A model generated the notes under the pieces. The model saw nothing but the letters and a program-made list of their open reading frames with translations, was not told the origin of the DNA and searched no databases. Positions 1 to 64,000 of a DNA stretch of 64,000 bases are shown here, piece after piece. The stretch's first letter is position 1; every line of letters begins with the position of its first letter. This DNA comes from Candidatus Izemoplasmatales bacterium (lineage in GTDB: Bacteria; Bacillota_I; Bacilli_A; Izemoplasmatales; Hujiaoplasmataceae): contig JAQVVR010000008.1 in NCBI GenBank assembly GCA_028698875.1, forward strand, positions 1-64,000, given 5' to 3'. The translations under genes were made by a program, and so were the position numbers.

Positions 1-513
1 CAGCGACTTTGGTTTCACATTGCGCATAATAACCCATTTGTTCATTGGAAACTGAATAGCAAAGGAAATTGTCATATTAATATTTTTAGTGATTAAATCT
101 CCCCAGGTGTCGCCCAATAAAATAGATAGAGGTTCCCGGACTATGGTTGGCATCCATAATTGAAAAATGAAGACAATGATAATCATGACAGCGTACATTA
201 TCCCACTGTATAAAACATTATTAGTTGCCTCAAAAGTGGCTTTTCTTTGAATAAAAAAATTGAATATTTGCGATATGATAAACGACAAGGCAAATGATAG
301 AAAAGCACAGAGCCCCCCAGAATCGATTGAATAATCAAGAAGCCAAAACTTAAATTCTGTATTCGCAAGACTAGTAAACACAAGATAGTTGAGCACAACA
401 AAACTCCCTAAGTCGACTACCGTTGTCACAGAGCTGAAAACAGTGAACTTTATGAATTGCCATAATGTTTTTTTAGATTTAATTCGGTTGACTAATCCAG
501 CTGCTTTTTCCAT
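1..513 (-). CDS. GtrA-family membrane protein (3' end off window)
   Basis: The frame is open from the window edge to an ATG at 513 and covers 171 codons, so the C-terminus is missing. The N-terminal part reads WQFIKFTVFSSVTTVVDLGS, typical of the GtrA family: small four-helix membrane proteins thought to help move lipid-linked sugars across the membrane during cell-surface glycosylation. Several hydrophobic segments alternate with short charged loops. A GTG lies directly before the ATG and could be the real start; an AAAAGG stretch lies about 9 nt before the GTG. No partner glycosyltransferase is visible on this side of the window edge. The family call is by sequence likeness; the substrate is unknown. 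Confidence 0.8.
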   Translation of the reverse strand, partial: MEKAAGLVNRIKSKKTLWQFIKFTVFSSVTTVVDLGSFVVLNYLVFTSLANTEFKFWLLDYSIDSGGLCAFLSFALSFIISQIFNFFIQRKATFEATNNVLYSGIMYAVMIIIVFIFQLWMPTIVREPLSILLGDTWGDLITKNINMTISFAIQFPMNKWVIMRNVKPKSL

Positions 514-761
514 CACTTCATGGCCTTTTCCATTGCGACATTAATAAGAAACAAAGTAACAAATCACCCACTATCATTATAGACCATTATCGTGTAAAAT
601 CAGTCAATATATTGAATTTGGAAGATATTCTCTTTTTTTGTACTTACTTTCGCTAATATAAACTATATTTTTCTAATCATATAATAATTATCCGTTTTCA
701 TTATTAGAAAAATACTAAGATCCTTTTGTATAATATATCAAAACACAGGCTTGTTGTCTCT

Positions 762-790
762 TTGACATAAGCATCAAAAAATGATATAAT
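762..790 (+). promoter_or_regulatory. Sigma-A type promoter for the GGDEF gene
   Basis: TTGACA at 762-767 and TATAAT at 785-790 are both perfect consensus hexamers with a 17-nt spacer. Transcription would start near 797, giving a leader of about 90 nt before the ATG at 887. The stretch from 514 to 761 holds nothing else that I recognise. Confidence 0.85.
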
Positions 791-886
791 TAAAAAGGAA
801 ATTAACATCTTAGGAAAGGAAATAATTCTTTCTCTATCGATATTCGTATCCAAAAAAATAACTTTTCTCCAAATAGGAGGTCGCGC

Positions 887-1900
887 ATGGAAAACAGTCA
901 CAAAAAACCAATTATACCCCCTCATTTTGCTCAAAAAGATGGGAAAGACATCGGTTATGTGGAGTTATTTCAACACAAACAGACGAACTTAATATCCGAT
1001 GCTATGATAATTGATACCCTACTAAACAATTCTCAAGACACCGTATATTTTAAGGACATAAACTCATGTTTCATCTTAAATGACAAAGCTCATGCAATTC
1101 AATTCGGAGTTAAGGATCCAAATGAACTAATTGGCAAGAGCGATGCCGATTTTTACCCTGAAATTTTTGCTAGACAATCCCGACATGATGAACTTTTGAT
1201 TATGAAAACCGGCGTTCCTATTATAAATAAGATGGAACAAGGTATGAATGCTGCTGGGGAAATTTTGATCTTCTCCACTTCCAAGTATCCACTATATAAC
1301 ATTAATGGCAAAATTATCGGTACATGGGGTGTTTCTCGTGACATGACAAAATTGGTTCATGCCGAAGAAGAATTGGCAAAAGCTCATGCCAAACTACAAG
1401 CACTTTCACTAATCGATGATCTCACCGGCTTGTATAATCAAAAACACTTCTATGAATCTTTAGATATGACTATCAAAATCTTTACTCGCAAACGCCTTGG
1501 TGGGTATTCGGCAGATTTTTGTTTATTGTTTATCGATATTGATCATTACAAAGAAATAAATGATACATACGGCCATTTAATTGGCGACTCCGGTTTGCGA
1601 TTTATAGCCGGACAAATGACAGCCAATACAAGATCAGAGGATATTTCTTTTCGTTACGGTGGCGATGAATTCGCCATGATTTTACCTAACACTAAATTAG
1701 AAGATGGATTTAAGATTGCGGAAAAATTACGCTTGTTCGTAGAAACAAATCCAATGATTACTGATAGCAACATTATTCCAATGACTATTAGTCTTGGTGT
1801 AATTGATTTTAACAATGAACGTGATGCCAGTGAAATGGTTCAAAAGGCTGATGCTAAACTATATCTAGCTAAAAATGAAGGTCGTAATTTAGTTCGATAA
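887..1900 (+). CDS. PAS-GGDEF diguanylate cyclase
   Basis: This 337-residue protein has an N-terminal PAS-type sensor region (about 40-155) and a C-terminal GGDEF domain (about 170-337). The active-site loop is an intact GGDEF at 258-262. An RSED motif at 249-252 lies five residues before it, which fits the inhibitory I-site (RxxD) that binds c-di-GMP. It should make c-di-GMP from two GTP and be feedback-inhibited. There is no signal peptide or membrane segment, so it is probably cytosolic and senses a small ligand through the PAS domain. An AGGAGG lies 6 nt before the ATG. It stands alone, with its own consensus promoter and terminator. No EAL or HD-GYP phosphodiesterase and no recognised c-di-GMP effector is present in the window. 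Confidence 0.93.
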   Translation: MENSHKKPIIPPHFAQKDGKDIGYVELFQHKQTNLISDAMIIDTLLNNSQDTVYFKDINSCFILNDKAHAIQFGVKDPNELIGKSDADFYPEIFARQSRHDELLIMKTGVPIINKMEQGMNAAGEILIFSTSKYPLYNINGKIIGTWGVSRDMTKLVHAEEELAKAHAKLQALSLIDDLTGLYNQKHFYESLDMTIKIFTRKRLGGYSADFCLLFIDIDHYKEINDTYGHLIGDSGLRFIAGQMTANTRSEDISFRYGGDEFAMILPNTKLEDGFKIAEKLRLFVETNPMITDSNIIPMTISLGVIDFNNERDASEMVQKADAKLYLAKNEGRNLVR

Positions 1901-1935
1901 GTTTTCCAACAAGAAAAACTGTTTTCAAATTCAAA

Positions 1936-1977
1936 AGAGACAAAATTGAAGTCTACTCAAAATTGTCTCTTTTTTTG
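1936..1977 (+). terminator. Rho-independent terminator after the GGDEF gene
   Basis: AGAGACAA at 1936 pairs with TTGTCTCT ending at 1970; the stem continues with four more pairs after a two-base mismatch. Seven T follow directly. Confidence 0.85.
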
Positions 1978-2023
1978 ATGGTAGATATTGAAAATCATTG
2001 CTTAAAAGAAATTGCGCTTATCA

Positions 2024-3997
2024 TCAAGACGCTTGTTCTTGAACAAACTGAGCATTTTGATCAGAAACAACATCCGCTTTTCGGTATTCCACATATTGAA
2101 ATTCATTATATTTTTCTGCGTTTTTGCACATCGATATATAAATTTCGTCTCGCAAATGATTTTTTGCTTGATTCTTATCTAAATTTGCCTTAGGAAAAAA
2201 CGGACCGTCAATGTATACCGTTATTCGTGGTTTTTTAACACGTCGTAACGGTGACTTTCGTTCTTGATAAGTTGAAGTAAACGAAAAACACGGTGAACCA
2301 AATTTCACTGGGAAAGCAAATGAATTTGCGGGGAACGGCCGAATACCGGTATAATATGGCCATATATGAGCTTCAGGATAGATTGCTATGCATTTGCCAT
2401 CTTGATTGGTTTTTTCCATAGCCTCAACCATGTTTTTCATACCTCCTATTGTTCCAGGAACCGGAATGGCACCAAGCATCTGAACGATTTGCCGTAACCC
2501 CCGAATGGAAACCGCATCTGGATTTGCAAGTATATATGTTTTTTTCGGAAATGCAATGAAAGTGGGTAAGAAAGCATCAAACGCTGTTTGCGTATGATTT
2601 CCATACAAAAAGTATCCATTTTTCCGATACGGACGTAATACTTTTTTATTCTTTATACGCATGCCATAGCCAAGACTACATGTCCCAAAGCCAATAGGCG
2701 TAGCAATGAACCGATATAAGAAAAATGATGCCATACGCCACATAAATCCTTTTTTGGTATATTGAAATGATGAGTCCGGTTTGACTGTCTGGATGTGTGT
2801 GCCAGCAAAATCATCATGAAGTTCATCATTAAAAAAAACTACTCTCCGGTTCAACCCGCGCTGTCTTACTAGTTCGACAGCATCAAAAAACATCTTTTCC
2901 ATTTGATTCATACAATAATCATGATCAAAATGAGAAGAATAGCCTAAATATTGCTTCGAACATTGGCTTCTCTCTTGGGGATGTTCAATCCAAAAATCGA
3001 TTTTCGAAGCAAGATCACTGCTGTCGTTGGTTCGGAACAGATTATTTTTTTCTAAAGCAAAATTTCTCGTTGCACTCCGTATAGAATCCGCAATTACTGG
3101 GACTAATCCGCATGTAATCGCTTCTAAACAAGCAATCGCCTCGATTTCAATTTCTGCCGGATGAACATATAGATCAGCATAATTAATGACATCAATGAGT
3201 TCTGAACGAGTAAAGAAACGAAAAATCGGCTGATGTTTTAGCGATTTGTGCGACTGTTCAATAAGTTGAGTCTTTAGTGGTCCTTCACCGGCGAAAATCA
3301 ACTGAATTTGATTGTTATATTTTGATTTAGATACTGCTTCGATTAACACCCGATGTGATTTTTCTTTGCTGTATCGGCCGGTAAATAAAATCACAAAACG
3401 ACCGTCATATTCGGTGGGTTTTTTTATCTGCAGTTGTTTAAAACAAGTATTTACTCCATTGGAAATAACATAATGGTTGGTAGGTCGAATGGTTTTTTCG
3501 AACAAATCGCAGATAAATTGTGATGGGTAATGAATGCAATCACAATAACGGTAAATATTATGATAAAAGGTTTTGTATGCAATCAAGTTGGCTAATCGAC
3601 AATTCATCATAAATAAATGATTTGTAAAATTTTCTGCTTGGCAGTGAAACCCCGCAGTTAAAGGTATATTCAATTTTTTTGCTATTTTTCGCGCCGCAAT
3701 GCTTAACGCAAACGGCGTCATTAAATGCACCACATCGGCATCTTTAATCGCACTAAGCAAGATTCTATGATCCGGCTTGGCAAGAACCACGCCATTTTTA
3801 GCAACATACCGATTTAGAATGCCAAGGTTGTATACTGGGACGACAAAAAAACCTGGGCTGTTCTTTCGATCTTGATCAGGACAAACAACCCGCACCTCAT
3901 GTCCTTTGTCCTTAAGACTGCGAATTAAGTTCATTGCCGCAATTGTTGTTCCATTATTTTCTTTTCCCAGCACATCGCAAACAATTGTGATAATCAC
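2024..3997 (-). CDS. Fused GT4 glycosyltransferase and PlsC-type acyltransferase
   Basis: The N-terminal 390 or so residues form a GT-B glycosyltransferase of family GT4. They show the early glycine/asparagine nucleotide-sugar loop (GKENNGTT), the mid-protein GRYSKEKSH stretch and the donor-site region EIEIEAIACLEAITCG with acidic residues eight apart. From about residue 425 the protein resembles 1-acylglycerol-3-phosphate acyltransferases (PlsC): a hydrophobic stretch, then NHTQTAFD in place of NHxxxxD, and YPEAHIW where PlsC has EGTR. This joins sugar transfer and acyl transfer in one chain, as expected for making an acylated glycolipid at the inner face of the membrane. GTG at 3997 is the likely start: GAGGAG lies 9 nt before it, whereas a TTG three codons earlier abuts the ribosome site. 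The gene stands alone. The acceptor and acyl donor cannot be read from sequence. Confidence 0.85.
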   Translation of the reverse strand: MIITIVCDVLGKENNGTTIAAMNLIRSLKDKGHEVRVVCPDQDRKNSPGFFVVPVYNLGILNRYVAKNGVVLAKPDHRILLSAIKDADVVHLMTPFALSIAARKIAKKLNIPLTAGFHCQAENFTNHLFMMNCRLANLIAYKTFYHNIYRYCDCIHYPSQFICDLFEKTIRPTNHYVISNGVNTCFKQLQIKKPTEYDGRFVILFTGRYSKEKSHRVLIEAVSKSKYNNQIQLIFAGEGPLKTQLIEQSHKSLKHQPIFRFFTRSELIDVINYADLYVHPAEIEIEAIACLEAITCGLVPVIADSIRSATRNFALEKNNLFRTNDSSDLASKIDFWIEHPQERSQCSKQYLGYSSHFDHDYCMNQMEKMFFDAVELVRQRGLNRRVVFFNDELHDDFAGTHIQTVKPDSSFQYTKKGFMWRMASFFLYRFIATPIGFGTCSLGYGMRIKNKKVLRPYRKNGYFLYGNHTQTAFDAFLPTFIAFPKKTYILANPDAVSIRGLRQIVQMLGAIPVPGTIGGMKNMVEAMEKTNQDGKCIAIYPEAHIWPYYTGIRPFPANSFAFPVKFGSPCFSFTSTYQERKSPLRRVKKPRITVYIDGPFFPKANLDKNQAKNHLRDEIYISMCKNAEKYNEFQYVEYRKADVVSDQNAQFVQEQAS

Positions 3998-4162
3998 TAT
4001 GATCAACTCCTCACATCAATCTACATCAATATTGTATCCAACAATCCTCTAAAAGCCCACCTATAATCCGGTTTGGTTTTTCTACAATACACTTTCACTT
4101 CAGTAGAGTAACATTCTCCAGATAGTAGACTATAAAAATCATCTATTCATTTTGATGACTTA

Positions 4163-4171
4163 TGGTATAAT
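4163..4171 (+). promoter_or_regulatory. Extended -10 promoter giving a leaderless mRNA
   Basis: TGGTATAAT is an extended -10 element with no matching -35. The expected start point, about 7 nt downstream, falls on or next to the ATG at 4179. The mRNA is therefore probably leaderless. Confidence 0.65.
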
Positions 4172-4178
4172 GATAACT

Positions 4179-4760
4179 ATGAAAGACATAAAAGCCACTG
4201 TGGCAGAAAACATCACTGAATTAAGAAAATTAAATAAGTTGACTCAAGCTGAATTAGCCGACAAACTCAATTATACGGACAAAGCGGTTTCGAAATGGGA
4301 AAGGGCGGAATCAACTCCAGACATTGAAGTTCTTCATCATCTTTCCGACATTTTCGGGGTCACAATTGATTATTTCGTCCACGAGAATGCGAAAGACGAA
4401 AAAGAAAAATTCCTGATTCCTCAGGAAATAAAAAACAATCGGACTATCGTTGCTTCCATGGTTGTATCATTGGTTTGGCTTCTTGCGACCATCATTTTTG
4501 TTTATACCAGTATTAATACCACATATAATTTTTGGCAAGTATTTTTATGGGCCTTACCGGCTTCGGGTTTGGTATTATTAATTTTAAACGGCTTTTGGGG
4601 TAGCAGAAAAAATGTGTTTTTTATCATGACTGAATTTGTCTGGACTTTGCTCGCATGTATCTACGTTCAAATGCTAGAATATAACCTTTGGCTGATTTTC
4701 ATCCTCGGAATACCAATTCAAGTGCTTATTATATTGTGGTCGAAATTGAAACTTAATTAA
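4179..4760 (+). CDS. XRE-family regulator with a membrane tail
   Basis: The first 65 or so residues are a Cro/C1-type helix-turn-helix (LTQAELADKL, then KAVSKWERAES and TPDIEVLHHLSDIFGVTIDYF). Four hydrophobic segments follow (about 95-190). This layout is common in small Bacillota regulators that sit at the membrane; the targets are unknown. An ATG at 4152 is in frame but lies upstream of the -10 box at 4166-4171, so the start at 4179 is chosen; no ribosome site is present. The protein is then 193 residues. It is monocistronic and ends in a terminator shared with the converging gene. Confidence 0.82.
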   Translation: MKDIKATVAENITELRKLNKLTQAELADKLNYTDKAVSKWERAESTPDIEVLHHLSDIFGVTIDYFVHENAKDEKEKFLIPQEIKNNRTIVASMVVSLVWLLATIIFVYTSINTTYNFWQVFLWALPASGLVLLILNGFWGSRKNVFFIMTEFVWTLLACIYVQMLEYNLWLIFILGIPIQVLIILWSKLKLN

Positions 4761-4801
4761 AAATAACCGGTTCCCCATTTAAGGAAACCGGTTATTTTTT
4801 T
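4761..4801. terminator. Bidirectional terminator between converging genes
   Basis: AATAACCGGTTTCC-type arms pair around a short loop. An A-run lies on one side and a T-run on the other, so the hairpin can serve both the XRE gene (+) and the membrane-protein gene (-). Confidence 0.85.
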
Positions 4802-5525
4802 AAGAAGCTAATTCCTTTTGCCTGCCAATATTATTGCTCTTCTTTTTTCTTAAAGTATCGCTGATGAAAGCCGATGAATAGACTACAATTAGCATCAACG
4901 CAGCGATAACATAACCTGTAAATGGTGTCCCTTCTAAAGCTGGACCATTCAAATACATTGAGTTTGCTTCCCCAAGTGCAAATTTCGTCCACAAAAAGTT
5001 ATTTACCAATCCAATTACTCCACAAAACAATAATCCAACCGGAAATACCCACATGTCTTTTAAGCGAATTCGATACTCACCCGATGCCACAGCAAATGCA
5101 AAAGCAAGAATCATAAATGTATGGGATAAAAACGACTTGAACACCCCAATTTCAAAAATATTGCCACCATTGTAAAATTCTGGCACTATTGTGGTAATCA
5201 TTCCACCAAAAAAGGCTCCCCAAAGGACAAAAGGATAGAGTGGCCTTAAAACCTTAGGCCCACAAAATGTGATTGGTAATAAAATCATCATTAAATTACA
5301 AAAGTAATACGGATAAATTGTTGATTTCTCCGAAAAAATGGTGTTTGTCGGATTAACGAAATAATTATAAAATAATGTTGAAACATGCGTGATAATTGTC
5401 AATAATGCAATAATCCGCAAAATATTGATTCTTACTCGCGAACTAACATTTTTAAATAAAATACAAAAACCGACAACGATAGTCAAGCTGGAAACAATAT
5501 ATAGTAAATGGGCCAAATTATACAA
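4800..5525 (-). CDS. YwaF/TMEM164-like integral membrane protein
   Basis: The protein is almost wholly hydrophobic, with about seven membrane segments. It resembles the TIGR02206 (YwaF) family of unknown function, including the conserved region around YYFCNLMMILLP and a late LNGPALEGTPF loop. An ATG at 5579 would extend it by 18 residues but has no ribosome site. An AGGAGG ends 9 nt before a TTG at 5525, so TTG is the better start (241 residues). No function is assigned. It is separated from the sugar kinase at 5646 by about 120 nt. Confidence 0.65.
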   Translation of the reverse strand: MYNLAHLLYIVSSLTIVVGFCILFKNVSSRVRINILRIIALLTIITHVSTLFYNYFVNPTNTIFSEKSTIYPYYFCNLMMILLPITFCGPKVLRPLYPFVLWGAFFGGMITTIVPEFYNGGNIFEIGVFKSFLSHTFMILAFAFAVASGEYRIRLKDMWVFPVGLLFCGVIGLVNNFLWTKFALGEANSMYLNGPALEGTPFTGYVIAALMLIVVYSSAFISDTLRKKKSNNIGRQKELAS

Positions 5526-5645
5526 AACTAATTTCCTCCTGCATCTGCTAAAAACAATTAGCAAATTAGTTATGTTCATTATGTATTATATTCTTGTCAT
5601 TCTTTTAAATCAAGTTTTTTTGAGTATATAAGCTCTTCAACCATG

Positions 5646-6623
5646 TTATAAAATATCTTTAATTTCGCCAAATTGTCGTAAATATGTCACAACTTCTTCT
5701 GCATTTGGCATGATTGTTAATGCGCCTTTTTTTGTAGTCACAAAAGATGCTACTGCATTTGCATATTTAAGCATTTTTATCATCTCTTGCTCATCAAAAT
5801 GAAGGTCATTCTTGGACAAAATATCCCCAAGACAAGAACCAAAAAAGGCATCACCAGCTCCGGTTGTATCAATTGTATGTTTGGTCACAAAACCTTTTGA
5901 AAATACTTTCTTTCCTTCGTTGAAAGCAAAACTGCCTTCTTTTCCCATAGTAACAAATACCAATGGAATATGAAATTCTTTTTGAATAATTGAGATTGCT
6001 TCATTAATATTATTTTCGTTGGTCAATAATTTTAACTCACTGATTTCCATTTTGAGAATATCGCAAACTGAACACCCATACCGCATTGCTTTTACGGCAT
6101 CAGTTAATTTATTCCATAATAATGGACGAATATTCGGATCAAATGATAACCAACAATGATTAGCCTTTGCCTGTTCAATTGCATATTTGGTTGCTGCCAT
6201 AGATCGGTCGTCTGTCATCGATAAAGTGCCAAAATGAAGAAGTTTAGTTTGCGAGAAATCAAATTTTTTGATATCTTCAATATCCAACATCATATCAGCG
6301 CCAAAATGACGGTAAAAAGTAAACTCTCTTTCTCCAGCACTATCAGTATTAATAAAAGCTAAAGAAGTAGGATATTCATTGGATAAACTTATGTTTTTGA
6401 CATCGATACCACATTCACGAACTGCATTAAAAATATAACGACCAAAAGTATCATTGCCAACTTTTCCAATAAATGCCGTTTTCTTTCCCCGTTTTGATAG
6501 CATTGCCAATACGTTTCCGGGTGCTCCACCGGGATTAGCTTCATAAGTTAGTTGGCCCCGTGAATTACTCGCAATCGGTGTGAAATCAATTAATAATTCC
6601 CCAAGTGCAGTTGCATCAAACAT
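5646..6623 (-). CDS. PfkB-family sugar kinase, fructokinase-like
   Basis: At 325 residues it has the usual length for ribokinase/PfkB enzymes. It shows the sugar-binding NPGGAPGNVL near residue 30, the GKVGNDTFG loop near 53 and the catalytic signature DTTGAGDAFFG near 255, with the base Asp in GAGD. The pattern is closest to ATP-dependent fructokinases (ScrK/CscK type), which make fructose 6-phosphate; other ketose or deoxy-sugar substrates cannot be excluded. It is cytosolic. GGAGG lies 6 nt before the ATG. No sucrose transporter or sucrase lies next to it. Confidence 0.85.
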   Translation of the reverse strand: MFDATALGELLIDFTPIASNSRGQLTYEANPGGAPGNVLAMLSKRGKKTAFIGKVGNDTFGRYIFNAVRECGIDVKNISLSNEYPTSLAFINTDSAGEREFTFYRHFGADMMLDIEDIKKFDFSQTKLLHFGTLSMTDDRSMAATKYAIEQAKANHCWLSFDPNIRPLLWNKLTDAVKAMRYGCSVCDILKMEISELKLLTNENNINEAISIIQKEFHIPLVFVTMGKEGSFAFNEGKKVFSKGFVTKHTIDTTGAGDAFFGSCLGDILSKNDLHFDEQEMIKMLKYANAVASFVTTKKGALTIMPNAEEVVTYLRQFGEIKDIL

Positions 6624-6725
6624 GTTATTCCTCCATTATGGAAAAAGTACGAAAAAAGAAATATCAAAATAATCCATAAATAATTATACACTATTATTTT
6701 TTTTCTTGTTATTTTTGATAAAGAA

Positions 6726-6790
6726 AATCCGCTTTCAATGAGCTATGCCATTATATGAGAAAGCACATGCTCAGAAAGCGGATTATTTTT
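6726..6790. terminator. Large hairpin between lipoprotein and sugar-kinase genes
   Basis: An 11-bp stem (AATCCGCTTTC at 6726 with GAAAGCGGATT ending at 6784) has an inner TGAGC/GCTCA stem. It is followed by TTTTTTT on the plus strand and by a shorter T-rich run on the minus strand. It probably ends the lipoprotein transcript from 6823. Confidence 0.6.
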
Positions 6791-6822
6791 TTATCTAGTT
6801 CGATTTATTAACCATATTTTGC

Positions 6823-8916
6823 TTATGCGGGAGTATATGTTCCTGTCTCCATAGTAATTCCCAAAGCACTAATTGCATCATAGTATACCCAAGTTGTCAC
6901 ATCAACTTCGGGCAAGTAAATTGCTTGGCAAATCGATGAAACACTGGTCTGAATCGAAAGTGCTAATGTAAAAACGCAATTATCAATATACAGATTATAA
7001 CTGGCATCCTGAGGATATAAATTCGCTGATCCAGAGGTGATATCTTTCAAAGCAATGGTGTCGATACTTAGAAAACTATTGCCACTAATTGTTAAAGCTT
7101 CTGTTATCTGCAATTCTTCAAGCAAAATTAAACCTAAATCATTAAAACTACCACCGAAATAGCCAATAGTAAGATTGTTAGCACTAGAGTCGCTTATTGA
7201 GATGTCAAGCAATACTGGAAAAAGTGCATTCTCACCACCTATGTATAAATTGTTACCCACTTGGGTTGTAGATATTATCAGATGTTCAAGGGCTGAAAAC
7301 TCTACGTCACGGTCGCCAATTGTGATTGACCAACAATCCACCCCAGAAATAGAAATTTGCGTCAAAGCAGCAAATTCGGAACCGATGCCACCAATTTTTA
7401 TTTGGGAAAAATTAACATCAGAGATGGATAGATTAAGCAAATTTGGATGTGATCCGAAGAGCAAGAATGACCCGCCGTTTTCTGTGATTGTACAATTAGT
7501 TAACGTAATCTCTGCTAGACGAGATGGCAAAATACTCCCATCATTGATTTCTATATAATATACTAGTGAATCTGTAAAAATGACAGTAGAAAAAACCGAT
7601 CCTTCAAGATATAAATAATTATTTGATGCCAATTGATTGTCAAAATTGATAACAGCCGCCAGTTCATCTTCTGGCTTACTTCCCGAAATCTCAGAAACAG
7701 TGATATCGCAATCATTAATGTTAATTGCTTCCAATTTAGGAAAACTATTACTCTCATTACCAAATTCGAAATGATTTACAGTGAAGCCATTGACCGATAC
7801 TTCAGTCAAACCCGGAAATGGTATGTTGAAACTATCATTGCCAATCCGCAGTAAATCAATCCGGACTTCTTCCATCCATATTGTTTCAAGAACCGGAAAA
7901 GCATATGGTGTTGTTCCAGCATCCGAAATGTAATTTAAGTACATTGCATTTTCAGTTGCTTCGTTAAATGAAATATATGTACTATACCCAGTGACATCGA
8001 AAAAATCCATTTCCGTTAAAACTGGAAACACACCATTGATAGTAAGATATTTATGATTTACCAAAGATTCATTGTTTATCTTATCAAAGGTCAATGATGT
8101 TAGCGCCGAAAAATCACCCATTATGAATACATCTTGACTAGTTCCAGTCACAGTTAAATTCTCAATCCAACTAAGATCCCACAAAATAATGGAGCCAATA
8201 TCATAACCATTGACGGTATCGGGGATGACAACTATCGTTTTCGCCAGTGTTTGGGCTTGTGCAAAATAACTTGAGTCGGGTGTTAAGATGATATCAACTT
8301 TCCCATTGTTTACCTCAAGCGGCAAACCAATCGTGGTATCGAAATATACCGAAGCATGAATTTCAAATTGCAGCAAAGTGGTACTGTTATCGGGAATATC
8401 CGCTGGGAACGTACCATTAGCGGTATCTCTAGTAAAAAGAATCTTGGTCAGTGAAATCGTCCGTTCGGATAGATATGTAGTCACCCCTGTTGAAGCAGGG
8501 ATAGTCAAAATAGTGGTAGTTGTATATGAACCATCCGTCTCAACTGTAACTGTTGAAGACGCAACATAAAGTGTTGATTGATCAGTGTAAATGCATGTGC
8601 CTAAAAGACTATCTATCACTTCAACACTGAATAGCAAGTCATAGTTGAGTCCGCTGGTTACAACGACCACCTCAAAATTCGCGTTGCTCATTAAAACCCC
8701 ATCGTATACTGTATCGGAAGTAAGTTCCTCATCAACCAACACCATTTCCCCGACTGGCTTCACCTGATAATCAGTCGGTTGCAGAACTGATGGCTGATTT
8801 AAATACATTTCCACAAATTCAGGTGGATTTTCAACAGTATTTTCTTGATTTCCATTACAACCCACAAAAAATCCCACTAGCAGAATACTTAACACAAAAA
8901 GTTTGATTTTTTTCAT
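6823..8916 (-). CDS. Large repeat-containing surface lipoprotein
   Basis: The N-terminus is a lipoprotein signal with the lipobox GFFVGC (Cys20). The mature part (about 678 residues) begins with a Ser/Thr/Val-rich region (about 60-260). The rest is built of irregular repeats of some 25-30 residues with a pattern like FPxL-xxIxIxx...LxIGxxxxxF (e.g. FPVLTEMDFF, FPKLEAININ, FAALTQISIS, FSALEHLIIS). This resembles leucine-rich or beta-solenoid folds seen in Bacillota and mollicute adhesins. It is anchored outside the membrane; a role in adhesion or polymer binding is inference. AGGAGG lies before the ATG. I see no catalytic motif. Confidence 0.72.
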   Translation of the reverse strand: MKKIKLFVLSILLVGFFVGCNGNQENTVENPPEFVEMYLNQPSVLQPTDYQVKPVGEMVLVDEELTSDTVYDGVLMSNANFEVVVVTSGLNYDLLFSVEVIDSLLGTCIYTDQSTLYVASSTVTVETDGSYTTTTILTIPASTGVTTYLSERTISLTKILFTRDTANGTFPADIPDNSTTLLQFEIHASVYFDTTIGLPLEVNNGKVDIILTPDSSYFAQAQTLAKTIVVIPDTVNGYDIGSIILWDLSWIENLTVTGTSQDVFIMGDFSALTSLTFDKINNESLVNHKYLTINGVFPVLTEMDFFDVTGYSTYISFNEATENAMYLNYISDAGTTPYAFPVLETIWMEEVRIDLLRIGNDSFNIPFPGLTEVSVNGFTVNHFEFGNESNSFPKLEAININDCDITVSEISGSKPEDELAAVINFDNQLASNNYLYLEGSVFSTVIFTDSLVYYIEINDGSILPSRLAEITLTNCTITENGGSFLLFGSHPNLLNLSISDVNFSQIKIGGIGSEFAALTQISISGVDCWSITIGDRDVEFSALEHLIISTTQVGNNLYIGGENALFPVLLDISISDSSANNLTIGYFGGSFNDLGLILLEELQITEALTISGNSFLSIDTIALKDITSGSANLYPQDASYNLYIDNCVFTLALSIQTSVSSICQAIYLPEVDVTTWVYYDAISALGITMETGTYTPA

Positions 8917-8949
8917 ATTCCCTCCTATGTACTATTTGACATATAACAA

Positions 8950-8991
8950 AAAGCGCCTTTCTGCCAACTTGTGTAGGTAGTGAAAGCACTT
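8950..8991 (-). promoter_or_regulatory. Leader hairpin before the repeat lipoprotein gene
   Basis: On the minus strand AAGTGCTTTCACTACC can pair imperfectly with GGCAGAAAGGCGCTT. The pairing is followed by TTTTTG and lies about 30 nt before the ATG. It looks like an attenuator or leader structure, not the end of a gene. The match includes mismatches, so support is modest. Confidence 0.35.
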
Positions 8992-9060
8992 CTGCTGAGT
9001 AATGAAAATATCGTCGTCAACACCGATAACGACTTCAAAACAAGGTGCAACTTAATATTT

Positions 9061-9089
9061 AATTTAATTTATAATATAAGCTTTGTCAA
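9061..9089 (-). promoter_or_regulatory. Possible promoter of the repeat lipoprotein gene
   Basis: On the minus strand TTGACA (9089-9084) is followed 17 nt later by TAAATT (9066-9061), a weak -10. This would give a leader of about 140 nt that contains the hairpin at 8950-8991. The rest of 8917-9346 is AT-rich, and I see no convincing gene there. Confidence 0.4.
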
Positions 9090-9346
9090 TAGTGTTATGA
9101 GATATATTTGTAATGATTATCAAAGGACATTTCTTAAACCACAATTTTATTTTGCATATCTTGACGTAAGTTCACAAGTTTTATTTTTCACTATCAAAAT
9201 CAATTTATCTACTGGTTACACTGATATGAACATACATCAAGTAATTCTCTGATAGCAAATTAACAGATGATGACCAAAATCAAGAGAAATCATGATAGAT
9301 TTTAACCAATTTTATTGTGACTAATTATATTTTTTACTAATATTCC

Positions 9347-9376
9347 TTAGAATTTTAATTATTTATATATTATAAT
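9347..9376 (+). promoter_or_regulatory. Probable promoter of the lipid kinase gene
   Basis: TTAGAA (9347-9352) and a perfect TATAAT (9371-9376) are 18 nt apart, about 45 nt before the GTG start. Confidence 0.5.
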
Positions 9377-9420
9377 ACTAAAGTAATGTATTTGCATAGT
9401 CAAGACTAGGAGGTGCTCCT

Positions 9421-10308
9421 GTGAGTAAAGCTGCTTTGCTAATCATTAACCCTCGAGCCGGTAAAATGCGAGGCAATCGTTTTTTAGCGGAAATCATTAG
9501 TATTTTCACTGACCATGGTTTTGACAACTGTGTCTATATGACAAGACATCCTGGCGATGGTGTGGATATCTGCAAAACTCATGCCAAAGACTTTAATCTA
9601 GTCGTGGCAATTGGCGGTGACGGAACTCTAAACGAAGTAATCTCAGGAATGATTGAATCGGGAGTCAAAAAGCCTCTTGGTTACATCCCCGCCGGCAGCA
9701 CCAATGTCTTTTCGGGAAACTTGGGATTGACTCCCGATATCCTCTCAGCCGCAAAACGAATTATGAAATGCTCATCAAAACCAATGGATATCGGACGTTT
9801 TGAAAACCGGTACTTCTCATTTATTGCTTCATTTGGAGCGTTTTCAAAAACGTCATATGCCACTCCACAAAACGCTAAAAACACTTTAGGCCATATGGCG
9901 TATATCTTTGAAGGCATCAAGGAAATGCCAAACATTAAACCAATTCACGTTCGTGTTGAGACTGATACTCAGAGTTTTGAGGATGATTATATTTTTGGCG
10001 CTTTTTCCAATTCACTCACTGTAGCAGGCATTCTAAAACTCGATAAAAAACGTGTGGATTTAAGTGATGGCCTTTTAGAAATATTATTGATCAAATATCC
10101 AAAAAACGCGGATCAATTCAGCCGGGTGTTATCGGGATTAAACACTAAGCATTATGATCCCGACATCATTAGTTTTTGTTCGACAAAAAAAGCTACCGTC
10201 TATGCTCCTAAAGATATGGATTGGTCACTAGATGGCGAATATGCCGCTGGTGCTGAGATAATTCATGTTGAAACCCTTCATAATGCGATTGACTTTATCA
10301 GAAAGTAA
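9421..10308 (+). CDS. Diacylglycerol kinase-family lipid kinase
   Basis: The protein has the DAGK catalytic fold: LIINPRAGKMRG at the start, the nucleotide-binding GGDGTLNEVISG near residue 65, and a C-terminal half ending in SLDGEYAAG as in DgkB/YegS-type kinases. It should phosphorylate diacylglycerol or a related lipid with ATP and return it to phospholipid synthesis at the inner membrane face. At 295 residues it has the family length. The start is GTG, set by AGGAGG 7 nt upstream. It is monocistronic with a good terminator. The gene could relate to membrane recycling together with the glycolipid enzyme at 2024-3997, but they are not linked. Confidence 0.88.
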   Translation: MSKAALLIINPRAGKMRGNRFLAEIISIFTDHGFDNCVYMTRHPGDGVDICKTHAKDFNLVVAIGGDGTLNEVISGMIESGVKKPLGYIPAGSTNVFSGNLGLTPDILSAAKRIMKCSSKPMDIGRFENRYFSFIASFGAFSKTSYATPQNAKNTLGHMAYIFEGIKEMPNIKPIHVRVETDTQSFEDDYIFGAFSNSLTVAGILKLDKKRVDLSDGLLEILLIKYPKNADQFSRVLSGLNTKHYDPDIISFCSTKKATVYAPKDMDWSLDGEYAAGAEIIHVETLHNAIDFIRK

Positions 10309-10335
10309 TTTAAATATTTCATCTTTAAGAAAAAT

Positions 10336-10366
10336 AAAACCATGCCGGTTTCGGTATGGTTTTTTC
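10336..10366 (+). terminator. Terminator after the lipid kinase gene
   Basis: A 12-bp stem, AAAACCATGCCG with CGGTATGGTTTT (one G-T pair), encloses a GTTT loop and is followed by T residues. Confidence 0.88.
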
Positions 10367-10390
10367 ATATTATTACTATTAACCCCACAA

Positions 10391-11353
10391 TCAGTTATGT
10401 TTATGTGGATGTGCAGATAACATAACTATAAACTTTTGAATTTCCATGGCAATTTCTTCGGCTTTTTCATGGTGCAAATTATGACTACAGTCCAAAATGA
10501 TTTGCTGACACTTTTTATTTTTTTGGGCAAAACGCGTTTGTGCATCCATCCACGCTTCATATCCGATAGACCTTTTTAGGGTGGTTGTAAACATTAAAAT
10601 CGGGACATCAGGAGTACCGATTGATTCGACAATGGCTGCATTTTCACATACGTGCATACACTCTTGGAAAACATCATTATTTAAAGCGTTTTTGTACGAT
10701 AAAATCTGATTTTGTCTAATTTCTTCATGAGTCAATCCGGTTTTAAATATTGGAAAAATTGTTGGAATTCTTTGCCAGCCAAAAGTCATCATGAAATGGA
10801 AGAAACGGATTTTTTTTAACCGGTTTTGGTAATTATGATAGCGCTCAGGAACAGCCATGTCTAAACCGATTATCGCCTTAACTTCCAGAGGATAATTATG
10901 AGTCCAATATATTGCTTCCAAAGCTGACATCGAATGAGGCATCAATATGTATGGGGGCATGACATTGGCTTTCCTTAACGCTTCGCGATCATCGTCTACT
11001 AATGTTTTTATATCTTTTGAATTGCCAGATTCATCTGCATATCCGTATCCGAATTTCTCTAAAACAAAAACCTTTGATACCATCTTCAATTGTGAATATA
11101 GATTTTTATAATCGAAAATCGGCGCAGTCACTCCTGATCCAGATAATAGAATAATCGTTGGAAGGCTAATACTTTCGGTGTCATTTGCACAAAAAACATT
11201 CATATTTAACCCTTTGATCTTGACAAGCAATCCTTGTGGCTTAATTTCCGCTTTTTCTTTAGGCGTTTTAGCATGATGATATGCAAACATTATCCCATTA
11301 AATAGCGATGGTAACAAAATTAAAGCAATCAAAACATAGATACTCCAATGCAT
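10391..11353 (-). CDS. Membrane-anchored alpha/beta hydrolase
   Basis: An N-terminal hydrophobic segment (about 3-24) probably anchors the protein. The rest is an alpha/beta-hydrolase fold: LLSGSGV as oxyanion region, PHSMSA as nucleophile elbow (Ser in a non-standard H-S-M-S-A setting instead of GxSxG), and a C-terminal CSHNLHH that can supply the catalytic His. Substrate is unknown; esterase, lipase or peptidase are all possible. It lies downstream of the terminator at 11508-11541, so it is not part of the methyltransferase unit. AAGGTGG precedes the ATG. Confidence 0.72.
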   Translation of the reverse strand: MHWSIYVLIALILLPSLFNGIMFAYHHAKTPKEKAEIKPQGLLVKIKGLNMNVFCANDTESISLPTIILLSGSGVTAPIFDYKNLYSQLKMVSKVFVLEKFGYGYADESGNSKDIKTLVDDDREALRKANVMPPYILMPHSMSALEAIYWTHNYPLEVKAIIGLDMAVPERYHNYQNRLKKIRFFHFMMTFGWQRIPTIFPIFKTGLTHEEIRQNQILSYKNALNNDVFQECMHVCENAAIVESIGTPDVPILMFTTTLKRSIGYEAWMDAQTRFAQKNKKCQQIILDCSHNLHHEKAEEIAMEIQKFIVMLSAHPHKHN

Positions 11354-11507
11354 AATTTAACCACCTTATCAAGCTTTCAAACTTACTAGTTTTTGCATTT
11401 AAATATCATTTATACTATATGAATTATACCACTTTATGAAGTTGGTAGACACTTTAATATATCTGATTTATATTTGACAACGCTTAATTTTAATGAAAAT
11501 ATGACAA

Positions 11508-11541
11508 TATAAAAAATACGGGCTTTGAATAGCGCGTATTT
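11508..11541 (-). terminator. Terminator ending the methyltransferase/sugar unit
   Basis: On the minus strand AAATACG pairs with CGTATTT around a 14-nt loop and is followed by a T-run. It lies just downstream of the esterase stop at 11573 and marks the end of the unit that begins near 22830. Confidence 0.7.
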
Positions 11542-11572
11542 ATTATATATTATACTCGTACTGTATTTTTGT

Positions 11573-12370
11573 TTAGGGTCGCATCAGTAACCATTTTGCA
11601 AACGCGGGAAATTGTAATTCCCATGTTTTTTCCGAATGAGTACCACCTTCGGTTTCAATATATACTGTTTGTGTTACCTGGTTTTTTAGTAAGACATTAT
11701 ATAAATCCCGTGCATCTGAAAGGTATATTTTTGGAAAATTTTTGCGGGAAGGATCACTGGTTTCATTTGTTCCGATAGTCAGATATATTGCCTGGTTTGG
11801 GGAACAGTTGTTATTAACGTATTCTAAAAATGATGCTTTGGCAAACCATATTGCTGGAGAAAATACTCCGATTGCGGTAAATATTTCTGGGAATCGGCAA
11901 CCAGCATATACCGATATCAGTCCACCCATAGATGATCCCGCCATATATGTCTTATTAGATATAGTATGAAAGTTGGCATCCATCCATGGTTTTAATTCAT
12001 ATACAATCCATTTTATATAGGTTTCGCCTTCACCGCCATAAGTAGTTCCCTGTAAATACGAGATGGACTCGTTAACATTGGTGTTAATCCAGGGAGAATA
12101 CTCGTTGAATCGCTGATCAGTTGGACAATCAATTCCGACGACAATCATATTCAAACCCATTTGATTTTCAATCTCATCCAAGGTGTGATGAATATTCCAA
12201 CTGGCATTGAAAGCTGAAGTTTTCTGATCAAAAAGATTATGGCCATCATGCATATAAAGAACCGGGTAGGACTTAGTGTTTAATCCATATCCGGTGGGTA
12301 GATATATATGAATTGTTTTTTCACGATTAAATGATCGTATTTGTTTCGTTTCAACGATTATTGTTCCCAA
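11573..12370 (-). CDS. Esterase D/Fes-type alpha/beta hydrolase
   Basis: The sequence fits the putative-esterase family (PF00756; esterase D, feruloyl and enterochelin esterases): VLYMHDGHNLFD near residue 35, the nucleophile elbow AGSSMGGL near 145, and GGTHSEKTWELQFP carrying the catalytic His near the end. No signal peptide is seen, so it acts in the cytosol. The start is TTG at 12370, with AGGAG 6 nt upstream. It follows the methyltransferase gene by 20 nt and is the last gene before the terminator. It may remove acyl groups from the imported sugar, but the substrate is unknown. Confidence 0.82.
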   Translation of the reverse strand: MGTIIVETKQIRSFNREKTIHIYLPTGYGLNTKSYPVLYMHDGHNLFDQKTSAFNASWNIHHTLDEIENQMGLNMIVVGIDCPTDQRFNEYSPWINTNVNESISYLQGTTYGGEGETYIKWIVYELKPWMDANFHTISNKTYMAGSSMGGLISVYAGCRFPEIFTAIGVFSPAIWFAKASFLEYVNNNCSPNQAIYLTIGTNETSDPSRKNFPKIYLSDARDLYNVLLKNQVTQTVYIETEGGTHSEKTWELQFPAFAKWLLMRP

Positions 12371-12390
12371 AGGGTTCTCCTATCAAAAAA

Positions 12391-13395
12391 CTATTTATGC
12401 GTTTTGTAAAAATCAGTTACTGTCTCAAAGTACATAGAAATATTTTCCAAATTGGTCATCGGGGGAATATCGCATCCTGTCGATATAATAAAATTGGGAT
12501 ATTTATTACATCTGTTTAATAGCTCCAAAGTAGCATTCTTAACTGTTTCCAATGTTCCTTTCCGAAAAACATCCGATGGTGACAGATTCCCCATAATAAT
12601 TTTATTATCCGGCATCAATTTGAGCATTGTTTCAATGTCAACAGCATTACCAATATGATAGAAATCGGCATCAATACCCGCAATGCTTTCAACCAAAGGA
12701 ACAGTGTTTCCGCAATTATGGTATCCAAAAATAAAATTTTCGTCTTTAACTGCATCAGCAATTTGTTTGATGTATTGTGAAGAAAACATTTCACATAACT
12801 CTGGTGATAGTAATCCCGCAGCCGGTTCAGCCATGATTACCCCATCAGCTCCAACGGCTTTGAAAGCTAAAATATAATTAGTGATAAACTCCGATGTTTT
12901 TTTCAAAGTAGCATGAACCATTTCTGGTTCTAGATAACAATCCACCATTATTTCTGTCATATCCATTAACCGTCCCGCGAGTGAAAACGGCCCAATACAG
13001 CCGGCAAGGACTGGTCGATCGTTAATTAATTCTTTGGCTAATCGAATGCCATCAATATAATTGGCGGTTCGTTTTGTGCCAATTGGTGGTACTTTTAACT
13101 TTTCAATATCATCTTGTGTTTTTAAAATCGAACCAGTTATAGTGGGAATATCCATATCAAAAAACCGAACTTTAGCTCCAAATGCTTCGGCTTCAACCGA
13201 TAAATCCATCATGGATTGAGCAGCACTCATCGGATATGTATCCGCTAACAATTTCATTGCCTTAGCTTGATGTTTTGCATTGCTAATTAAATCAAAAACA
13301 GTAATATTCATCATTTGAATCGCAGGAAACGTCAAAATTGGCAATGTTATATTTCGATTTTGGAGCATAGTTTTTAATATAGTGGTTTTATTCAT
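12391..13395 (-). CDS. URO-D-type (MtaA/CmuA-like) methyltransferase 3
   Basis: The protein belongs to the uroporphyrinogen-decarboxylase superfamily branch that includes the zinc methyltransferases MtaA, MtbA and CmuA. The expected zinc ligands are present: HNC (about His226 and Cys228 from this start) and a late STGCDIPP. Members move methyl groups to or from a corrinoid protein. The IGPFSLAG and AEPAAGLLSPE stretches are typical of this branch. ATG at 13395 is chosen because GAGG lies 7 nt before it; it overlaps the preceding stop by one base (TGATG), a sign of translational coupling. Of the three paralogues in the unit this has the clearest ligand set. It may move a methyl group between the corrinoid and another acceptor; the direction is not known. 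Confidence 0.83.
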   Translation of the reverse strand: MNKTTILKTMLQNRNITLPILTFPAIQMMNITVFDLISNAKHQAKAMKLLADTYPMSAAQSMMDLSVEAEAFGAKVRFFDMDIPTITGSILKTQDDIEKLKVPPIGTKRTANYIDGIRLAKELINDRPVLAGCIGPFSLAGRLMDMTEIMVDCYLEPEMVHATLKKTSEFITNYILAFKAVGADGVIMAEPAAGLLSPELCEMFSSQYIKQIADAVKDENFIFGYHNCGNTVPLVESIAGIDADFYHIGNAVDIETMLKLMPDNKIIMGNLSPSDVFRKGTLETVKNATLELLNRCNKYPNFIISTGCDIPPMTNLENISMYFETVTDFYKTHK

Positions 13396-14450
13396 CAATT
13401 TTCCTCTTCCTCTTGCTGGGTCTTTAATAAAGCAAGGTAATTTTCATTCGATATATAATCCGGAATTGAATTCCCGCTACCTAACGCGTATCCACCCCGG
13501 GTTTTTGTCCTTATCAGCATTTTTTTAGCTCGTTCATATATCTCTACGCTTGAAGCTCGAGACAAAAAATCAACATCCATTCCCCCTAAAACTGCGATAC
13601 GAGGATGTAAAAGCTCGTACGCATCTTCCACTTTCATGATTTTGTCTTCATATGAATGACGTCCATCAAATTTCATCTCATCGATAATGTCGTCAATTAT
13701 ATCGATAAAATAACCGCAGGAGTGAAGTATCGCATATTTACCACAAGCATGTGCTTTCGCCACAATCCGCCGATACCACGGAAAAACCCATTGACGCAAT
13801 AAATCCGGTGGTAACATCGTTTGTGAATTAAAACCCCAATCATCATTACATAGAATCGCTCCCACGTAATTTGATTTCAAACACTCGGTGAAATATGCTT
13901 CGATTCGCATACCAACTTGTTCAAAAACCGCACTTACAAGTTCAGGATTATCATATATGTTCAGACAAAGATTCTCATAGCCCATGATGCCAATAGTGTT
14001 TTCCAAGATTCCATCTAATGAAAAAGGAACGAACTTGACATTCGGAGCTAAATACTTTCCCGCTTTATCAAGTATGGAAAAATCACAGTTACTAATTTTT
14101 GGCCACTGATATTCTTGATATGATTGCCAATCAATAATGGTCGCCCCACTATTTAATGACTTTGTTAATACATGTGCGTGTTCATCAGCCTTACGCGTAA
14201 AATCTAACCCACGGATGACGATACTGGCATGATCAAAACCAGCCGAATCAAAAGCGCGAATATCGGTCAATACTCGGTCAAATTCGGTAGTATTATTATA
14301 CAAGTCTCCAACAAGCATTTTTTCTTTTTCATCACCAATGATAAAGTCAAACATCACAGGTCGTGGGGCTGATTTTCTTTGTAAAATCAGTTCTAAATTA
14401 TGAAAATTTGGCATCCGTTCGGGGCTTCTGAACATGAAGATCACGCTCAC
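13395..14450 (-). CDS. URO-D-type methyltransferase-like protein 2, third zinc ligand missing
   Basis: This is another URO-D superfamily protein, 351 residues from the GTG at 14450. HSCG (His243, Cys245) gives two candidate zinc ligands. The late motif reads LGSGNSIPDY, where MtaA-type proteins have GxGCDxP, so the third Cys is absent. It may use another ligand (e.g. in HSYED near 265) or act as a different enzyme. The start is uncertain: ATGs at residues 6 and 13 are also possible, and none has a strong ribosome site. It follows the lipoprotein gene after a 112-nt gap with a hairpin and is coupled to the next gene by TGATG. Confidence 0.78.
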   Translation of the reverse strand: MSVIFMFRSPERMPNFHNLELILQRKSAPRPVMFDFIIGDEKEKMLVGDLYNNTTEFDRVLTDIRAFDSAGFDHASIVIRGLDFTRKADEHAHVLTKSLNSGATIIDWQSYQEYQWPKISNCDFSILDKAGKYLAPNVKFVPFSLDGILENTIGIMGYENLCLNIYDNPELVSAVFEQVGMRIEAYFTECLKSNYVGAILCNDDWGFNSQTMLPPDLLRQWVFPWYRRIVAKAHACGKYAILHSCGYFIDIIDDIIDEMKFDGRHSYEDKIMKVEDAYELLHPRIAVLGGMDVDFLSRASSVEIYERAKKMLIRTKTRGGYALGSGNSIPDYISNENYLALLKTQQEEEEN

Positions 14451-14500
14451 TTCTGGGTATTGTGTTTTCTATTCTTATAGTGATACTTATCATAATGATT

Positions 14501-14529
14501 CGTGCCGTCCGTATCAACCGGACGGCACG
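14501..14529. terminator. Strong hairpin inside the unit, without a T-run on the minus strand
   Basis: CGTGCCGTCCG pairs perfectly with CGGACGGCACG around a 7-nt loop. On the minus strand no U-tract follows, so it may act as an mRNA processing or stabilising element between the lipoprotein gene and the methyltransferase pair, or as a partial terminator. Confidence 0.55.
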
Positions 14530-14562
14530 CTCATTATTTGTTTAATTAAGCGAGATTATTCT

Positions 14563-16098
14563 TTAGTCTTCAATTATGAATGTGGTAACATGCGTTGTTG
14601 CATTGTAAGTGAAAGTATAGACTGCCGCAGTTTCAACATCAATCGTTGATGATTGACCAAAACCGGCTACGGAACCATCAAATAAATATTGGGTTCCCGC
14701 ACCCCAACCATAATTGCCATAACTTGTTAATACCGTACAGACATTAAAAGTCCAACCAGAACCATCTTCGGTGTATGCAGGTAATGTTGCACTGCCAACA
14801 TAGATGTTAGGATCCTCTTGAGTTCTAACTAATATAACAGCTCCACCTTCTGCTGTCATTGACCATCCGCTAAAATCACCATAAATTACTGGTGAATTCA
14901 TATTCTCGGTCGCTGTTGCCCCAACAACGTTTGTCACATTAGTAGTTGAATTATAGGTAAAACTAATTGTTGTTTGTGTCGCTAAATCAATTTTTGAAGA
15001 TTGTCCAATTCCAGCTACATATCCGCTAAGTAAGTACTGTGTGCCAGCTCCCCAGCCCCATTCTCCATAGTTGACTTTTGTGGTAACTAGATCAAAAGCA
15101 TATTCGTCTCCAGCATCAAGAGTAACAGAGCCGGTATACAAAGTAGGGTCAACAGTATCTTGAACCAAAACGATAGCTCCTGCTAACGGATCAAGTGACC
15201 ATTCACAGAAACTTCCATAGATGATCGGGGTTGCCAGTTCAACAATGTATTCTGTGACTGTTGTGATATGAGTAGCTGAATCATAACTAAATTGATATGT
15301 CGTATTGCTCAATGGCTTTAAGTAAGAGACGCCAGCCATTCCAGCAGTTGTACCATCAAATTTATATTGATCTTTAGCTCCCCAACCATAATAATCCCAT
15401 TGAATTGAGATTGCATATTGCGCTGAAGTAACAACAGCCATTGCGTAACCATCACCATCTCCGGTATACGCGGGTAAAGTAAATTCGCCTGTAAAGACAC
15501 CATCCAAGTCAGAATCAGTCAATTCCAACGCTTCTAGCGGATCAAGACTATAATCTGAGCCACGATTCATTTCGGAATTAAAGTCCCCATAAATGACGGG
15601 ATTGTCGTAATATCTAATCATTGAGGAGTCATATACAGTATGAGTCGTTGAATCAAACAAGATGGTCAAGGTTTGATTCTCAGAAACATAAATTGAGCCA
15701 AGTCCTCCTAGAGTAGATGCTGGAGCTGGTTGCAAAGCGTAATTAACTGCACCCCAAGTGCCAGAAGAGTCCCATGTTCCATTGGTAACTTTATAAAAGT
15801 GACCCTCACAAGCATTGTCTCGATTATCAGCAGTCAAGGCAACTGTAATTGTGTACCAACCATCTTTGCCATCAATTTCTGTTAATGCTGAGTCGGGATC
15901 GTTTGCAATATAGCCATTCCAACTAGCCCCAACATAATATAGTGGTGCGGGTGGTTCCTCGGTCGGCTCTTCAGTTACAGTGCCGGTCGGAGTTACCGTT
16001 GTCAGATTGGCTGTAGTAGTACTATTACATCCGACTAAAACAAGTCCAAAGCCAAACGTAATCAAAATTGTCAAAAGCATTTGGATAATTTTCTTCAT
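14563..16098 (-). CDS. Repeat lipoprotein, probable alpha-glucan-binding protein
   Basis: A lipoprotein signal ends in LVLVGC (Cys24). A Thr/Pro/Glu-rich linker (about 25-52) follows, then four related modules of about 110 residues (roughly 53-165 degenerate, 166-285, 286-400, 402-511). Each of the last three shows PVIYGDF..W, a tasty YGxWGWGAGTQY-like strand and a closing YxFTYNxTTHxTTV. Aromatic residues recur at fixed places, as in carbohydrate-binding modules such as SusE/SusF or pullulanase X25-type domains. It should sit on the outer membrane face and hold the polysaccharide. It follows the GH13 gene by 49 nt in the same unit. I cannot assign a CBM family with certainty. Confidence 0.7.
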   Translation of the reverse strand: MKKIIQMLLTILITFGFGLVLVGCNSTTTANLTTVTPTGTVTEEPTEEPPAPLYYVGASWNGYIANDPDSALTEIDGKDGWYTITVALTADNRDNACEGHFYKVTNGTWDSSGTWGAVNYALQPAPASTLGGLGSIYVSENQTLTILFDSTTHTVYDSSMIRYYDNPVIYGDFNSEMNRGSDYSLDPLEALELTDSDLDGVFTGEFTLPAYTGDGDGYAMAVVTSAQYAISIQWDYYGWGAKDQYKFDGTTAGMAGVSYLKPLSNTTYQFSYDSATHITTVTEYIVELATPIIYGSFCEWSLDPLAGAIVLVQDTVDPTLYTGSVTLDAGDEYAFDLVTTKVNYGEWGWGAGTQYLLSGYVAGIGQSSKIDLATQTTISFTYNSTTNVTNVVGATATENMNSPVIYGDFSGWSMTAEGGAVILVRTQEDPNIYVGSATLPAYTEDGSGWTFNVCTVLTSYGNYGWGAGTQYLFDGSVAGFGQSSTIDVETAAVYTFTYNATTHVTTFIIED

Positions 16099-16122
16099 AA
16101 TTCCTCCTGTAATCTATTTTTT

Positions 16123-16139
16123 TACCGAGTAACTCGGTA
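16123..16139. repeat. Perfect 17-nt palindrome between GH13 and lipoprotein genes
   Basis: TACCGAGT-A-ACTCGGTA is a perfect inverted repeat about 25 nt before the lipoprotein ATG. It may be an operator for an internal promoter or an RNA hairpin; it has no U-tract in the direction of the unit. Confidence 0.5.
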
Positions 16140-16147
16140 TGGATCCC

Positions 16148-17839
16148 TTAATTTAATCGAAAAACGACAAGACTCTTCGCATCAACGATGATACATTCAT
16201 CACTCTTGGTGATATCACCAATTAGTAAGATGCCATTTTTCTTATTTATTTTGTATGGTTCTTCACTAAAATTGACAATAATTTCTAGTTCTTCTTCTTC
16301 ATATATACGGAGAAAATCAAGAATTGTTGCGGGAGATTTTAGTGCTTGAATTGAACCTTTTTTTAGTGTATCTGAATTACTCCTTAATAAAGCAATTTCC
16401 CTAATCCATTTAGCTTCAGTGGTTTTTGTTTGACTCCAATCCATGGCTCGACGATTGGTGGGATCTTTTCCACCATCCATTCCATACTCATCGCCATAAT
16501 AAATTAATGGCATTCCATCGAGCAATAAAGTTGTTCCCATGGTCAGAAAAAAATCTTTTTGATTGCCAATGGTCCGTATAGCTCGTTCGGTATCGTGACT
16601 GCCAATTAGGTTAACCAAGTAATTATGGATTGGTGTCTTGTACAGCATTTTAATTCCAGCCATTTTCGCAAAAAAAGTAGATGAATCGATTTTTTTAGCA
16701 ACAAAATCGAGTAACCATTTGCGGAATTTATAATTAGTAACCGTGTCAAGTTGATCACCTAACGTCCATTTTCCAGCAAAACTCCAGATTTCACCAATTA
16801 TCAGAAGTTCGGGATTATATAATTTAAGTTTGTTGTGGAACTGGTGCCAAAACGCTGAAGAGACTTCATCAGCGACATCAAGTCGCCAACCATCAATTCC
16901 CAGTTCCTTTGTCCAAAACAAGGCTGCTTCCGTCAGAAACTCGATAACATCGGGATTGGCAGTATTGAATCTTGGCATTTGCGGAACAAGGTTAGCAAAA
17001 TTATTATAGTTACCCTTTTCAAAACTAACAGGAAAACTATATGGTTCAAACCAATTACAATAAGGAGAATTTTGCTGGTTTGCAAGTAGGTCTTGAAATA
17101 ATGGATTCTGATAAGAACAGTGATTAAATACTCCATCGAGAATAATTCTTATTCCCATATCGTGGGCTTTTTTTACCAAATTTTGTAAGCCGATTTTCCC
17201 ACCGTAAATGGCTTCAATTTCATAATAATCAGAGATATCATATTTATGATAAGAAGGTGATTTAAATACCGGTGAAAGATAGATAATCTTTGCTCCTAAA
17301 CTCTTAATATAATCCAGTTTTTGGATAATACCATCGAAATCCCCACCATAATAGGTATTGCGATCAGGCAATTCAGAAACAGCCTTAACATTGGGAGGAT
17401 TGTTCGTCGAATCGCCGTCATTAAAGCGATCAACTAGCAATTGATATATAATTTCTCCTTCTGCCCATTTGGGTAAAGAAAGCACCTCATCGGGATTAAT
17501 CATTGGATAATAGAAGCAATTTGTTTCTGTAGGAAAATCAATATATCCATCGGCCGTATAATTGAGCACTTGAGTTTTGCCGGTAAGTTGAAAATAATAT
17601 TTAAAGTGCTTTTCTTCAATCTGGATTGTAGTTTCGAATAAATCGGTTTGCTCATCTCTTAATATCAAATCCATTGTTTTTGAGGCCATTACATCCGTGT
17701 GATCATAAAGATTTTTATAAAATATTTTTACTGATTGAAGATCGCCTTTTTTGGATTTGATTCGAACATTAAGGGTATCTTTGCCTATCGGATAGGCAAA
17801 GACATTTTCGGGAATATGGATGATTGAAGATTTTTCCAT
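16148..17839 (-). CDS. GH13 glycosidase (neopullulanase/cyclomaltodextrinase type)
   Basis: Residues 1-115 form an N-terminal beta domain like CBM34, and the GH13 barrel follows. All main regions are present: DGVFNH (His240), GWRLDVAD with nucleophile Asp321, GEIW with acid/base Glu350, and IGSHDTER with Asp416. No signal peptide exists, so the enzyme acts on imported oligosaccharides in the cytosol. The N-domain plus barrel suggests hydrolysis of maltodextrins, cyclodextrins or pullulan fragments. It follows the MalG-type permease by 14 nt with AGGAG before the ATG. In this unit it may cleave an alpha-glucan that also carries methyl groups; that is inference. Confidence 0.92.
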   Translation of the reverse strand: MEKSSIIHIPENVFAYPIGKDTLNVRIKSKKGDLQSVKIFYKNLYDHTDVMASKTMDLILRDEQTDLFETTIQIEEKHFKYYFQLTGKTQVLNYTADGYIDFPTETNCFYYPMINPDEVLSLPKWAEGEIIYQLLVDRFNDGDSTNNPPNVKAVSELPDRNTYYGGDFDGIIQKLDYIKSLGAKIIYLSPVFKSPSYHKYDISDYYEIEAIYGGKIGLQNLVKKAHDMGIRIILDGVFNHCSYQNPLFQDLLANQQNSPYCNWFEPYSFPVSFEKGNYNNFANLVPQMPRFNTANPDVIEFLTEAALFWTKELGIDGWRLDVADEVSSAFWHQFHNKLKLYNPELLIIGEIWSFAGKWTLGDQLDTVTNYKFRKWLLDFVAKKIDSSTFFAKMAGIKMLYKTPIHNYLVNLIGSHDTERAIRTIGNQKDFFLTMGTTLLLDGMPLIYYGDEYGMDGGKDPTNRRAMDWSQTKTTEAKWIREIALLRSNSDTLKKGSIQALKSPATILDFLRIYEEEELEIIVNFSEEPYKINKKNGILLIGDITKSDECIIVDAKSLVVFRLN

Positions 17840-17853
17840 GTTGTGATGCTCCT

Positions 17854-18702
17854 TTACATTTTGACCGAGCCTTCAGTTAGACCACCGATAAAATACTTCT
17901 GCATCGAATAAAACAAGAGAATCATTGGAACAGACCCCAAAACTGATGCAGCACAATACAGGCTCCAATTGGTCCCGTATTGACCAACAATCATACTTTG
18001 AAGACCAACAGCAAGAGGCATACTATCTAACCCCTGTGTCATGATGGTTGAGGCAATAGCATATTCATTATAAGCAATTACAAAACTCTGAATTGCCACT
18101 ACAGCAAGCATCGGTTTGGCTAATGGCAAGATAATATGAATTAGTGTTTGAAATTTTGTTGCCCCATCCATCATCGCCGCTTCATCAAGTTCATAGGGAA
18201 TCGTATCAAAGTATCCTTTTGCAAGTAACACCAACCCTGCGGATGATACAGTAGCGTTGATAATGATTAATCCTTTAATATCATTAAGCAATCCTAAAGT
18301 GACAAATATTCTAAAAATGGAGACCATGGATAACATAAGGGGAAATACTTGAATCAGTAAGATAAAATTAAATAATTTATGTTTTCCTAAAAATTTTAAC
18401 CGAGAAAAAACATAGACGGAAACACTGACAAAAATAACACTGATAACCATTGTAACTAAACTGATAATAATTGAGTTTCTAATCCAGTCGAGAAAACTGG
18501 TCTCAGCGAATAAACGAGCAAAGTTATCAAATGTATATTCTTCTGGAATCGCTGCGGCGGTTCCCACGACATCTTTACCAAAAGCCATCATAATAATATA
18601 TATAAAAGGAATCAAAGTAATGACAGCAAGCGTTAATAACAGACAGTGAATTAAGATTTGAATTGCACGATCTTTATTCGAACGTTTTCTAATATTCCTC
18701 AT
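17854..18702 (-). CDS. MalG-type ABC sugar permease
   Basis: This 282-residue protein has six membrane segments and the cytoplasmic EAA loop DEAAMMDGATKFQTLIHIIL, which docks with the ATPase. It matches the MalG/second permease class of carbohydrate importers. The start ATG lies 3 nt after the stop of the MalE-MalF fusion, with GGAGG inside the end of that gene. No MalK/MsmK ATPase gene is present in this window, so the importer must use an ATPase encoded elsewhere, as is common in Bacillota. Confidence 0.92.
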   Translation of the reverse strand: MRNIRKRSNKDRAIQILIHCLLLTLAVITLIPFIYIIMMAFGKDVVGTAAAIPEEYTFDNFARLFAETSFLDWIRNSIIISLVTMVISVIFVSVSVYVFSRLKFLGKHKLFNFILLIQVFPLMLSMVSIFRIFVTLGLLNDIKGLIIINATVSSAGLVLLAKGYFDTIPYELDEAAMMDGATKFQTLIHIILPLAKPMLAVVAIQSFVIAYNEYAIASTIMTQGLDSMPLAVGLQSMIVGQYGTNWSLYCAASVLGSVPMILLFYSMQKYFIGGLTEGSVKM

Positions 18703-18705
18703 GAT

Positions 18706-21036
18706 TTAGTCCTCCGATATCTTTCTACCAACGCGCATCGCAATCAGTGAGAAGATGGCTACAAACACAAAGATGATGACTGAGTAAGCAGCTGCAACTG
18801 CAAATCGGTTGGTGTTAAAGGCGGTGTTGAAAACATAGGTAATCAACAAATCAGTTGCACCAGGGGCACCAATAGTATCAGCCGCTGGTCCACCTTGTGT
18901 CAAAATATATACACCAAACTGGTTAAATTGCATGATGAAGGACATTATGAGGATGGGAATCAAAGCCCGAAATACCAAAGGCAGTGTAATTGTAAAGAAG
19001 ATATGAAAAGCACTCGCACCATCAACCTTGGCAGCCTCATAATAATCTTTGGGAATCGCTTTGAGATGCCCAGTGGCAATAATCATGAAATAAGGAAATG
19101 AGAACCAAACCATGACCAAAATCGTCGATATTTTTGCCATATATGGATCGGAAAGCCACGGGATATTTGGAATGCCAACCAAACCTAAGATTTGATTAAC
19201 TAGTCCATTGTCAGTATCTAAAAGTCCTTGCCACATTAAAAGTGTAATAACGGTTGGAATTACCCACGGAAGAATAAAAATGATCCGGTAGAATTTTGCG
19301 ACATGAAAATTAATTTTGTTTAACACGGAAGCCAAAATGGTTCCTAATAAAAATGATAGTGTAACAACACAAGTAGCAAAGACAATCGTCCAAACGGTCA
19401 TTGATGCCAAACCATCTAGTCCAGCAACGAAAATATCTTTATAATTAGCAAATCCAATCAGACCATAGTCACGGAGATTAATACCAGAATAATCGGTAAG
19501 TGATAAATACACATTATGGATGATTGGATAAACATAAAATACAATAAGAAGAATCAGTAATGGAACCATCAAAAGCCAAGCTATGAGCGTCTCTTTCCAC
19601 GAAATGCGTCCATAATGAGGCTTTTTTTTGCGGATAACGTATTTCTTGATAATTAGATATGCCGCAATTCCAATCACAAACACACCGATTATTACAGCCC
19701 ATATCCAGGAAGGGATGTCAATCCGTTCCGCTTGGTAATTCATCAAAGCGACATCGTTTCGGATTGCTTCAGTCAATTCCGAAAGTTTAGCTTGTACATC
19801 AATGTCGTCATCATCCGAATCACTAAAAAAAATGGATTGAAATACAGTTGAAGTGTAGTTGTACCATATGGTGCCTTCAGGGATGTTTGGAAATGGTTCA
19901 CATTCACCATTGAGACTGCCTAAAGATGCTAATACTTCATCTGATTGGATATACTCGCTATTTATGACAGCATAGTTTGTGGGGTTTCGCGTGCCGATCT
20001 TGTCAGCATTATTGTTCCCACCTTCGATTAGTAATTGCTGATTGTCATCTTCAAGAATGTATTCGAGAAATTGAAGCGATTCTTCAAGATTATCCGTAAA
20101 TTTGTTTACTACGAATCCTTGAACTGTTGTCAGGGCAAGTGATGTTGTACCATCGGTTTGATCTGGAAGTGAAGCGATACCGTAATTAACATTTTTCTGT
20201 TTAAATATACTCGCGTACCATAAGCCATAAATCATCATGGCAACATTGCCATTTGCAAACCGAGAGACAATTTCACTCTCACCATGAATTTTATTAGTAA
20301 GAACCAGTCCATTTTCCTTCAGTTCTTTTACTTTAGCAATATAATTGACCATGCCTTCATTATCAAGACCGATATCAAATGGGTTATAATCACCATTGGG
20401 AAATTGCCCATAATAATAACCGCCGAATTCTTTGATAATCGGATAGTTGAACCACATATCACGTGAATTCATTAGTATTCCCCACTGGGTCACTTCGCCG
20501 TCGTCATTGCGAATCGTCAGCGCTTCTCCAAGGGCGAAGTACTCTTCCCAAGTTTCTGGCAAGTCTTCTTCAGCTATTAAATCTTTGTTATACAAAAGCC
20601 CATAAGTGTCGATTGAATAACCGACGCCATAGATGTTACCATTATACGAAAAAGCACTAAAAGCCACATCAGCATAGCGAGCAGTCATCTCATCATCAAT
20701 AAAGTCAGTAAGTGGTTCTAAATACCCAGAAGCGATAAGGCCACCAATATCGGGGGCTTGCATAAGCACAATATCCGGCCGATCATCAAGTTCTGCGTTA
20801 TTAACCAAATCATCTGCTCCATTGAAAGCATTGATTCTTGGAACTACTTCTACAGCAATCCCGGTTTCATTAGTAAATTGATTGGCTATTGCAATCATGG
20901 CATCATTTTCTTGTGTGTATTGCGATAACCAAATGCGGACGACGCTATCACTAGCAGCCTCCGCTTTAATCGGGGTTAAGGAAAAGAAGGTAAATCCTAA
21001 TAGAGTTAGTAGTAAGAACAATAACACTTTTTTCAT
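18706..21036 (-). CDS. Fused sugar-binding protein and MalF-type permease
   Basis: The protein joins two normally separate parts. Residues 1-28 are a secretion signal (TPIKAEAAS). Residues 29-435 are an extracytoplasmic solute-binding protein of the MalE type (GYSIDTYGLLYNKD, ANGNVAMMIYG, FVVNKF). A membrane segment at about 443-463 leads to a basic stretch (VIRKKK), and about 480-776 is a MalF-type permease with EAAKVDGASAFHIFFTITLP as EAA loop. The binding domain would stay tethered outside, next to the channel. The fusion takes the place of a free lipoprotein receptor. It lies 28 nt downstream of methyltransferase gene 1 and just before the MalG-type gene. Maltodextrin-like substrates are suggested by the GH13 neighbour. 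Confidence 0.9.
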   Translation of the reverse strand: MKKVLLFLLLTLLGFTFFSLTPIKAEAASDSVVRIWLSQYTQENDAMIAIANQFTNETGIAVEVVPRINAFNGADDLVNNAELDDRPDIVLMQAPDIGGLIASGYLEPLTDFIDDEMTARYADVAFSAFSYNGNIYGVGYSIDTYGLLYNKDLIAEEDLPETWEEYFALGEALTIRNDDGEVTQWGILMNSRDMWFNYPIIKEFGGYYYGQFPNGDYNPFDIGLDNEGMVNYIAKVKELKENGLVLTNKIHGESEIVSRFANGNVAMMIYGLWYASIFKQKNVNYGIASLPDQTDGTTSLALTTVQGFVVNKFTDNLEESLQFLEYILEDDNQQLLIEGGNNNADKIGTRNPTNYAVINSEYIQSDEVLASLGSLNGECEPFPNIPEGTIWYNYTSTVFQSIFFSDSDDDDIDVQAKLSELTEAIRNDVALMNYQAERIDIPSWIWAVIIGVFVIGIAAYLIIKKYVIRKKKPHYGRISWKETLIAWLLMVPLLILLIVFYVYPIIHNVYLSLTDYSGINLRDYGLIGFANYKDIFVAGLDGLASMTVWTIVFATCVVTLSFLLGTILASVLNKINFHVAKFYRIIFILPWVIPTVITLLMWQGLLDTDNGLVNQILGLVGIPNIPWLSDPYMAKISTILVMVWFSFPYFMIIATGHLKAIPKDYYEAAKVDGASAFHIFFTITLPLVFRALIPILIMSFIMQFNQFGVYILTQGGPAADTIGAPGATDLLITYVFNTAFNTNRFAVAAAYSVIIFVFVAIFSLIAMRVGRKISED

Positions 21037-21064
21037 GTCTTCTCCCTCGTTTCTTCTTTGTCTT

Positions 21065-22144
21065 TTATTTATTTTTTAATTGTTCAAAAAGAGTAGTATA
21101 TTTGATTCCTTCTTCAATTGACTTAACTGGCAAGCAGATAGAAAAATTGCCTTTTTTCATCTCATTATAATGGTTTTGAATCTCTTCAAAAGTATCGCAA
21201 TCAATGGCAATAGCCACACCGTTTGCAGCTTTGACAAGTTGTTCAATATGATCAATTGGCCGTGGCTGATTGGGATCGGTTGCTAACCAAAGATGCGCAA
21301 CATTCCGTAGATGACAAATTTCCTTAACCAGATACATCGCCCGTGAGTGGCAGTGCATATAACCAACACCAAAATGATCAATTACTTTTTGTGTGTGGGG
21401 AGCGCAAAATTCGTTGTATGCTGCCCCCGATATCATGCAAGCAATGTCTTCGCTCATATTAATCTTGCCTTTGGTATACCAAGTTCCATATTTCGTTTTA
21501 CCATTATATTTGTTGTTGAGAGCGTAAATATCTTCGGCAAACTTGATGGTGGCATCGGCACAATAATCTAATAATTCATGAACCATATCGGGATCATCAT
21601 AGAAATCATAATAGATGTTTTCTCCACGTAACGCATGAGCTAAATCCAACGGAGAGAAAAAACCGCGCATGAAAGGAATTCCTGTGCCTTGTGTTTTCTT
21701 TAACAATAGTTCCGAGATTTCCAAGAATTTCTTGTACCACTTGGATGTTCCTAAAGGTGGCAGATTCCGAAAATCTTCGATTTCTTTCAAACACGGAGTT
21801 GACCAACTAGTATCTTTACGAAAAATGATTTCTCCGGTGACGAAAGCTGAATAGTCGCCGATTCCGAGTATTGGTCCAATTGAAGGAAAGAAATTATCGT
21901 TGATATCTTTACGTGCCGCAAATGATTTTTCCATTCCCGCTAAAAGACTTTCTGCGTATGCATCCAAATCAGTTTCATAATTATATTTGGTTAAATCAAA
22001 ATCGTTATATATCTCAATATCGGATGGTGGCAAAGCTCGAAAAGATATATTTCCGCCACAACCAGCCACAGCATCATCATACATTTTTTTGGACGATAAA
22101 ATTGTTTGATCAAGATCGTTTTTATATGCGTCGATTGTTTTCAT
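21065..22144 (-). CDS. URO-D-type methyltransferase 1
   Basis: A member of the URO-D/methylcobamide methyltransferase superfamily, 359 residues. MHCHSR gives His264 and Cys265 as zinc ligands, and FSICLPV supplies a late Cys337; the motif is more divergent than in MtaA. It lies 7 nt after the corrinoid protein gene, so the two are probably made together and act as a pair: a substrate-specific enzyme passing a methyl group to the cob(I)amide of the corrinoid protein. TTAGGA precedes the ATG. The methyl donor is unknown; the downstream sugar importer and GH13 enzyme suggest a sugar-linked methyl group. Confidence 0.82.
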   Translation of the reverse strand: MKTIDAYKNDLDQTILSSKKMYDDAVAGCGGNISFRALPPSDIEIYNDFDLTKYNYETDLDAYAESLLAGMEKSFAARKDINDNFFPSIGPILGIGDYSAFVTGEIIFRKDTSWSTPCLKEIEDFRNLPPLGTSKWYKKFLEISELLLKKTQGTGIPFMRGFFSPLDLAHALRGENIYYDFYDDPDMVHELLDYCADATIKFAEDIYALNNKYNGKTKYGTWYTKGKINMSEDIACMISGAAYNEFCAPHTQKVIDHFGVGYMHCHSRAMYLVKEICHLRNVAHLWLATDPNQPRPIDHIEQLVKAANGVAIAIDCDTFEEIQNHYNEMKKGNFSICLPVKSIEEGIKYTTLFEQLKNK

Positions 22145-22151
22145 ATATATC

Positions 22152-22784
22152 CTAATTTCTCAGGAAAGCCAAAGCCGCTTCTGAGGCTGAGGCTGCATCT
22201 GCCGTGTATGCGTCTGCTCCGATTTCATTGGCAAATCCTTGCGTCACGGGGGCTCCACCGACCATAACTACAACTTGATCCCTTATTCCAGCTTTAACTA
22301 AGGCATCAATAATAACTTTTTGGTTCATCATTGTAGTTGTTAGCAAAGCTGATAAACAGACAAGATCAGGATGATGGGTCTTGACAGCTTCAACAATTGT
22401 ATCGGCATCAACGTCAACCCCCAAATCGATAACTTCAATTCCCTGACCCTCTAACATCATTTTGACAAGATTCTTGCCAATATCATGCAAATCTCCCATT
22501 ACTGTGCATATGATTGCTTTTCCAACTGACTTTGCGCCCGAGGCAACCAAAGCCGGTCGAAGAATCTCTAAACCAGAGTTCATCGCTCTTGCAGCAACTA
22601 ACACTTCTGGCACAAACACTTCATTATTTTTAAATTTTCCGCCGATAATTGACATCCCTTTAATAAGTCCTTCGTTCAAAATCATCGTCGGTGTAATTTT
22701 TTCATCAAGAGCTTGCTGAACCAAAATTTTTACTTCTTTGGCTTTGCCCTTTTGTAGCAAAGTACTAATGTCTTCCAATATCAT
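22152..22784 (-). CDS. Corrinoid (B12-binding) methyltransferase subunit
   Basis: The 210-residue protein is a methyltransferase corrinoid subunit of the MtaC/MtbC/MtmC type. Residues 1-85 are the helical cap. The Rossmann domain has GDLHDIGKN with the lower-ligand DxHxxG (Asp98, His100, Gly103), SALLTTTM near 145 and VGGAPVTQGFA near 175. An open frame extends up to 22868, but AGAAGG 8 nt before the ATG at 22784 sets the start. It is the first gene of the long unit. The protein would carry the methyl group on cobalt between the URO-D-type enzymes, and would be re-reduced by the activase encoded upstream. Confidence 0.95.
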   Translation of the reverse strand: MILEDISTLLQKGKAKEVKILVQQALDEKITPTMILNEGLIKGMSIIGGKFKNNEVFVPEVLVAARAMNSGLEILRPALVASGAKSVGKAIICTVMGDLHDIGKNLVKMMLEGQGIEVIDLGVDVDADTIVEAVKTHHPDLVCLSALLTTTMMNQKVIIDALVKAGIRDQVVVMVGGAPVTQGFANEIGADAYTADAASASEAALAFLRN

Positions 22785-22838
22785 ATGCGTTTCCTTCTTT
22801 CTATAGATAAATTTCATAAGAAATAATATTCCATTGTT

Positions 22839-22861
22839 ATTATACTTTAAAGCGCTTTCAT
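22839..22861 (-). promoter_or_regulatory. Promoter -10 with overlapping cre-like site
   Basis: On the minus strand ATGAAAGCGCTTTAA (22861-22847) fits the CcpA cre consensus WTGNAANCGNWNNCW at all but one informative base. A perfect TATAAT follows at 22844-22839. The -35 region is weak. The site lies where bound CcpA would block RNA polymerase, so the unit is probably repressed by preferred sugars. Confidence 0.7.
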
Positions 22862-22922
22862 ATAACACTCGTTTTTTTGCGACAAAATTGGAATATCTTG
22901 TTATTTGTTAAAAAATGATTCA

Positions 22923-22970
22923 TCAAAAAAAAAGACAACCCGCCTTAGAGAGGAAAAACGGTTGTCTTTT
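22923..22970 (-). terminator. Terminator after the regulator gene
   Basis: AAAAGACAACC pairs with GGTTGTCTTTT and is followed by T residues on the minus strand. It separates the regulator/activase cassette from the corrinoid unit. Confidence 0.88.
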
Positions 22971-22977
22971 AGTGGGA

Positions 22978-24273
22978 TTATAACAAATCCATATATTTTT
23001 TTGGGGTGATTCCATGATACTTCTTAAAAGTCTTTGTAAAATAACCCGCATCTTTGAACCCGCTTTTAATGGCTATATCTTGAATAGACAATTGTCTTTC
23101 CTTCATTAGTTTGATAGCCGCTTCCATCCGAACCTTGTTAATATAATCGCTGAATGTTAGATCCATTTCGTCACGGAATAAATGCGAAAGGTAATAGCCG
23201 CTTACAAATACATTGCTCGCTACCGTATTAAGAGAAAGATCATCCGTAAGATTTTTTTTAATAAAATTGATGGCATTAATTAAATGCTCATTGGATTGTT
23301 TCTTGAAACGATTTTGATAAATTACATTGTTGATATCATCCATCAGTTCCGATGTTAGTAGACAGACCTCATCATACTGAGTATCGTCTGCGAGAATAAC
23401 AGTGACTTTTTTAGGGATAGCAGCTAAGTCACTTAGTAATACCCCAGCATCTACCGCTGCCCGCATCAAAACGGCTGTCAATTCATAGACGTTGGCTTTG
23501 ATAATGTCGAGGTCTCCCGAAGAAATAGCGAATATTTCCCCTAAGATTCCATTAAGAATTTCTATTGCTTGAACGGTATCACCGGCCTGAACGTATGCGA
23601 TTAGTTCCTTCTCCATTTCGTAGGGATATTTCTTGAATTTATTTCGTCTTTCAAGCGATTCGAGACTAATGGCATTCAATCGCTTTTCATTCATTAGTTC
23701 GGCAATTTTGTTTTGCTGCTTGGATAATTTTAACCGCTGTCTTAGAAAAATACTTTCCTCTTTACACATGTATGTAACCATAATGGATAACATTTGTGCC
23801 GCTGATCGCATATTTTCCGGTGTCAATTGCTTTACACAACTTAGAATGGTACATGCCTCCGATGGAGATATATCATATTTTCCGGCAAATGTTATCAGAT
23901 CCTGATGAGCAATTTCATCGGCTTCCCACAGCAATACCGGTCCACAAGCTAAACTGCCAAGATATTTTTCCTCAAAGAGGATAGGAACAGAACACTTAAT
24001 CATTGTTCCACATTGAAAAATATATGGTTCCCCCAAATCGGCAGCTTTCATCCCTGCATATTTCATCTGAGGATTGCAGTTTGATTGTCTTTTTCTGACT
24101 AATTCACAGATTGATTTTTCCGGATTGATGCGATAACTTAAGACTTCATCCCCACCAATACTATGTAATGATACATCAATCCCTGTTAATTTAGAAAAAT
24201 TGGCAAAGAGCGATTTTAAGTCATCAAAATTTAAGACTTCTTCTAACTGTAATGGTGAAAATTCAACTTTCAA
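22978..24273 (-). CDS. PocR-domain AraC-family regulator
   Basis: The N-terminal 175 or so residues match the PocR sensor domain (PF10114), including the Cys-rich SICELVRKRQSNCN and the PILFEEKYLGSLACGPV stretch. A linker follows, and the last 100 residues are a two-helix-turn-helix AraC domain (VFVSGYYLSHLFRDEM, then IQDIAIKSGFKDAGYFTKTF). PocR-AraC proteins control cobalamin-linked pathways and are often found beside corrinoid methyltransferases. It probably senses a substrate of the pathway and activates the adjoining units. The start is TTG, fixed by AGGAGG 8 nt before it. It is the last gene of a three-gene cassette. Confidence 0.88.
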   Translation of the reverse strand: MKVEFSPLQLEEVLNFDDLKSLFANFSKLTGIDVSLHSIGGDEVLSYRINPEKSICELVRKRQSNCNPQMKYAGMKAADLGEPYIFQCGTMIKCSVPILFEEKYLGSLACGPVLLWEADEIAHQDLITFAGKYDISPSEACTILSCVKQLTPENMRSAAQMLSIMVTYMCKEESIFLRQRLKLSKQQNKIAELMNEKRLNAISLESLERRNKFKKYPYEMEKELIAYVQAGDTVQAIEILNGILGEIFAISSGDLDIIKANVYELTAVLMRAAVDAGVLLSDLAAIPKKVTVILADDTQYDEVCLLTSELMDDINNVIYQNRFKKQSNEHLINAINFIKKNLTDDLSLNTVASNVFVSGYYLSHLFRDEMDLTFSDYINKVRMEAAIKLMKERQLSIQDIAIKSGFKDAGYFTKTFKKYHGITPKKYMDLL

Positions 24274-24297
24274 ATAAATCGCCTCCTTGTCAAAAGA

Positions 24298-25779
24298 TTA
24301 TATGGAGAACATCATGTTCTCGATGAACCGCTCTGTAAATCCAAATTCTTTCGTCATTAAATCAATTGTTTGGACTTTTAGTGCTAATTCTTGAACTTGT
24401 TTAATTTTTTCTGGATTGAGAAGACACATTGCCGCTCCCAGTCCAGATGTGTTTCCAACACTAATAATTCGACCATGGAAAACTTTTGGTAGTAAACCGA
24501 TTTTCAAAGCATTATCCAAATTTAGATAAAAACCGAATCCCCCAGCGACAAAAACTTTGTTAACTGCATCCACATCAACGTTTGCAGCATTCAATAATGT
24601 TTCAATTCCAGCGCAAATTGCGCTTTTCGCCAATTGGAATTGGCGAACATCTTTTTGTGTTAGATAAATATCGTTTAGTAACATAAAACGATCAGCATCT
24701 AGGTGATTGGCCAGTTGACTTTGAGAATTGTGGCAAAATGCCCCAGTTTCATCAATGATTCCTTCTGACACAAGGATTGCCACAAGATCTACCAAACCAC
24801 TTCCACATATTCCAATTGGCGGTTGATTGCCAATTGTTTCAAAAGCCAGTTTTCCAGTATTAAATGTGACTCTGGCGATTGCTCCTTTTATCCCGCCCAA
24901 TCCTTTTTCAATGTTTGCTCCCTCAAAAGCCGGCCCGGTTGCCGTGGAACATCCGAAATAGAAATCTCGTTTTTTTAAGATGATTTCTCCATTTGTTCCC
25001 ATATCAATAAGTAGTGAAGTTTCCGCTTCAAGCATCCCTGAAGATATCATTCCTGCTGACAAATCAGCCCCGATAAAAGCACTAATTGATGGCAACAAAA
25101 TTATTTTTTCTGATAAGAGACCACATTCTTTGCCCATCAAAGTTTTCGTTTCTAGAAATACCGGCGTGTATGGAGCTGAACCGATTGTTCCTGGATTTAC
25201 GTTAGCGATAATATGGAGCATGGTTGGATTCCCGGCAATAACGATTCTTGAAATTTCTGTAATTGAAAAAACTGAAAGCCATTGGATAATCTGTTGGTTA
25301 ATCGCTTGAATAACGATTTCATTTTCCGCAAGTAAAAACCCAGAAAGGCATTTATCAATACGACTAATTACATCAGCTCCGTATATGGCCTGGGGATTAA
25401 GAAATGAGCAGGAGTCTTTTAACATATTAGTTTTTAAATCATATAAATACAAAGCAATAGTTGTGGTTCCCAAATCGATGGCAACACCAAATCCTTCAGT
25501 AACAGTCGATTCATATACTGTAGGCATCGAATTATAAATTGGTTTACTTTGTCTTGACTTAATGCTAACAGTAACATCATTTGTCACGTAGTAATGACAT
25601 GCAAGCGTTTCATTTCTGGCACCTACAATTCCAACCAAGCATTTATTACAGATGCCTTTTCCTCCACAGGTTCCTCCCGTATCAATCCGGTGGTCAATAA
25701 ATAAATCCATCAATCTAGTTCCATAAACGACCGAAAATGTTTTCGTTTCATTGCCAATATTGACCGTAACTATGGGCAT
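24298..25779 (-). CDS. Reductive activator of corrinoid proteins (RACE type)
   Basis: Residues 1-80 form a plant-type [2Fe-2S] ferredoxin domain with Cys38, Cys44, Cys47 (GGKGICNKC) and Cys61. From about 93 onward the protein is the ASKHA-fold DUF4445 region (GVAIDLGTTTIALYLYD, VIAGNPTMLH, LLIDMGTNGEI, VFVAGGFGFYL). Proteins of this kind (RamA-related, called RACE or MtgA/MtvD activators) use ATP and an electron to return inactive Co(II) corrinoid to Co(I). It is shorter (493 residues) than many of about 600, with little linker between ferredoxin and ASKHA parts. It is translated after DUF2284 with GAGG and a 2-nt gap. Confidence 0.92.
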   Translation of the reverse strand: MPIVTVNIGNETKTFSVVYGTRLMDLFIDHRIDTGGTCGGKGICNKCLVGIVGARNETLACHYYVTNDVTVSIKSRQSKPIYNSMPTVYESTVTEGFGVAIDLGTTTIALYLYDLKTNMLKDSCSFLNPQAIYGADVISRIDKCLSGFLLAENEIVIQAINQQIIQWLSVFSITEISRIVIAGNPTMLHIIANVNPGTIGSAPYTPVFLETKTLMGKECGLLSEKIILLPSISAFIGADLSAGMISSGMLEAETSLLIDMGTNGEIILKKRDFYFGCSTATGPAFEGANIEKGLGGIKGAIARVTFNTGKLAFETIGNQPPIGICGSGLVDLVAILVSEGIIDETGAFCHNSQSQLANHLDADRFMLLNDIYLTQKDVRQFQLAKSAICAGIETLLNAANVDVDAVNKVFVAGGFGFYLNLDNALKIGLLPKVFHGRIISVGNTSGLGAAMCLLNPEKIKQVQELALKVQTIDLMTKEFGFTERFIENMMFSI

Positions 25780-25781
25780 AC

Positions 25782-26318
25782 TTATACCTCATCAAAAAAA
25801 ATCATCGCGAAATAAGTAACTGTATTGACACCATTATAATATTTAAGTCCTGAATTGCGTGCTAAAACAGCAACATCAATCCCCAAAGCCTCCATGGAAA
25901 TCATCGCTTTTTCAGGATGCCGACACGGAAAATTGGGGTATGTACATTTTTCGCAGAGTGAACAACTTCCAGCAGCCAAGAAAGCAGTATGCATACCGGA
26001 TTTATTAACCATATCAAAAAGGTCGTATGTAATTTGCATGATTGTATTGCGTCCGAAATCCATTCCTTCAACATCATATGGATCTTCCAAAGGGAAAATC
26101 ATCGAAAATAAAATTGCTTGCGAATGATGAAGACATTTCTTTTTTATAGAGTCAATGTTTCCAATAGCTGGCGGGCATGTCCATGATTTATTATATCGTC
26201 CGCAATAATTCATCTGGCACTTGGCGGTAAATTCGTCACGGAAAATAATGTCGTCTTTATTAACGAATGTCCATCTTGTATGGTTGTCATCAAGAAAACT
26301 TGTTATCAAATCAATCAT
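25782..26318 (-). CDS. DUF2284 cysteine-rich metal-binding protein
   Basis: The 178-residue protein matches DUF2284, with Cys at KCQMNYCGRY, WTCPP, and the cluster CSLCEKCTYPNFPC near 120-133. The arrangement suggests an iron-sulfur or other metal centre. The family is often encoded beside corrinoid methyltransferases and their activases, and an electron-transfer role to the activase is a fair guess but not established. It starts the three-gene cassette; AAAGGA precedes the ATG. Confidence 0.8.
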   Translation of the reverse strand: MIDLITSFLDDNHTRWTFVNKDDIIFRDEFTAKCQMNYCGRYNKSWTCPPAIGNIDSIKKKCLHHSQAILFSMIFPLEDPYDVEGMDFGRNTIMQITYDLFDMVNKSGMHTAFLAAGSCSLCEKCTYPNFPCRHPEKAMISMEALGIDVAVLARNSGLKYYNGVNTVTYFAMIFFDEV

Positions 26319-26438
26319 ATGAATGTCCTTTCATTAGCATTAAAGTATGTTATATGACCAAAATAAAAATATAATATGAGTACGAAACATAACATATGTA
26401 AATAGCCAAATGCGGGCATATGACACAACATAGTTCGC

Positions 26439-26458
26439 ATTATATCAAGATGATATAA
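26439..26458 (-). promoter_or_regulatory. Promoter and operator for the DUF2284-activase-regulator cassette
   Basis: On the minus strand an extended -10 TGATATAAT lies at 26447-26439. A perfect inverted repeat TTATATC-n5-GATATAA at 26440-26458 overlaps it. The transcript leader would be about 115 nt. The repeat is a candidate operator, perhaps for the PocR-AraC protein. The rest of 26319-26621 is AT-rich and shows no gene. Confidence 0.55.
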
Positions 26459-26621
26459 CTAACCTTTTGCGAGAATACAAAACTCTAAATATTGAGAAAA
26501 TACTCGTTTTTTCTTTTATTATATCATTTAAACTGTTTTTATGAAATGGAAAACCAATATATGAATGATGTAAACCCGTGGAACATTTTTACATAGTATG
26601 ACTTAGTGACAAATGAAATGT

Positions 26622-27605
26622 TTAGAATATCCCGATTGTTCGCAAAATAACAATAATGATAATCATGGACGGAATTGAAAATAACGTCGACCAAACAACA
26701 ATCTGTCCAGCAAGGTTATCGTCTCCGCCCATTTCTTTGGCTATTACGGCACTAACCACCGCCGCAGGAGTAGCAAATAGTGCTACTGCTGCGGCATATG
26801 CTGCACCACCAAAATTAGGAAACATAAAATAGGTTATGGTCAATGCCAATGCCGGGATTACGATTAATCGGAAGGTAGTGCCAACAATGATTGGCTTGAT
26901 ATAATTGGTTGCTGATTTGAACTCAAATTGTCCCCCCAGCATAATTAAAGCGATAGGAGTCGTTACTGCCGCCACGTATTTGATTGCTGGGTAAAAACCG
27001 GGAATGTCAGTAAGCCGGAATTCAATACCATACGAAATAAACAACGCTCTTACAATTAAGGTAACAATAGCTATGAAAACCCCAATATTTAAAGGGTTCT
27101 TAATTATTTCATGCAATACAAGTCCAATTGTCAATTTTTTTGATTTCTTGTGATCATAAATCGTAAATGTTAAAATCGAAAAGACATTGAGCAGCGGTGT
27201 TGTCAAAACAAGCAAAGATGCTAAAGCTGCACCTTCCGCTCCAAATAAAGCTGTTGCCAGTGGCAGTCCTAAAACCATGTTATTGGCGCGAAATACACTT
27301 TGAATTACTGTTCCTTTGTACTGTTTTTCGGGAATAAACAGTTTAGCAACTAAAATGCCAATGAAAAACATCGCAACCGTTCCCACATATGCGTAAAGGA
27401 TGAACCCCCAATTGATATTATCTAAACTCTCTAAGTCATATAGATTGGCAAATAGTAAAACCGGCATAAAAAAATTGAAAACTATTTTATTAAGTGACTT
27501 CAAAAATGATTCGTCAATAATTTTGATTCTTCTAAGAATATATCCAACTAATATGAGCAATATTAATGGTGCAACAGCATTGACAGCGAACAACAATGAA
27601 TCCAT
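26622..27605 (-). CDS. AEC-family transporter
   Basis: The 327-residue protein has about ten membrane helices in two halves. It matches the auxin efflux carrier family (PF03547) of bacteria, which exports or imports organic acids such as malate. FNFFMPVLLFANLYD near residue 45 and VFRANNMVLGLPLATALFG near 108 are typical, the latter carrying the usual N-N pair and broken helix. It has its own ribosome site (GGAGA) and lies about 300 nt beyond the corrinoid cassette, so a functional link is not shown. Confidence 0.88.
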   Translation of the reverse strand: MDSLLFAVNAVAPLILLILVGYILRRIKIIDESFLKSLNKIVFNFFMPVLLFANLYDLESLDNINWGFILYAYVGTVAMFFIGILVAKLFIPEKQYKGTVIQSVFRANNMVLGLPLATALFGAEGAALASLLVLTTPLLNVFSILTFTIYDHKKSKKLTIGLVLHEIIKNPLNIGVFIAIVTLIVRALFISYGIEFRLTDIPGFYPAIKYVAAVTTPIALIMLGGQFEFKSATNYIKPIIVGTTFRLIVIPALALTITYFMFPNFGGAAYAAAVALFATPAAVVSAVIAKEMGGDDNLAGQIVVWSTLFSIPSMIIIIVILRTIGIF

Positions 27606-27770
27606 ATTTTATCTCCGAGAAAGTTGACATCATCCGCCGCAATATTGACGGCTACCGTTTTATATTATACCGCGAAAACCGTAAAAACGCTGCTTCAATG
27701 CATCGAATTTACAAAAATCTTCTTGTTAAAATTTTTCAAACTATTAACATGAACAAATATCGTAATTTAT

Positions 27771-27802
27771 AAAAAAAAGTCCATTTTAAAAAATGGGCTT
27801 TT
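27771..27802 (-). terminator. Terminator after the cupin gene
   Basis: AAAAGtCCATTTT pairs with AAATGGGCTTTT, followed by eight T on the minus strand. Confidence 0.85.
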
Positions 27803-27839
27803 GCGTTTCAAAATCAGTCCTTTATAATCATAGTTATGG

Positions 27840-28184
27840 TTATTTATGACCTTCTTTTGGCACAATGCATATGAACTTAAAAACAGCAGCGCCTACGTTT
27901 CGAAATTGATGTATCGCGTTTGCAGGGACAAATGCATAGGCACCGGCAAACACCTTATTATTACTACCGTCAATGTATAACTCCCCTTCGCCTTCAATGA
28001 TATAGTTTATATGTGGCCATGAGTGTGAATGTTTGGGAGTATATCCGTCTTTTTCAACTTCGATGACTCGCATCACATAATCATCCCACCCATTGTCTGG
28101 AGAAACAAGAACTTTCATGAATGCATTCTTAGCTTCTGGATTTGTGATTGCCTTCCCATTTAAATTATTAATGTTTCCAATCAT
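27840..28184 (-). CDS. Small cupin-domain protein
   Basis: A 114-residue single cupin. The first metal-binding motif reads HSHSWPHINYIIEGEG (two His, then Glu) and the second PANAIHQFRN supplies the last His. Such proteins bind a metal and a small ligand; enzymatic roles vary widely and none can be chosen here. It is the last gene of a set with the M20 peptidase (33 nt gap), and GGAGGAG lies before the ATG. Confidence 0.82.
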   Translation of the reverse strand: MIGNINNLNGKAITNPEAKNAFMKVLVSPDNGWDDYVMRVIEVEKDGYTPKHSHSWPHINYIIEGEGELYIDGSNNKVFAGAYAFVPANAIHQFRNVGAAVFKFICIVPKEGHK

Positions 28185-28217
28185 ATCTATTCTCCTCCAT
28201 ATATTTATTCAACTTCA

Positions 28218-29660
28218 TCATTTTCCTGTTTTCATTAGGTACTTGTAAAACACTACTGCCTCCGCCACTGTTTCAATTTTAATGGATTCATTGATTCCAT
28301 GCATCTTTTTCAGATCCGCATTATTGACGCGAATTGGTGAAAATCGAATTGCTGCGTCACAGATTTCTGTGTAGTGGCGTGCATCGGTTCCACCCATGAT
28401 TACATACGGAGATATTAAAACATCAGGATAGTTTTGTTTCACGGCTTCCACTAGCATCTTATATGCATTGCTCTTAGTATTGACAATTGGTGAGGCTTCT
28501 CTACCGTTTAAAAATTCGCACTCTAAATCATACTTTGCGGCAATTTTCCTGATAACCGTAAGCGTTGATTCGATATTTTGAATTGGATGAGTCCGCAGAT
28601 TGACAATCAGATAAGCCTCCGAAGGAATAACGTTTGCCGCATCGGATCCTTTCGCTTGAGTAAACGCAATCGTTGTGGACAGTAACGCCCGTCCATAACT
28701 GTTAATTTTAGGTAATAATATCGTCAATAACGGTTTGAAAAGCCACATATTACCAAATAAAAGTCGAAACGGAAAACTCATTGACGATGAGGCTGTAACA
28801 AACATATCTTCAACTTCTTTGATCATTTTGGTTTTCAATGGAAAATGTTTGTCAATATCTACTACAAACCGGGAAAGCCGGACAAGTGGTGTATTAGCTG
28901 GCGGTGTACTCGAATGGCCTCCGTGCGATTTTGCTTTGACTTTGAGATCGATATACCCTTTTTCTATTACTCCAAGTAATGCCATAGGCCGAGTAACAGA
29001 AGGCAATACTCCTTCGACGATTGCTCCACCCTCGTCTAAAACAAGTGATGGACTAACCTTTTGCTCTTTAAGCCATTTGACGATACTGGCTGCACCCGTT
29101 CCCGATGTTTCTTCATCAGATGAACTTGCAAACCAGATATCCGTTTCGGGAACAAAGCCTTCGGCTATTAATTCGTCCGCTGCTTTAAAGAAGGCGTATA
29201 GTGTGCATTTTGTATCAAATGTTCCTCGCCCCCAAATTTCTCCATCTTTAATCAACCCAGAAAATGGTTCAACTGTCCATCCATCAGCTAAAGCGGGGAC
29301 AACATCCTGATGGGCCATAAATAAAAGTGGTTGTTTCTCTGCGTTTTTTCCCGGCCATTTATACAGTAACGATCCCCCCGGAAATTTATGCTTTTCAACG
29401 GTTTTGTCAACGTTGGGAAACAGACTGTCCATGACTTTTTGAAGTTCGAGAAACGGAATAAAACTATCTTCGTCCGCAGCGGAAATTGTCTTAATTTTAA
29501 TCATTTCCGCCAATTCACGAGCATACTTCATCTGTAAATCTTGGGGAATACTAACCGGAAGTTTCTGATATGGTTTGTCTTTGATGAGTGCTGTCTTGAT
29601 AACCGCAATAAGTAATAAAAGTAATAACAACCCGAAAATAATCAATAAAATATATTCCAT
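28218..29660 (-). CDS. M20-family metallopeptidase with N-terminal anchor
   Basis: The 480-residue protein starts with a membrane segment (about 3-25). The M20 fold follows, with metal ligands in FMAHQDVVP, the catalytic SSDEETSGTGA, and a late GGTDARHY. It resembles carboxypeptidase S/PM20D1-type members and should cleave or form an amide bond of an N-acyl amino acid or small peptide. The anchor may hold it at the membrane on either side. It follows a two-gene membrane system by 12 nt, which suggests that transport and cleavage are linked. Confidence 0.87.
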   Translation of the reverse strand: MEYILLIIFGLLLLLLLIAVIKTALIKDKPYQKLPVSIPQDLQMKYARELAEMIKIKTISAADEDSFIPFLELQKVMDSLFPNVDKTVEKHKFPGGSLLYKWPGKNAEKQPLLFMAHQDVVPALADGWTVEPFSGLIKDGEIWGRGTFDTKCTLYAFFKAADELIAEGFVPETDIWFASSSDEETSGTGAASIVKWLKEQKVSPSLVLDEGGAIVEGVLPSVTRPMALLGVIEKGYIDLKVKAKSHGGHSSTPPANTPLVRLSRFVVDIDKHFPLKTKMIKEVEDMFVTASSSMSFPFRLLFGNMWLFKPLLTILLPKINSYGRALLSTTIAFTQAKGSDAANVIPSEAYLIVNLRTHPIQNIESTLTVIRKIAAKYDLECEFLNGREASPIVNTKSNAYKMLVEAVKQNYPDVLISPYVIMGGTDARHYTEICDAAIRFSPIRVNNADLKKMHGINESIKIETVAEAVVFYKYLMKTGK

Positions 29661-29672
29661 CTTATTTCCCCC

Positions 29673-30338
29673 TTACAACCATTTTTTATCGAACATGATT
29701 TTAGCGGCAATTACTGAGACAACCGCTCCAATTATGATAGCAATTGATAGTGTTGATACCACGAATCCTGGAGCGACCAGCCCAAGAACAACCATGACAA
29801 CTAATGGAACGATAACCAATTTAAGATTTCCACGGAAATACTTGTATCCTAATGCGCCAAACAGCGCCGAAACAACCCAGTTAAATGCTGGTTGTAAAAC
29901 GGGATTATTGAGCAATGGAGATAGCGGTATCAACATGATAACACCCAGGCCCATAATAACAACCGTTGTAATCGTTGAAGCTGACACTGCAAGCGTCGAA
30001 ACAACTTCATTTTCAGGCGTGCCAATTTCCGTGTTGCATAATTGTCTTGCATTCATTGCACACGGAATTTTTAAATTAGATAAATTTCCGGTAACAAATG
30101 CTAAATATGTTGCACTAGTTCCCAACATCGGACCATAGGTTGCCACTTCGACAATTCCCCCTGGAAGTTGAAGAATCGACAGGGCGATAAAGCCTTCAAG
30201 CAATTTAGCACTATCTGGCATTTGTCCAGTAACAAGCCAAATTGTAAATGGAACAAGTAACATTACCGATAATCCCAATGAGAGAAATATCCGTCCGTTG
30301 CGATGCAAAATATCATTATAAGTTTTGGGCGCTTTCAT
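29673..30338 (-). CDS. Unrecognised membrane protein, partner of DUF5058 protein
   Basis: This 221-residue protein has about five or six membrane segments and a loop with the sequence IPCAMNARQLCNTEIGTPENE, notable for two Cys and an acidic tail. I do not recognise a named family. Its ATG overlaps the stop of the DUF5058 gene (TAATG), so the two are translated together and probably form one membrane complex. The peptidase follows directly. A transporter for peptides or acyl amino acids is a guess based on that neighbour. Confidence 0.65.
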   Translation of the reverse strand: MKAPKTYNDILHRNGRIFLSLGLSVMLLVPFTIWLVTGQMPDSAKLLEGFIALSILQLPGGIVEVATYGPMLGTSATYLAFVTGNLSNLKIPCAMNARQLCNTEIGTPENEVVSTLAVSASTITTVVIMGLGVIMLIPLSPLLNNPVLQPAFNWVVSALFGALGYKYFRGNLKLVIVPLVVMVVLGLVAPGFVVSTLSIAIIIGAVVSVIAAKIMFDKKWL

Positions 30339-31156
30339 TAATAGATACCTCCCATGCCGAGGAATACCGCAACTGCCATACCAAAGATCATTGACAGTGC
30401 TAATGAGAAATTTTCAAGCCATTTGATGTTTTTCTTCCGTACCAGCCAGTCAAAAAAAGCCATGGCACCCATTGCGGAAATCATCACAATTATGGGAACG
30501 AACGTCGCTTTATTCTCGGTCACGTAATTACCATCGAGATCAAGAATATATGCACCATCTTCAATAACCCGTACTTCATATTTGATAATTTTAGCGACCG
30601 CATCACCAATGTAGGCGCAAATCATACCAATGAAAAAAGCATCAAACAGAATTTTTCCAAAACCCTTACCATTGTTTGATGTGGCTTTGTTGATTACTTT
30701 TAGTTGATACTTTTTGAAAAAGAACAGTGCAAACAATCCACCCCACATGATTGACAATGTCATAACGAAAGCAATTGTCACATAGTTTTCTGCCGTCATG
30801 GTCGCAACAGTTATTCCCGTAGAAGCAACTGATGCAGCCATTAATTCATAATGAAGAGCTCCGACGACAGATAATCTAATCCATGGTAACGGGATACCTA
30901 ATAATCCCGACATAGTAATTACGCCAATAAAGATACCCAATGAAGGTAGCACTGAGAAACTTACCGAACTAACTATAGCCTTACGGACTTGGTCTTTCGA
31001 CATGCCAAGCCTTTTGCTTTGACGATATGCTGAAAGTGCGAAATACAATGATCCAGCAAGAATAAAGAGCGCTACAAAAATCGCTAAAGCATACATCCAC
31101 CATGACTCTTTGATTTCGCTAGCTGATAAAGCAGCGAATGGAGTTATGAAAATCAT
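30338..31156 (-). CDS. DUF5058-family membrane protein
   Basis: The 272-residue protein has about seven membrane segments and matches the DUF5058 family (WWMYALAIFVALFILAGSLYF near the N-terminus, then SKRLGMSKDQVRKAIVSSVS). The function is unknown. GGGGGA before the ATG sets the start. It is the first gene of a four-gene set: DUF5058, unrecognised partner, M20 peptidase, cupin. The tight packing suggests a two-subunit carrier that supplies the peptidase. Confidence 0.78.
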   Translation of the reverse strand: MIFITPFAALSASEIKESWWMYALAIFVALFILAGSLYFALSAYRQSKRLGMSKDQVRKAIVSSVSFSVLPSLGIFIGVITMSGLLGIPLPWIRLSVVGALHYELMAASVASTGITVATMTAENYVTIAFVMTLSIMWGGLFALFFFKKYQLKVINKATSNNGKGFGKILFDAFFIGMICAYIGDAVAKIIKYEVRVIEDGAYILDLDGNYVTENKATFVPIIVMISAMGAMAFFDWLVRKKNIKWLENFSLALSMIFGMAVAVFLGMGGIY

Positions 31157-31263
31157 TTTATTCCCCCTCGTTAGTTAGTAATCTAAACGTTGGGTTTATT
31201 CTATAATAACTTTTCGATTATTTCAACTGACAAGATGAAAATATAACGGATTTTGTTTCATAA

Positions 31264-31297
31264 AAAAAGGGTCAAAAATAGCAAACAGACCCTTTTT
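31264..31297 (-). terminator. Terminator after xth
   Basis: AAAAGGGTC pairs with GACCCTTTT. T residues follow on both sides, the longer run being on the minus strand. Confidence 0.8.
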
Positions 31298-31371
31298 GAT
31301 GAATATCATTTTTGACTAGATTTTCCTTTACTATACAATATCATTTCCTTTATGGAAAATTCAAATCCCAC

Positions 31372-32118
31372 TTACTCCCAATCCAAAATAATTGGACAGT
31401 GATCAGACCCATAAATATCAGTCAAAATATCGGCGTTTTTTATTCTTCCTTTAAGAATATCAGATACCACGAAATAATCAATGCGCCATCCTGAATTGTT
31501 TTCGCGAGCATGAAACATATATGACCACCAGGAATACTTTATTTTAGCTGAATTTAAGTAACGAAATGTATCAGTGAATCCTTGTGACAAAAGCATTGTG
31601 AATTTTGCTCTTTCCTCATCAGAAAACCCAGCATTAAAATGATTTGTCTTCGGATTTTTTATGTCAATTTCTTGATGGGCAACATTCAAATCCCCACACA
31701 GAATAACAGGTTTTTTTTGGTTTAACTTTGTTAGGTAGGCACGCAATAAATCTTCATATTCCATTCGATATGGAAGTCTTACCAAGCCCTCCTGAGAGTT
31801 AGGAGAGTAGACAGTTACCAAAAAGAAATCTTCATACTCAAGGGTGATTGCTCGGCCTTCATCGTTATAATTACCATCAATGCCATCAATGATCATTAGT
31901 GGTTTTCCCTTATAGATAACCGCAGTTCCAGAATATCCTCTTTTATCGGCACTGTTGAAATGAATATTATAACCCGGAAACTCGATGTTAAGTTGGTCTG
32001 GTTGCATCTTGGTCTCTTGGATGCAGAAAACATCTGCATTCACAGTCGTGAAAAAATCCATAAACCCTTTATTAAGACATGCTCGTAATCCATTAGTATT
32101 CCAAGATACTATTTTCAT
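31372..32118 (-). CDS. xth: Exodeoxyribonuclease III
   Basis: The 248-residue protein is a full-length ExoIII/AP endonuclease: KIVSWNTNGLRA at the start, QETKMQ with the catalytic Glu, the LCGDLNVAH motif, and the closing GSDHCPI with Asp-His. It cuts DNA 5' of abasic sites and removes nucleotides from 3' ends during base-excision repair. It is monocistronic, with AGGAG before the ATG and a terminator downstream. Confidence 0.96.
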   Translation of the reverse strand: MKIVSWNTNGLRACLNKGFMDFFTTVNADVFCIQETKMQPDQLNIEFPGYNIHFNSADKRGYSGTAVIYKGKPLMIIDGIDGNYNDEGRAITLEYEDFFLVTVYSPNSQEGLVRLPYRMEYEDLLRAYLTKLNQKKPVILCGDLNVAHQEIDIKNPKTNHFNAGFSDEERAKFTMLLSQGFTDTFRYLNSAKIKYSWWSYMFHARENNSGWRIDYFVVSDILKGRIKNADILTDIYGSDHCPIILDWE

Positions 32119-32235
32119 TTAATCAACTCCTATTGTTCAATATTTCCACTATAATTATACACTATTTATATTATAACAAGTATGCATCAGATCCCTATTA
32201 TTATCAACGAATAAAATCCAGCGAACAAGATATGC

Positions 32236-32273
32236 TAAAAAAAGGCTGGCAAACAATATATGTTTGCTAACCT
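32236..32273 (-). terminator. Terminator after the LemA gene
   Basis: GGTTAGCAAAC pairs with GTTTGCCAGCC (G-T pairs included) on the minus strand, followed by seven T. Confidence 0.85.
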
Positions 32274-32297
32274 CTTTCCACAGGCAAGTAAGGCATC

Positions 32298-32882
32298 TTA
32301 AAATTTGACTTTAATTCCTTGTCTTTCGGTTTCGTCAGAAACTTCGAAAAATTTTGCAGCTTCAAACTTGAACATACGTGCCACAATATTTGAAGGAAAA
32401 AGTTCAATCTTGTTGTTGAAATTCAGAACCGTATCATTATAGAACTGGCGATTGAAGGAAATCTTATCTTCAGTATCCTTCAATTGCGCCATAAGTTCCT
32501 TAAAGTTTTCGTTGGCTTTCAATTCCGGATACTGTTCTTGAACCATAAGTAGCCGTGACAATGTGCCCGATAATCCTTTTTCAGCTTCAGCCATTTGACC
32601 AACATCACCGGTTTTTTGCGCTTGAGCATATAATCCCCGGGCTTTTCCAAATTCAGTAAAGATATCTTTTTCATGAGAAGCATAGCCTTTGACTGTCTCA
32701 ACAAGGTTGGGAATCAAATCAAAACGACGTTTAAGTTGGACATCGATTTGGCTCCAGCCATTGCGAACCTTGTTGCGTAAAACAACAAGCTTGTTATAAA
32801 TGCTAATGATGAAGATGACAAGCAGTACAACTACTGCCGCGATAATGATACCAATAATGTCTCCTGTAAGTGATAAAAACAT
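32298..32882 (-). CDS. lemA: LemA-family protein
   Basis: The 194-residue protein has one N-terminal membrane segment (about 8-28) and the LemA helical bundle, with NKVRNGWSQIDVQLKRRFDL and IPNLVETVKGYASHE as family hallmarks. The helical part sits outside or at the membrane; the function is not settled. It lies 34 nt after the DUF2207 gene, a pairing found in many bacteria, and the two probably act together at the envelope. Confidence 0.94.
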   Translation of the reverse strand: MFLSLTGDIIGIIIAAVVVLLVIFIISIYNKLVVLRNKVRNGWSQIDVQLKRRFDLIPNLVETVKGYASHEKDIFTEFGKARGLYAQAQKTGDVGQMAEAEKGLSGTLSRLLMVQEQYPELKANENFKELMAQLKDTEDKISFNRQFYNDTVLNFNNKIELFPSNIVARMFKFEAAKFFEVSDETERQGIKVKF

Positions 32883-32916
32883 ATTATGTTACCCCTCTCT
32901 TCTTTCTTTCTATTTT

Positions 32917-34890
32917 TTAACGGCTTCTGCCGCCACCGCCGCCGCCACCAAACGAACTACCGCCACCGAAGCCCCCACCTCTACCAGAGCCTCCGGCTCG
33001 TGATTGATTATATGCTACGATAGTACGCCGTGCATTAGATTTAGCTGCGGATATCGACTGACTAAAATGCCCAAATGCATATCCGTAGTAAAATCCCCGT
33101 GATCGATACCCAGACCGCATAAACGTTCCTTCGGAATCATCTATTTCGGTTTCGGGAAGTCTCACTTTTAATTGACTCATTACTTTATCTGCACATTTTA
33201 GTGAAGTTGCATAAACTAGATAATGCTCCCACACCGTTACCCCAGGAATTGGATATTCTTTCATGTTTCCAAAGTTCTCCAAGAAATTACGGAACGCCTT
33301 CCATTTGACGAATTCCTCATTGCCAGCAACAGTTCGGCGTTTGATGGTGGAAACATAGACTATATAACTGATGGTCACAACCACAGAAATAATTATTGCC
33401 AGTGTATTATCGATGTCAAGAAGGCCTTGCGTGATGAGTGCGATGATGAACATCAAAGCCGGAATGATAGTGAACCCGTATGCTTTTTTAACACCGGATG
33501 CAAGCGCGTTTTCAAAGTAGTTATGCTTTTCGCCAGCACTTTTAGCCAATCTTACAAATATTTTCGCATTTTGTTCAAATTTTGTTGCCGCTGAAATCCC
33601 TTTTTTGCCATAATCTTCAATTTGCTTAGTTGATACAGCACCGGACTCGCCAATTTCTTCAAAGAACCATGTAATGACGTGTTTCTCATGAGCTTTAAGT
33701 GCTGTTTGGTCCGCTTCTTGGTTAAGTCGAAGTTGGAAATCGGCTTCATTTGAAGTCAAATCCTGCCCAGAATAATCAATGGTTATATACTTTTTGCGAA
33801 TTAAATCAAGCATAGTCGCTGTCAGATCTTCATCATTTATCTTCTTCATGTAGTAAAGATAACTCATTTCTGCGGGCGTACTATTTGAAGGCAATTCGCG
33901 ATAATAATCGCCTGTGAATGTCGCCGTATATTCTTTATCATATTTACGATAAACAAAAATCGTAACGACAATCATTGTTACTGCCATACCTAAAGAAGTG
34001 AAAAAAATAACTTGCGCAAATGTGATTCGTAAATTTGTTTGGGCAGCTAGTTCAGTTTCATATGCCAAAAGTATTGTCTTGTTCATCTCATCGGTAATAA
34101 AAATATTACGAGAAGCGATGCTAGGAAACAAATCGTTAGGCGCAAGAATCCGGAATTCAATGAACTCATCGGGAGAAATATCTTCCATATTCATAACAAT
34201 TGTATCATTAGCTGGAATAGAAATAGTCCCTTTTGACAGCCCGTGTCCCCACGCTAATACATCCGGAACCGGATGTGAATTTGAAGGCAGTTTGACGGTG
34301 ACTGTTGCGTTTTTTATTGTTCCTTCCATATATTCAAAAAGTCGCCAATTTAGTTCAGAGATATCCGAATACTTGGTTATTGCGCCGATAATCTTATATG
34401 TATATACAAAAGTAACCTCACCATCAAGTCCACCAGCAGTACTAACATCGGCAAACAACGATTCACATGTGTCACTATCCGGATAACAAGTTATTAGATC
34501 CCCAAGTTCATCAAAATCGTTGTCAAACGAATATCCGACAATGATTTGCGAAGTAATATCTTGATTGTTCTTGAAAACCTGGACCCTTGCGACGGTTTCG
34601 TCGAATGAAGCAACATTTTGCGCTTTCATGGCAAGAGGATACCCGTCCCCGTATTTCTTATATTCAATATCTCGAAAGCGGACGCTCATTGCCTCGAAAT
34701 AATTCATATTCCAGGTTTCGATTACTGTCATATCACCATGTTCATCAATAGTGATATCGGCGATATAATCATCAATGGCAATTGAAGAAAAAAGCGAGCC
34801 AGAGCCACATGATTCTAACGAACCACCAAAGAAAAAAAAGATGCCGATCGCAAGTACTATGGTATTCAAAATCACTCTGATATTCTTCAT
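32917..34890 (-). CDS. DUF2207 membrane protein (YciQ-like)
   Basis: The protein has a signal or anchor segment, a DUF2207 extracellular domain (about 40-260), further membrane segments (near 300 and 470-510), a cytoplasmic region and a Gly-rich tail (GGSGRGGGFGGG). It is the usual partner of LemA, which follows. The function is unknown. An in-frame GTG lies four codons upstream at 34902, but neither start has a well-spaced ribosome site; GGGGG lies about 30 nt before the ATG, with a small GTCAC/GTGAC hairpin between that could bring it nearer. ATG at 34890 is preferred (657 residues). Confidence 0.85.
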   Translation of the reverse strand: MKNIRVILNTIVLAIGIFFFFGGSLESCGSGSLFSSIAIDDYIADITIDEHGDMTVIETWNMNYFEAMSVRFRDIEYKKYGDGYPLAMKAQNVASFDETVARVQVFKNNQDITSQIIVGYSFDNDFDELGDLITCYPDSDTCESLFADVSTAGGLDGEVTFVYTYKIIGAITKYSDISELNWRLFEYMEGTIKNATVTVKLPSNSHPVPDVLAWGHGLSKGTISIPANDTIVMNMEDISPDEFIEFRILAPNDLFPSIASRNIFITDEMNKTILLAYETELAAQTNLRITFAQVIFFTSLGMAVTMIVVTIFVYRKYDKEYTATFTGDYYRELPSNSTPAEMSYLYYMKKINDEDLTATMLDLIRKKYITIDYSGQDLTSNEADFQLRLNQEADQTALKAHEKHVITWFFEEIGESGAVSTKQIEDYGKKGISAATKFEQNAKIFVRLAKSAGEKHNYFENALASGVKKAYGFTIIPALMFIIALITQGLLDIDNTLAIIISVVVTISYIVYVSTIKRRTVAGNEEFVKWKAFRNFLENFGNMKEYPIPGVTVWEHYLVYATSLKCADKVMSQLKVRLPETEIDDSEGTFMRSGYRSRGFYYGYAFGHFSQSISAAKSNARRTIVAYNQSRAGGSGRGGGFGGGSSFGGGGGGGRSR

Positions 34891-35130
34891 ATGTATAGTC
34901 ACAAAAACGACGTGACTTACCCCCTTTCAAAAAGCATACAAATATCCTAGTTTCTACTTGAAATAAACAAAAACCAGACAATTTACATAACTGTTTTTAT
35001 GCATAAATTCATTATATCATCACTTACTATTTTTACAATTTTTTTTTAATTTTTATATAAATTATTTTCATATATTTCCACAAATACCATGACTAACTTT
35101 TTTTCTTTGTTTGCCTTAATAATAATTTAC

Positions 35131-35637
35131 TTATGGTCGTTGCGACCATTCTTCCATGGTGATTTCTAAATATGTGGGACCTTCATCAAGGTATTTTGGT
35201 CTTGATTTTATACGAAATCCGAGCCGATCATATAAAGACCATGCCGCTTTATTGTCCGGATGCGGATCAACGCAAGCGTATTTTGCATGGCCTTCATTAA
35301 AAGCTTTGTCTAGTGCATAAGAAAGGGCTATTTTTGCTATCCCTTTCCCTTGGGCTATCGGGAGTAGTTTAATATCCATGAAGGCTAAATCATGCTCTTC
35401 GTCGATATTATAAAATGTTTCTCCACAATATCCGATACCGTCTGCATAGATTGAGTAGTGACATCTTTTTGGTTTTTGAATCACCCATTCTAGCCATTTG
35501 TATAATTTATCCAGGGTGATTTTGATACCATCTGGGAAACCAACATAATACATAACCGTTCCATCATTCCAAAGATTCATAACATTTTCTAAATCTGCTC
35601 TAGATGTTTCAATAATTTTAACCTTACCAGTAAACAT
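35131..35637 (-). CDS. GNAT-family acetyltransferase
   Basis: The 168-residue protein has the GNAT acetyl-CoA loop in LLPIAQGKGIAKIALSYAL and a C-terminal YDRLGFRIKSRPK. It should move an acetyl group from acetyl-CoA to an amine; the acceptor is unknown. AGGTGA before the ATG at 35637 decides the start over the adjoining TTG. Confidence 0.87.
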   Translation of the reverse strand: MFTGKVKIIETSRADLENVMNLWNDGTVMYYVGFPDGIKITLDKLYKWLEWVIQKPKRCHYSIYADGIGYCGETFYNIDEEHDLAFMDIKLLPIAQGKGIAKIALSYALDKAFNEGHAKYACVDPHPDNKAAWSLYDRLGFRIKSRPKYLDEGPTYLEITMEEWSQRP

Positions 35638-35767
35638 CAAATCACCTCACATACACAATCAACTAAACTAAATGGATTATATATCGTTCTTATTTTTTCT
35701 AAAAGTACACAAAATAATCATTCAAAGTATAAATATCCTTATATTGTATGGAAACAAAAATATGAGA

Positions 35768-35776
35768 TGGTATAAT
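35768..35776 (+). promoter_or_regulatory. Extended -10 promoter of the aldehyde dehydrogenase gene
   Basis: TGGTATAAT with no good -35, about 48 nt before the start codon. Confidence 0.6.
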
Positions 35777-35823
35777 AAACGTTAGAAAAGATAAAAAACC
35801 GCTTTTGCGGAATGGAGGATTTT

Positions 35824-37188
35824 ATGGATATCAAAAATCTTGTCCATCAACAACGTGAGTTTTTCTATACCGGAACTACCAGAAAACTTGAATACCGTTT
35901 AAAAGCATTAAAAGCTCTTCAAAAAGCTGTAATCCGTTATGAAACTGAAATTGAAACAGCTTTGCATGACGATCTAGGAAAAGCTGGATATGAAAGTTAT
36001 ATGACGGAAATATCGATTGTCCTAACAGAAATTCGATTGTTCATCAAAAAGCTTAATCACTGGGCTCATTCCAAACGAGTTAGTACACCGCTTTCCCTTT
36101 TTCCCGCTATCAGTTATACGGTTCCCGAACCGTTTGGCGTAACATTAATCATGTCGCCTTGGAACTATCCCTTTCAATTAGCTATTACACCTTTAGTCGG
36201 TGCTATCGCTGCGGGAAACACAGCCATCATTAAGCCGGCTTCATATGCTTCAGCGACATCTTTAGTTATTTCCAAAATGGTTGCCGAATGTTTCTCACCC
36301 GAATATGTTACCACTGTTCTTGGGGGACGAATGGAAAATGCCACCCTTTTGGAACAGCAATTTGATTTCATCTTTTTTACCGGCAGTACTTCAGTTGGTA
36401 AAGTTGTATTAGAAAAAGCATCTCAACACTTAACTCCTGTATGTCTTGAACTAGGCGGTAAAAGTCCGTGTATCATTGATAAAAATATTAATCTAAAACT
36501 TGCCGCTAAACGGATTGCTTTTGGTAAATTAATCAATGCCGGTCAAAGTTGTGTTGCCCCTGATTATTTACTTATACCAAAAGCAAGTCAAGATGACTTT
36601 GTTCGCTACTATCAAGAAGCAGTTCTTGGATTCTTCGGTCCTAATCCGCTTCAAAATTCCGATTATCCCAAAATCATTACCATAAAACACTATGAGCGGC
36701 TTCAAGGATTAATCAATGGAGAAAATTGCGTTATTGGTGGAACATCTGCTAATCAAAGAATCGCTCCAACCGTCCTTATTGATATCAACCCAAAATCACC
36801 AATTATGCAAGAAGAAATTTTTGGTCCGATTCTGCCAATCTTAAATTACGATTCCTATGATGATATCATTAACCTTGTAAGAAGCAAGGAAAAACCATTG
36901 GCTTTATACCTGTTTTCAAATGATATAAGAATTCAAAAACATATTTTAGGGCAGTTATCATTTGGTGGAGCCACGATCAATGATACGATGATGCATTTTG
37001 CTTCCCCCGAGCTGGGTTTCGGCGGTGTCGGTGGCAGTGGCATGGGTCGCTATCATGGATACCAAAGTTTCCAGACGTTTTCTAATTTTAAGGGGATAGT
37101 GAAACGGTCAAATCGAATTGACATTACACTTAGGTATCATCCTTATTCACAAACCAAAATGGCAATTCTTAAAAAAATTGTGAAATGA
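35824..37188 (+). CDS. Class 3-type aldehyde dehydrogenase
   Basis: The 454-residue protein is the short ALDH3/fatty-aldehyde type. It has the NAD-binding PWNYPFQLAITPLVGA, FTGSTSVGK, ELGGKSP with the general-base Glu, and GQSCVAPDYLL with the catalytic Cys. It oxidises aldehydes to acids with NAD(P)+. An ATG four codons upstream is part of the ribosome site (GGAGG), so the start at 35824 with 5-nt spacing is chosen. It stands alone and converges with the hydrolase gene. Confidence 0.93.
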   Translation: MDIKNLVHQQREFFYTGTTRKLEYRLKALKALQKAVIRYETEIETALHDDLGKAGYESYMTEISIVLTEIRLFIKKLNHWAHSKRVSTPLSLFPAISYTVPEPFGVTLIMSPWNYPFQLAITPLVGAIAAGNTAIIKPASYASATSLVISKMVAECFSPEYVTTVLGGRMENATLLEQQFDFIFFTGSTSVGKVVLEKASQHLTPVCLELGGKSPCIIDKNINLKLAAKRIAFGKLINAGQSCVAPDYLLIPKASQDDFVRYYQEAVLGFFGPNPLQNSDYPKIITIKHYERLQGLINGENCVIGGTSANQRIAPTVLIDINPKSPIMQEEIFGPILPILNYDSYDDIINLVRSKEKPLALYLFSNDIRIQKHILGQLSFGGATINDTMMHFASPELGFGGVGGSGMGRYHGYQSFQTFSNFKGIVKRSNRIDITLRYHPYSQTKMAILKKIVK

Positions 37189-37226
37189 TCCAAACTAATC
37201 GTCAATTTTTCTTGTTTTACTAACGT

Positions 37227-38156
37227 TTATAAAAAAGGTATTTTTCTAATTATTTCACATCGATTGTGAAGAATATTTTGCACAAAAAGCGATGGATATT
37301 CAGCTTCAAAAGCATGATATGAACCCTTAACAACATTGAGAATCGTCGGCACCCCTGATACTTGAAGCCGATTAGCAAATGCAATTCCATCATCACAAAG
37401 GCAATCAATCTCTTGAGGTTCAATATATGCAAATGGTAAATTTGATAAAGAGTCAGCATATAGCGGTGAAGCATAACCGATATTTGCTGGCGTTTCTTTT
37501 CCAAGATACAGTTCCCACATTTGCTTTGTAGCCAAGGTTGACCAAGTTGCTTGTGGAAATGTTTTTAAACTTTCCCCAAGTTGTTTATAATCCGTCACTG
37601 GATATATTAGCATTTGCATGGCAATGGGAAAGGTATTTCGATCTCGTGCCATAAGCGACACTGCCGCCGCCAGACAGCCACCAGCGCTATCGCCATATAG
37701 TACTAGGCGATGGGTATTAACCATCAGCGATTTAGCGTTTTCATATATAAATTTTGTTGCCTCATAACAGTCTTCAACCGGTATTGGATATTTATGTTTA
37801 AATGAAGTTCGATACTCAGGCAAAAAAACCTTACATTTGAGTTCGTTGGCATAGTAACAAGCGTTTTTAAACATTATCGGCGCTAAGCCGCCGAAAAACC
37901 CTCCACCATGTAAATAAACAATAGTTGGGGCGCTAGTTTCAAGTTTATCCGGTTCAATGACATAGCAATCTAAGACTGCGTCGTTATATCCTTTTACCAA
38001 AATCCTTGTTTTCGTCGTATTTAAGATTGGTTTGAATTTTCGTCCTTGAACATCATTAAGCCAAAAGAAAAATCGTAACAGCGGGTTGGAAAGTTTGAAA
38101 TTGCCAATTCCAATTTTGGGGCCGCGTAGATCTTTTGTGTATGGATATCGTTTCAA
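37227..38156 (-). CDS. HSL-family alpha/beta hydrolase
   Basis: The 309-residue protein shows the HSL signature YLHGGGFFGG (oxyanion hole) and nucleophile elbow GDSAGGCLAA, with a late SYHAFE carrying the catalytic His. Such enzymes cleave short-chain carboxyl esters. The start is TTG at 38156; a stop lies just upstream in frame and no closer ATG fits. It is cytosolic and the substrate is unknown. Confidence 0.88.
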   Translation of the reverse strand: MKRYPYTKDLRGPKIGIGNFKLSNPLLRFFFWLNDVQGRKFKPILNTTKTRILVKGYNDAVLDCYVIEPDKLETSAPTIVYLHGGGFFGGLAPIMFKNACYYANELKCKVFLPEYRTSFKHKYPIPVEDCYEATKFIYENAKSLMVNTHRLVLYGDSAGGCLAAAVSLMARDRNTFPIAMQMLIYPVTDYKQLGESLKTFPQATWSTLATKQMWELYLGKETPANIGYASPLYADSLSNLPFAYIEPQEIDCLCDDGIAFANRLQVSGVPTILNVVKGSYHAFEAEYPSLFVQNILHNRCEIIRKIPFL

Positions 38157-38374
38157 GATTCATCACCCTTTTTCCAAAAAAATTACTAACCTTAACATCG
38201 ACAATATAAAAAAATTATTTTGTTTCATTTGTCACTAATATATGATATCTAAGAGTATGTATATTTTATGAATTAACTATAACATATTTGTTGATGTTTT
38301 CCTATTGTGATGTAAATAACTTAATAAAAACACCAATATTTCATATTTTTGGGCTTCGTTTTTATTCATACTGG

Positions 38375-38383
38375 TGATATACT
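38375..38383 (+). promoter_or_regulatory. Possible extended -10 promoter
   Basis: TGATATACT lies about 33 nt before the start of the CxxC membrane protein gene. Confidence 0.4.
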
Positions 38384-38415
38384 ATAAGTAAAAAAACAAA
38401 TTGGAGTGAACACTT

Positions 38416-39306
38416 ATGAAATTCAGAGAAATCGCCCATCGATTCAACATGCAAGTCGAACATCAGGGCGCTTTTGGAACGCTTTACGGATATGAAGTAT
38501 CAATCGTTACTGAACAGAGATGGGACTTCATCGTTTCGAATGCCTGTTATGTTTTTAAGAATTCTTTTACCAACTCAGAACGAGAAGTAATTCAAACTGC
38601 ACTAAAACCTTTTAAGGCACCTGTTTCCTTCGTAAATGAAGGTCGCGTCGTCCAAATTCAGATTCCAGGCATCTTACCATCAAACAAGAACTTTCAACGA
38701 CTTGACAATATCTTCCGCACCGCTGCCAGTACTTTCTCATCGATTAGTGCAGTTAAAATTGATTCATGTGCCCTTTGTGATCAACCTGGTTATGATAAAT
38801 TGCATCTTATTCGGGGATTGGCTATGCGTACTCACCATGCTTGTTACGACAAAATGGTGGCCAAAGTCAAAGCAGAATATGCAATTATTGATGCAACGAC
38901 AACCAATCTTGGTAAGGGATACTTCTTTGCTATCTTCGGTGCCGCTATCGGAACCATCATCAATCTTCTTGTTTCGTTGTTTTCCGGATATCAATTTGCA
39001 CTATTGTATGCTTTAATCCCAGTTATATCAATGTATATGTATAAAAAAGCTAAAGCCCCGCTTCGCAAGGAAATTCCTTATGTATTGGCTGGAATTTCCG
39101 TGGCCTTTTCCGTGGTTACCGTTATACTTCTATATTATTTAATTGCATATTATAATGATATTAGCCTCTCGCAACTTCTTACTGATGGTCTGGCAGATTT
39201 TCCCAATGCTTCGACAAGTTTTCTGACCGATATGATAACCGGTTTTCTGTTTGGGATTATTGGTGTATTTATTGTCTGGAAGTATCTTTTTAAACCTCGT
39301 GTATAA
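38416..39306 (+). CDS. Unrecognised protein with CxxC motif and membrane tail
   Basis: I do not recognise this 296-residue protein. The first 160 residues are soluble. CALCDQP near 117-123 and a later HHACYDKM could form a small zinc-binding knuckle. After about residue 170 there are four hydrophobic segments. It looks like a cytosolic metal-binding head on a membrane tail. It is monocistronic, with GGAG before the ATG and a strong terminator after it. No function is assigned. Confidence 0.7.
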   Translation: MKFREIAHRFNMQVEHQGAFGTLYGYEVSIVTEQRWDFIVSNACYVFKNSFTNSEREVIQTALKPFKAPVSFVNEGRVVQIQIPGILPSNKNFQRLDNIFRTAASTFSSISAVKIDSCALCDQPGYDKLHLIRGLAMRTHHACYDKMVAKVKAEYAIIDATTTNLGKGYFFAIFGAAIGTIINLLVSLFSGYQFALLYALIPVISMYMYKKAKAPLRKEIPYVLAGISVAFSVVTVILLYYLIAYYNDISLSQLLTDGLADFPNASTSFLTDMITGFLFGIIGVFIVWKYLFKPRV

Positions 39307-39319
39307 AAAATGAAGAAAA

Positions 39320-39357
39320 TAAAACGGTTTAGAAATTTTTTCTAAGCCGTTTTTTTA
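39320..39357. terminator. Bidirectional terminator
   Basis: AAAACGGTTTAGAAA pairs with TTTCTAAGCCGTTTT and is followed by T residues on the plus strand; A residues precede it. It lies between converging genes. Confidence 0.88.
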
Positions 39358-40665
39358 TTAAATTTGAGAACTTTGATTTTTTTGTTTTGCAGTAAAAATT
39401 TCTATTTTATTTTGTCGATGCAAGTCAATTGCCGGCTCTTCTACCATCCAATCGATATGAGCGATACAATCAGATAATTTGATAGCATACAAATCATCTT
39501 CATTTCCATGTTGATCGATTATTTGATCAAGTCGAGAGTATAGTTTGTCGATATAAGATAATGCCATTTCGGTAATTGCCGCCCCGGTCATAATCCGACC
39601 ATGACCAGGAATAATCCAAGCATAGTCGGCCTTGGCCATCTTTTCAATAGTATCCCGGATAACATTTGGTTTTGCCCCATAGCATAGTTGAATTGGCAAG
39701 CATGAGTAAAGAATATCGCCAGCAATTAAAACGTTTTCTTCAACAACTAGTGCGCTGATATCTCCTTGAGGAAAATGACCGGGTGTCGCAAAGAGACGAA
39801 CAGTCATTTTTCCAACTTTTAATGTTACGCCTTCAGCACAGTTACTTGGATCATATATACAGCCTTGGTTCATGGAAAACAATGCCAAATTGGCATCATG
39901 ATCTTCGTGATGATGAGTGATGACTATATTTTTCAATACCAGATTATGACTAAGTAAATAATCAATTACTCGTTGTGCTTCTGCAAGTCGATAACCAGTA
40001 TCAATCAAAACGGCTTCGTTTTGAGATGCGATTAGGGTCATGTTACACTCTTCAAAAGCGCTTTGACTGACCAATATCGAATTAGAAACATTTATCCATC
40101 CAGCTTTAGGTGCCACCCAAGTTGGCTTCCCCTCAAGAATGGTTTCCTTGATACCATACATCGCTTTAAGTACTTCGGCGAATTTGATAAAACCGTCCCC
40201 AGTTGCGGTGATGAAGGGGGTGTCAATGACAACTTCCTCACCAGTAAATCTTGTTTTTTCATATGCGGCTTTAATTATCGGATGAAGGTGAGGATATGTG
40301 GCATTTCCCGTGCATCTTCTTCCTTTCAAGAATCCCATTCCCACCAGCAAATCCGCACCACCACAGATGCCAGCAACCGTTCCTTGTGAAGCAACTACAG
40401 CCTTGATATATTCATATAATTGCGAATTTTGTAGCAGTAAATCAGGTTCTCCTCCGGGGATGATGAGCAAATCGAGACTGGCAGGGTCAACTTCGTTAAT
40501 TATCGCATCAACGATAAATCTCTGACTCTCCAAACTTTTATACTCGCGTTTTTGAAGCGCAATTGTCGTGACTTCACAATTGATCTGTAAATACATTAAA
40601 GCAAGACTGACTTCAAATTCGGAAAAACCATCATAGTATAACAAAGCGATCTTTTTGTTTTTCAT
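39358..40665 (-). CDS. Fused DJ-1/PfpI domain and metallo-beta-lactamase-fold hydrolase
   Basis: Residues 1-175 are a DJ-1/PfpI-type domain: the IIPGGEPD acid and the nucleophile elbow VAGICGGADLL with Cys101. Residues 185-435 are a metallo-beta-lactamase fold with a full metal set: HHHEDH (251-256), ATPGHFPQGD (His297), AGD (Asp317) and IPGHG (His355). Both active sites look intact. Joining a DJ-1 type thiol site to a binuclear hydrolase is unusual and suggests handling of a reactive carbonyl or thioester product, such as glyoxalase chemistry; this is inference. AGGA 7 nt before the ATG at 40665 sets the start, although the frame is open to 40734. It follows the phosphotransferase gene. Confidence 0.86.
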   Translation of the reverse strand: MKNKKIALLYYDGFSEFEVSLALMYLQINCEVTTIALQKREYKSLESQRFIVDAIINEVDPASLDLLIIPGGEPDLLLQNSQLYEYIKAVVASQGTVAGICGGADLLVGMGFLKGRRCTGNATYPHLHPIIKAAYEKTRFTGEEVVIDTPFITATGDGFIKFAEVLKAMYGIKETILEGKPTWVAPKAGWINVSNSILVSQSAFEECNMTLIASQNEAVLIDTGYRLAEAQRVIDYLLSHNLVLKNIVITHHHEDHDANLALFSMNQGCIYDPSNCAEGVTLKVGKMTVRLFATPGHFPQGDISALVVEENVLIAGDILYSCLPIQLCYGAKPNVIRDTIEKMAKADYAWIIPGHGRIMTGAAITEMALSYIDKLYSRLDQIIDQHGNEDDLYAIKLSDCIAHIDWMVEEPAIDLHRQNKIEIFTAKQKNQSSQI

Positions 40666-40705
40666 ATGCCATTCCTTTCCAATTAATATCAGAGGATCAT
40701 TTACT

Positions 40706-41578
40706 TTATTTGATCTGCAAAATGCTTTTTGCATAATGATTCAAATCACGAAAATACAACTCATATGAATTATTATTTTCTTTATTGTCCATATTGACAA
40801 AGACAATCATTGCCTCTAAAAAACGTCCGCAATTGATGTCAAAATAAAACTGTTTTCTCGTTAAATCGGTACATTCCTTTTTGATTCGTTGAAAATACGT
40901 ATGCAAAAATGCTTCTTGCGATGATTTTGAAACATAAAATAAATTATCATTATCATAATGAGTTACAAATCGCGCGGGATCAAAAAAATAGGCTAAAAAA
41001 TAAGCTTCTTCAAAATCAACGATTACCGCTTGATTTTCATCACACAGAATATTAATTGGCAATAAATCTTCATGGCATAGTGTCACCGGTGCCGTTTGAA
41101 CCCGTTTGATGGCAACACTTGCAGCATCATAAAGCAATGGATAATCCTGAAGAGATTTTTGCTTTTTAAGCAAATATCTGACCGTTCTATCCGTATCTAA
41201 ATCTTCTTCAATCGTGTTATATAAATAAGAAGCATGTATTTGGGCAATTGCATTTGCACATTGTTTCATTACTTTTGCATTCCTATGTCTTGCATCTTTC
41301 AAATTGAAATAATTAGTGAGAATCCAATAATTACCTTCTAAGTCAAGATACTGATTGAGAATATATGCCACATTAAAATGATGATTATTAAAATATCGAG
41401 TAAAGATTAATATTTCGTGTTGTGTCGTTTTCTTAACAACATATAGAATGTCGTTAAACTTTACCAAATACACTTCGTATACTTTACCTAATTTTTGATC
41501 CTGAAACTGCTTAATAATTATATACTCTTTACCCAAAAGACTTGAAAAGACCATTTTCATTTTGGATTTGTCATTCAT
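40706..41578 (-). CDS. Aminoglycoside/choline-kinase-like phosphotransferase
   Basis: The 290-residue protein has the APH/choline kinase fold with the catalytic loop CHEDLLPINIL (His169, Asp171, Asn176) and the metal-binding VDFE (Asp188). It should phosphorylate a small alcohol with ATP. The substrate is unknown; antibiotic resistance cannot be claimed. AAAGGA lies before the ATG. It is next to the DJ-1/hydrolase fusion with a 40-nt gap, so co-transcription is likely. Confidence 0.8.
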   Translation of the reverse strand: MNDKSKMKMVFSSLLGKEYIIIKQFQDQKLGKVYEVYLVKFNDILYVVKKTTQHEILIFTRYFNNHHFNVAYILNQYLDLEGNYWILTNYFNLKDARHRNAKVMKQCANAIAQIHASYLYNTIEEDLDTDRTVRYLLKKQKSLQDYPLLYDAASVAIKRVQTAPVTLCHEDLLPINILCDENQAVIVDFEEAYFLAYFFDPARFVTHYDNDNLFYVSKSSQEAFLHTYFQRIKKECTDLTRKQFYFDINCGRFLEAMIVFVNMDNKENNNSYELYFRDLNHYAKSILQIK

Positions 41579-41657
41579 ATAATATCTTCCTTTGTTGAGA
41601 AATTGATAATTTAATTATATCATCAACTGATTATGTAATTATATATATTATGAAGTA

Positions 41658-41693
41658 AAAGAAAATCCCACCATAATTGTTGGGATTTTTTTG
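41658..41693 (-). terminator. Terminator after the AraC-type gene
   Basis: AAAATCCCA pairs with TGGGATTTT around a short loop, followed by a T-rich run on the minus strand. Confidence 0.8.
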
Positions 41694-41696
41694 ACT

Positions 41697-42551
41697 TTAT
41701 CGTTTGGATATTACCGGAATCCACACTTCACACTGGTATTCGCTACTTTGATTGTCGTCAGTAGGATATAACTCAAAATCAGCCATGGGTGCATGTTCGT
41801 ATTTGCTAGTAGGAAGGAAGTCTTGAAAAATCTCACCCCAGACCTTTTGAATAGCAAAAGGCATCGGTCCTATCGACTCAAACACGGCCCAAGTTGCCTG
41901 CGGAATAGTTAATATTTCTAAATCTTTTGCATTGGTATTTGCTTCTATACCAATCATATAACGGAACGATCCATCGGAAGCATCATCATAACAGACTCCC
42001 AAAAGTGGTTTGTCTTTATCGATAGCGCATAAAGCGGCCACCGTACCATCGTGTTTACATTGATCCCAAAACTTTGGAATCGATTGTTGTTTCATGTTTT
42101 CCTCTTGCGTAGTCTGCAGACTTTTACCAATCACTTTAAAATCTGACTTTTCAACTAAACGATAATTCATTTTTGCTTCTCCTTTAATCTTAATTGTAAA
42201 GGCAAGACGAGGATAGTTGGATAATATTGCTCCTTTGACTTTTGCTTGCGATGGGGTTATGCCATGCAAGCGTTTGAAGGCGTATGTAAAAGCATCAGGA
42301 GAATCATATCCATATCGGAATGCAACATCAATTACTTGGGTTTCTCCGTTAGCTAAATCCATACCAGCTTGTGATAATCTTCTTCTCCGAATGTACTCAG
42401 ACAAAGGCAAACCGGTAAAATTTGAGAACATTCTTTGAAAGAAACTTCCCGAGCAAAGTGATATTTTTGCCATCTGATCGTAATCAATTGTATCAGAAAG
42501 ATGATCTTCAATGTAATTTAAAACTGTGTTCATACGATCCAACCAATCCAT
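41697..42551 (-). CDS. AraC-family regulator with GyrI-like ligand domain
   Basis: Residues 1-105 are an AraC DNA-binding domain (DYDQMAKISLCSGSFFQRMF, then VIDVAFRYGYDSPDAFTYAF). Residues 120-284 are a GyrI-like effector-binding domain, as in Rob and many drug-responsive activators. It probably senses a lipophilic compound and turns on an exporter or modifying enzyme. It is transcribed after the MerR-type gene, which has the same kind of sensor domain. Confidence 0.9.
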   Translation of the reverse strand: MDWLDRMNTVLNYIEDHLSDTIDYDQMAKISLCSGSFFQRMFSNFTGLPLSEYIRRRRLSQAGMDLANGETQVIDVAFRYGYDSPDAFTYAFKRLHGITPSQAKVKGAILSNYPRLAFTIKIKGEAKMNYRLVEKSDFKVIGKSLQTTQEENMKQQSIPKFWDQCKHDGTVAALCAIDKDKPLLGVCYDDASDGSFRYMIGIEANTNAKDLEILTIPQATWAVFESIGPMPFAIQKVWGEIFQDFLPTSKYEHAPMADFELYPTDDNQSSEYQCEVWIPVISKR

Positions 42552-42636
42552 TATATCTCTCCTTTCAGACGCAAGTATACTATATTTAAAAATGAAAAAC
42601 CCGTGAATCCGAAAGCATCATCTATGGGCTGCTTCT

Positions 42637-44118
42637 TTAGTCGACAATTGGAAGGTATAATTCGATTCTGTCGACAATCCGACCATCAGCTCGATAGTCT
42701 CGTTCGATACAAAAGTCTGTCGAAAACTTGTAAATACTGTTCATGGAGTAATCGCGTGCCAACTCATATAAATGATTGAATTTTAATAATGGGTTTTTAC
42801 CTTTGGTTGTTTGAACACTATGGGCTGTAAATTTAATGTATCTGCGATGTGGCAATATCATCTCAACAAGGCCTTCTGAGAGAAAAGGTAATGACTTTTG
42901 TAATAGCACTGAGGCAAATACTTTTTCTACTTTCGCACTCGCTTCTAAATAGAATGGTTTTATATCTAGGGAAGTACCGTACACAAGCGTCATCGTGTCG
43001 GAACCGTGGTCTAAACACTCATTCATTCCCGGCCCAACTTGATATAACATTTGTGCAAGAGCATACCAAGGAACATGCTTGTTCCAAGGTTTGGCATTCG
43101 CTTTTTGAATGATATAAGTTCCGCAAATCTTGATTTCGGGAATTGTGACAAGTTCCGGGACTTCCTGATACACAATTGTATTGACAATGTCATCGTCGAC
43201 AAGTCGTTTAATCGGGAGTAAAAGATCAAGCTCCCTATCCGAAAGCGAGGCGCCTTCCCGAAAAAATCCTTCTTCGTCTAAACATTCTTCAAAGCAATGT
43301 GCACCTCGTAAATCATCATAATCTGGTTCGTATTTTTCACTAGAAATAACGAGTTCATGCAATTTGTTCCAGTTTTCCATGATATCTGCAAGCGGAGTCG
43401 ATAATGCCGCATGAAGACCACCCGAATACTGTTTTTGGATAAACGGAACAGGAACGGCGAAATTTTGCGGAACCGTTACCCATAATTCGTAAATATATTG
43501 CCCTTCGGGACCATTATAACCAAATCCGATGTTTCGATAGCCTGGCTCTTGATTGAGTTGGTACTGCTTGACAAGTTTTTTTGTTGCGTTCCAGCAAGCA
43601 TCTTCTGGGTTTTCCCCCGAAAAAGCAATCGCCGCCACAATCATTTTTGGTAAATTTACTACTCGAAAACCTTTGGTTTTTTCCATTGATATGTCTCCAT
43701 CTCTGGGGGTAAAATGAATAATAGAATCGTTTTTATTATACTGCAGCTGGAGTTGTTCCATTGTTAGAAACAGCGAATCTTGATTATCTGACAATGAAAG
43801 TATATCGATTATTCGATTGATAACAACAGAAAGGTTAAGTAACAATCCACCCTGCTTCTTGATACTATCGTGATGACGTTTTAGAATGGAAATTGTCAAG
43901 GCCATATCCTTTGATATCAAGATTTTCTCGATTTCCGAAAGTGGTAGTTCTAATGACCGAAGAATCCGAATTTGATTTATTCGAGCAATATTTTCTTCAT
44001 CATAGTAACGATAACCGTTTTCGGCACGAATACTTTTTATAATCTTTGCCTCTTCCCAAAATCGTAGTGTTCTCGGTGACAACCCAGTTTTTTTGGCAAC
44101 GATGCCTATTTTTTGCAT
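42637..44118 (-). CDS. MerR-family regulator with tandem GyrI-like domains
   Basis: Residues 1-75 are a MerR winged helix (GIVAKKTGLSPRTLRFWEEA, ENGYRYYDEENIARI), followed by a coiled region. Two GyrI-like effector-binding domains follow (about 150-310 and 330-493). At 493 residues it is about twice the length of a usual MerR protein because of the second sensor domain. It probably activates efflux genes in response to drugs; the ABC exporter pair transcribed next upstream on the same strand (44326-47594) is a possible target. GGGAGG lies before the ATG. Confidence 0.87.
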   Translation of the reverse strand: MQKIGIVAKKTGLSPRTLRFWEEAKIIKSIRAENGYRYYDEENIARINQIRILRSLELPLSEIEKILISKDMALTISILKRHHDSIKKQGGLLLNLSVVINRIIDILSLSDNQDSLFLTMEQLQLQYNKNDSIIHFTPRDGDISMEKTKGFRVVNLPKMIVAAIAFSGENPEDACWNATKKLVKQYQLNQEPGYRNIGFGYNGPEGQYIYELWVTVPQNFAVPVPFIQKQYSGGLHAALSTPLADIMENWNKLHELVISSEKYEPDYDDLRGAHCFEECLDEEGFFREGASLSDRELDLLLPIKRLVDDDIVNTIVYQEVPELVTIPEIKICGTYIIQKANAKPWNKHVPWYALAQMLYQVGPGMNECLDHGSDTMTLVYGTSLDIKPFYLEASAKVEKVFASVLLQKSLPFLSEGLVEMILPHRRYIKFTAHSVQTTKGKNPLLKFNHLYELARDYSMNSIYKFSTDFCIERDYRADGRIVDRIELYLPIVD

Positions 44119-44270
44119 TTTTAATCCTCCCGAGGGAAATTATAAAGGGTTCCGTCGCGTCAATGTCAAGCGAATATTCATATTATATCATTTTTTTCTA
44201 TAAATCAAACGTGTATCAGTAAGCTAAACGAAGGATAAGCATGTCGATATCCCTTATCATTTACTGCTAA

Positions 44271-44300
44271 ACAAAAGGCGTGATTGTTCTCACGCCTTGA
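44271..44300 (-). terminator. Terminator after the ABC exporter pair
   Basis: AAGGCGTGA pairs with TCACGCCTT, followed by a T-rich run on the minus strand. Confidence 0.82.
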
Positions 44301-44325
44301 TTAAATCAGGTAAAACCACAATATT

Positions 44326-45951
44326 TTAGCGATTAATCATAAAAGCCGACTTATTTTTCACCTGCACGATCCCATCATACAAATCTTTATTCTCGGCAAT
44401 AACAACATGACTAACGTTGATAATCATCACGCCATCAAGAGCCATTAGTGTCGCTTCAATTGCTTTCACACGATTGCGATCCAAACTGGCAAAAGCTTCA
44501 TCCAGCATAATAATATCCGATTTATTGAGCAATGCTCTGGCAATTGCAATTCGACTTTTTTCGCCACCAGAGACATTCTTGCCATTATCATATATCATAT
44601 AATCCAAACCTTCGGAATTGCTTTGCACAAATTCAGTTAATCCTGCTTTAGCTATCGCCTCCGAAATTTCGGCATCATCGTAATCCTTAAAAAGCGTTAA
44701 ATTATTCCGTAAAGTATCCTCAAATAAGAATATCATTTGTTCTATATTGGCAATTCGTGCAAAATAGTCTTGTTTCTTAATGTCAGATAGTAAAGATCCA
44801 TCTATTTCTATTGTTCCTTCAGAGGGTTCAAAGTATTTTCTTAGCAATCGCAAAACCGTAGACTTTCCGCCACCTGAAGGCCCAATGATAAGATATTTTT
44901 TTCCCTTTTCGAAAGTTAAATCCACATTTTTTAAAACTTGGTTTTCTTCATATGCAAAAGAAACATTTTTGAAAGTGATCTCATGCTCGAAACTAGAAAG
45001 GTTTAATGTTTCCACATGAGTGTTTTTATCTTGTAATGACTTCTCAATTCGAGTAAAAATTGCTTTGACTGAACGCACTTTAGGAATAGCTTCTGCCACT
45101 GTGAATATCGGACCGATTAATTTGTCGATATTGTTCACTATGACCACTACAGCCGCAAAGGTTATTGCTCCACTCAAGGTCATTTTGACCACAAACAACA
45201 TCAGAACCAAAAAGACGCTCATACCCAAAGCGTTTTGTGCAACAAACACGAAGCTCATTAATTTATCAATGATATATTTTTTTTGTTGAACAGACTCACT
45301 TTTAGTATTGAAATTGGTGCGAACACGTGTTTCTAAACCGTTATTTTTTATAATTCCAAATGCCGATAATACTTCTTTGATGAAACTGTTATATCCTGCG
45401 AATAGTTCACTTCTTTCACGATTATGTTTTTTAACCGGTCGTTCAATCAAGTTAGAAAGCAAGCCATTGACTACCATCATACCAATTCCCACCAGAAGAA
45501 TAAGCGGATTTATCATGGAATAGATTATGATAGCAGTCGAAAAATTAATTATACCTTCCGCGATGCCGACTATTTGTTCAATATAATCGGTTTCGATAAT
45601 GGAAAAATCATTAGTAAGTGCCGAAACATATGCAGCGTTATTATCTTTTTGAAATTCATCAATGTTTTTCCCAAACACCGCTTCCAGATAATCACTTTTC
45701 ATACGAGTAAGTGCATACTTAGAAAATGCTGTTCGACAATATGCGGTTAACAGATTTGATGGAACAAGTAAAACAACAAATATCATCATCCAAAGTGATT
45801 CATTCCAAAACAACGTCCACTCCTGAGCCATCGCCGCATTAATCACTCGCAACATGGCAAATGATAAGTTATAAACTAAGATAGCGGTGATAATCATGGG
45901 AATAAGTACAAAAACAAAGCGATCAAAATATTTTATTTTATGTTTCATCAT
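44326..45951 (-). CDS. ABC exporter half-transporter, subunit B
   Basis: The protein has about six membrane segments (residues 1-310) and a C-terminal ATPase: Walker A GPSGGGKST, signature VSGGEKSR, Walker B DIIMLDEAF and the H-loop His in NVSHV. It is a half-transporter that should pair with the product of the preceding gene. The stop and start overlap as TGATG at 45951; GGGGGTGA lies just upstream. A second ATG three bases later is also possible. The exported substrate is unknown (drug, peptide or lipid). Confidence 0.9.
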   Translation of the reverse strand: MMKHKIKYFDRFVFVLIPMIITAILVYNLSFAMLRVINAAMAQEWTLFWNESLWMMIFVVLLVPSNLLTAYCRTAFSKYALTRMKSDYLEAVFGKNIDEFQKDNNAAYVSALTNDFSIIETDYIEQIVGIAEGIINFSTAIIIYSMINPLILLVGIGMMVVNGLLSNLIERPVKKHNRERSELFAGYNSFIKEVLSAFGIIKNNGLETRVRTNFNTKSESVQQKKYIIDKLMSFVFVAQNALGMSVFLVLMLFVVKMTLSGAITFAAVVVIVNNIDKLIGPIFTVAEAIPKVRSVKAIFTRIEKSLQDKNTHVETLNLSSFEHEITFKNVSFAYEENQVLKNVDLTFEKGKKYLIIGPSGGGKSTVLRLLRKYFEPSEGTIEIDGSLLSDIKKQDYFARIANIEQMIFLFEDTLRNNLTLFKDYDDAEISEAIAKAGLTEFVQSNSEGLDYMIYDNGKNVSGGEKSRIAIARALLNKSDIIMLDEAFASLDRNRVKAIEATLMALDGVMIINVSHVVIAENKDLYDGIVQVKNKSAFMINR

Positions 45952-47594
45952 CACTCACCCCCATTAAAATAATCTGAAGCCAAGTACTGGTTGATATACC
46001 CATCTTTTAATTCCAAAACATAATCATATTTTTCACTAAGGCCTTCAAAGTATTTGTGGCTGATGGCGATTACTGTCGCATCAAGTCCGAGAATTGTTGC
46101 CTCAATGGCTCGTCCCAATTCATCATTTAGCGAAGATGATGCTTCGTCAACAAAGAGAATATCCGCCTTTTTATACAAAGCTCTTGCAATGGATATTCTT
46201 TGTCGTTCTCCTCCGGAAAGGTTTTTACCGTTTTCGGCAATTAGTGTGTCCATGCCAGAATCAAATGAAGCTATAAAATCCTTTAATCCAGCCATTTCCG
46301 CTGCTTTTTTCATTTGTGAATAGTCCGTATCTTTAAAGAGTGATATATTGTCACCTATGGAGGCTTCAAACAAGAAAACATCTTGATATATAAACGATAC
46401 ATTTTTGTTGAACGACTGTGTTTGAATGGTCTTTAAATCAACCCCATCAATGTCAATCTGACCCTCATAATCATCATATGCCATTGATAATAACTTTATG
46501 AGTGTCGTCTTGCCTGAGCCACTAGGACCATTGAGAAGATACTTCTTGCCTTTTTCAATGGTAAAGTTTAAGTACTTAAACACTTGTTTTTGATCATATG
46601 CAAAACTTAACCCACGGACTGTGATTTGGTTTTCAAAGTGGTATGGATTAGCTCGATTATTTGTTTCTTCCTCATCATGGTCTTGATCCGTAATTTTGTG
46701 ATATATCGCAACTGATGACTTTAACACATTGTAAAGCGGAAGCATGCGAACAAGAGGAAACACCGCTTGCCCAGCAAGTTGAATTACTAAAACAAATGAT
46801 CCAATGCTGATTGCATGATTTGGACTATACATTAAATATACAATCAATCCAAGCATCACAATTGAACCAATTGCTTCATTCGTATGACTTTGAAGAGCAG
46901 TAAAAAAATTAAACTTTAGCTTTTTCTTTTCGAGGGTCGCAATTTGGTTCTTGCTCCGTTTAAGAAACATCTGTTCAATATTATTTAGTTTAAGGATTTC
47001 AAGTCCGTTAAATGTATTTGCGACATTGACAGTAAATTTTTCATTTTCGTCGGACTTTTCCTGTTGAAGTTTTATTGTATGGTTTTCATATAATTTCGAG
47101 ATTCCCAAAACAATTAGCGAAATAGCAAAAATAATTAATCCAACCGACCAGTTAACAAACATTAATATGCCCAGAATTACAACATATGACCCACAACGCA
47201 AGATAAAATTGAGTAACGACATAAAGAAAGTGTTTTCAAATGTATTAATATCATTAGTTAAGTTTGAAATATATACATCTCGTGACTTTTGATTAAATTC
47301 TTTTAAACTCATATGAAGTATCTTATCAAAAGCACGTACACGAACAGAAAGGAGAACATCTCGCATAAAAGCGATCCGTAACATTCGTGAAGTTAAAAAT
47401 AATGTAGCGCTAATGACTATATATCCAACTGATAGCCATATAGTCTCATTAAAATATTCATTTGTTGCAACTTCTATGGTTTGAAAAATCCTAGCGAAAA
47501 TAAACGCTTGCATAACGTCTGATACAATAAAAAAGAGACAAGCAATGAAGTACTGAACAAAACGACTCTTTTTTTCCATTAAAAGCTCTTTCAT
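45951..47594 (-). CDS. ABC exporter half-transporter, subunit A
   Basis: It shares the layout of its partner: six membrane segments and an ATPase domain with Walker A GPSGSGKTT, signature LSGGERQR, Walker B ILFVDEASS and H-loop His. Both subunits keep the catalytic Glu position differently (EAF in one, EAS in the other), so neither looks dead. It is first in the pair, with GAGGGG before the ATG. The MerR and AraC regulators downstream may control it. Confidence 0.9.
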   Translation of the reverse strand: MKELLMEKKSRFVQYFIACLFFIVSDVMQAFIFARIFQTIEVATNEYFNETIWLSVGYIVISATLFLTSRMLRIAFMRDVLLSVRVRAFDKILHMSLKEFNQKSRDVYISNLTNDINTFENTFFMSLLNFILRCGSYVVILGILMFVNWSVGLIIFAISLIVLGISKLYENHTIKLQQEKSDENEKFTVNVANTFNGLEILKLNNIEQMFLKRSKNQIATLEKKKLKFNFFTALQSHTNEAIGSIVMLGLIVYLMYSPNHAISIGSFVLVIQLAGQAVFPLVRMLPLYNVLKSSVAIYHKITDQDHDEEETNNRANPYHFENQITVRGLSFAYDQKQVFKYLNFTIEKGKKYLLNGPSGSGKTTLIKLLSMAYDDYEGQIDIDGVDLKTIQTQSFNKNVSFIYQDVFLFEASIGDNISLFKDTDYSQMKKAAEMAGLKDFIASFDSGMDTLIAENGKNLSGGERQRISIARALYKKADILFVDEASSSLNDELGRAIEATILGLDATVIAISHKYFEGLSEKYDYVLELKDGYINQYLASDYFNGGE

Positions 47595-47814
47595 AAATTA
47601 AAACCCCTCTATATCAAGCATCTATATTAATTATATTAACATTGTAATTAATAATCAAGGTTTTTTTTACTATTTTGATAAATATTATGAATATATATAT
47701 AATTTACTCATAATTGTCATAAAGAATATCATCTGTTATCGAGTATCAGTTCATATGTGTGATTATGTTCCGTTGATTCCTAAACTAAAAACTCATACTT
47801 TCGCTCAATTCTAG

Positions 47815-47850
47815 AAAAAGGGGAATGTCCAATGATGGCATTCCCCTTTT
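47815..47850 (-). terminator. Terminator downstream of the M1 peptidase gene
   Basis: AAAAGGGGAATG pairs perfectly with CATTCCCCTTTT. It lies about 155 nt after the peptidase stop. The stretch 47595-47814 upstream of the ABC pair shows nothing else. Confidence 0.8.
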
Positions 47851-47970
47851 ATGTAAAATCATATATTTATGCTTGTACGAATGACAATTATCTCTTCTTT
47901 AAATTAGAGCAAATTAAAGTTTTCTCGTGGATCAAAGCACCATTCACGATCAAGTATCTTCTTCTCAAAT

Positions 47971-47995
47971 ATCGGATAATCTCTCCTTATCCGAT
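47971..47995. repeat. Perfect inverted repeat just after the M1 peptidase gene
   Basis: ATCGGATAA pairs with TTATCCGAT around a 7-nt loop. No U-tract follows. The arms lie within a reading frame that could be a shifted tail of the peptidase (47906-48004). Confidence 0.6.
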
Positions 47996-48004
47996 AGTCT
48001 TTGG

Positions 48005-49414
48005 TTAGGGCCGGTTGTCAAAATCTTGTAATGCATTTAGTTGCAAGTAAAACCATTCCTTAGTGATTGCTACTTCGCTTTCCCGTTCCATTAAGTCAAG
48101 AAACGCATCCAAGGTCACAACTTCATTGTTATATTCTAAAAAATATGTGTGCAAGATGGCAGCCATTTCTTCAACATCATTGCCAAGAAACTCCTCCACA
48201 AAATAGCGGAGCATAGCTGGCCCATGATAATATATCAAAAAGGCATAGTCTTCACCATACTCATCAACTTGTCGTAAAAGTGTGGCACCTAGATTGTCTT
48301 GATACTTTTGCGCAAGTTCGGGTTTCAAACTCGTTCGATAATTCAAATATCCATTATATCCTTCCATACCATATAATCCATAATAATACAGGGATACAGC
48401 ATATGTAGTCAATGATTCATCAAGGAAAGATTCATTTGCTTGATCATTGCCTATCATCGAATAAAACCATTGATGCACAACTTCGTGTACTACGGTACCT
48501 TCTAGTATTTCATTTAAACAATAGATTACACCGCTACTTTCCATACCATAGAAATATCCATACTCAAGAGTAAAATGGTCATAATTATATGGTCCAATAT
48601 ATGTTGTCATTGTATTCATTGTATCTTCAAGATATTGAAAGGAGTCTTCGATTTCTTGCATTGTTAAATCTCTTACTGCATATATTTTTATATTTATTCC
48701 GTTGATGATACGTTGATAAACGTGATAAAGAGATGAGGCACTAAATGAGAAATCTCGAGCGTTTTGTAATTCAAAATTAATTATTTTTCGGCCCCATAAG
48801 TTTTGTTCATCCACTACTTTTCCCCCACTAGCCACAAGATAATTACTTGGAACATTGAGGGAAACGTAATAATCACCAACTTCATTGTAATAAGATTCAC
48901 CGTGAAATGTATACGGTTCAACGTGCCATTCTTCATCATCATACATAGCAACCCATGGATAAAAAAACATGGTTAAATAGTAATGATCATAAGCAACAAT
49001 ACGATCAAAATCCCAGTATTGAAACTCATATTTATATGTTATGGAAATACGCTGACCTTTGAGTAGTGTTTGGGCCAAGGTAATATGCAAAGCTGTGTCA
49101 TCATCACCGCCAATATCAAAGGCTACATCGGAACCATTAATTCGAAGGTACTCAAATGTTGTATTATACTGTGATGTACCCAGTTTATATGCATTCGGAT
49201 AAATAATAATATAAAGATCGTTTAGATCGTAATCATCGTTTTTATAATATAATTCTCCCACGACGCTTAGAGTATCATTTGCATCATCAAGATACAAACT
49301 CATAATGTACACATTGTTTTCCGTTTCATATCGATTCTCATTTGCGGGGTTTGTACTATTTTGACATCCCGTAAGGATTATTAAAAGAAACGAAAGAATA
49401 ATTATTTTTTTCAT
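48005..49414 (-). CDS. M1-family metallopeptidase lipoprotein
   Basis: A lipoprotein signal ends in IILTGC (Cys17). The catalytic core has the zinc motif HEVVHQW (His310, Glu311, His314) with Glu333 as third ligand in LDESLTTY, and YGMESSGV as the GxMEN-like substrate loop. It is an aminopeptidase-type (gluzincin) enzyme tethered outside the cell that may trim peptides before uptake. GGAG 6 nt before the ATG at 49414 sets the start. At 470 residues it lacks the large C-terminal region of PepN-type enzymes. Confidence 0.9.
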   Translation of the reverse strand: MKKIIILSFLLIILTGCQNSTNPANENRYETENNVYIMSLYLDDANDTLSVVGELYYKNDDYDLNDLYIIIYPNAYKLGTSQYNTTFEYLRINGSDVAFDIGGDDDTALHITLAQTLLKGQRISITYKYEFQYWDFDRIVAYDHYYLTMFFYPWVAMYDDEEWHVEPYTFHGESYYNEVGDYYVSLNVPSNYLVASGGKVVDEQNLWGRKIINFELQNARDFSFSASSLYHVYQRIINGINIKIYAVRDLTMQEIEDSFQYLEDTMNTMTTYIGPYNYDHFTLEYGYFYGMESSGVIYCLNEILEGTVVHEVVHQWFYSMIGNDQANESFLDESLTTYAVSLYYYGLYGMEGYNGYLNYRTSLKPELAQKYQDNLGATLLRQVDEYGEDYAFLIYYHGPAMLRYFVEEFLGNDVEEMAAILHTYFLEYNNEVVTLDAFLDLMERESEVAITKEWFYLQLNALQDFDNRP

Positions 49415-49488
49415 ATTCTTCTCCAGACTCAATTATGGTATATTTTTTGCATGTATCACATAAAATTGGAATCAAAAAAACAAATCAT

Positions 49489-50550
49489 TTATGCATTATT
49501 TTCTTTAGGAAACCAATGCTGGGTTTTATTGGCTATCTTCACCAGCATCAACATTACAGGAACCTCAGTAAGAACCCCAACAATAGTTGCTAAAGCGACT
49601 CCTGGGTTTAATGGAAATAAAGCTATTGCAACAGCCACTGCTAGTTCAAAGAAATTTGAGGCTCCAATAAAACCCGCTGGAGCCGATATGGTAAATGGAA
49701 GTTTTGCAATCCGACATGATCCATAAGAAATAAAAAAGATGACAAAAGTCTGGATTATTAACGGAATTGCAATCAAAAGAATATGAAGCGGATTATTCCA
49801 TATTAAGTCTGCTTGCGTGCTAAAAATAATGATTAATGTTAATAACAAACCAAATACTGTAACTTTAGATAATTTGGCGATGATTTTGGTGTTTAGATAT
49901 TCCAGCCCTTTTTTCTTGATAACAAGTGTTCTTGTAATGGTTCCGAAAACCAGAGGAACAACTACAAATAAAACAACTGAGAGAAACAAAGTAGTCCATG
50001 GTATCGTAAACCCACCGATTCCTAGTTGCAGAGCCACGATTGGCACATAGAGAACAAGTATGATTAAATCGTTTGTCGCAACCTGTACAAGGGTATACGC
50101 GGCTTTTCCTTTTGTTAATGAACTCCAAACAAATACCATTGCTGTACAAGGTGCAGCACCCAGAAGAACCGCTCCGGCTAAGTATTCACGAGCAATATCA
50201 ACGGGTAAGATGTTTTTATATATGATGAGGAAGAACAGGCTAGCAAGAGCAAACATCATGAATGGCTTGATTAACCAGTTGACTATCCAAGTGATAAACA
50301 AACCCTTGGGATTTTTTCCAACGTTTTTGATGCTTGTGAAATCAATTTTTAGCATCATCGGATATATCATGAGCCAAATAAGGATAGCTATGATGATATT
50401 TACATTGGCAACTTCAAACCGACTGATAAAGTTTGGTATTTTGGGGAAAAGCTTACCTATAGCGACGCCAACCACCATACATAAAAAGACCCAAATAGTA
50501 AGATACTTATCAAAAAAACTGATTCCATTTGCATTCCTTATTGTCTTCAT
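49489..50550 (-). CDS. acr3: ACR3-family arsenite efflux transporter
   Basis: The 353-residue protein has ten membrane segments and the ACR3 signature GAAPCTAMVFVWS with the conserved Cys, plus LAGAVLLGAAP and ATNDLIILVLYVP. It should expel arsenite using the proton gradient. AGGAG 7 nt before the ATG at 50550 is the ribosome site; the frame stays open to 50589. No arsR or arsC gene is adjacent, so its control is not shown. Confidence 0.93.
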   Translation of the reverse strand: MKTIRNANGISFFDKYLTIWVFLCMVVGVAIGKLFPKIPNFISRFEVANVNIIIAILIWLMIYPMMLKIDFTSIKNVGKNPKGLFITWIVNWLIKPFMMFALASLFFLIIYKNILPVDIAREYLAGAVLLGAAPCTAMVFVWSSLTKGKAAYTLVQVATNDLIILVLYVPIVALQLGIGGFTIPWTTLFLSVVLFVVVPLVFGTITRTLVIKKKGLEYLNTKIIAKLSKVTVFGLLLTLIIIFSTQADLIWNNPLHILLIAIPLIIQTFVIFFISYGSCRIAKLPFTISAPAGFIGASNFFELAVAVAIALFPLNPGVALATIVGVLTEVPVMLMLVKIANKTQHWFPKENNA

Positions 50551-50744
50551 ATGAGAACTCCTAAGCCGTTTCCATATTTCTATTTGCATTATATCAACAT
50601 TATTTTGATGTGTAAAGAATGGTACAGTAACTTTTAGTAAGAAAGCATCAACACTTTATAACATCATATATTATCAACAAGAATGCATATAGCGGGATTG
50701 ATTTACTTTCTTGATCATTTCAAGATCCTCAACAATTAAATAAT

Positions 50745-51749
50745 CTATTTCTTATAACGAACTGAGAGTTTAGCAAGTTGGGTAAAACTGGTTTTAAAAA
50801 TTAGTGTACATGCAAGAACATTTCTCCACCATCCAAAGTGAAAGATGTTATATCTGGCATATTTCTCTACTTCCATGATTAAACCAAGATATCCAAGCAT
50901 GATTGCAAAACGGATTCGTTCATTATCGGTAATAATTAGCGGTGAATCACTAATTTTGTTGTATGCATCAATGGATTCTTTCTTTTTATCAAGTGACATA
51001 TTCATAAAGTCTAAACAGACAAAATCAGCAATTCGGTCACCAAAGAAACAGCGTTCTAGATCAATCCAGGCAAGTTTAATATTCCCATTTTCCTTTTGGC
51101 AAAAGATATTTGGCGGCCAAATATCAAAATTAACCATGTTACTGTCGACCGTTGTCAATATTTTTTCGTTTTGTTTGATATATTCAAGCAGTTTTTTGCC
51201 ATTTCGAGTATCTCTTTTAAGCCGCTGACAATCATTTATGAGATTTTCTACCATTGATGTAATCGCCAAATACCAGTTATCATATAAAGTATTTTGACGA
51301 TATCCAAATTTGTCGTTTTTGATTAAGTGCATTTGTGCAACCATCTCAGCGATTTTTAATTGAACGGTTGCCTTTTCAGTAGTTGTCAATTGGGTTTGGT
51401 TTATTTGTTCCCCCATAAGTTTTTCCATTATAAAAAAACCGGATTGAGTTTGCTTACATGTAAAATCAGAATAGTATATATCTGGCACTTTGATATTGGT
51501 TTTATCATGTATCAAAGAGTAAAAATATACTTCTTGTTTAATCATATCGTTTTCATATGTTAATGTGTGACAATTTCCCTTAGGAGCAATTTTTATAACA
51601 TACTCCTTCCCTGAGGAAATGCCGGAAAAAATGCTATTGTATTCGCCGTTACCCAATGGACGAATGTTTGTAATTCCCTCGATACCAGCAGTATCAAACA
51701 AAGCGATGATACTTTGTGAATCCATCACCCATTTGCTTTTGCTTTTCAT
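50745..51749 (-). CDS. APH-fold phosphotransferase with changed catalytic loop
   Basis: The 334-residue protein fits the aminoglycoside phosphotransferase/fructosamine kinase fold: Lys53 in YVIKIA, a hinge FIMEKLMG, a catalytic loop VNFDIWPPNIF and WIDLE with metal Asp230. The usual HGD is N-F-D (Asn207, Asp209), with Asn214 kept. It probably phosphorylates a small hydroxylated compound; the substrate is unknown. GGAG lies before the ATG. Confidence 0.78.
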   Translation of the reverse strand: MKSKSKWVMDSQSIIALFDTAGIEGITNIRPLGNGEYNSIFSGISSGKEYVIKIAPKGNCHTLTYENDMIKQEVYFYSLIHDKTNIKVPDIYYSDFTCKQTQSGFFIMEKLMGEQINQTQLTTTEKATVQLKIAEMVAQMHLIKNDKFGYRQNTLYDNWYLAITSMVENLINDCQRLKRDTRNGKKLLEYIKQNEKILTTVDSNMVNFDIWPPNIFCQKENGNIKLAWIDLERCFFGDRIADFVCLDFMNMSLDKKKESIDAYNKISDSPLIITDNERIRFAIMLGYLGLIMEVEKYARYNIFHFGWWRNVLACTLIFKTSFTQLAKLSVRYKK

Positions 51750-51816
51750 TTAGGTCTCCTTTAATAGTAATAGCAGTAATTAAAATCATTATACTCCATC
51801 AAGGATTTTTTGAATA

Positions 51817-51857
51817 GAAAAAGGGCAAAAGTAAGCTTTCAATTCTAACTTCTGCCC
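51817..51857 (-). terminator. Terminator after the antiporter gene
   Basis: GGGCAGAAGTTAG pairs with CTTACTTTTGCCC (two mismatches), followed by five T on the minus strand. Confidence 0.75.
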
Positions 51858-51903
51858 GGCTATTTAAATGATGAATTGATATAGTCTCACTTTATCAGTT
51901 ATA

Positions 51904-53112
51904 CTACTCTTTAACTGGAATTTCTCCTGATTTCTTCAAAGCGATTTTAGTAAGGATCGGTCCGATGAGTTCACATACTAAAGTGGAACATAATACAATG
52001 ACTCTAATTTTCGCTCCCAATTCACCTGGTAAAGCCTGGGAAGCTATGATGCTCAATCCAATCGCAACCCCAGCTTGGGGTAACAAAGCTAACCCCATAT
52101 ATTTTCCAACATTTGGATCGGCATGAACCCATTTTGCCCCTAACCATGTGCCAAATACTTTGCCAAACAGTCGAATTACTAGATATATGACTCCAATTAT
52201 CCCAACAGCTAATAGACTTGATAGTTTCAAATCGGCGCCACTTAAAACGAAAAACATAATAAAAATTGGTGGGGTGACGAAATAAATGAGCCCATTTACC
52301 TCTTCGTATTTATGACTCATATTGGCAAACACTCCGCCCAAAGCCATACAAGCAAGGAGGGATGATCCACCGGCTAATTCAGATAAATAGAGAGTTAAAA
52401 AAATCAATGCAACCACAAGGCTGATGCGATTTCCTCTTCCGGTCCAGAATTTGCACCCAAGTGAGAGTAACACTCCAATGATTCCCCCGATTCCCAACGA
52501 TACAACAATTTCCCATAGTGGTTCCAACACTTGTAGAATCATTGGTGTTGATGATGATGCATTTCCCAACATGTTGGAAATGGCGACACATATTCCAAAA
52601 AAGATGATTGTCGTGCCATCATCAATGGCAACAACACTCATTAGCATATCCGTCATCGGCCCCTTTGCTTTATACTGACGAACAACCATTAAAGTCGCAG
52701 CAGGTGCCGTTGCCGCCGCAATTGCCGATAAAACAAGTGCAAATCGGAGGTTATCAACCGATAATTGTCCTGTAATCGCAAAATAAATCACAAAAGCAAT
52801 TAACACAAAAATGACCGCTAGTAATGATTCTAAGATAGCAATTATTATTGGTCCCATTCCCACTTTTTTAAAATAGGACAGTTTTAACTCGTTGCCAATT
52901 GAAAAAGCAATGAAGCCCAACGCAACATTAGAAACAAGTTCTAAAGAACCGATTGCCTCTTCGGTTATGATGCCCAGGATGCTTGGTCCAATAAGGAGAC
53001 CGACAATCAAATATCCAGTTACTGTCGGCATTTTTATTAATTTTGTTAGTTTTCCAAAAAGCAAGCCAGCTATCAACAGAAGGCCAGCGTAAAAAAGAAT
53101 CGTTAAGTCCAT
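51904..53112 (-). CDS. CPA2-family cation:proton antiporter
   Basis: The 402-residue protein has about twelve membrane helices and the CPA2 pattern (KLIKMPTVTGYLIVGLLIGP at the start, SAIAAATAPAATLMV and VAIDDGTTIIFF with the paired Asp). It exchanges Na+ or K+ for H+. It lacks the C-terminal TrkA domains of KefB-type carriers, so control may come from the PII-like protein encoded 17 nt upstream. Confidence 0.9.
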   Translation of the reverse strand: MDLTILFYAGLLLIAGLLFGKLTKLIKMPTVTGYLIVGLLIGPSILGIITEEAIGSLELVSNVALGFIAFSIGNELKLSYFKKVGMGPIIIAILESLLAVIFVLIAFVIYFAITGQLSVDNLRFALVLSAIAAATAPAATLMVVRQYKAKGPMTDMLMSVVAIDDGTTIIFFGICVAISNMLGNASSSTPMILQVLEPLWEIVVSLGIGGIIGVLLSLGCKFWTGRGNRISLVVALIFLTLYLSELAGGSSLLACMALGGVFANMSHKYEEVNGLIYFVTPPIFIMFFVLSGADLKLSSLLAVGIIGVIYLVIRLFGKVFGTWLGAKWVHADPNVGKYMGLALLPQAGVAIGLSIIASQALPGELGAKIRVIVLCSTLVCELIGPILTKIALKKSGEIPVKE

Positions 53113-53129
53113 GTATTACATCCCCTATA

Positions 53130-53465
53130 TTATTTCTTATATCCCTTTATATAATCGATTGGTAAAGTGAAAACAATACCGGAATTTGGCCTTGATAAAT
53201 CGCCAACAAACTCATCAATGAAACTTAATACAACCGATACTTGTTCATCTTCCAATGCCATAAGAAAGGTCCGTGACTCAGCGCGTGGGTTGTCAAAAAG
53301 AACTTTGAGTGAGCCAATAAAATCCATATCGTCATTTTCTATCAGAACTCGTCCCATACCCGTGCTATTGATGATTGTGGCACCTTTGATGCCTCTTTGT
53401 TTTAATTCTACAAGGAACTTTTCGAGTTTTTCCACATCGTTCATCACAAATACTAGCAGCTTCAT
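53130..53465 (-). CDS. PII-like regulatory protein
   Basis: The 111-residue protein has the small ferredoxin-like alpha/beta fold pattern of PII/CutA proteins: LVFVMNDVEKLEKFLVELKQ, then GATIINSTGMGRVL, which resembles the PII T-loop base region. It is encoded just before the antiporter. PII-like proteins bind nucleotides and control nearby transporters, so it probably gates the antiporter. Which nucleotide it binds cannot be told. Confidence 0.75.
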   Translation of the reverse strand: MKLLVFVMNDVEKLEKFLVELKQRGIKGATIINSTGMGRVLIENDDMDFIGSLKVLFDNPRAESRTFLMALEDEQVSVVLSFIDEFVGDLSRPNSGIVFTLPIDYIKGYKK

Positions 53466-53726
53466 GCTTTGTCACACTCCTTTTTTTAACACTGTCTATT
53501 TTACCACAACATCTTGCTTTTTCCAATGCATAAAAAGCGTTTTACATCACTAATTTATACAATTTTTGTCTTAAAGAAAAACGAAGTGGTAAAACGATGA
53601 CATAATCATTGTTACGATATGAACCATAGGTAATCCTTTTTATATTTAGAGATGATACATGGTCTATATTACCAGGAATTTGCTTAAAAATGGAAGGTCA
53701 TTAGTAAAGTGAACCCCATTTAGTAA

Positions 53727-53809
53727 AGACAAAATAAAAAGACATTACATGAGATGTTAGTAGATACAGAGCAAGTGTTTATTAGCATCTTTTTTTGTTT
53801 GTCTTTGTA
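53727..53809. repeat. Long imperfect inverted repeat with tandem TTTAGTAAAG copies before it
   Basis: AGACAAAATAAAAAG at 53727 is mirrored by CTTTTTTTGTTTGTCT ending near 53809, enclosing the hairpin at 53752-53790. Two TTAGTAAAG copies lie at 53701-53726. The layout resembles a mobile-element end or MITE remnant, but no transposase is recognised. The rest of 53466-53950 shows no gene. Confidence 0.4.
53752..53797 (+). terminator. Terminator-like hairpin with no gene before it
   Basis: A 16-bp stem (AGATGTTAGTAGATAC with GTGTTTATTAGCATCT, four G-T pairs) has a 7-nt loop and is followed by eight T on the plus strand. No plus-strand gene lies upstream. Confidence 0.6.
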
Positions 53810-53950
53810 TTTGTATCTGATATTGTCGACTTTCAAACCGGTCGGAATTGGTATTAATGCAAAATAAGTGATTTAGTATAGTGTTCACAAAGGAAGCAAT
53901 AAAATGGCAAGTTAAGGACATAAGTTTATTTAGATTACAACAGAAAAAGA

Positions 53951-54886
53951 TTAGTAACGATACTGATCTAAATAGTCGGCATCAACCCAAAAAATGTCGC
54001 TTGTGCCACTCACAAAACGACTAAAAAACAGATATTTTCCATCTGAAGTCACGGATGCACATATTTGTTCTGCTCCATACAAATTTATATCCGATCCAAG
54101 TTTTCTTGGGGTTCCCCAGTAGCCTTGACTTTTAAAGACAATGTAAATATAGTTTGCCGTACCTACTTGTCTATCAAACAACATATAAGATTCATCAGGT
54201 GCTATATACGGATGTGAACCATGAATGCCAACCGCTTCTCTTGATTGAAATTCACCGTTAATATATTTGATGACATAAATTCCATTTAAACCCGTAAAAT
54301 AAATGTTACCTAAATTGGATACGCTAACATACATTGCAAATTCTTGATTCAATCCATTTTCGACGTACACCGGTGTTTGCCAATTTCCATTAACAAAAGT
54401 ACTTTGATAGAAAACATAATCGTCATGATTATCACGCATTGATCCAAAATACATAGTTGTTCCATTTGGGGTGATAAACGGTTCAAATTCTTCGACATCT
54501 TCACTGATTGGAGATAGTTCTGGCTGTGTCCAAGAACCATCAATATATTCAGTAAAAAATAGACGATTGTTGCCTTCGAGAGCTCTTCTTGTAAAAAAAT
54601 AATACTTGTAATCTGGGGAAAACGTACCAGCAAATTCATGATTTGCGTCAGTACTGATGAAATTAGGAGCGAATATCTGGGGAATTATACCTGGCTCATC
54701 AGAAAAAAGTTGGTCTATGATTGACGATGACGTTGATGTTACAGTGGTTTGCGTGGTATCAACGACCGTTGATGTAATGGTTGCTGATGTTTTTAGCGCA
54801 CTAGATTCACACGATATTAACATAAAAGCAAAAAAAGATAAAAGACTTACTATGAACATTCTTCTACTTGTGAAATTAGTTTTCAT
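53951..54886 (-). CDS. Beta-propeller (PD40/TolB-like) lipoprotein
   Basis: A lipoprotein signal ends in FMLISC (Cys26), followed by a Thr/Ser-rich linker. The rest is made of PD40-type blades: FSPDYKYYFFTRR, FITPNGTTMYFGSM, IAPDESYMLFDR, VTSDGKYLFFSR. It should be an anchored beta-propeller outside the cell, binding a ligand or protein; no catalytic site is seen. Confidence 0.82.
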   Translation of the reverse strand: MKTNFTSRRMFIVSLLSFFAFMLISCESSALKTSATITSTVVDTTQTTVTSTSSSIIDQLFSDEPGIIPQIFAPNFISTDANHEFAGTFSPDYKYYFFTRRALEGNNRLFFTEYIDGSWTQPELSPISEDVEEFEPFITPNGTTMYFGSMRDNHDDYVFYQSTFVNGNWQTPVYVENGLNQEFAMYVSVSNLGNIYFTGLNGIYVIKYINGEFQSREAVGIHGSHPYIAPDESYMLFDRQVGTANYIYIVFKSQGYWGTPRKLGSDINLYGAEQICASVTSDGKYLFFSRFVSGTSDIFWVDADYLDQYRY

Positions 54887-55109
54887 CCCTATTCTCCTAA
54901 AATATGCTAATCAGTCATTTGATTTTTTGACATCTGGATCAAAACAGTGAATATATAACAATTTGATTGGTTCCAGGATAGAACCTGCTTGTTGGCTCAG
55001 TCTTCCTCATACCAAAAAGCCTGTCGATAACAGATACACATCTAGCGTAACTAAACCAGATAGTATCGTTAGAACACGCTGTATCGTCTGAGAAGGAAAC
55101 AAAAGAAAT

Positions 55110-55176
55110 AAGGAAATATTATCAGGGCAAATATCCGTTCATGATTATTGACTACTCATAAAAAAAATATTTCCTT
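55110..55176. repeat. Perfect 11-bp inverted repeat with a 45-nt loop
   Basis: AAGGAAATATT (55110-55120) and AATATTTCCTT (55166-55176) can pair. On the minus strand a T-rich run follows, so it may end a short transcript from the promoter at 55326-55354. Confidence 0.45.
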
Positions 55177-55291
55177 CACTATTAAAATCGAAACAGATAT
55201 TTGCAAGTACTTCCGTCATATCAAACCCAAAATTTGAATCAAGGTTTGTGTTAATTTTGCTGCCACAGGTTTGATCCCAACACGATAGCAT
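55145..55291 (-). CDS. Short open frame behind a strong promoter (uncertain)
   Basis: A 48-codon frame begins with MLSCWDQTCGSK and ends with NIFFMSSQ. It lies just downstream of the promoter-operator at 55302-55354. No ribosome site precedes the ATG. It may be a remnant of a larger gene or a small peptide; I do not recognise it. Confidence 0.3.
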   Translation of the reverse strand: MLSCWDQTCGSKINTNLDSNFGFDMTEVLANICFDFNSEGNIFFMSSQ

Positions 55292-55301
55292 TTTATTGAA
55301 A

Positions 55302-55354
55302 GACTACGTCTGTAGTCATGACTCTATTTTATTCGATTGTTTTCCTTATGTCAA
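55302..55354 (-). promoter_or_regulatory. Strong promoter with palindromic operator
   Basis: On the minus strand TTGACA (55354-55349), a 17-nt spacer and TAAAAT (55331-55326) form a near-consensus promoter. GACTACAGACGTAGTC (55317-55302), an inverted repeat, lies right at the expected start point. It resembles BlaI/MecI/CopY operators (TACAnnTGTA) with one change. No standard gene follows for 1.3 kb. In the rest of 54887-55487 I see nothing recognisable. Confidence 0.6.
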
Positions 55355-55487
55355 TCATAGTTTCAAAAAACGATTTGTTTCGAATTTAGTGAGATGGTTT
55401 TAAAATGCAAACCATAATGACTAGATATTTCGTAATGATTAATATATAAAATCGAAACAAAGTGAATTTCTATTTTTTTTCATCAAC

Positions 55488-55524
55488 AAAAAAAGATGGT
55501 GCGCCGATCTCGGGGCACCATCTT
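55488..55524 (-). terminator. Terminator after the SDR gene
   Basis: AAGATGGTGC pairs with GCACCATCTT and is followed by T residues on the minus strand. Confidence 0.88.
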
Positions 55525-55546
55525 AAATGGTATATTTGAATCAGAA

Positions 55547-56302
55547 TTAAGCCATCCAGCCACCATCAACGGTTATGACTGTACCGTTAACGAAACTTGA
55601 ATCATCACTCGCTAGGAATAAAGCCGCTCCAGCAATTTCTTCCGGTTTTCCAAATCGTGGGTTAAGCTGAACCGTTGAACCAGCCCGTTGTCCTCCGAAA
55701 GGATTGACATTTGTCATAGTAGAGGCAATATTTGTCGCCACAGCTCCCGGTGCTATCGCATTACATCGAATCCCTTTTTGGGCATACATCCACCCTGTGC
55801 TCTTAGTAATCCCGATAACTGCATGCTTACTTGCCGTGTAGGCGCACCCCGCAACTTTTCCAAACAAACCACCTATCGAAGCGATATTGACAATAACCCC
55901 AGCACCCTTATCTAAAAATAACGGGATTACTTTTCTTGTTGTTCTCATGACTGAGGTGGTGTTTACTGCCATGACTCGATCCCATTGAGCATCGGTTAAG
56001 TCGCCTACGGGTTCCATATTATCCATGATTCCAGCATTATTGATTAAAATGTCTACTGTGCCAAATGTTTTGACAGCCGTATCAATCATTACCTGAACGT
56101 CTTCTTCGCTTGCTACATTTGACTTAATGGCGATTGCATGGCCCCCATTTTTTTCAATTATGCCAATGGTTTCTTTAACTCCTTCAAGATTGATATCCGA
56201 AGCGACAACATGCGCTCCTTCTTGCGCAAAAAGAATTGCGATTGCTCTTCCTATTCCTGATGCTGCACCGGTAACAACAGCTACTTTTCCTTGTAGTTTC
56301 AT
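55547..56302 (-). CDS. Short-chain dehydrogenase/reductase
   Basis: The 251-residue protein is a classical SDR: TGAASGIGRA cofactor loop, NNAG at 88-91, catalytic Ser142, Tyr155 and Lys159 (YTASK), and a C-terminal VNGTVITVDGGWMA. Asp36-Ile after the second strand suggests NAD(H) preference. Substrate is unknown; glucose dehydrogenase, 3-oxoacyl-ACP reductase or hydroxysteroid dehydrogenase types look alike. GGAG lies before the ATG, and the gene stands alone. Confidence 0.9.
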   Translation of the reverse strand: MKLQGKVAVVTGAASGIGRAIAILFAQEGAHVVASDINLEGVKETIGIIEKNGGHAIAIKSNVASEEDVQVMIDTAVKTFGTVDILINNAGIMDNMEPVGDLTDAQWDRVMAVNTTSVMRTTRKVIPLFLDKGAGVIVNIASIGGLFGKVAGCAYTASKHAVIGITKSTGWMYAQKGIRCNAIAPGAVATNIASTMTNVNPFGGQRAGSTVQLNPRFGKPEEIAGAALFLASDDSSFVNGTVITVDGGWMA

Positions 56303-56482
56303 TTTAGATCTCCTTTATAAATACGAAGTAACGATCTGCTGAAAAATCTATAAGAATAGTAATCTGTCGTTCTAATTGTATTATACATTTGAAATATCTT
56401 ATTGTAAACCAAAACGCTTGGTTAGGTTTTAACGTCCCGTTTCAAAGCAATATGAAACATAAAAATGCCATATACAATAAAA

Positions 56483-56522
56483 GCTAGCAAAACCTCAATA
56501 TTAAAAAATTGGGCTTGCTAGC
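56483..56522 (-). terminator. Terminator after the acetyltransferase gene
   Basis: GCTAGCAA pairs with TTGCTAGC, with further inner pairing, followed by a T-rich run on the minus strand. Confidence 0.75.
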
Positions 56523-56550
56523 TATATATAATTCTTATTTTTTTTCGGCA

Positions 56551-57141
56551 CTACTTTAGTTGCTTTCTCATGACGATTCCTTTTTCAGTATCTAAAGATA
56601 CATAAAATCCATTTTTTTGATACATCTCCATATGACCGCCAAAATCTGAAGACAGATAACTCGATTCTTTATATGGGTATGCTTCTACATAGTCATATCC
56701 ATCCTTAGCAGCGTCCATACAAACCCGCTTCAATAGTGACGTGGCAATCCCTTTTCTTTTCATTTCGGGGGCAATCACGAAACAAAAGATAGATTTCACT
56801 TTAATACCCAAATCAGGTGTCTCTAAAGGCACATAATTCATAAATCTCCGCCAACTAGCGCATTTTAAGCAATTTGATTTGGTATTAGTATTACACCATC
56901 CAACGACCGTATTATCACTAAAAGCAAGATAGCCTTGAATGTTATTGCCTTCAATGTATTGAAGGGCACACTTTCTTCTTTTCGCTGCTGTCGAAAAATC
57001 TTTGCCCTCATAATCATCGTTACACCAACACACACAATAGCATTTGTGCTCATCTACATTTTTATCATGGGGTGTAGTATCAAAAAAATGTACGTATGCT
57101 TCAGCAAGGTCTGGTGTTAATTTGCGTATCTCTATATCCAT
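56551..57141 (-). CDS. GNAT-family acetyltransferase
   Basis: The 196-residue protein carries the acetyl-CoA loop EMKRKGIATSLLKRVCMDAA and a closing MYQKNGFYVS. Its N-terminal half has several Cys (HKCYCVCWCNDD, SNCLKCASW), as in a group of GNAT proteins with possible metal sites. The acceptor is unknown. GGAGG lies before the ATG. Confidence 0.87.
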   Translation of the reverse strand: MDIEIRKLTPDLAEAYVHFFDTTPHDKNVDEHKCYCVCWCNDDYEGKDFSTAAKRRKCALQYIEGNNIQGYLAFSDNTVVGWCNTNTKSNCLKCASWRRFMNYVPLETPDLGIKVKSIFCFVIAPEMKRKGIATSLLKRVCMDAAKDGYDYVEAYPYKESSYLSSDFGGHMEMYQKNGFYVSLDTEKGIVMRKQLK

Positions 57142-57372
57142 AAATATACCTCCATTAATATAGATAATTATAATTCAATATATCGAATTGTACAATCAAC
57201 AAAATGACGTAAATTTACTTTACCATGTTTTTCACCAAAATCATCGGATGTTTTTTCATTAGATTTTTATCATATTTTCTTTTGCACACCAGAAACATTA
57301 TTTCTTATAGTATCTTTTTTGTGTTTCTATGGTTAGTTGCCATGTTAATTCACAAAAAACTATATTTTGCTG

Positions 57373-57431
57373 TTGACATATATATCGCACTATGATATAT
57401 TTAATCTAGATATATTTTATCTCGATATATC
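57373..57431 (+). promoter_or_regulatory. Promoter and double operator of the PadR gene
   Basis: TTGACA (57373-57378) and TATATT (57396-57401) are 17 nt apart. ATATATC-n7-GATATAT (57380-57400) lies within the promoter and GATATAT-n9-ATATATC (57409-57431) just after it. Two such repeats fit autorepression by the PadR protein. Confidence 0.75.
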
Positions 57432-57449
57432 AGAAGGAAGGAAATTAAG

Positions 57450-57782
57450 ATGAATAAACAAATTGTGGATAAATATCTCCCTATGACCGAGACTGCATAC
57501 TACATTCTCTTGGCGTTGAAAAAACCACTACATGGCTATGGTATCATTCTTGCCGTTGAAAGGATGACAAATCAACGAATAAGAATTGGCGCTGGAACCA
57601 TCTATGGAACGTTAACCAAAATGGAAACCGATGATTTGATTAAACCCATACGTGAAGAAGACAGACGAAAAATCTATATTCAGACCGATTTAGGATCGCA
57701 ACTATTACAACTTGAAATAAATCGTTTACAAGAACTGTATGAAAACGGTATAAAAGCAGGTGACAATAATGAGAAAATATAA
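57450..57782 (+). CDS. PadR-family transcriptional regulator
   Basis: The 110-residue protein is a short PadR-type winged helix: TETAYYILLALKKPLHGYGI, then GAGTIYGTLTKMETDDLI and the wing EEDRRKIYIQT. It probably represses its own promoter and the next gene. GGAAGGAAA lies before the ATG. Its end overlaps the DUF2812 gene, so the two are co-translated. Confidence 0.92.
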   Translation: MNKQIVDKYLPMTETAYYILLALKKPLHGYGIILAVERMTNQRIRIGAGTIYGTLTKMETDDLIKPIREEDRRKIYIQTDLGSQLLQLEINRLQELYENGIKAGDNNEKI

Positions 57783-58293
57783 ATGGCTTTTAACGCCATG
57801 GACATCCTCAAGTATCGAGCGGTATGAAAATCTTCTTGAGAGTCAGGCATTATCAGGATGGATTATTCAAAAAACATCTCTTTGTTTTCTGTTTTCCCAA
57901 TTTGCAAAAACAGAACCCGCGCATATTCGATATTGCCTAGACTATCACCATAAAGTCAATGTTGATTACCACACAATTATGACCGATGATGGTTGGACAT
58001 TAGTAAATATGGCAAATGGTTGGTATTTATGGAAAAAGGGATATAACAATGAGAGGCCTTCTATCTTCACTGACAAACAATCACTCATTGATAGAAATCA
58101 CAGACTGTTATTATTTCACGGGATAATCTTGATAACCCAAATCCCCGTGTTTCTGATTTTTTTAAAAACAATGACCGAATCACCTTCACTTCCTTGGACT
58201 TTTCTGACGTGTTTTTATTTTCTCATCTTAATTATTTTAGGCATATCTACCTTTTCGCTTCTCATAGTAAACAGCAAATTGAAAAATAAATAG
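57769..58293 (+). CDS. DUF2812 membrane protein
   Basis: The 174-residue protein matches DUF2812: a soluble first half (KYKWLLTPWTSSSIERYE, DDGWTLVNMANGWYLWKK) and two membrane helices (about 115-165). DUF2812 proteins are usually encoded behind PadR regulators; the role is unknown. The start at 57769 is set by AGGTGA 5 nt upstream, inside the PadR gene. Confidence 0.83.
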   Translation: MRKYKWLLTPWTSSSIERYENLLESQALSGWIIQKTSLCFLFSQFAKTEPAHIRYCLDYHHKVNVDYHTIMTDDGWTLVNMANGWYLWKKGYNNERPSIFTDKQSLIDRNHRLLLFHGIILITQIPVFLIFLKTMTESPSLPWTFLTCFYFLILIILGISTFSLLIVNSKLKNK

Positions 58294-58351
58294 TCACAAC
58301 CTGAAATGATAAAAAAATTATAGAAAGCAGAGTTATATTAAGGTAAAGTAT

Positions 58352-58795
58352 ATGAGTAATAAGACCATCGAAAAAAGAATGAAAAAAGTAATCGATTATG
58401 TGATGACCAATGCCCTTGAGTATGAAACATTTACCGGAGCGATGTTAATGAAAGACGATGAGATAATATATAAAGAGATGACGTCTATATCTAAAGATCA
58501 CAATCCATTGGCACATGCCGAACTAAAAGTAATTCAAAGGGCAATTGAAAAATACGGAAATGATTTGAGTTCATTTCAACTGTATACAACTCAAAAGCCC
58601 TGTATGATGTGCGCATCAGCAATTGTTTGGTCAGGTATACAAGAAGTTTTTTATGGTGTAAATTCAAATCACCATTGGCGTTATGATAATGATATTCATG
58701 ATTTTTTTGCAAACCATAATGTAGTCTGTTTTGGGCCAATTCTTGAGGACGAATGCCAAAAAATCGACCAGTATTTGATTAGTAATGGCATTTGA
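58352..58795 (+). CDS. Zinc nucleoside/nucleobase deaminase
   Basis: The 147-residue protein has the cytidine-deaminase fold with HAE (His55, Glu57) and PCMMC (Cys84, Cys87), holding one zinc. The type resembles guanine deaminases and TadA relatives; free-base or nucleoside deamination is likely. AAGG lies before the ATG. It ends with a clear terminator. Confidence 0.88.
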   Translation: MSNKTIEKRMKKVIDYVMTNALEYETFTGAMLMKDDEIIYKEMTSISKDHNPLAHAELKVIQRAIEKYGNDLSSFQLYTTQKPCMMCASAIVWSGIQEVFYGVNSNHHWRYDNDIHDFFANHNVVCFGPILEDECQKIDQYLISNGI

Positions 58796-58813
58796 AATCT
58801 CATACTTAGAATC

Positions 58814-58849
58814 AAAAAAAATCTATTTGAAACAATAGATTTTTTTTTG
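58814..58849 (+). terminator. Terminator after the deaminase gene
   Basis: AAAAATCTATT pairs with AATAGATTTTT, followed by T residues. The stretch 58850-59157 shows no other gene. Confidence 0.85.
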
Positions 58850-59157
58850 TTTTCCAATATAAACTTGAAGCGAGCTGATACCAAAAACCGTTACTTGATG
58901 TATATACATGTATATATGCGGGAAATATCACATGAAAGATAGGAAGAAAAAGCATCGACTATGAAGAGGAATCCAATCAGATAATTTCATAAGTCCTCAA
59001 AAGAGTTTGATTTCTATCAAATAATGATGAAACATTAACCATAATTTCACTCAACTAACAGTTGCTTGTATTCATGAATATAAGGATTACAATGATGTTA
59101 TATGAATTAGAAAATAATATGGCATTATCTATTCATAATATGGAGAGTGAAACGAAT

Positions 59158-60990
59158 ATGGCAGAACAAAAAACAAAAATTTCAGCTTGGAAAGTCATCA
59201 AATATCAAATGAAAGTCATAACAGATATGAAGAAATGGTATGTTTTTATCATATATATCATGTATATGCTACTTTCAGGCCTTCTCCCGATTACAACTGT
59301 ATGGTTTCCAAGACATATCATCGATGCAATTTATAATGGTAGTCTTACTCAGATGTCATTCTACACAATCTGGTTTTGTATTTCAGCGACTATTCTTGCG
59401 GTTGGTTCATTTCTATTAGAAGGATATGCTATTGGCAATTTTCTAGAAATGAGGTTGGAACAGTATTCAATCTATCATCGCAAATATAAAGATGTATCCT
59501 TTCAATATCTCGAAAATCCTGATTTTATTGCTCAAAGATCCTCCGCTATGCGTACACTAAGTAATAATGATGAAGGTTTCCAAGGAACATATACGTTAAT
59601 ATTTAGGCTTTTGCCAGAAATTGTTTCAATTATTGGCTTTGTAATTATACTTGGGACGTTTAAACCGGTGATTATTTTTGTTGCAATAGGAACGGCTATA
59701 ATCCAATATTTGATCACAGTTCATTCTAAGAAAATGTCTTTTCGGGAAAGAGAAAATCTCGCAGAAGCCGAAAGAAAAGCCAATTACTTTTATGAGATTG
59801 GTCACGATTTTAACTATGGAAAAGACATTCGACTTAACCAAATGAGTGAAAAACTTCAAGAGCTTCACAAGTCAAAATCCTCTGTCTTTACTCTTCTCTT
59901 TGGCAAAATCAAAAAACATGAATATAAGATGGGACTCTTTGATCTTGTTTTTTCGTTATTAACGAATGGATTAGCCTATTTTTGGGTGATAACAGCTTAT
60001 TTTCAAGGAGATATTACCTTAGGTCAGTTGTCCATGACCATTTGGGCCATTATCGCCATTTCATATAAACTACAACAGGCAGGCGATAAAATCGCTAAAA
60101 TTAAGGTCGCAACTGATTTTACGGGCGAATTCCTTCGTTTCATGAACAATGAAGCTTATTTTCCCGTGAACGGAAGCATCATCAATAAGCTTCATCCTTT
60201 TCAAATTGAACTAAAAAATGTTTGTTTTAAATATCCGGGTACAGATAAATATGTCCTAAATCATCTGAATCTTAAAATCGATGCTAAAGAAAAATTGGCA
60301 CTTGTGGGGCTAAACGGATCAGGCAAAACCACTTTGGTTAAATTGCTATGTGGATTTTACCAGCCTACGGAAGGAGAAATAATTATTAATGATCAAAAAT
60401 TGGCTGATTTTAATCTAGAAAAGTATCGTGATCAGATTGCTGTCGTATTCCAAGACACGAATATTTACGCTGCCTCTATTATAGAAAATATTACTGGAGA
60501 AAACGCAGATAAACACCATAATTTGCTGGCCTTGAGTGCTTTGGAGAAAGTTGGTCTAGCAGAAAAAATAGCCACTTTTCCAGAGGCTGAAAACAAACAA
60601 TTGTTGAAGGTAATTGATCCCGAGGGAACTGAATTTTCGGGAGGAGAAATTCAAAAACTGGCAATGGCAAGAGCCCTCTATAAAGGCGATACTGGTCTAG
60701 TCATCTTAGACGAACCAACTGCTTCACTGGATGCAATTGCGGAAAGAGATTTGTATCAAAAATTTGAAACGCTCATATCGGGAAGAACTGCAATTATGAT
60801 TTCACACAGACTGGCTTCCACAAGGTTTTGTGATAAAATCGCTTATTTGGCGAATGGAATTGTGAAAGAATATGGCACACATGATGAACTCATGAACATG
60901 CAAGATGGAAGCTACAGGCATATGTTTTTGGTTCAAGGAAAATATTATCGGGAAGAAGGTAATCTTTGTGAAACAACTGAAAACGCTTAA
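59158..60990 (+). CDS. ABC exporter half-transporter, first of pair
   Basis: The protein has membrane segments over residues 30-320 and an ATPase domain with Walker A GLNGSGKTT, signature FSGGEIQK, Walker B LVILDEPTAS and H-loop His in ISHR. ATGs further upstream to 59062 are in frame, but a GGAGAG about 10 nt before 59158 favours this start (610 residues). It is one half of a heterodimer with the next gene. The FSGGEIQK variant of the signature is shared by both, as in bacteriocin-type or lipid exporters; the substrate is unknown. Confidence 0.88.
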   Translation: MAEQKTKISAWKVIKYQMKVITDMKKWYVFIIYIMYMLLSGLLPITTVWFPRHIIDAIYNGSLTQMSFYTIWFCISATILAVGSFLLEGYAIGNFLEMRLEQYSIYHRKYKDVSFQYLENPDFIAQRSSAMRTLSNNDEGFQGTYTLIFRLLPEIVSIIGFVIILGTFKPVIIFVAIGTAIIQYLITVHSKKMSFRERENLAEAERKANYFYEIGHDFNYGKDIRLNQMSEKLQELHKSKSSVFTLLFGKIKKHEYKMGLFDLVFSLLTNGLAYFWVITAYFQGDITLGQLSMTIWAIIAISYKLQQAGDKIAKIKVATDFTGEFLRFMNNEAYFPVNGSIINKLHPFQIELKNVCFKYPGTDKYVLNHLNLKIDAKEKLALVGLNGSGKTTLVKLLCGFYQPTEGEIIINDQKLADFNLEKYRDQIAVVFQDTNIYAASIIENITGENADKHHNLLALSALEKVGLAEKIATFPEAENKQLLKVIDPEGTEFSGGEIQKLAMARALYKGDTGLVILDEPTASLDAIAERDLYQKFETLISGRTAIMISHRLASTRFCDKIAYLANGIVKEYGTHDELMNMQDGSYRHMFLVQGKYYREEGNLCETTENA

Positions 60991-62749
60991 AAAATTATTT
61001 AAGATTACCTCCAAAATATCAAAGAAATATTACTTAGTCATATTCGTACAGGCAATAATCAAAACAATGAAAGCATTAATTGGCGTCTATGGACTCAAAT
61101 TAATAATCGATGGTGTCATGCAAGAAGACATCCTTTTAGCGTTCAAATTTGCATTTATTGTTCTTATGTGTGAATTAATTATTTTATGGCTTGAAAAAAA
61201 GGCAGCTTATTCCGTAGAAATAAATCAACAAATCATGATTCAATCTTTAATGAGAGAATCCACCAATAAGATGATGAGAATTGATTATTCATACTTAGAA
61301 AATCCAACCTATCTTGATTTAAAGGAACGAGCAAAGTATGCCATTGAACAACTTGATGCAATTGGAACATTCTTTAGAGCTATCGCCGATTCATTGTATC
61401 TTCTGTTTGTCCTTATTTCAATGGCCTCTATTTTAATCATTTTCAATCCGTTCCTGTTCCTAATTATGGTACTTACTGTATTTCTGCATGCATTGGCAAC
61501 AAAAGCGGCATCCAAACATCAGATTAAGCTATTTAACGACTTAGGTCCCATCAATAGAAAATATTCATATCACCTAAATGTAATCGTTGGTACCAAATAT
61601 GCAAAAGACTTCAGGATGTATCCGCTCGCAAAGTTGATGTATAGTAAATATATTTATTATAAAAAGTATATGATTGATTATTTGAAATCAATTAATCGGA
61701 AAATCGGATTTTATTCGGCTATATATTCATTCATTAACTACTCTCAAATGTTATTAGTTTACTTATATGTTGGTTATCAATCGATCAAAAATGCGCTTGG
61801 AGTCAGTTCTTTCATCTATTTAACCAGTACTGCTCTTAAAGCTTCAGAAGCTTTATCTGGATTGATTGATAAAGTTGCGGAGTTTCGAAAATCAGCACAG
61901 TTTCTTGAACCACTTGTAGAATTGATGGAACTCAAGGAATCGGGGTTTGAAACTCTGCACGGATTAACAGCAGACCCAATGCTTCATCTTACATTCAATC
62001 ATGTTACTTTTTCATACCCTGGTTCAACAAAAACGGTTTTAGACGATATATCATTCATCATCAACAAGGGTGAAAAAATTAGTATTGTCGGATTAAATGG
62101 AGCAGGGAAAACGACCATTGTTAAATTAATATCAAGACTATACGAACCAACTTCTGGAAGTATTCTATATAATGGAATCGACATAAAAAATTACGATTAC
62201 AAGTCATATATAAGTATGATAGCTGCAGTATTTCAAGATTTCAAGTTATTCGCTTTGACACTACATGAAAACGTTGATATCGAAGAAACTGACGAACAAG
62301 TAGCGTATGATTGTTGTTGCTTAGTGGGACTTCAAGATAAAATAAAAGCGTTGCCCGATGGTCTAAAAACATATTATTCAAAAGAATATCACAAGAGTGG
62401 TATTGAACTGTCTGGTGGTGAAATGCAAAAATTATCCATTGCAAGAGCCATGTATAAAAATGCTTCGCTAATGATTCTCGACGAACCCACAAGTGCCCTT
62501 GATCCTCTATCTGAAGCTGAGATATATCAAAACTTCGCCGAATTGATTAAGGATAAAACAGCAATTTTTATTTCCCATAGGATGTCTTCTTCGGTATTTT
62601 GCGATCGTATTATCGTGATTGAGAGTGGAAAGATTCAAGCAATTGATACTCATACAAATCTTATGAAAAATTCAGATGGAATGTACTATAAACTGTTCAA
62701 CAGTCAGTCACAATATTACGGGCTTGAACAATATTGCATTGATAATTAA
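60968..62749 (+). CDS. ABC exporter half-transporter, second of pair
   Basis: The partner half-transporter: membrane region (about 20-310), Walker A GLNGAGKTT, signature LSGGEMQK, Walker B LMILDEPTSA and H-loop in ISHR. The start is GTG at 60968, with AAGG 8 nt upstream; it overlaps the first gene by 23 nt. An earlier ATG lies deep inside the preceding gene and is not used. It is 593 residues long. Confidence 0.88.
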   Translation: MKQLKTLKKLFKITSKISKKYYLVIFVQAIIKTMKALIGVYGLKLIIDGVMQEDILLAFKFAFIVLMCELIILWLEKKAAYSVEINQQIMIQSLMRESTNKMMRIDYSYLENPTYLDLKERAKYAIEQLDAIGTFFRAIADSLYLLFVLISMASILIIFNPFLFLIMVLTVFLHALATKAASKHQIKLFNDLGPINRKYSYHLNVIVGTKYAKDFRMYPLAKLMYSKYIYYKKYMIDYLKSINRKIGFYSAIYSFINYSQMLLVYLYVGYQSIKNALGVSSFIYLTSTALKASEALSGLIDKVAEFRKSAQFLEPLVELMELKESGFETLHGLTADPMLHLTFNHVTFSYPGSTKTVLDDISFIINKGEKISIVGLNGAGKTTIVKLISRLYEPTSGSILYNGIDIKNYDYKSYISMIAAVFQDFKLFALTLHENVDIEETDEQVAYDCCCLVGLQDKIKALPDGLKTYYSKEYHKSGIELSGGEMQKLSIARAMYKNASLMILDEPTSALDPLSEAEIYQNFAELIKDKTAIFISHRMSSSVFCDRIIVIESGKIQAIDTHTNLMKNSDGMYYKLFNSQSQYYGLEQYCIDN

Positions 62750-62856
62750 AGGCGTTTTCATCATGAAGATATGTTAAAAACAAACATCCTCTAAAATTAA
62801 GAATATTTCCCTATGAAAAATGGAATAATGGATGTGTTAGAAATCATAAAAAAAAA

Positions 62857-63006
62857 GAAGAGTTAACTGAACCGACCGTATTACACACCAATCAGGGTTC
62901 CGTTTACTCTTCAATAGCTACAACAAGCTCACTAAAAATTATGTACATTATTATAATAACAAACGCATCGAACTCACTTTTTTAGGGATGTTCTCCCATT
63001 CAGTAT
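62857..63006 (+). pseudogene. IS3-family transposase remnant (orfB)
   Basis: One frame reads EELTEPTVLHTNQGSVYSS, like the D-box LHSDQGxxYTS of IS3/IS150-type transposases. After a frame change, from about 62921 it reads NKLTKNYVHYYNNKRIELTF and ends LGMFSHSV, like the C-terminal YYNNKRIKxKLKGMSPVQYR. Most of the gene and the region between the two pieces are gone. It is a decayed fragment. Confidence 0.7.
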
Positions 63007-63066
63007 AGACTTAAGAATGAACAAAAGTTATAATACATTTAAAAAGTGCTAGAAAGTACAGAAAAA

Positions 63067-63224
63067 ATGGTACCAGTTCACTTGGCTCATCATGCACTCG
63101 CAAAAGGTGACGCATCATTTATTAAAAAGATATGAGAGCATTAGCTTTAGATGATCCTGGTCACAGCCGTCATATGGATCAACTTGACGCTTTGGTTACT
63201 GCGATAAAAACAAATCTTATATGA
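63067..63224 (+). pseudogene. Frameshifted fragment of an unrecognised gene
   Basis: Two short frames join across a one-base shift near 63132. The first reads MVPVHLAHHALAKGDASF, the second MRALALDDPGHSRHMDQLD and on to a stop at 63224. The sequence looks protein-like and is probably the tail of a lost gene. I do not recognise the family. Confidence 0.4.
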
Positions 63225-63250
63225 AACGTGAAAATAAGGATGTGATTATT

Positions 63251-63739
63251 ATGGATGTTACACTGAGAAATATGACTCAAGAGGAATACCCAATATGGAT
63301 TGATGTTTCAACAAAGCAGCAAGCTCTAGACAGATGCAGTATCTCGCAAAAGCATTTTGACGAGGAATATAAAAATCTACTTGACATGCTAAGAAAGTTT
63401 TTGCCAGACCACCAAAAAACAAAAGGCCATATCTTTTTGTCCATCGATACGCTTGAAGACAAAAATATTGGTTATGTTTGGTGTGCAGAACTCCCAGATT
63501 TGCCCAATCAATCCATATTCATCATGGACATTCACATTCTCAAGGATTTCCGCTCACGTGGTATTGGTAGGATTGCACTGCAAAAGGTTCACAATCTCTT
63601 GAAGGATGCAGGATTTCGAATGGTCTTTTTAAGTGTCCTTAACCAAAACTATGCAAAAAAACTATATGCTTCATTAGGCTATGTTGTCATCAGAGAAAAT
63701 GAATTCACCTCAACAATGTCGATTAGTCTATTGGATTAG
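63251..63739 (+). CDS. GNAT-family acetyltransferase
   Basis: The 162-residue protein has the acetyl-CoA loop RSRGIGRIALQKVHNLL and a closing KKLYASLGYVVIREN. An ATG at 63221 is in frame, but AAGGA 10 nt before 63251 favours the later start. The acceptor is unknown. Confidence 0.85.
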   Translation: MDVTLRNMTQEEYPIWIDVSTKQQALDRCSISQKHFDEEYKNLLDMLRKFLPDHQKTKGHIFLSIDTLEDKNIGYVWCAELPDLPNQSIFIMDIHILKDFRSRGIGRIALQKVHNLLKDAGFRMVFLSVLNQNYAKKLYASLGYVVIRENEFTSTMSISLLD

Positions 63740-63775
63740 GTTACCTAGATTGATATTTCTCTTTATATTTTAGTA

Positions 63776-64000
63776 TCAAAAGTTCTGAGAAAATTCTAAA
63801 CGAATATCTCCAGAACTTTTTTTGTACCTATGAATAAAATACACAAACCTTATATCCTTATATAGCAAAGACAACGGGATTCGTGCGACCTCATACATGC
63901 GAAGCAAAAGCTCTCCCAACTGAACTTCGCCCCCACAAGCACCTTCTGTTGTACAAAAAGCCCACATAAAGTGCAAGTCTTTTTCTTTTGGGTTACGATT
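63776..64000 (-). CDS. Possible partial gene at window edge (uncertain)
   Basis: The minus strand is open from the edge to a TGA at 63776. It reads NPKEKDLHFMWAFCTTEGA near the edge and ends through the terminator arms, which argues against a normal gene end. I do not recognise it; it could be the tail of a gene beyond the edge or chance. Confidence 0.25.
   Translation of the reverse strand, partial: NRNPKEKDLHFMWAFCTTEGACGGEVQLGELLLRMYEVARIPLSLLYKDIRFVYFIHRYKKSSGDIRLEFSQNF
63778..63823 (+). terminator. Terminator after the last acetyltransferase gene
   Basis: AAAAGTTCTG pairs with CAGAACTTTT, followed by T residues. Confidence 0.78.

Follow-up and report, generated by a model that had tools for sequence, protein, structure and literature searches.

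Three-component systems such as MtvB, OdmB/VdmB, MtoB and CdmBCA, which act on methoxylated aromatics and chloromethane, keep a methyltransferase I of the URO-D fold, a small corrinoid protein and an activase together (PMC13222342, accessible part), and the locus described here likewise groups a small corrinoid protein and an activase with URO-D-type proteins proposed as methyltransferase I. Like type 1 mlp clusters (PMC10418091, accessible part), it holds several URO-D paralogues, a corrinoid protein and an activase, and no folate methyltransferase; the words sugar, glycoside and carbohydrate do not occur in the accessible text of that paper. It also resembles maltodextrin and starch operons (MalEFG plus a neopullulanase-type GH13) in its MalE/F/G, PF02903-containing GH13 and starch-binder-like lipoprotein, and in having TrmB/LacI regulators or a cre-like site. 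Finally, the proposed O-demethylation, within a utilization locus, of a methylated sugar that derives from a polysaccharide is shared with the aerobic cytochrome P450 route for 6-O-methyl-D-galactose, as described in the accessible part of PMC10033563. The window analyzed is a stretch of 64,000 nucleotides from a Candidatus Izemoplasmatales bacterium. We propose, with a probability of roughly 70%, that its locus serves the utilization of an O-methylated, probably acylated alpha-glucan by uptake, deacylation, hydrolysis and corrinoid O-demethylation. We know of no URO-D methyltransferase that acts on a sugar methyl ether. The words corrinoid and cobalamin do not occur in the accessible text of a paper on Izemoplasmatales (PMC7761423).

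Open reading frame calls and domain profiles place nine genes on the minus strand between 11573 and 22784 (Table 1), in the 5' to 3' order corrinoid protein, URO-D1, MalE-MalF fusion, MalG, GH13, lipoprotein, URO-D2, URO-D3 and esterase. This is the order claimed in the earlier note, which also gave most gaps as under 50 nt; counted from the 3' end of the block the gaps are 20, -4, 112, 49, 14, 3, 28 and 7 nt, that is, seven of eight are below 50 nt. Gene set, order and tight gaps are as it claimed, but the block need not be read as a single unbroken transcript, as a hairpin, a possible attenuator or processing site, lies in the 112 nt that separate the lipoprotein gene from URO-D2. The terminator it had placed behind the esterase gene is a real hairpin, though unlisted by the genome-signal scan. 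Near 22840, where it had put the promoter, there is indeed a TATAAT, but sigma-70-like matches in the window are at shuffle level (61 against 60.4 expected, i.e. no excess). Mismatches of the adjoining cre-like site were counted against a cre consensus: sites with at most one mismatch occur in five of ten PocR-type loci, and among the 18 upstream regions scanned five have at most one and the remaining 13 two to three. For the corrinoid gene, ATG 22784, preceded by AAGAAGGAA, is a likelier start than the listed GTG, with start and RBS judged by eye. The hairpin farther upstream sets the nine-gene block apart from the PocR-AraC, RACo and DUF2284 genes, a separate unit that is functionally part of the block; a DUF2284 gene lies at the equivalent position in many relatives.

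Table 1. Features of the locus, with positions in the window, strand and supporting match or signal.
Feature	Position	Strand	Basis
Terminator-like hairpin with T tail, 3' of esterase	11508..11541	-	sequence, fold z -3.7
PF00756 esterase	11573..12370	-	PF00756 5.2e-27
URO-D3, MtaA/CmuA-like, H227-x-C229 + C309	12391..13398	-	PF01208 4.4e-57
URO-D2, second proposed methyltransferase I	13395..14450	-	PF01208 7.9e-16
11-bp GC-rich hairpin in lipoprotein/URO-D2 gap	14501..14529	-	fold z -6.5
Lipoprotein, repeated beta-sandwich domains	14563..16098	-	lipobox-like N-terminus by eye
GH13, neopullulanase/cyclomaltodextrinase type	16148..17839	-	PF00128 3.7e-66, PF02903 N-domain 9.4e-23
MalG-type permease	17854..18702	-	PF00528 7.9e-15
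MalE-type binding protein fused to MalF-type permease	18706..21036	-	PF13416 5.5e-37 + PF00528 4.6e-18, one ORF
URO-D1, divergent URO-D fold, proposed methyltransferase I	21065..22144	-	PF01208 3.5e-7
Corrinoid protein (B12-binding_2 + B12-binding), first gene of the unit	22152..22784	-	PF02607 6.4e-20, PF02310 5e-26
cre/LacI-like palindrome TGAAAGCGCTTTAA	22847..22860 (written 22860-22847)	-	adjoins -10 box TATAAT 22844-22839
Terminator-like T-tailed hairpin between PocR-AraC and corrinoid genes	about 22930..22961	-	z -2.6
AraC regulator with PocR sensory domain	22978..24273	-	PF10114 4.6e-25, PF12833 1.1e-21
RACo-type corrinoid reductive activase	24298..25779	-	PF14574 3.3e-72, PF17651 5.8e-39
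DUF2284 predicted metal-binding protein	25782..26318	-	PF10050 2.3e-45

Homologs of MalE, MalF and MalG of a maltodextrin ABC importer are present. They score under the NCBIfam equivalog cut-offs (MalF 192 and MalE 144 bits for the fusion, 164 bits for MalG), so the substrate is not necessarily plain maltodextrin. The GH13 enzyme joins a catalytic domain to a PF02903 N-domain and is closest to TVAII/neopullulanase (nearest PDB chain 1bvz, 4.4e-116); its catalytic Asp/Glu/Asp regions were recognized by eye, and we take this type to be GH13_20. It has no signal peptide by eye and is thus probably cytoplasmic. The esterase, whose N-terminus by eye also lacks a signal peptide, is proposed to be a deacylase. 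The lipoprotein has no match in Pfam or among PDB sequences, and the Thermotogota sequences in its alignment show no evident lipobox. Only two PDB structures match its AF2 model (pLDDT 83.1, pTM 0.44) below 1e-3, SusF 4fe9 (3.6e-6) and Sca5 X25-2 7rpy (5.7e-5); this SusF/X25-like beta-sandwich, with low whole-chain TM scores (0.15-0.28), suggests a surface alpha-glucan binder.

URO-D1 and URO-D2 belong to the URO-D family by profile, URO-D1 also by predicted fold, and their profiles share no useful similarity with each other (probability 3.8). In alignments the full H-x-C...C set is missing from both. URO-D1 has the motif H264-x-H266-S, and H264, H266, E232 and D233 are invariant in a 20-row alignment. 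Its AF2 model (pLDDT 94.4, pTM 0.92) best matches UROD 1j93, 1r3w and 3gvv, then MetE 3l7r, the closest fold thus being a decarboxylase; its profile has no match among PDB sequences, and known methyltransferase models recognize it only very distantly (30.9 bits). Given this divergence, family membership would not by itself establish methyl transfer by URO-D1. URO-D2 has H243-S-C245-G, with a Ser where MtaA-type enzymes probably have their third Cys, and its profile reaches only 0.0089 against the MtaA structure 4ay7. URO-D3 carries the SCMT H-x-C...C motif and scores under cut-off against TIGR01463 (128.7 bits; curated cut-off 235.4) and NF004889 (146.7 bits); we propose it as a putative methyltransferase II acting on a thiol. 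The corrinoid protein, a predicted methyl carrier, has both B12 domains of the three-component systems (PF02607, PF02310) above cut-off and 221 bits against NCBIfam NF047996, under its 370-bit cut-off. The reductive activase of such systems is represented by RACo middle and C-terminal domains.

A pattern scan of the genomes of 84,980 species gave 21 further URO-D1 loci in Izemoplasmatales, other Mollicutes, Thermotogota and Bacillota, all from metagenome bins whose host names may be wrong. Whether the neighborhood occurs only here had been set beforehand as a test: it recurs at 21 of 21 other URO-D1 loci, in several phyla by bin name, which rules out a chance neighborhood. MalE/F lies on the same strand as URO-D1 at all 21, and MalG and GH13 are present at each of the 19 whose sequence reaches that far; two break off inside MalEF. 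The lipoprotein was found in 13 of 15 further loci and URO-D2 (at least 39% identity) in 13 of 14; the fourteenth, L050, has a 28% relative and an altered gene order with the set retained. Regulators of the TrmB or LacI type, both usual for sugars, occur in other carriers. Besides that of the window, esterase-like genes occur in the loci (PF00756-like in 8/21, SASA in 2/21) and, in a further two carriers, on a separate contig; recurrence of two unrelated esterase families fits an acylated substrate. A corrinoid gene is on the same contig in 15 of the 21 loci, in 13 within the locus stretch, those of L051 and L054 being located through L028 and L105, which share their contigs. Three loci (L048, L052, L053) are cut short. 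No corrinoid gene lies within 10 kb on each side of L040 and L050, or between the contig end 2.4 kb upstream and 10 kb downstream of L049. These three also have neither URO-D3 nor a thioredoxin-tailed URO-D, and L049 no esterase, in the stretches examined, so the missing parts would need to act in trans.

Co-divergence was assessed on 15 of the 22 loci. Pairwise distances of URO-D1, MalEF, MalG, GH13 and URO-D2 correlate with r 0.60-0.90, and for all ten pairs none of 999 permutations was as high (n=12-15). Corrinoid protein distances co-vary with those of URO-D1 (5/999, n=8) and MalEF (0/999, n=8). Co-divergence is weak for URO-D3 (63/999 against URO-D1) and not clear for the esterase (107/999 against MalEF, 162/999 against URO-D2).

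Within the order, a close GH13 group (at least 46%) is found in 12 of 90 genomes, which are exactly the union of the 11 URO-D1 carriers and the 11 strong URO-D2 carriers; in G020 and G028, each without one of the two, contig ends cut the locus. URO-D1 is all-or-none in the class: 395 genomes gave 13 matches, the weakest at 2.1e-178, and none between that value and 1e-10. The remaining URO-D1 matches in the order, none stronger than 4e-8, come from other URO-D proteins. The window's GH13 forms its own clade, apart from the order's 32-39% identical paralogues. An ordinary maltodextrin operon is ruled out, since this GH13 stands as a group of its own that goes with URO-D1/URO-D2, and such paralogues coexist with it in four carriers (G013, G017, G024, G028). 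One URO-D2 relative in the order does not accompany this GH13 group; it lies in G049, in another sugar cluster, a second corrinoid/URO-D cluster where three further URO-D proteins and a corrinoid protein accompany GH38, an isomerase-like protein, two PfkB, a class II aldolase, an alpha/beta hydrolase and a sugar ABC importer.

The earlier note had taken the methyl group as a C1 source, which the gene content does not support. Neither MTHFR nor the pterin-binding methyltransferase PF00809 was detected in any of the 90 Izemoplasmatales genomes, and MetE-core PF01717 in none of 18 carriers; PF02574 is present in 4 of these 18 but in none of the order's 12. The window's own genome, 88% complete, gave no PF00809 match, and no pterin-binding methyltransferase II of the MtrH/CmuB/CdmA kind was found for this system. 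Of the 12 carriers to which other loci led, six contain a PF00809 match somewhere in the genome. For the order, transfer to methyl-folate by an MtrH/CmuB-type enzyme or MTHFR is ruled out since the genes were not found, and no MetE-core or PF02574 route to methionine was found in its carriers. With MTHFR and pterin-binding methyltransferase missing from the order, the acceptor is probably a thiol; URO-D3 may be directed at homocysteine.

In the proposed pathway, the SusF/X25-like lipoprotein would hold the glucan at the surface and MalEF-MalG would bring in oligosaccharides, from which the cytoplasmic esterase would take off acyl groups while GH13 would cut the alpha-glucosidic bonds. URO-D1 and URO-D2 would each demethylate a sugar methyl ether, perhaps with a different position for each, and load the methyl onto the Co(I) corrinoid protein, and RACo would re-reduce corrinoid oxidized to Co(II). 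URO-D3 would then deliver the methyl to an acceptor that is probably a thiol rather than tetrahydrofolate, a role that a URO-D with a thioredoxin-like tail may take in some other carriers. Bare glucose would enter glycolysis. The observations behind this proposal are gene content, conservation, co-divergence, predicted folds and the missing folate methyl genes; the sugar as methyl donor, the step order, the thiol acceptor and the direction of transfer are what we infer from sequence. Of the scheme first suggested, the conserved neighborhood, the co-diverging core and an esterase that fits acylation have held up and the C1 source has not, while methyl on the glucan is likewise something we infer. 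The possible substrate it named, acylated 6-O-methylglucose glucan, does contain suitable bonds, and its methyl groups occupy two kinds of position, according to the accessible part of PMC4555173.

It is unlikely, though not far-fetched, that the methyl comes from a donor that has nothing to do with the glucan, e.g. a methyl-sulfur compound or betaine, with corrinoid and sugar genes sharing regulation only. URO-D3 does resemble the thiol-acting MtaA/CmuA enzymes, the corrinoid protein scores best, under cut-off, against a betaine-type MtgC model, and mlp clusters, which combine an activase and a corrinoid protein with several URO-D and lack a folate methyltransferase, are proposed to be S-/Se-methyl-directed (PMC10418091, accessible part). 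However, in bins of several phyla URO-D1 and URO-D2 sit beside or in among the genes for the importer and GH13, and within the order this GH13 group accompanies them, save for the URO-D2 relative of G049.

Considerably less probable is a small alpha-glucoside with a methylated aglycone, such as a methoxylated aromatic, which GH13 would free and the URO-D proteins demethylate. The URO-D O-demethylases known so far use methoxylated aromatics (PMC13222342, accessible part). As for the glucoside, short alpha-glucosides can be substrates of GH13 enzymes of this kind. A multi-domain SusF/X25-like lipoprotein, MalE/F/G import and a neopullulanase-type enzyme instead suggest a polymer or oligomer; esterases recur, and the second cluster of G049 pairs with isomerase, kinases and aldolase, i.e. 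sugar breakdown. Marginally more doubtful still is the idea that URO-D1 and URO-D2 are no methyltransferases here and treat the sugar by some other TIM-barrel chemistry, and that corrinoid genes were added later. The remoteness of URO-D1 from methyltransferase models, its UROD-like fold and the three loci whose examined stretch shows no corrinoid gene speak for it; the corrinoid genes on the same contig in most loci and the co-variation of the corrinoid protein with URO-D1 and MalEF speak against it. Corrinoid genes also differ in arrangement among loci, which implies a link made or kept repeatedly and argues against later addition.

Demethylation of an imported glucan thus remains our preferred reading: the conserved block probably joins import and cutting of a starch-like chain to B12 enzymes that strip its methyl groups without oxygen. 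Such use of methylated sugars appears not to have been described before. The titles and abstract openings of the matches listed, all from outside the subscription literature, contain no description of corrinoid O-demethylation of sugars, and the only enzymatic methyl-sugar route found in the literature searched is the oxidative P450 route. To our knowledge, what becomes of methyl sugars in the absence of oxygen is undescribed. If true, our reading would give anaerobes a B12-based route for methyl sugars, extend corrinoid methyltransferases to alkyl ethers of sugars, provide a genomic marker for methylated-glycan breakdown in anoxic habitats, and pose an answerable question, the methyl's destination in cells without methyl-folate enzymes. 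More tentatively, anaerobes could possess a family of glycan loci in which B12 methyltransferases strip sugar O-methyls (from a glucan here, a mannoside in a relative) and pass the methyl to a thiol and not tetrahydrofolate, with URO-D1 and URO-D2 serving two positions as in acylated methylglucose polysaccharides.

Unlike the MtvB, OdmB/VdmB, MtoB and CdmBCA systems, this one has no pterin-binding methyltransferase II that we found in the window's genome or order, and has glucan binding, import, deacylation and hydrolysis genes built in. The mlp enzymes are described as SCMT-like and S/Se-directed (PMC10418091, accessible part), whereas here only URO-D3 looks SCMT-like. Maltodextrin and starch operons differ in lacking the separate GH13 group, the MalE-MalF fusion, the corrinoid methyltransferase genes and the esterase. 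And while the P450 route is oxidative and yields formaldehyde (PMC10033563, accessible part), the B12 methyl transfer proposed here would proceed without oxygen.

The corrinoid and alpha-glucan genes form one nine-gene block (Table), in which seven of the eight gaps between neighbours are shorter than 50 nt; the sole longer one, 112 nt between the lipoprotein and URO-D2 genes, contains a very stable hairpin. Genes for a PocR-AraC regulator, the corrinoid reductive activase RACo and a DUF2284 protein lie upstream of the block, beyond a T-tailed hairpin. The genome, available as a draft of 1.42 Mb, is 88% complete. It has three URO-D matches in all (URO-D1, URO-D2 and URO-D3), GH13 gives seven matches in five open frames including the block enzyme, and Pterin_bind has no match in this 88% complete draft. 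It is striking that the 90 genomes of the order Izemoplasmatales lack methyl-folate and dihydropteroate-synthase genes. Elsewhere in the window, one ORF (2024-4006) encodes glycosyltransferase domains and, nearer the C-terminal end, weakly matches an acyltransferase, and the stretch 28218-31156 encodes an M20 peptidase close to a DUF5058 protein.

Table. Coordinates of the window block and of related corrinoid/URO-D features elsewhere.
Feature	Position	Strand	Content
Nine-gene block	window, 22784 -> 11573	minus	corrinoid protein, URO-D1, MalE-MalF, MalG, GH13, lipoprotein, URO-D2, URO-D3, PF00756 esterase
Thioredoxin-tailed URO-D, ~450 aa	L028:4171-5538, L045:10647-12032, L032:10458-11816		beside corrinoid genes; CobW in L028 and L032
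Second cluster	L032, L138, L139 = G049:C57, about 8064-41920		corrinoid/URO-D genes with GH38, sugar kinases, isomerase-like, aldolase, ABC importer

The block recurs. Among the 90 genomes of the order, URO-D1 was matched at E <= 0.001 in 13, two of them weakly and by other URO-D proteins, and at 3e-96 or better in 11 including the window's; in all ten others of these, the fused MalE-MalF gene (MalEF) adjoins URO-D1. A profile search of 395 genomes of the class detected URO-D1 in 13, the weakest at 2.1e-178, with the whole range from there to the 1e-10 limit empty. Scanning an 84,980-species collection with two peptide patterns, and so not exhaustively, yielded 40 pattern matches and a set of 21 relatives, ten of which appear to be contigs of the other strong-match genomes of the order; all 21 are metagenome bins, Izemoplasmatales and other Mollicutes-type bins among them. 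Counted with tblastn, MalE/F is present in 21/21 loci and MalG and GH13 in 19/21 each, the other two (L047 and L048) ending within MalEF. In L047 (5117-6805) two ORFs stand instead of one MalEF, a frameshift or sequencing error. The lipoprotein gene is found in 13 of the 15 loci reaching that far (not in L050 and L052), and URO-D2 at >=39% in 13 of 14, L050 having a 28% relative; this last locus is rearranged (esterase, URO-D, MalE, MalF, MalG, URO-D1, GH13) and retains the set. The corrinoid gene was identified in 13/21 loci, or 15/21 when further contig stretches of L051 and L054 (L028, L105) are included; it was not found within 10 kb on each side of L040 and L050, nor around L049, where the contig stops after 2.4 kb upstream and 10 kb were covered downstream. 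URO-D1 was not found in genome G028, where MalEF-MalG-GH13-lipoprotein-URO-D2 runs off a contig end.

Pairwise distances of URO-D1, MalEF, MalG, GH13 and URO-D2, taken from 15 of 22 loci after leaving out those cut short, correlate at r 0.60-0.90 (n 12-15), matched by 0/999 label permutations for all ten pairs. The corrinoid protein follows URO-D1 (5/999) and MalEF (0/999; n 8), while co-divergence is weaker for URO-D3 (URO-D1 63/999, n 6; MalEF 5/999, n 7) and mixed for the esterase (n 6; URO-D1 5/999, MalEF 107/999, URO-D2 162/999). Since such distances partly share species history, they demonstrate co-inheritance, not function. Within the order, URO-D1 and URO-D2 occur in 11 genomes each and overlap in ten (Fisher 2e-11, 90 genomes), contig ends cutting the locus in both mismatches. 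Relatives of the block GH13 under 1e-80 occur in 21/90 genomes and split into a band of >=46% identity, in 12 genomes, and a lower band of 32-39%; the 12 are exactly those with URO-D1 or a strong URO-D2 match. A tree separated 16 locus GH13 sequences from nine others (of sixteen intended, after ORF choice) with modest support of 82/63, and a 14-sequence subset has support of 100/100.

On the sugar side, the proteins closest to the block GH13 are TVAII, neopullulanase and maltogenic amylase. For the lipoprotein, Pfam gives no match; a search of the PDB with its AlphaFold model (pLDDT 83.1, pTM 0.44) finds just two structures below 1e-3, namely SusF and the Sca5 domain X25-2, both starch-binding. 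Beside the window's esterase, PF00756-like genes occur in 8/21 loci and SASA genes in 2/21 (family checked against Pfam for the genes of the window, L045, L050 and L051), with PF00756-like genes also on separate contigs of two further carriers of the locus. The L045 gene is on the other strand, and, judged by eye, genes with a clear start show no evident signal peptide. From the protein families of the block it follows that the cell would import, deacylate and hydrolyze a glucan, and the tight gene link suggests that the sugar may be the methyl donor. Acylated methylglucose polysaccharides are described in PMC4555173 as alpha-1,4-linked glucose and 6-O-methylglucose chains that end in 3-O-methylglucose and are esterified with acetate, propionate, isobutyrate, succinate and octanoate. 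An esterase that keeps recurring and two nearly constant types of URO-D would suit such a polysaccharide, but would suit other methylated alpha-glucans as well; that it is the exact substrate is a tentative assignment, less likely than not.

The URO-D1 model (pLDDT 94.4, pTM 0.92) matches UROD structures, then MetE, and its alignment retains H264-x-H266. Apart from the L050 relative, URO-D2 retains H243-S-C245, and Ser or Thr stands where a third Cys likely belongs. Because some methyltransferase I enzymes work without zinc, according to PMC13222342, these missing ligands are compatible with methyl transfer. URO-D3, found in 6/21 stretches and, in two further carriers, on contigs apart from the locus, retains H-x-C plus a late Cys, a full ligand set that would fit a thiol acceptor. 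In four of the 21 loci (L045, L046, L051, L054) it is replaced by a URO-D with a thioredoxin-like C-terminal tail (PF13192 at 1.8e-4, below cut-off, for the L028 protein, the one compared), followed by a CobW GTPase on the L051 and L054 contigs and by RACo in the two Thermotogota; neither form was found in the L040, L049 and L050 stretches. The tailed protein is possibly a new type of methyltransferase II. MTHFR and Pterin_bind were each matched in 0/90 genomes of the order, 33 of them >=90% complete, so the acceptor there is probably not methyl-folate. MetE-core was matched in 0/18 carriers and PF02574 in 4/18, none of the four in the order; Pterin_bind occurs somewhere in the genome in six of 12 carriers examined via other loci and not in the other six.

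A PocR-AraC regulator (36-73% identity) is encoded in 9/21 loci and a TrmB-like one in 7/21 (partial in L050), with LacI beside L049. A cre/LacI-like palindrome with <=1 mismatch directly adjoins the corrinoid gene's -10 box in five of the ten PocR-type loci, window included, equalled by 0-3 of 200 single-base shuffles; those of L036 and L042 have two mismatches (19 and 28 of 200 as good), and L037, L044 and L047, also PocR-type, have no convincing site. Because of this position, the corrinoid gene seems to be under sugar-type control in at least half of the PocR-type loci.

The nearest URO-D2 relative outside the carriers in the order (4e-54) belongs to the second cluster, in genome G049. Its neighbours encode two further URO-D proteins and a corrinoid protein, along with a class II aldolase and a flavin-reductase-like protein, and the cluster also contains two PfkB kinases, a D-lyxose-isomerase-like protein, an alpha/beta hydrolase, GH38 proteins, DUF4432 and a DeoR regulator. 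Further genes on this contig encode a sugar-type ABC importer, RACo, CobW, one more GH38 protein and the thioredoxin-tailed URO-D. Judged from family names, in a cluster reached by one lead in one genome, this looks like a mannoside pathway incorporating corrinoid URO-D proteins, a candidate methyl-mannoside pathway. A related corrinoid cluster, L031 (G047:C89, 871-9097), has a thioredoxin-tailed URO-D, CobW, a DeoR regulator and a URO-D of 406 aa that shares 70% identity with a G049 URO-D, on a contig too short to show whether sugar genes adjoin.

Among the matches listed by a full-text literature search, none describes the demethylation of sugars by corrinoid enzymes, an absence that is weak evidence; for 6-O-methylgalactose, oxidative methyl removal by a P450 is described in PMC10033563. 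Each component belongs to a known kind; what is new is how they are combined and the likely substrate. The thiol acceptor considered here parallels the proposal made, in PMC10418091, for the known multi-URO-D corrinoid (mlp) clusters.
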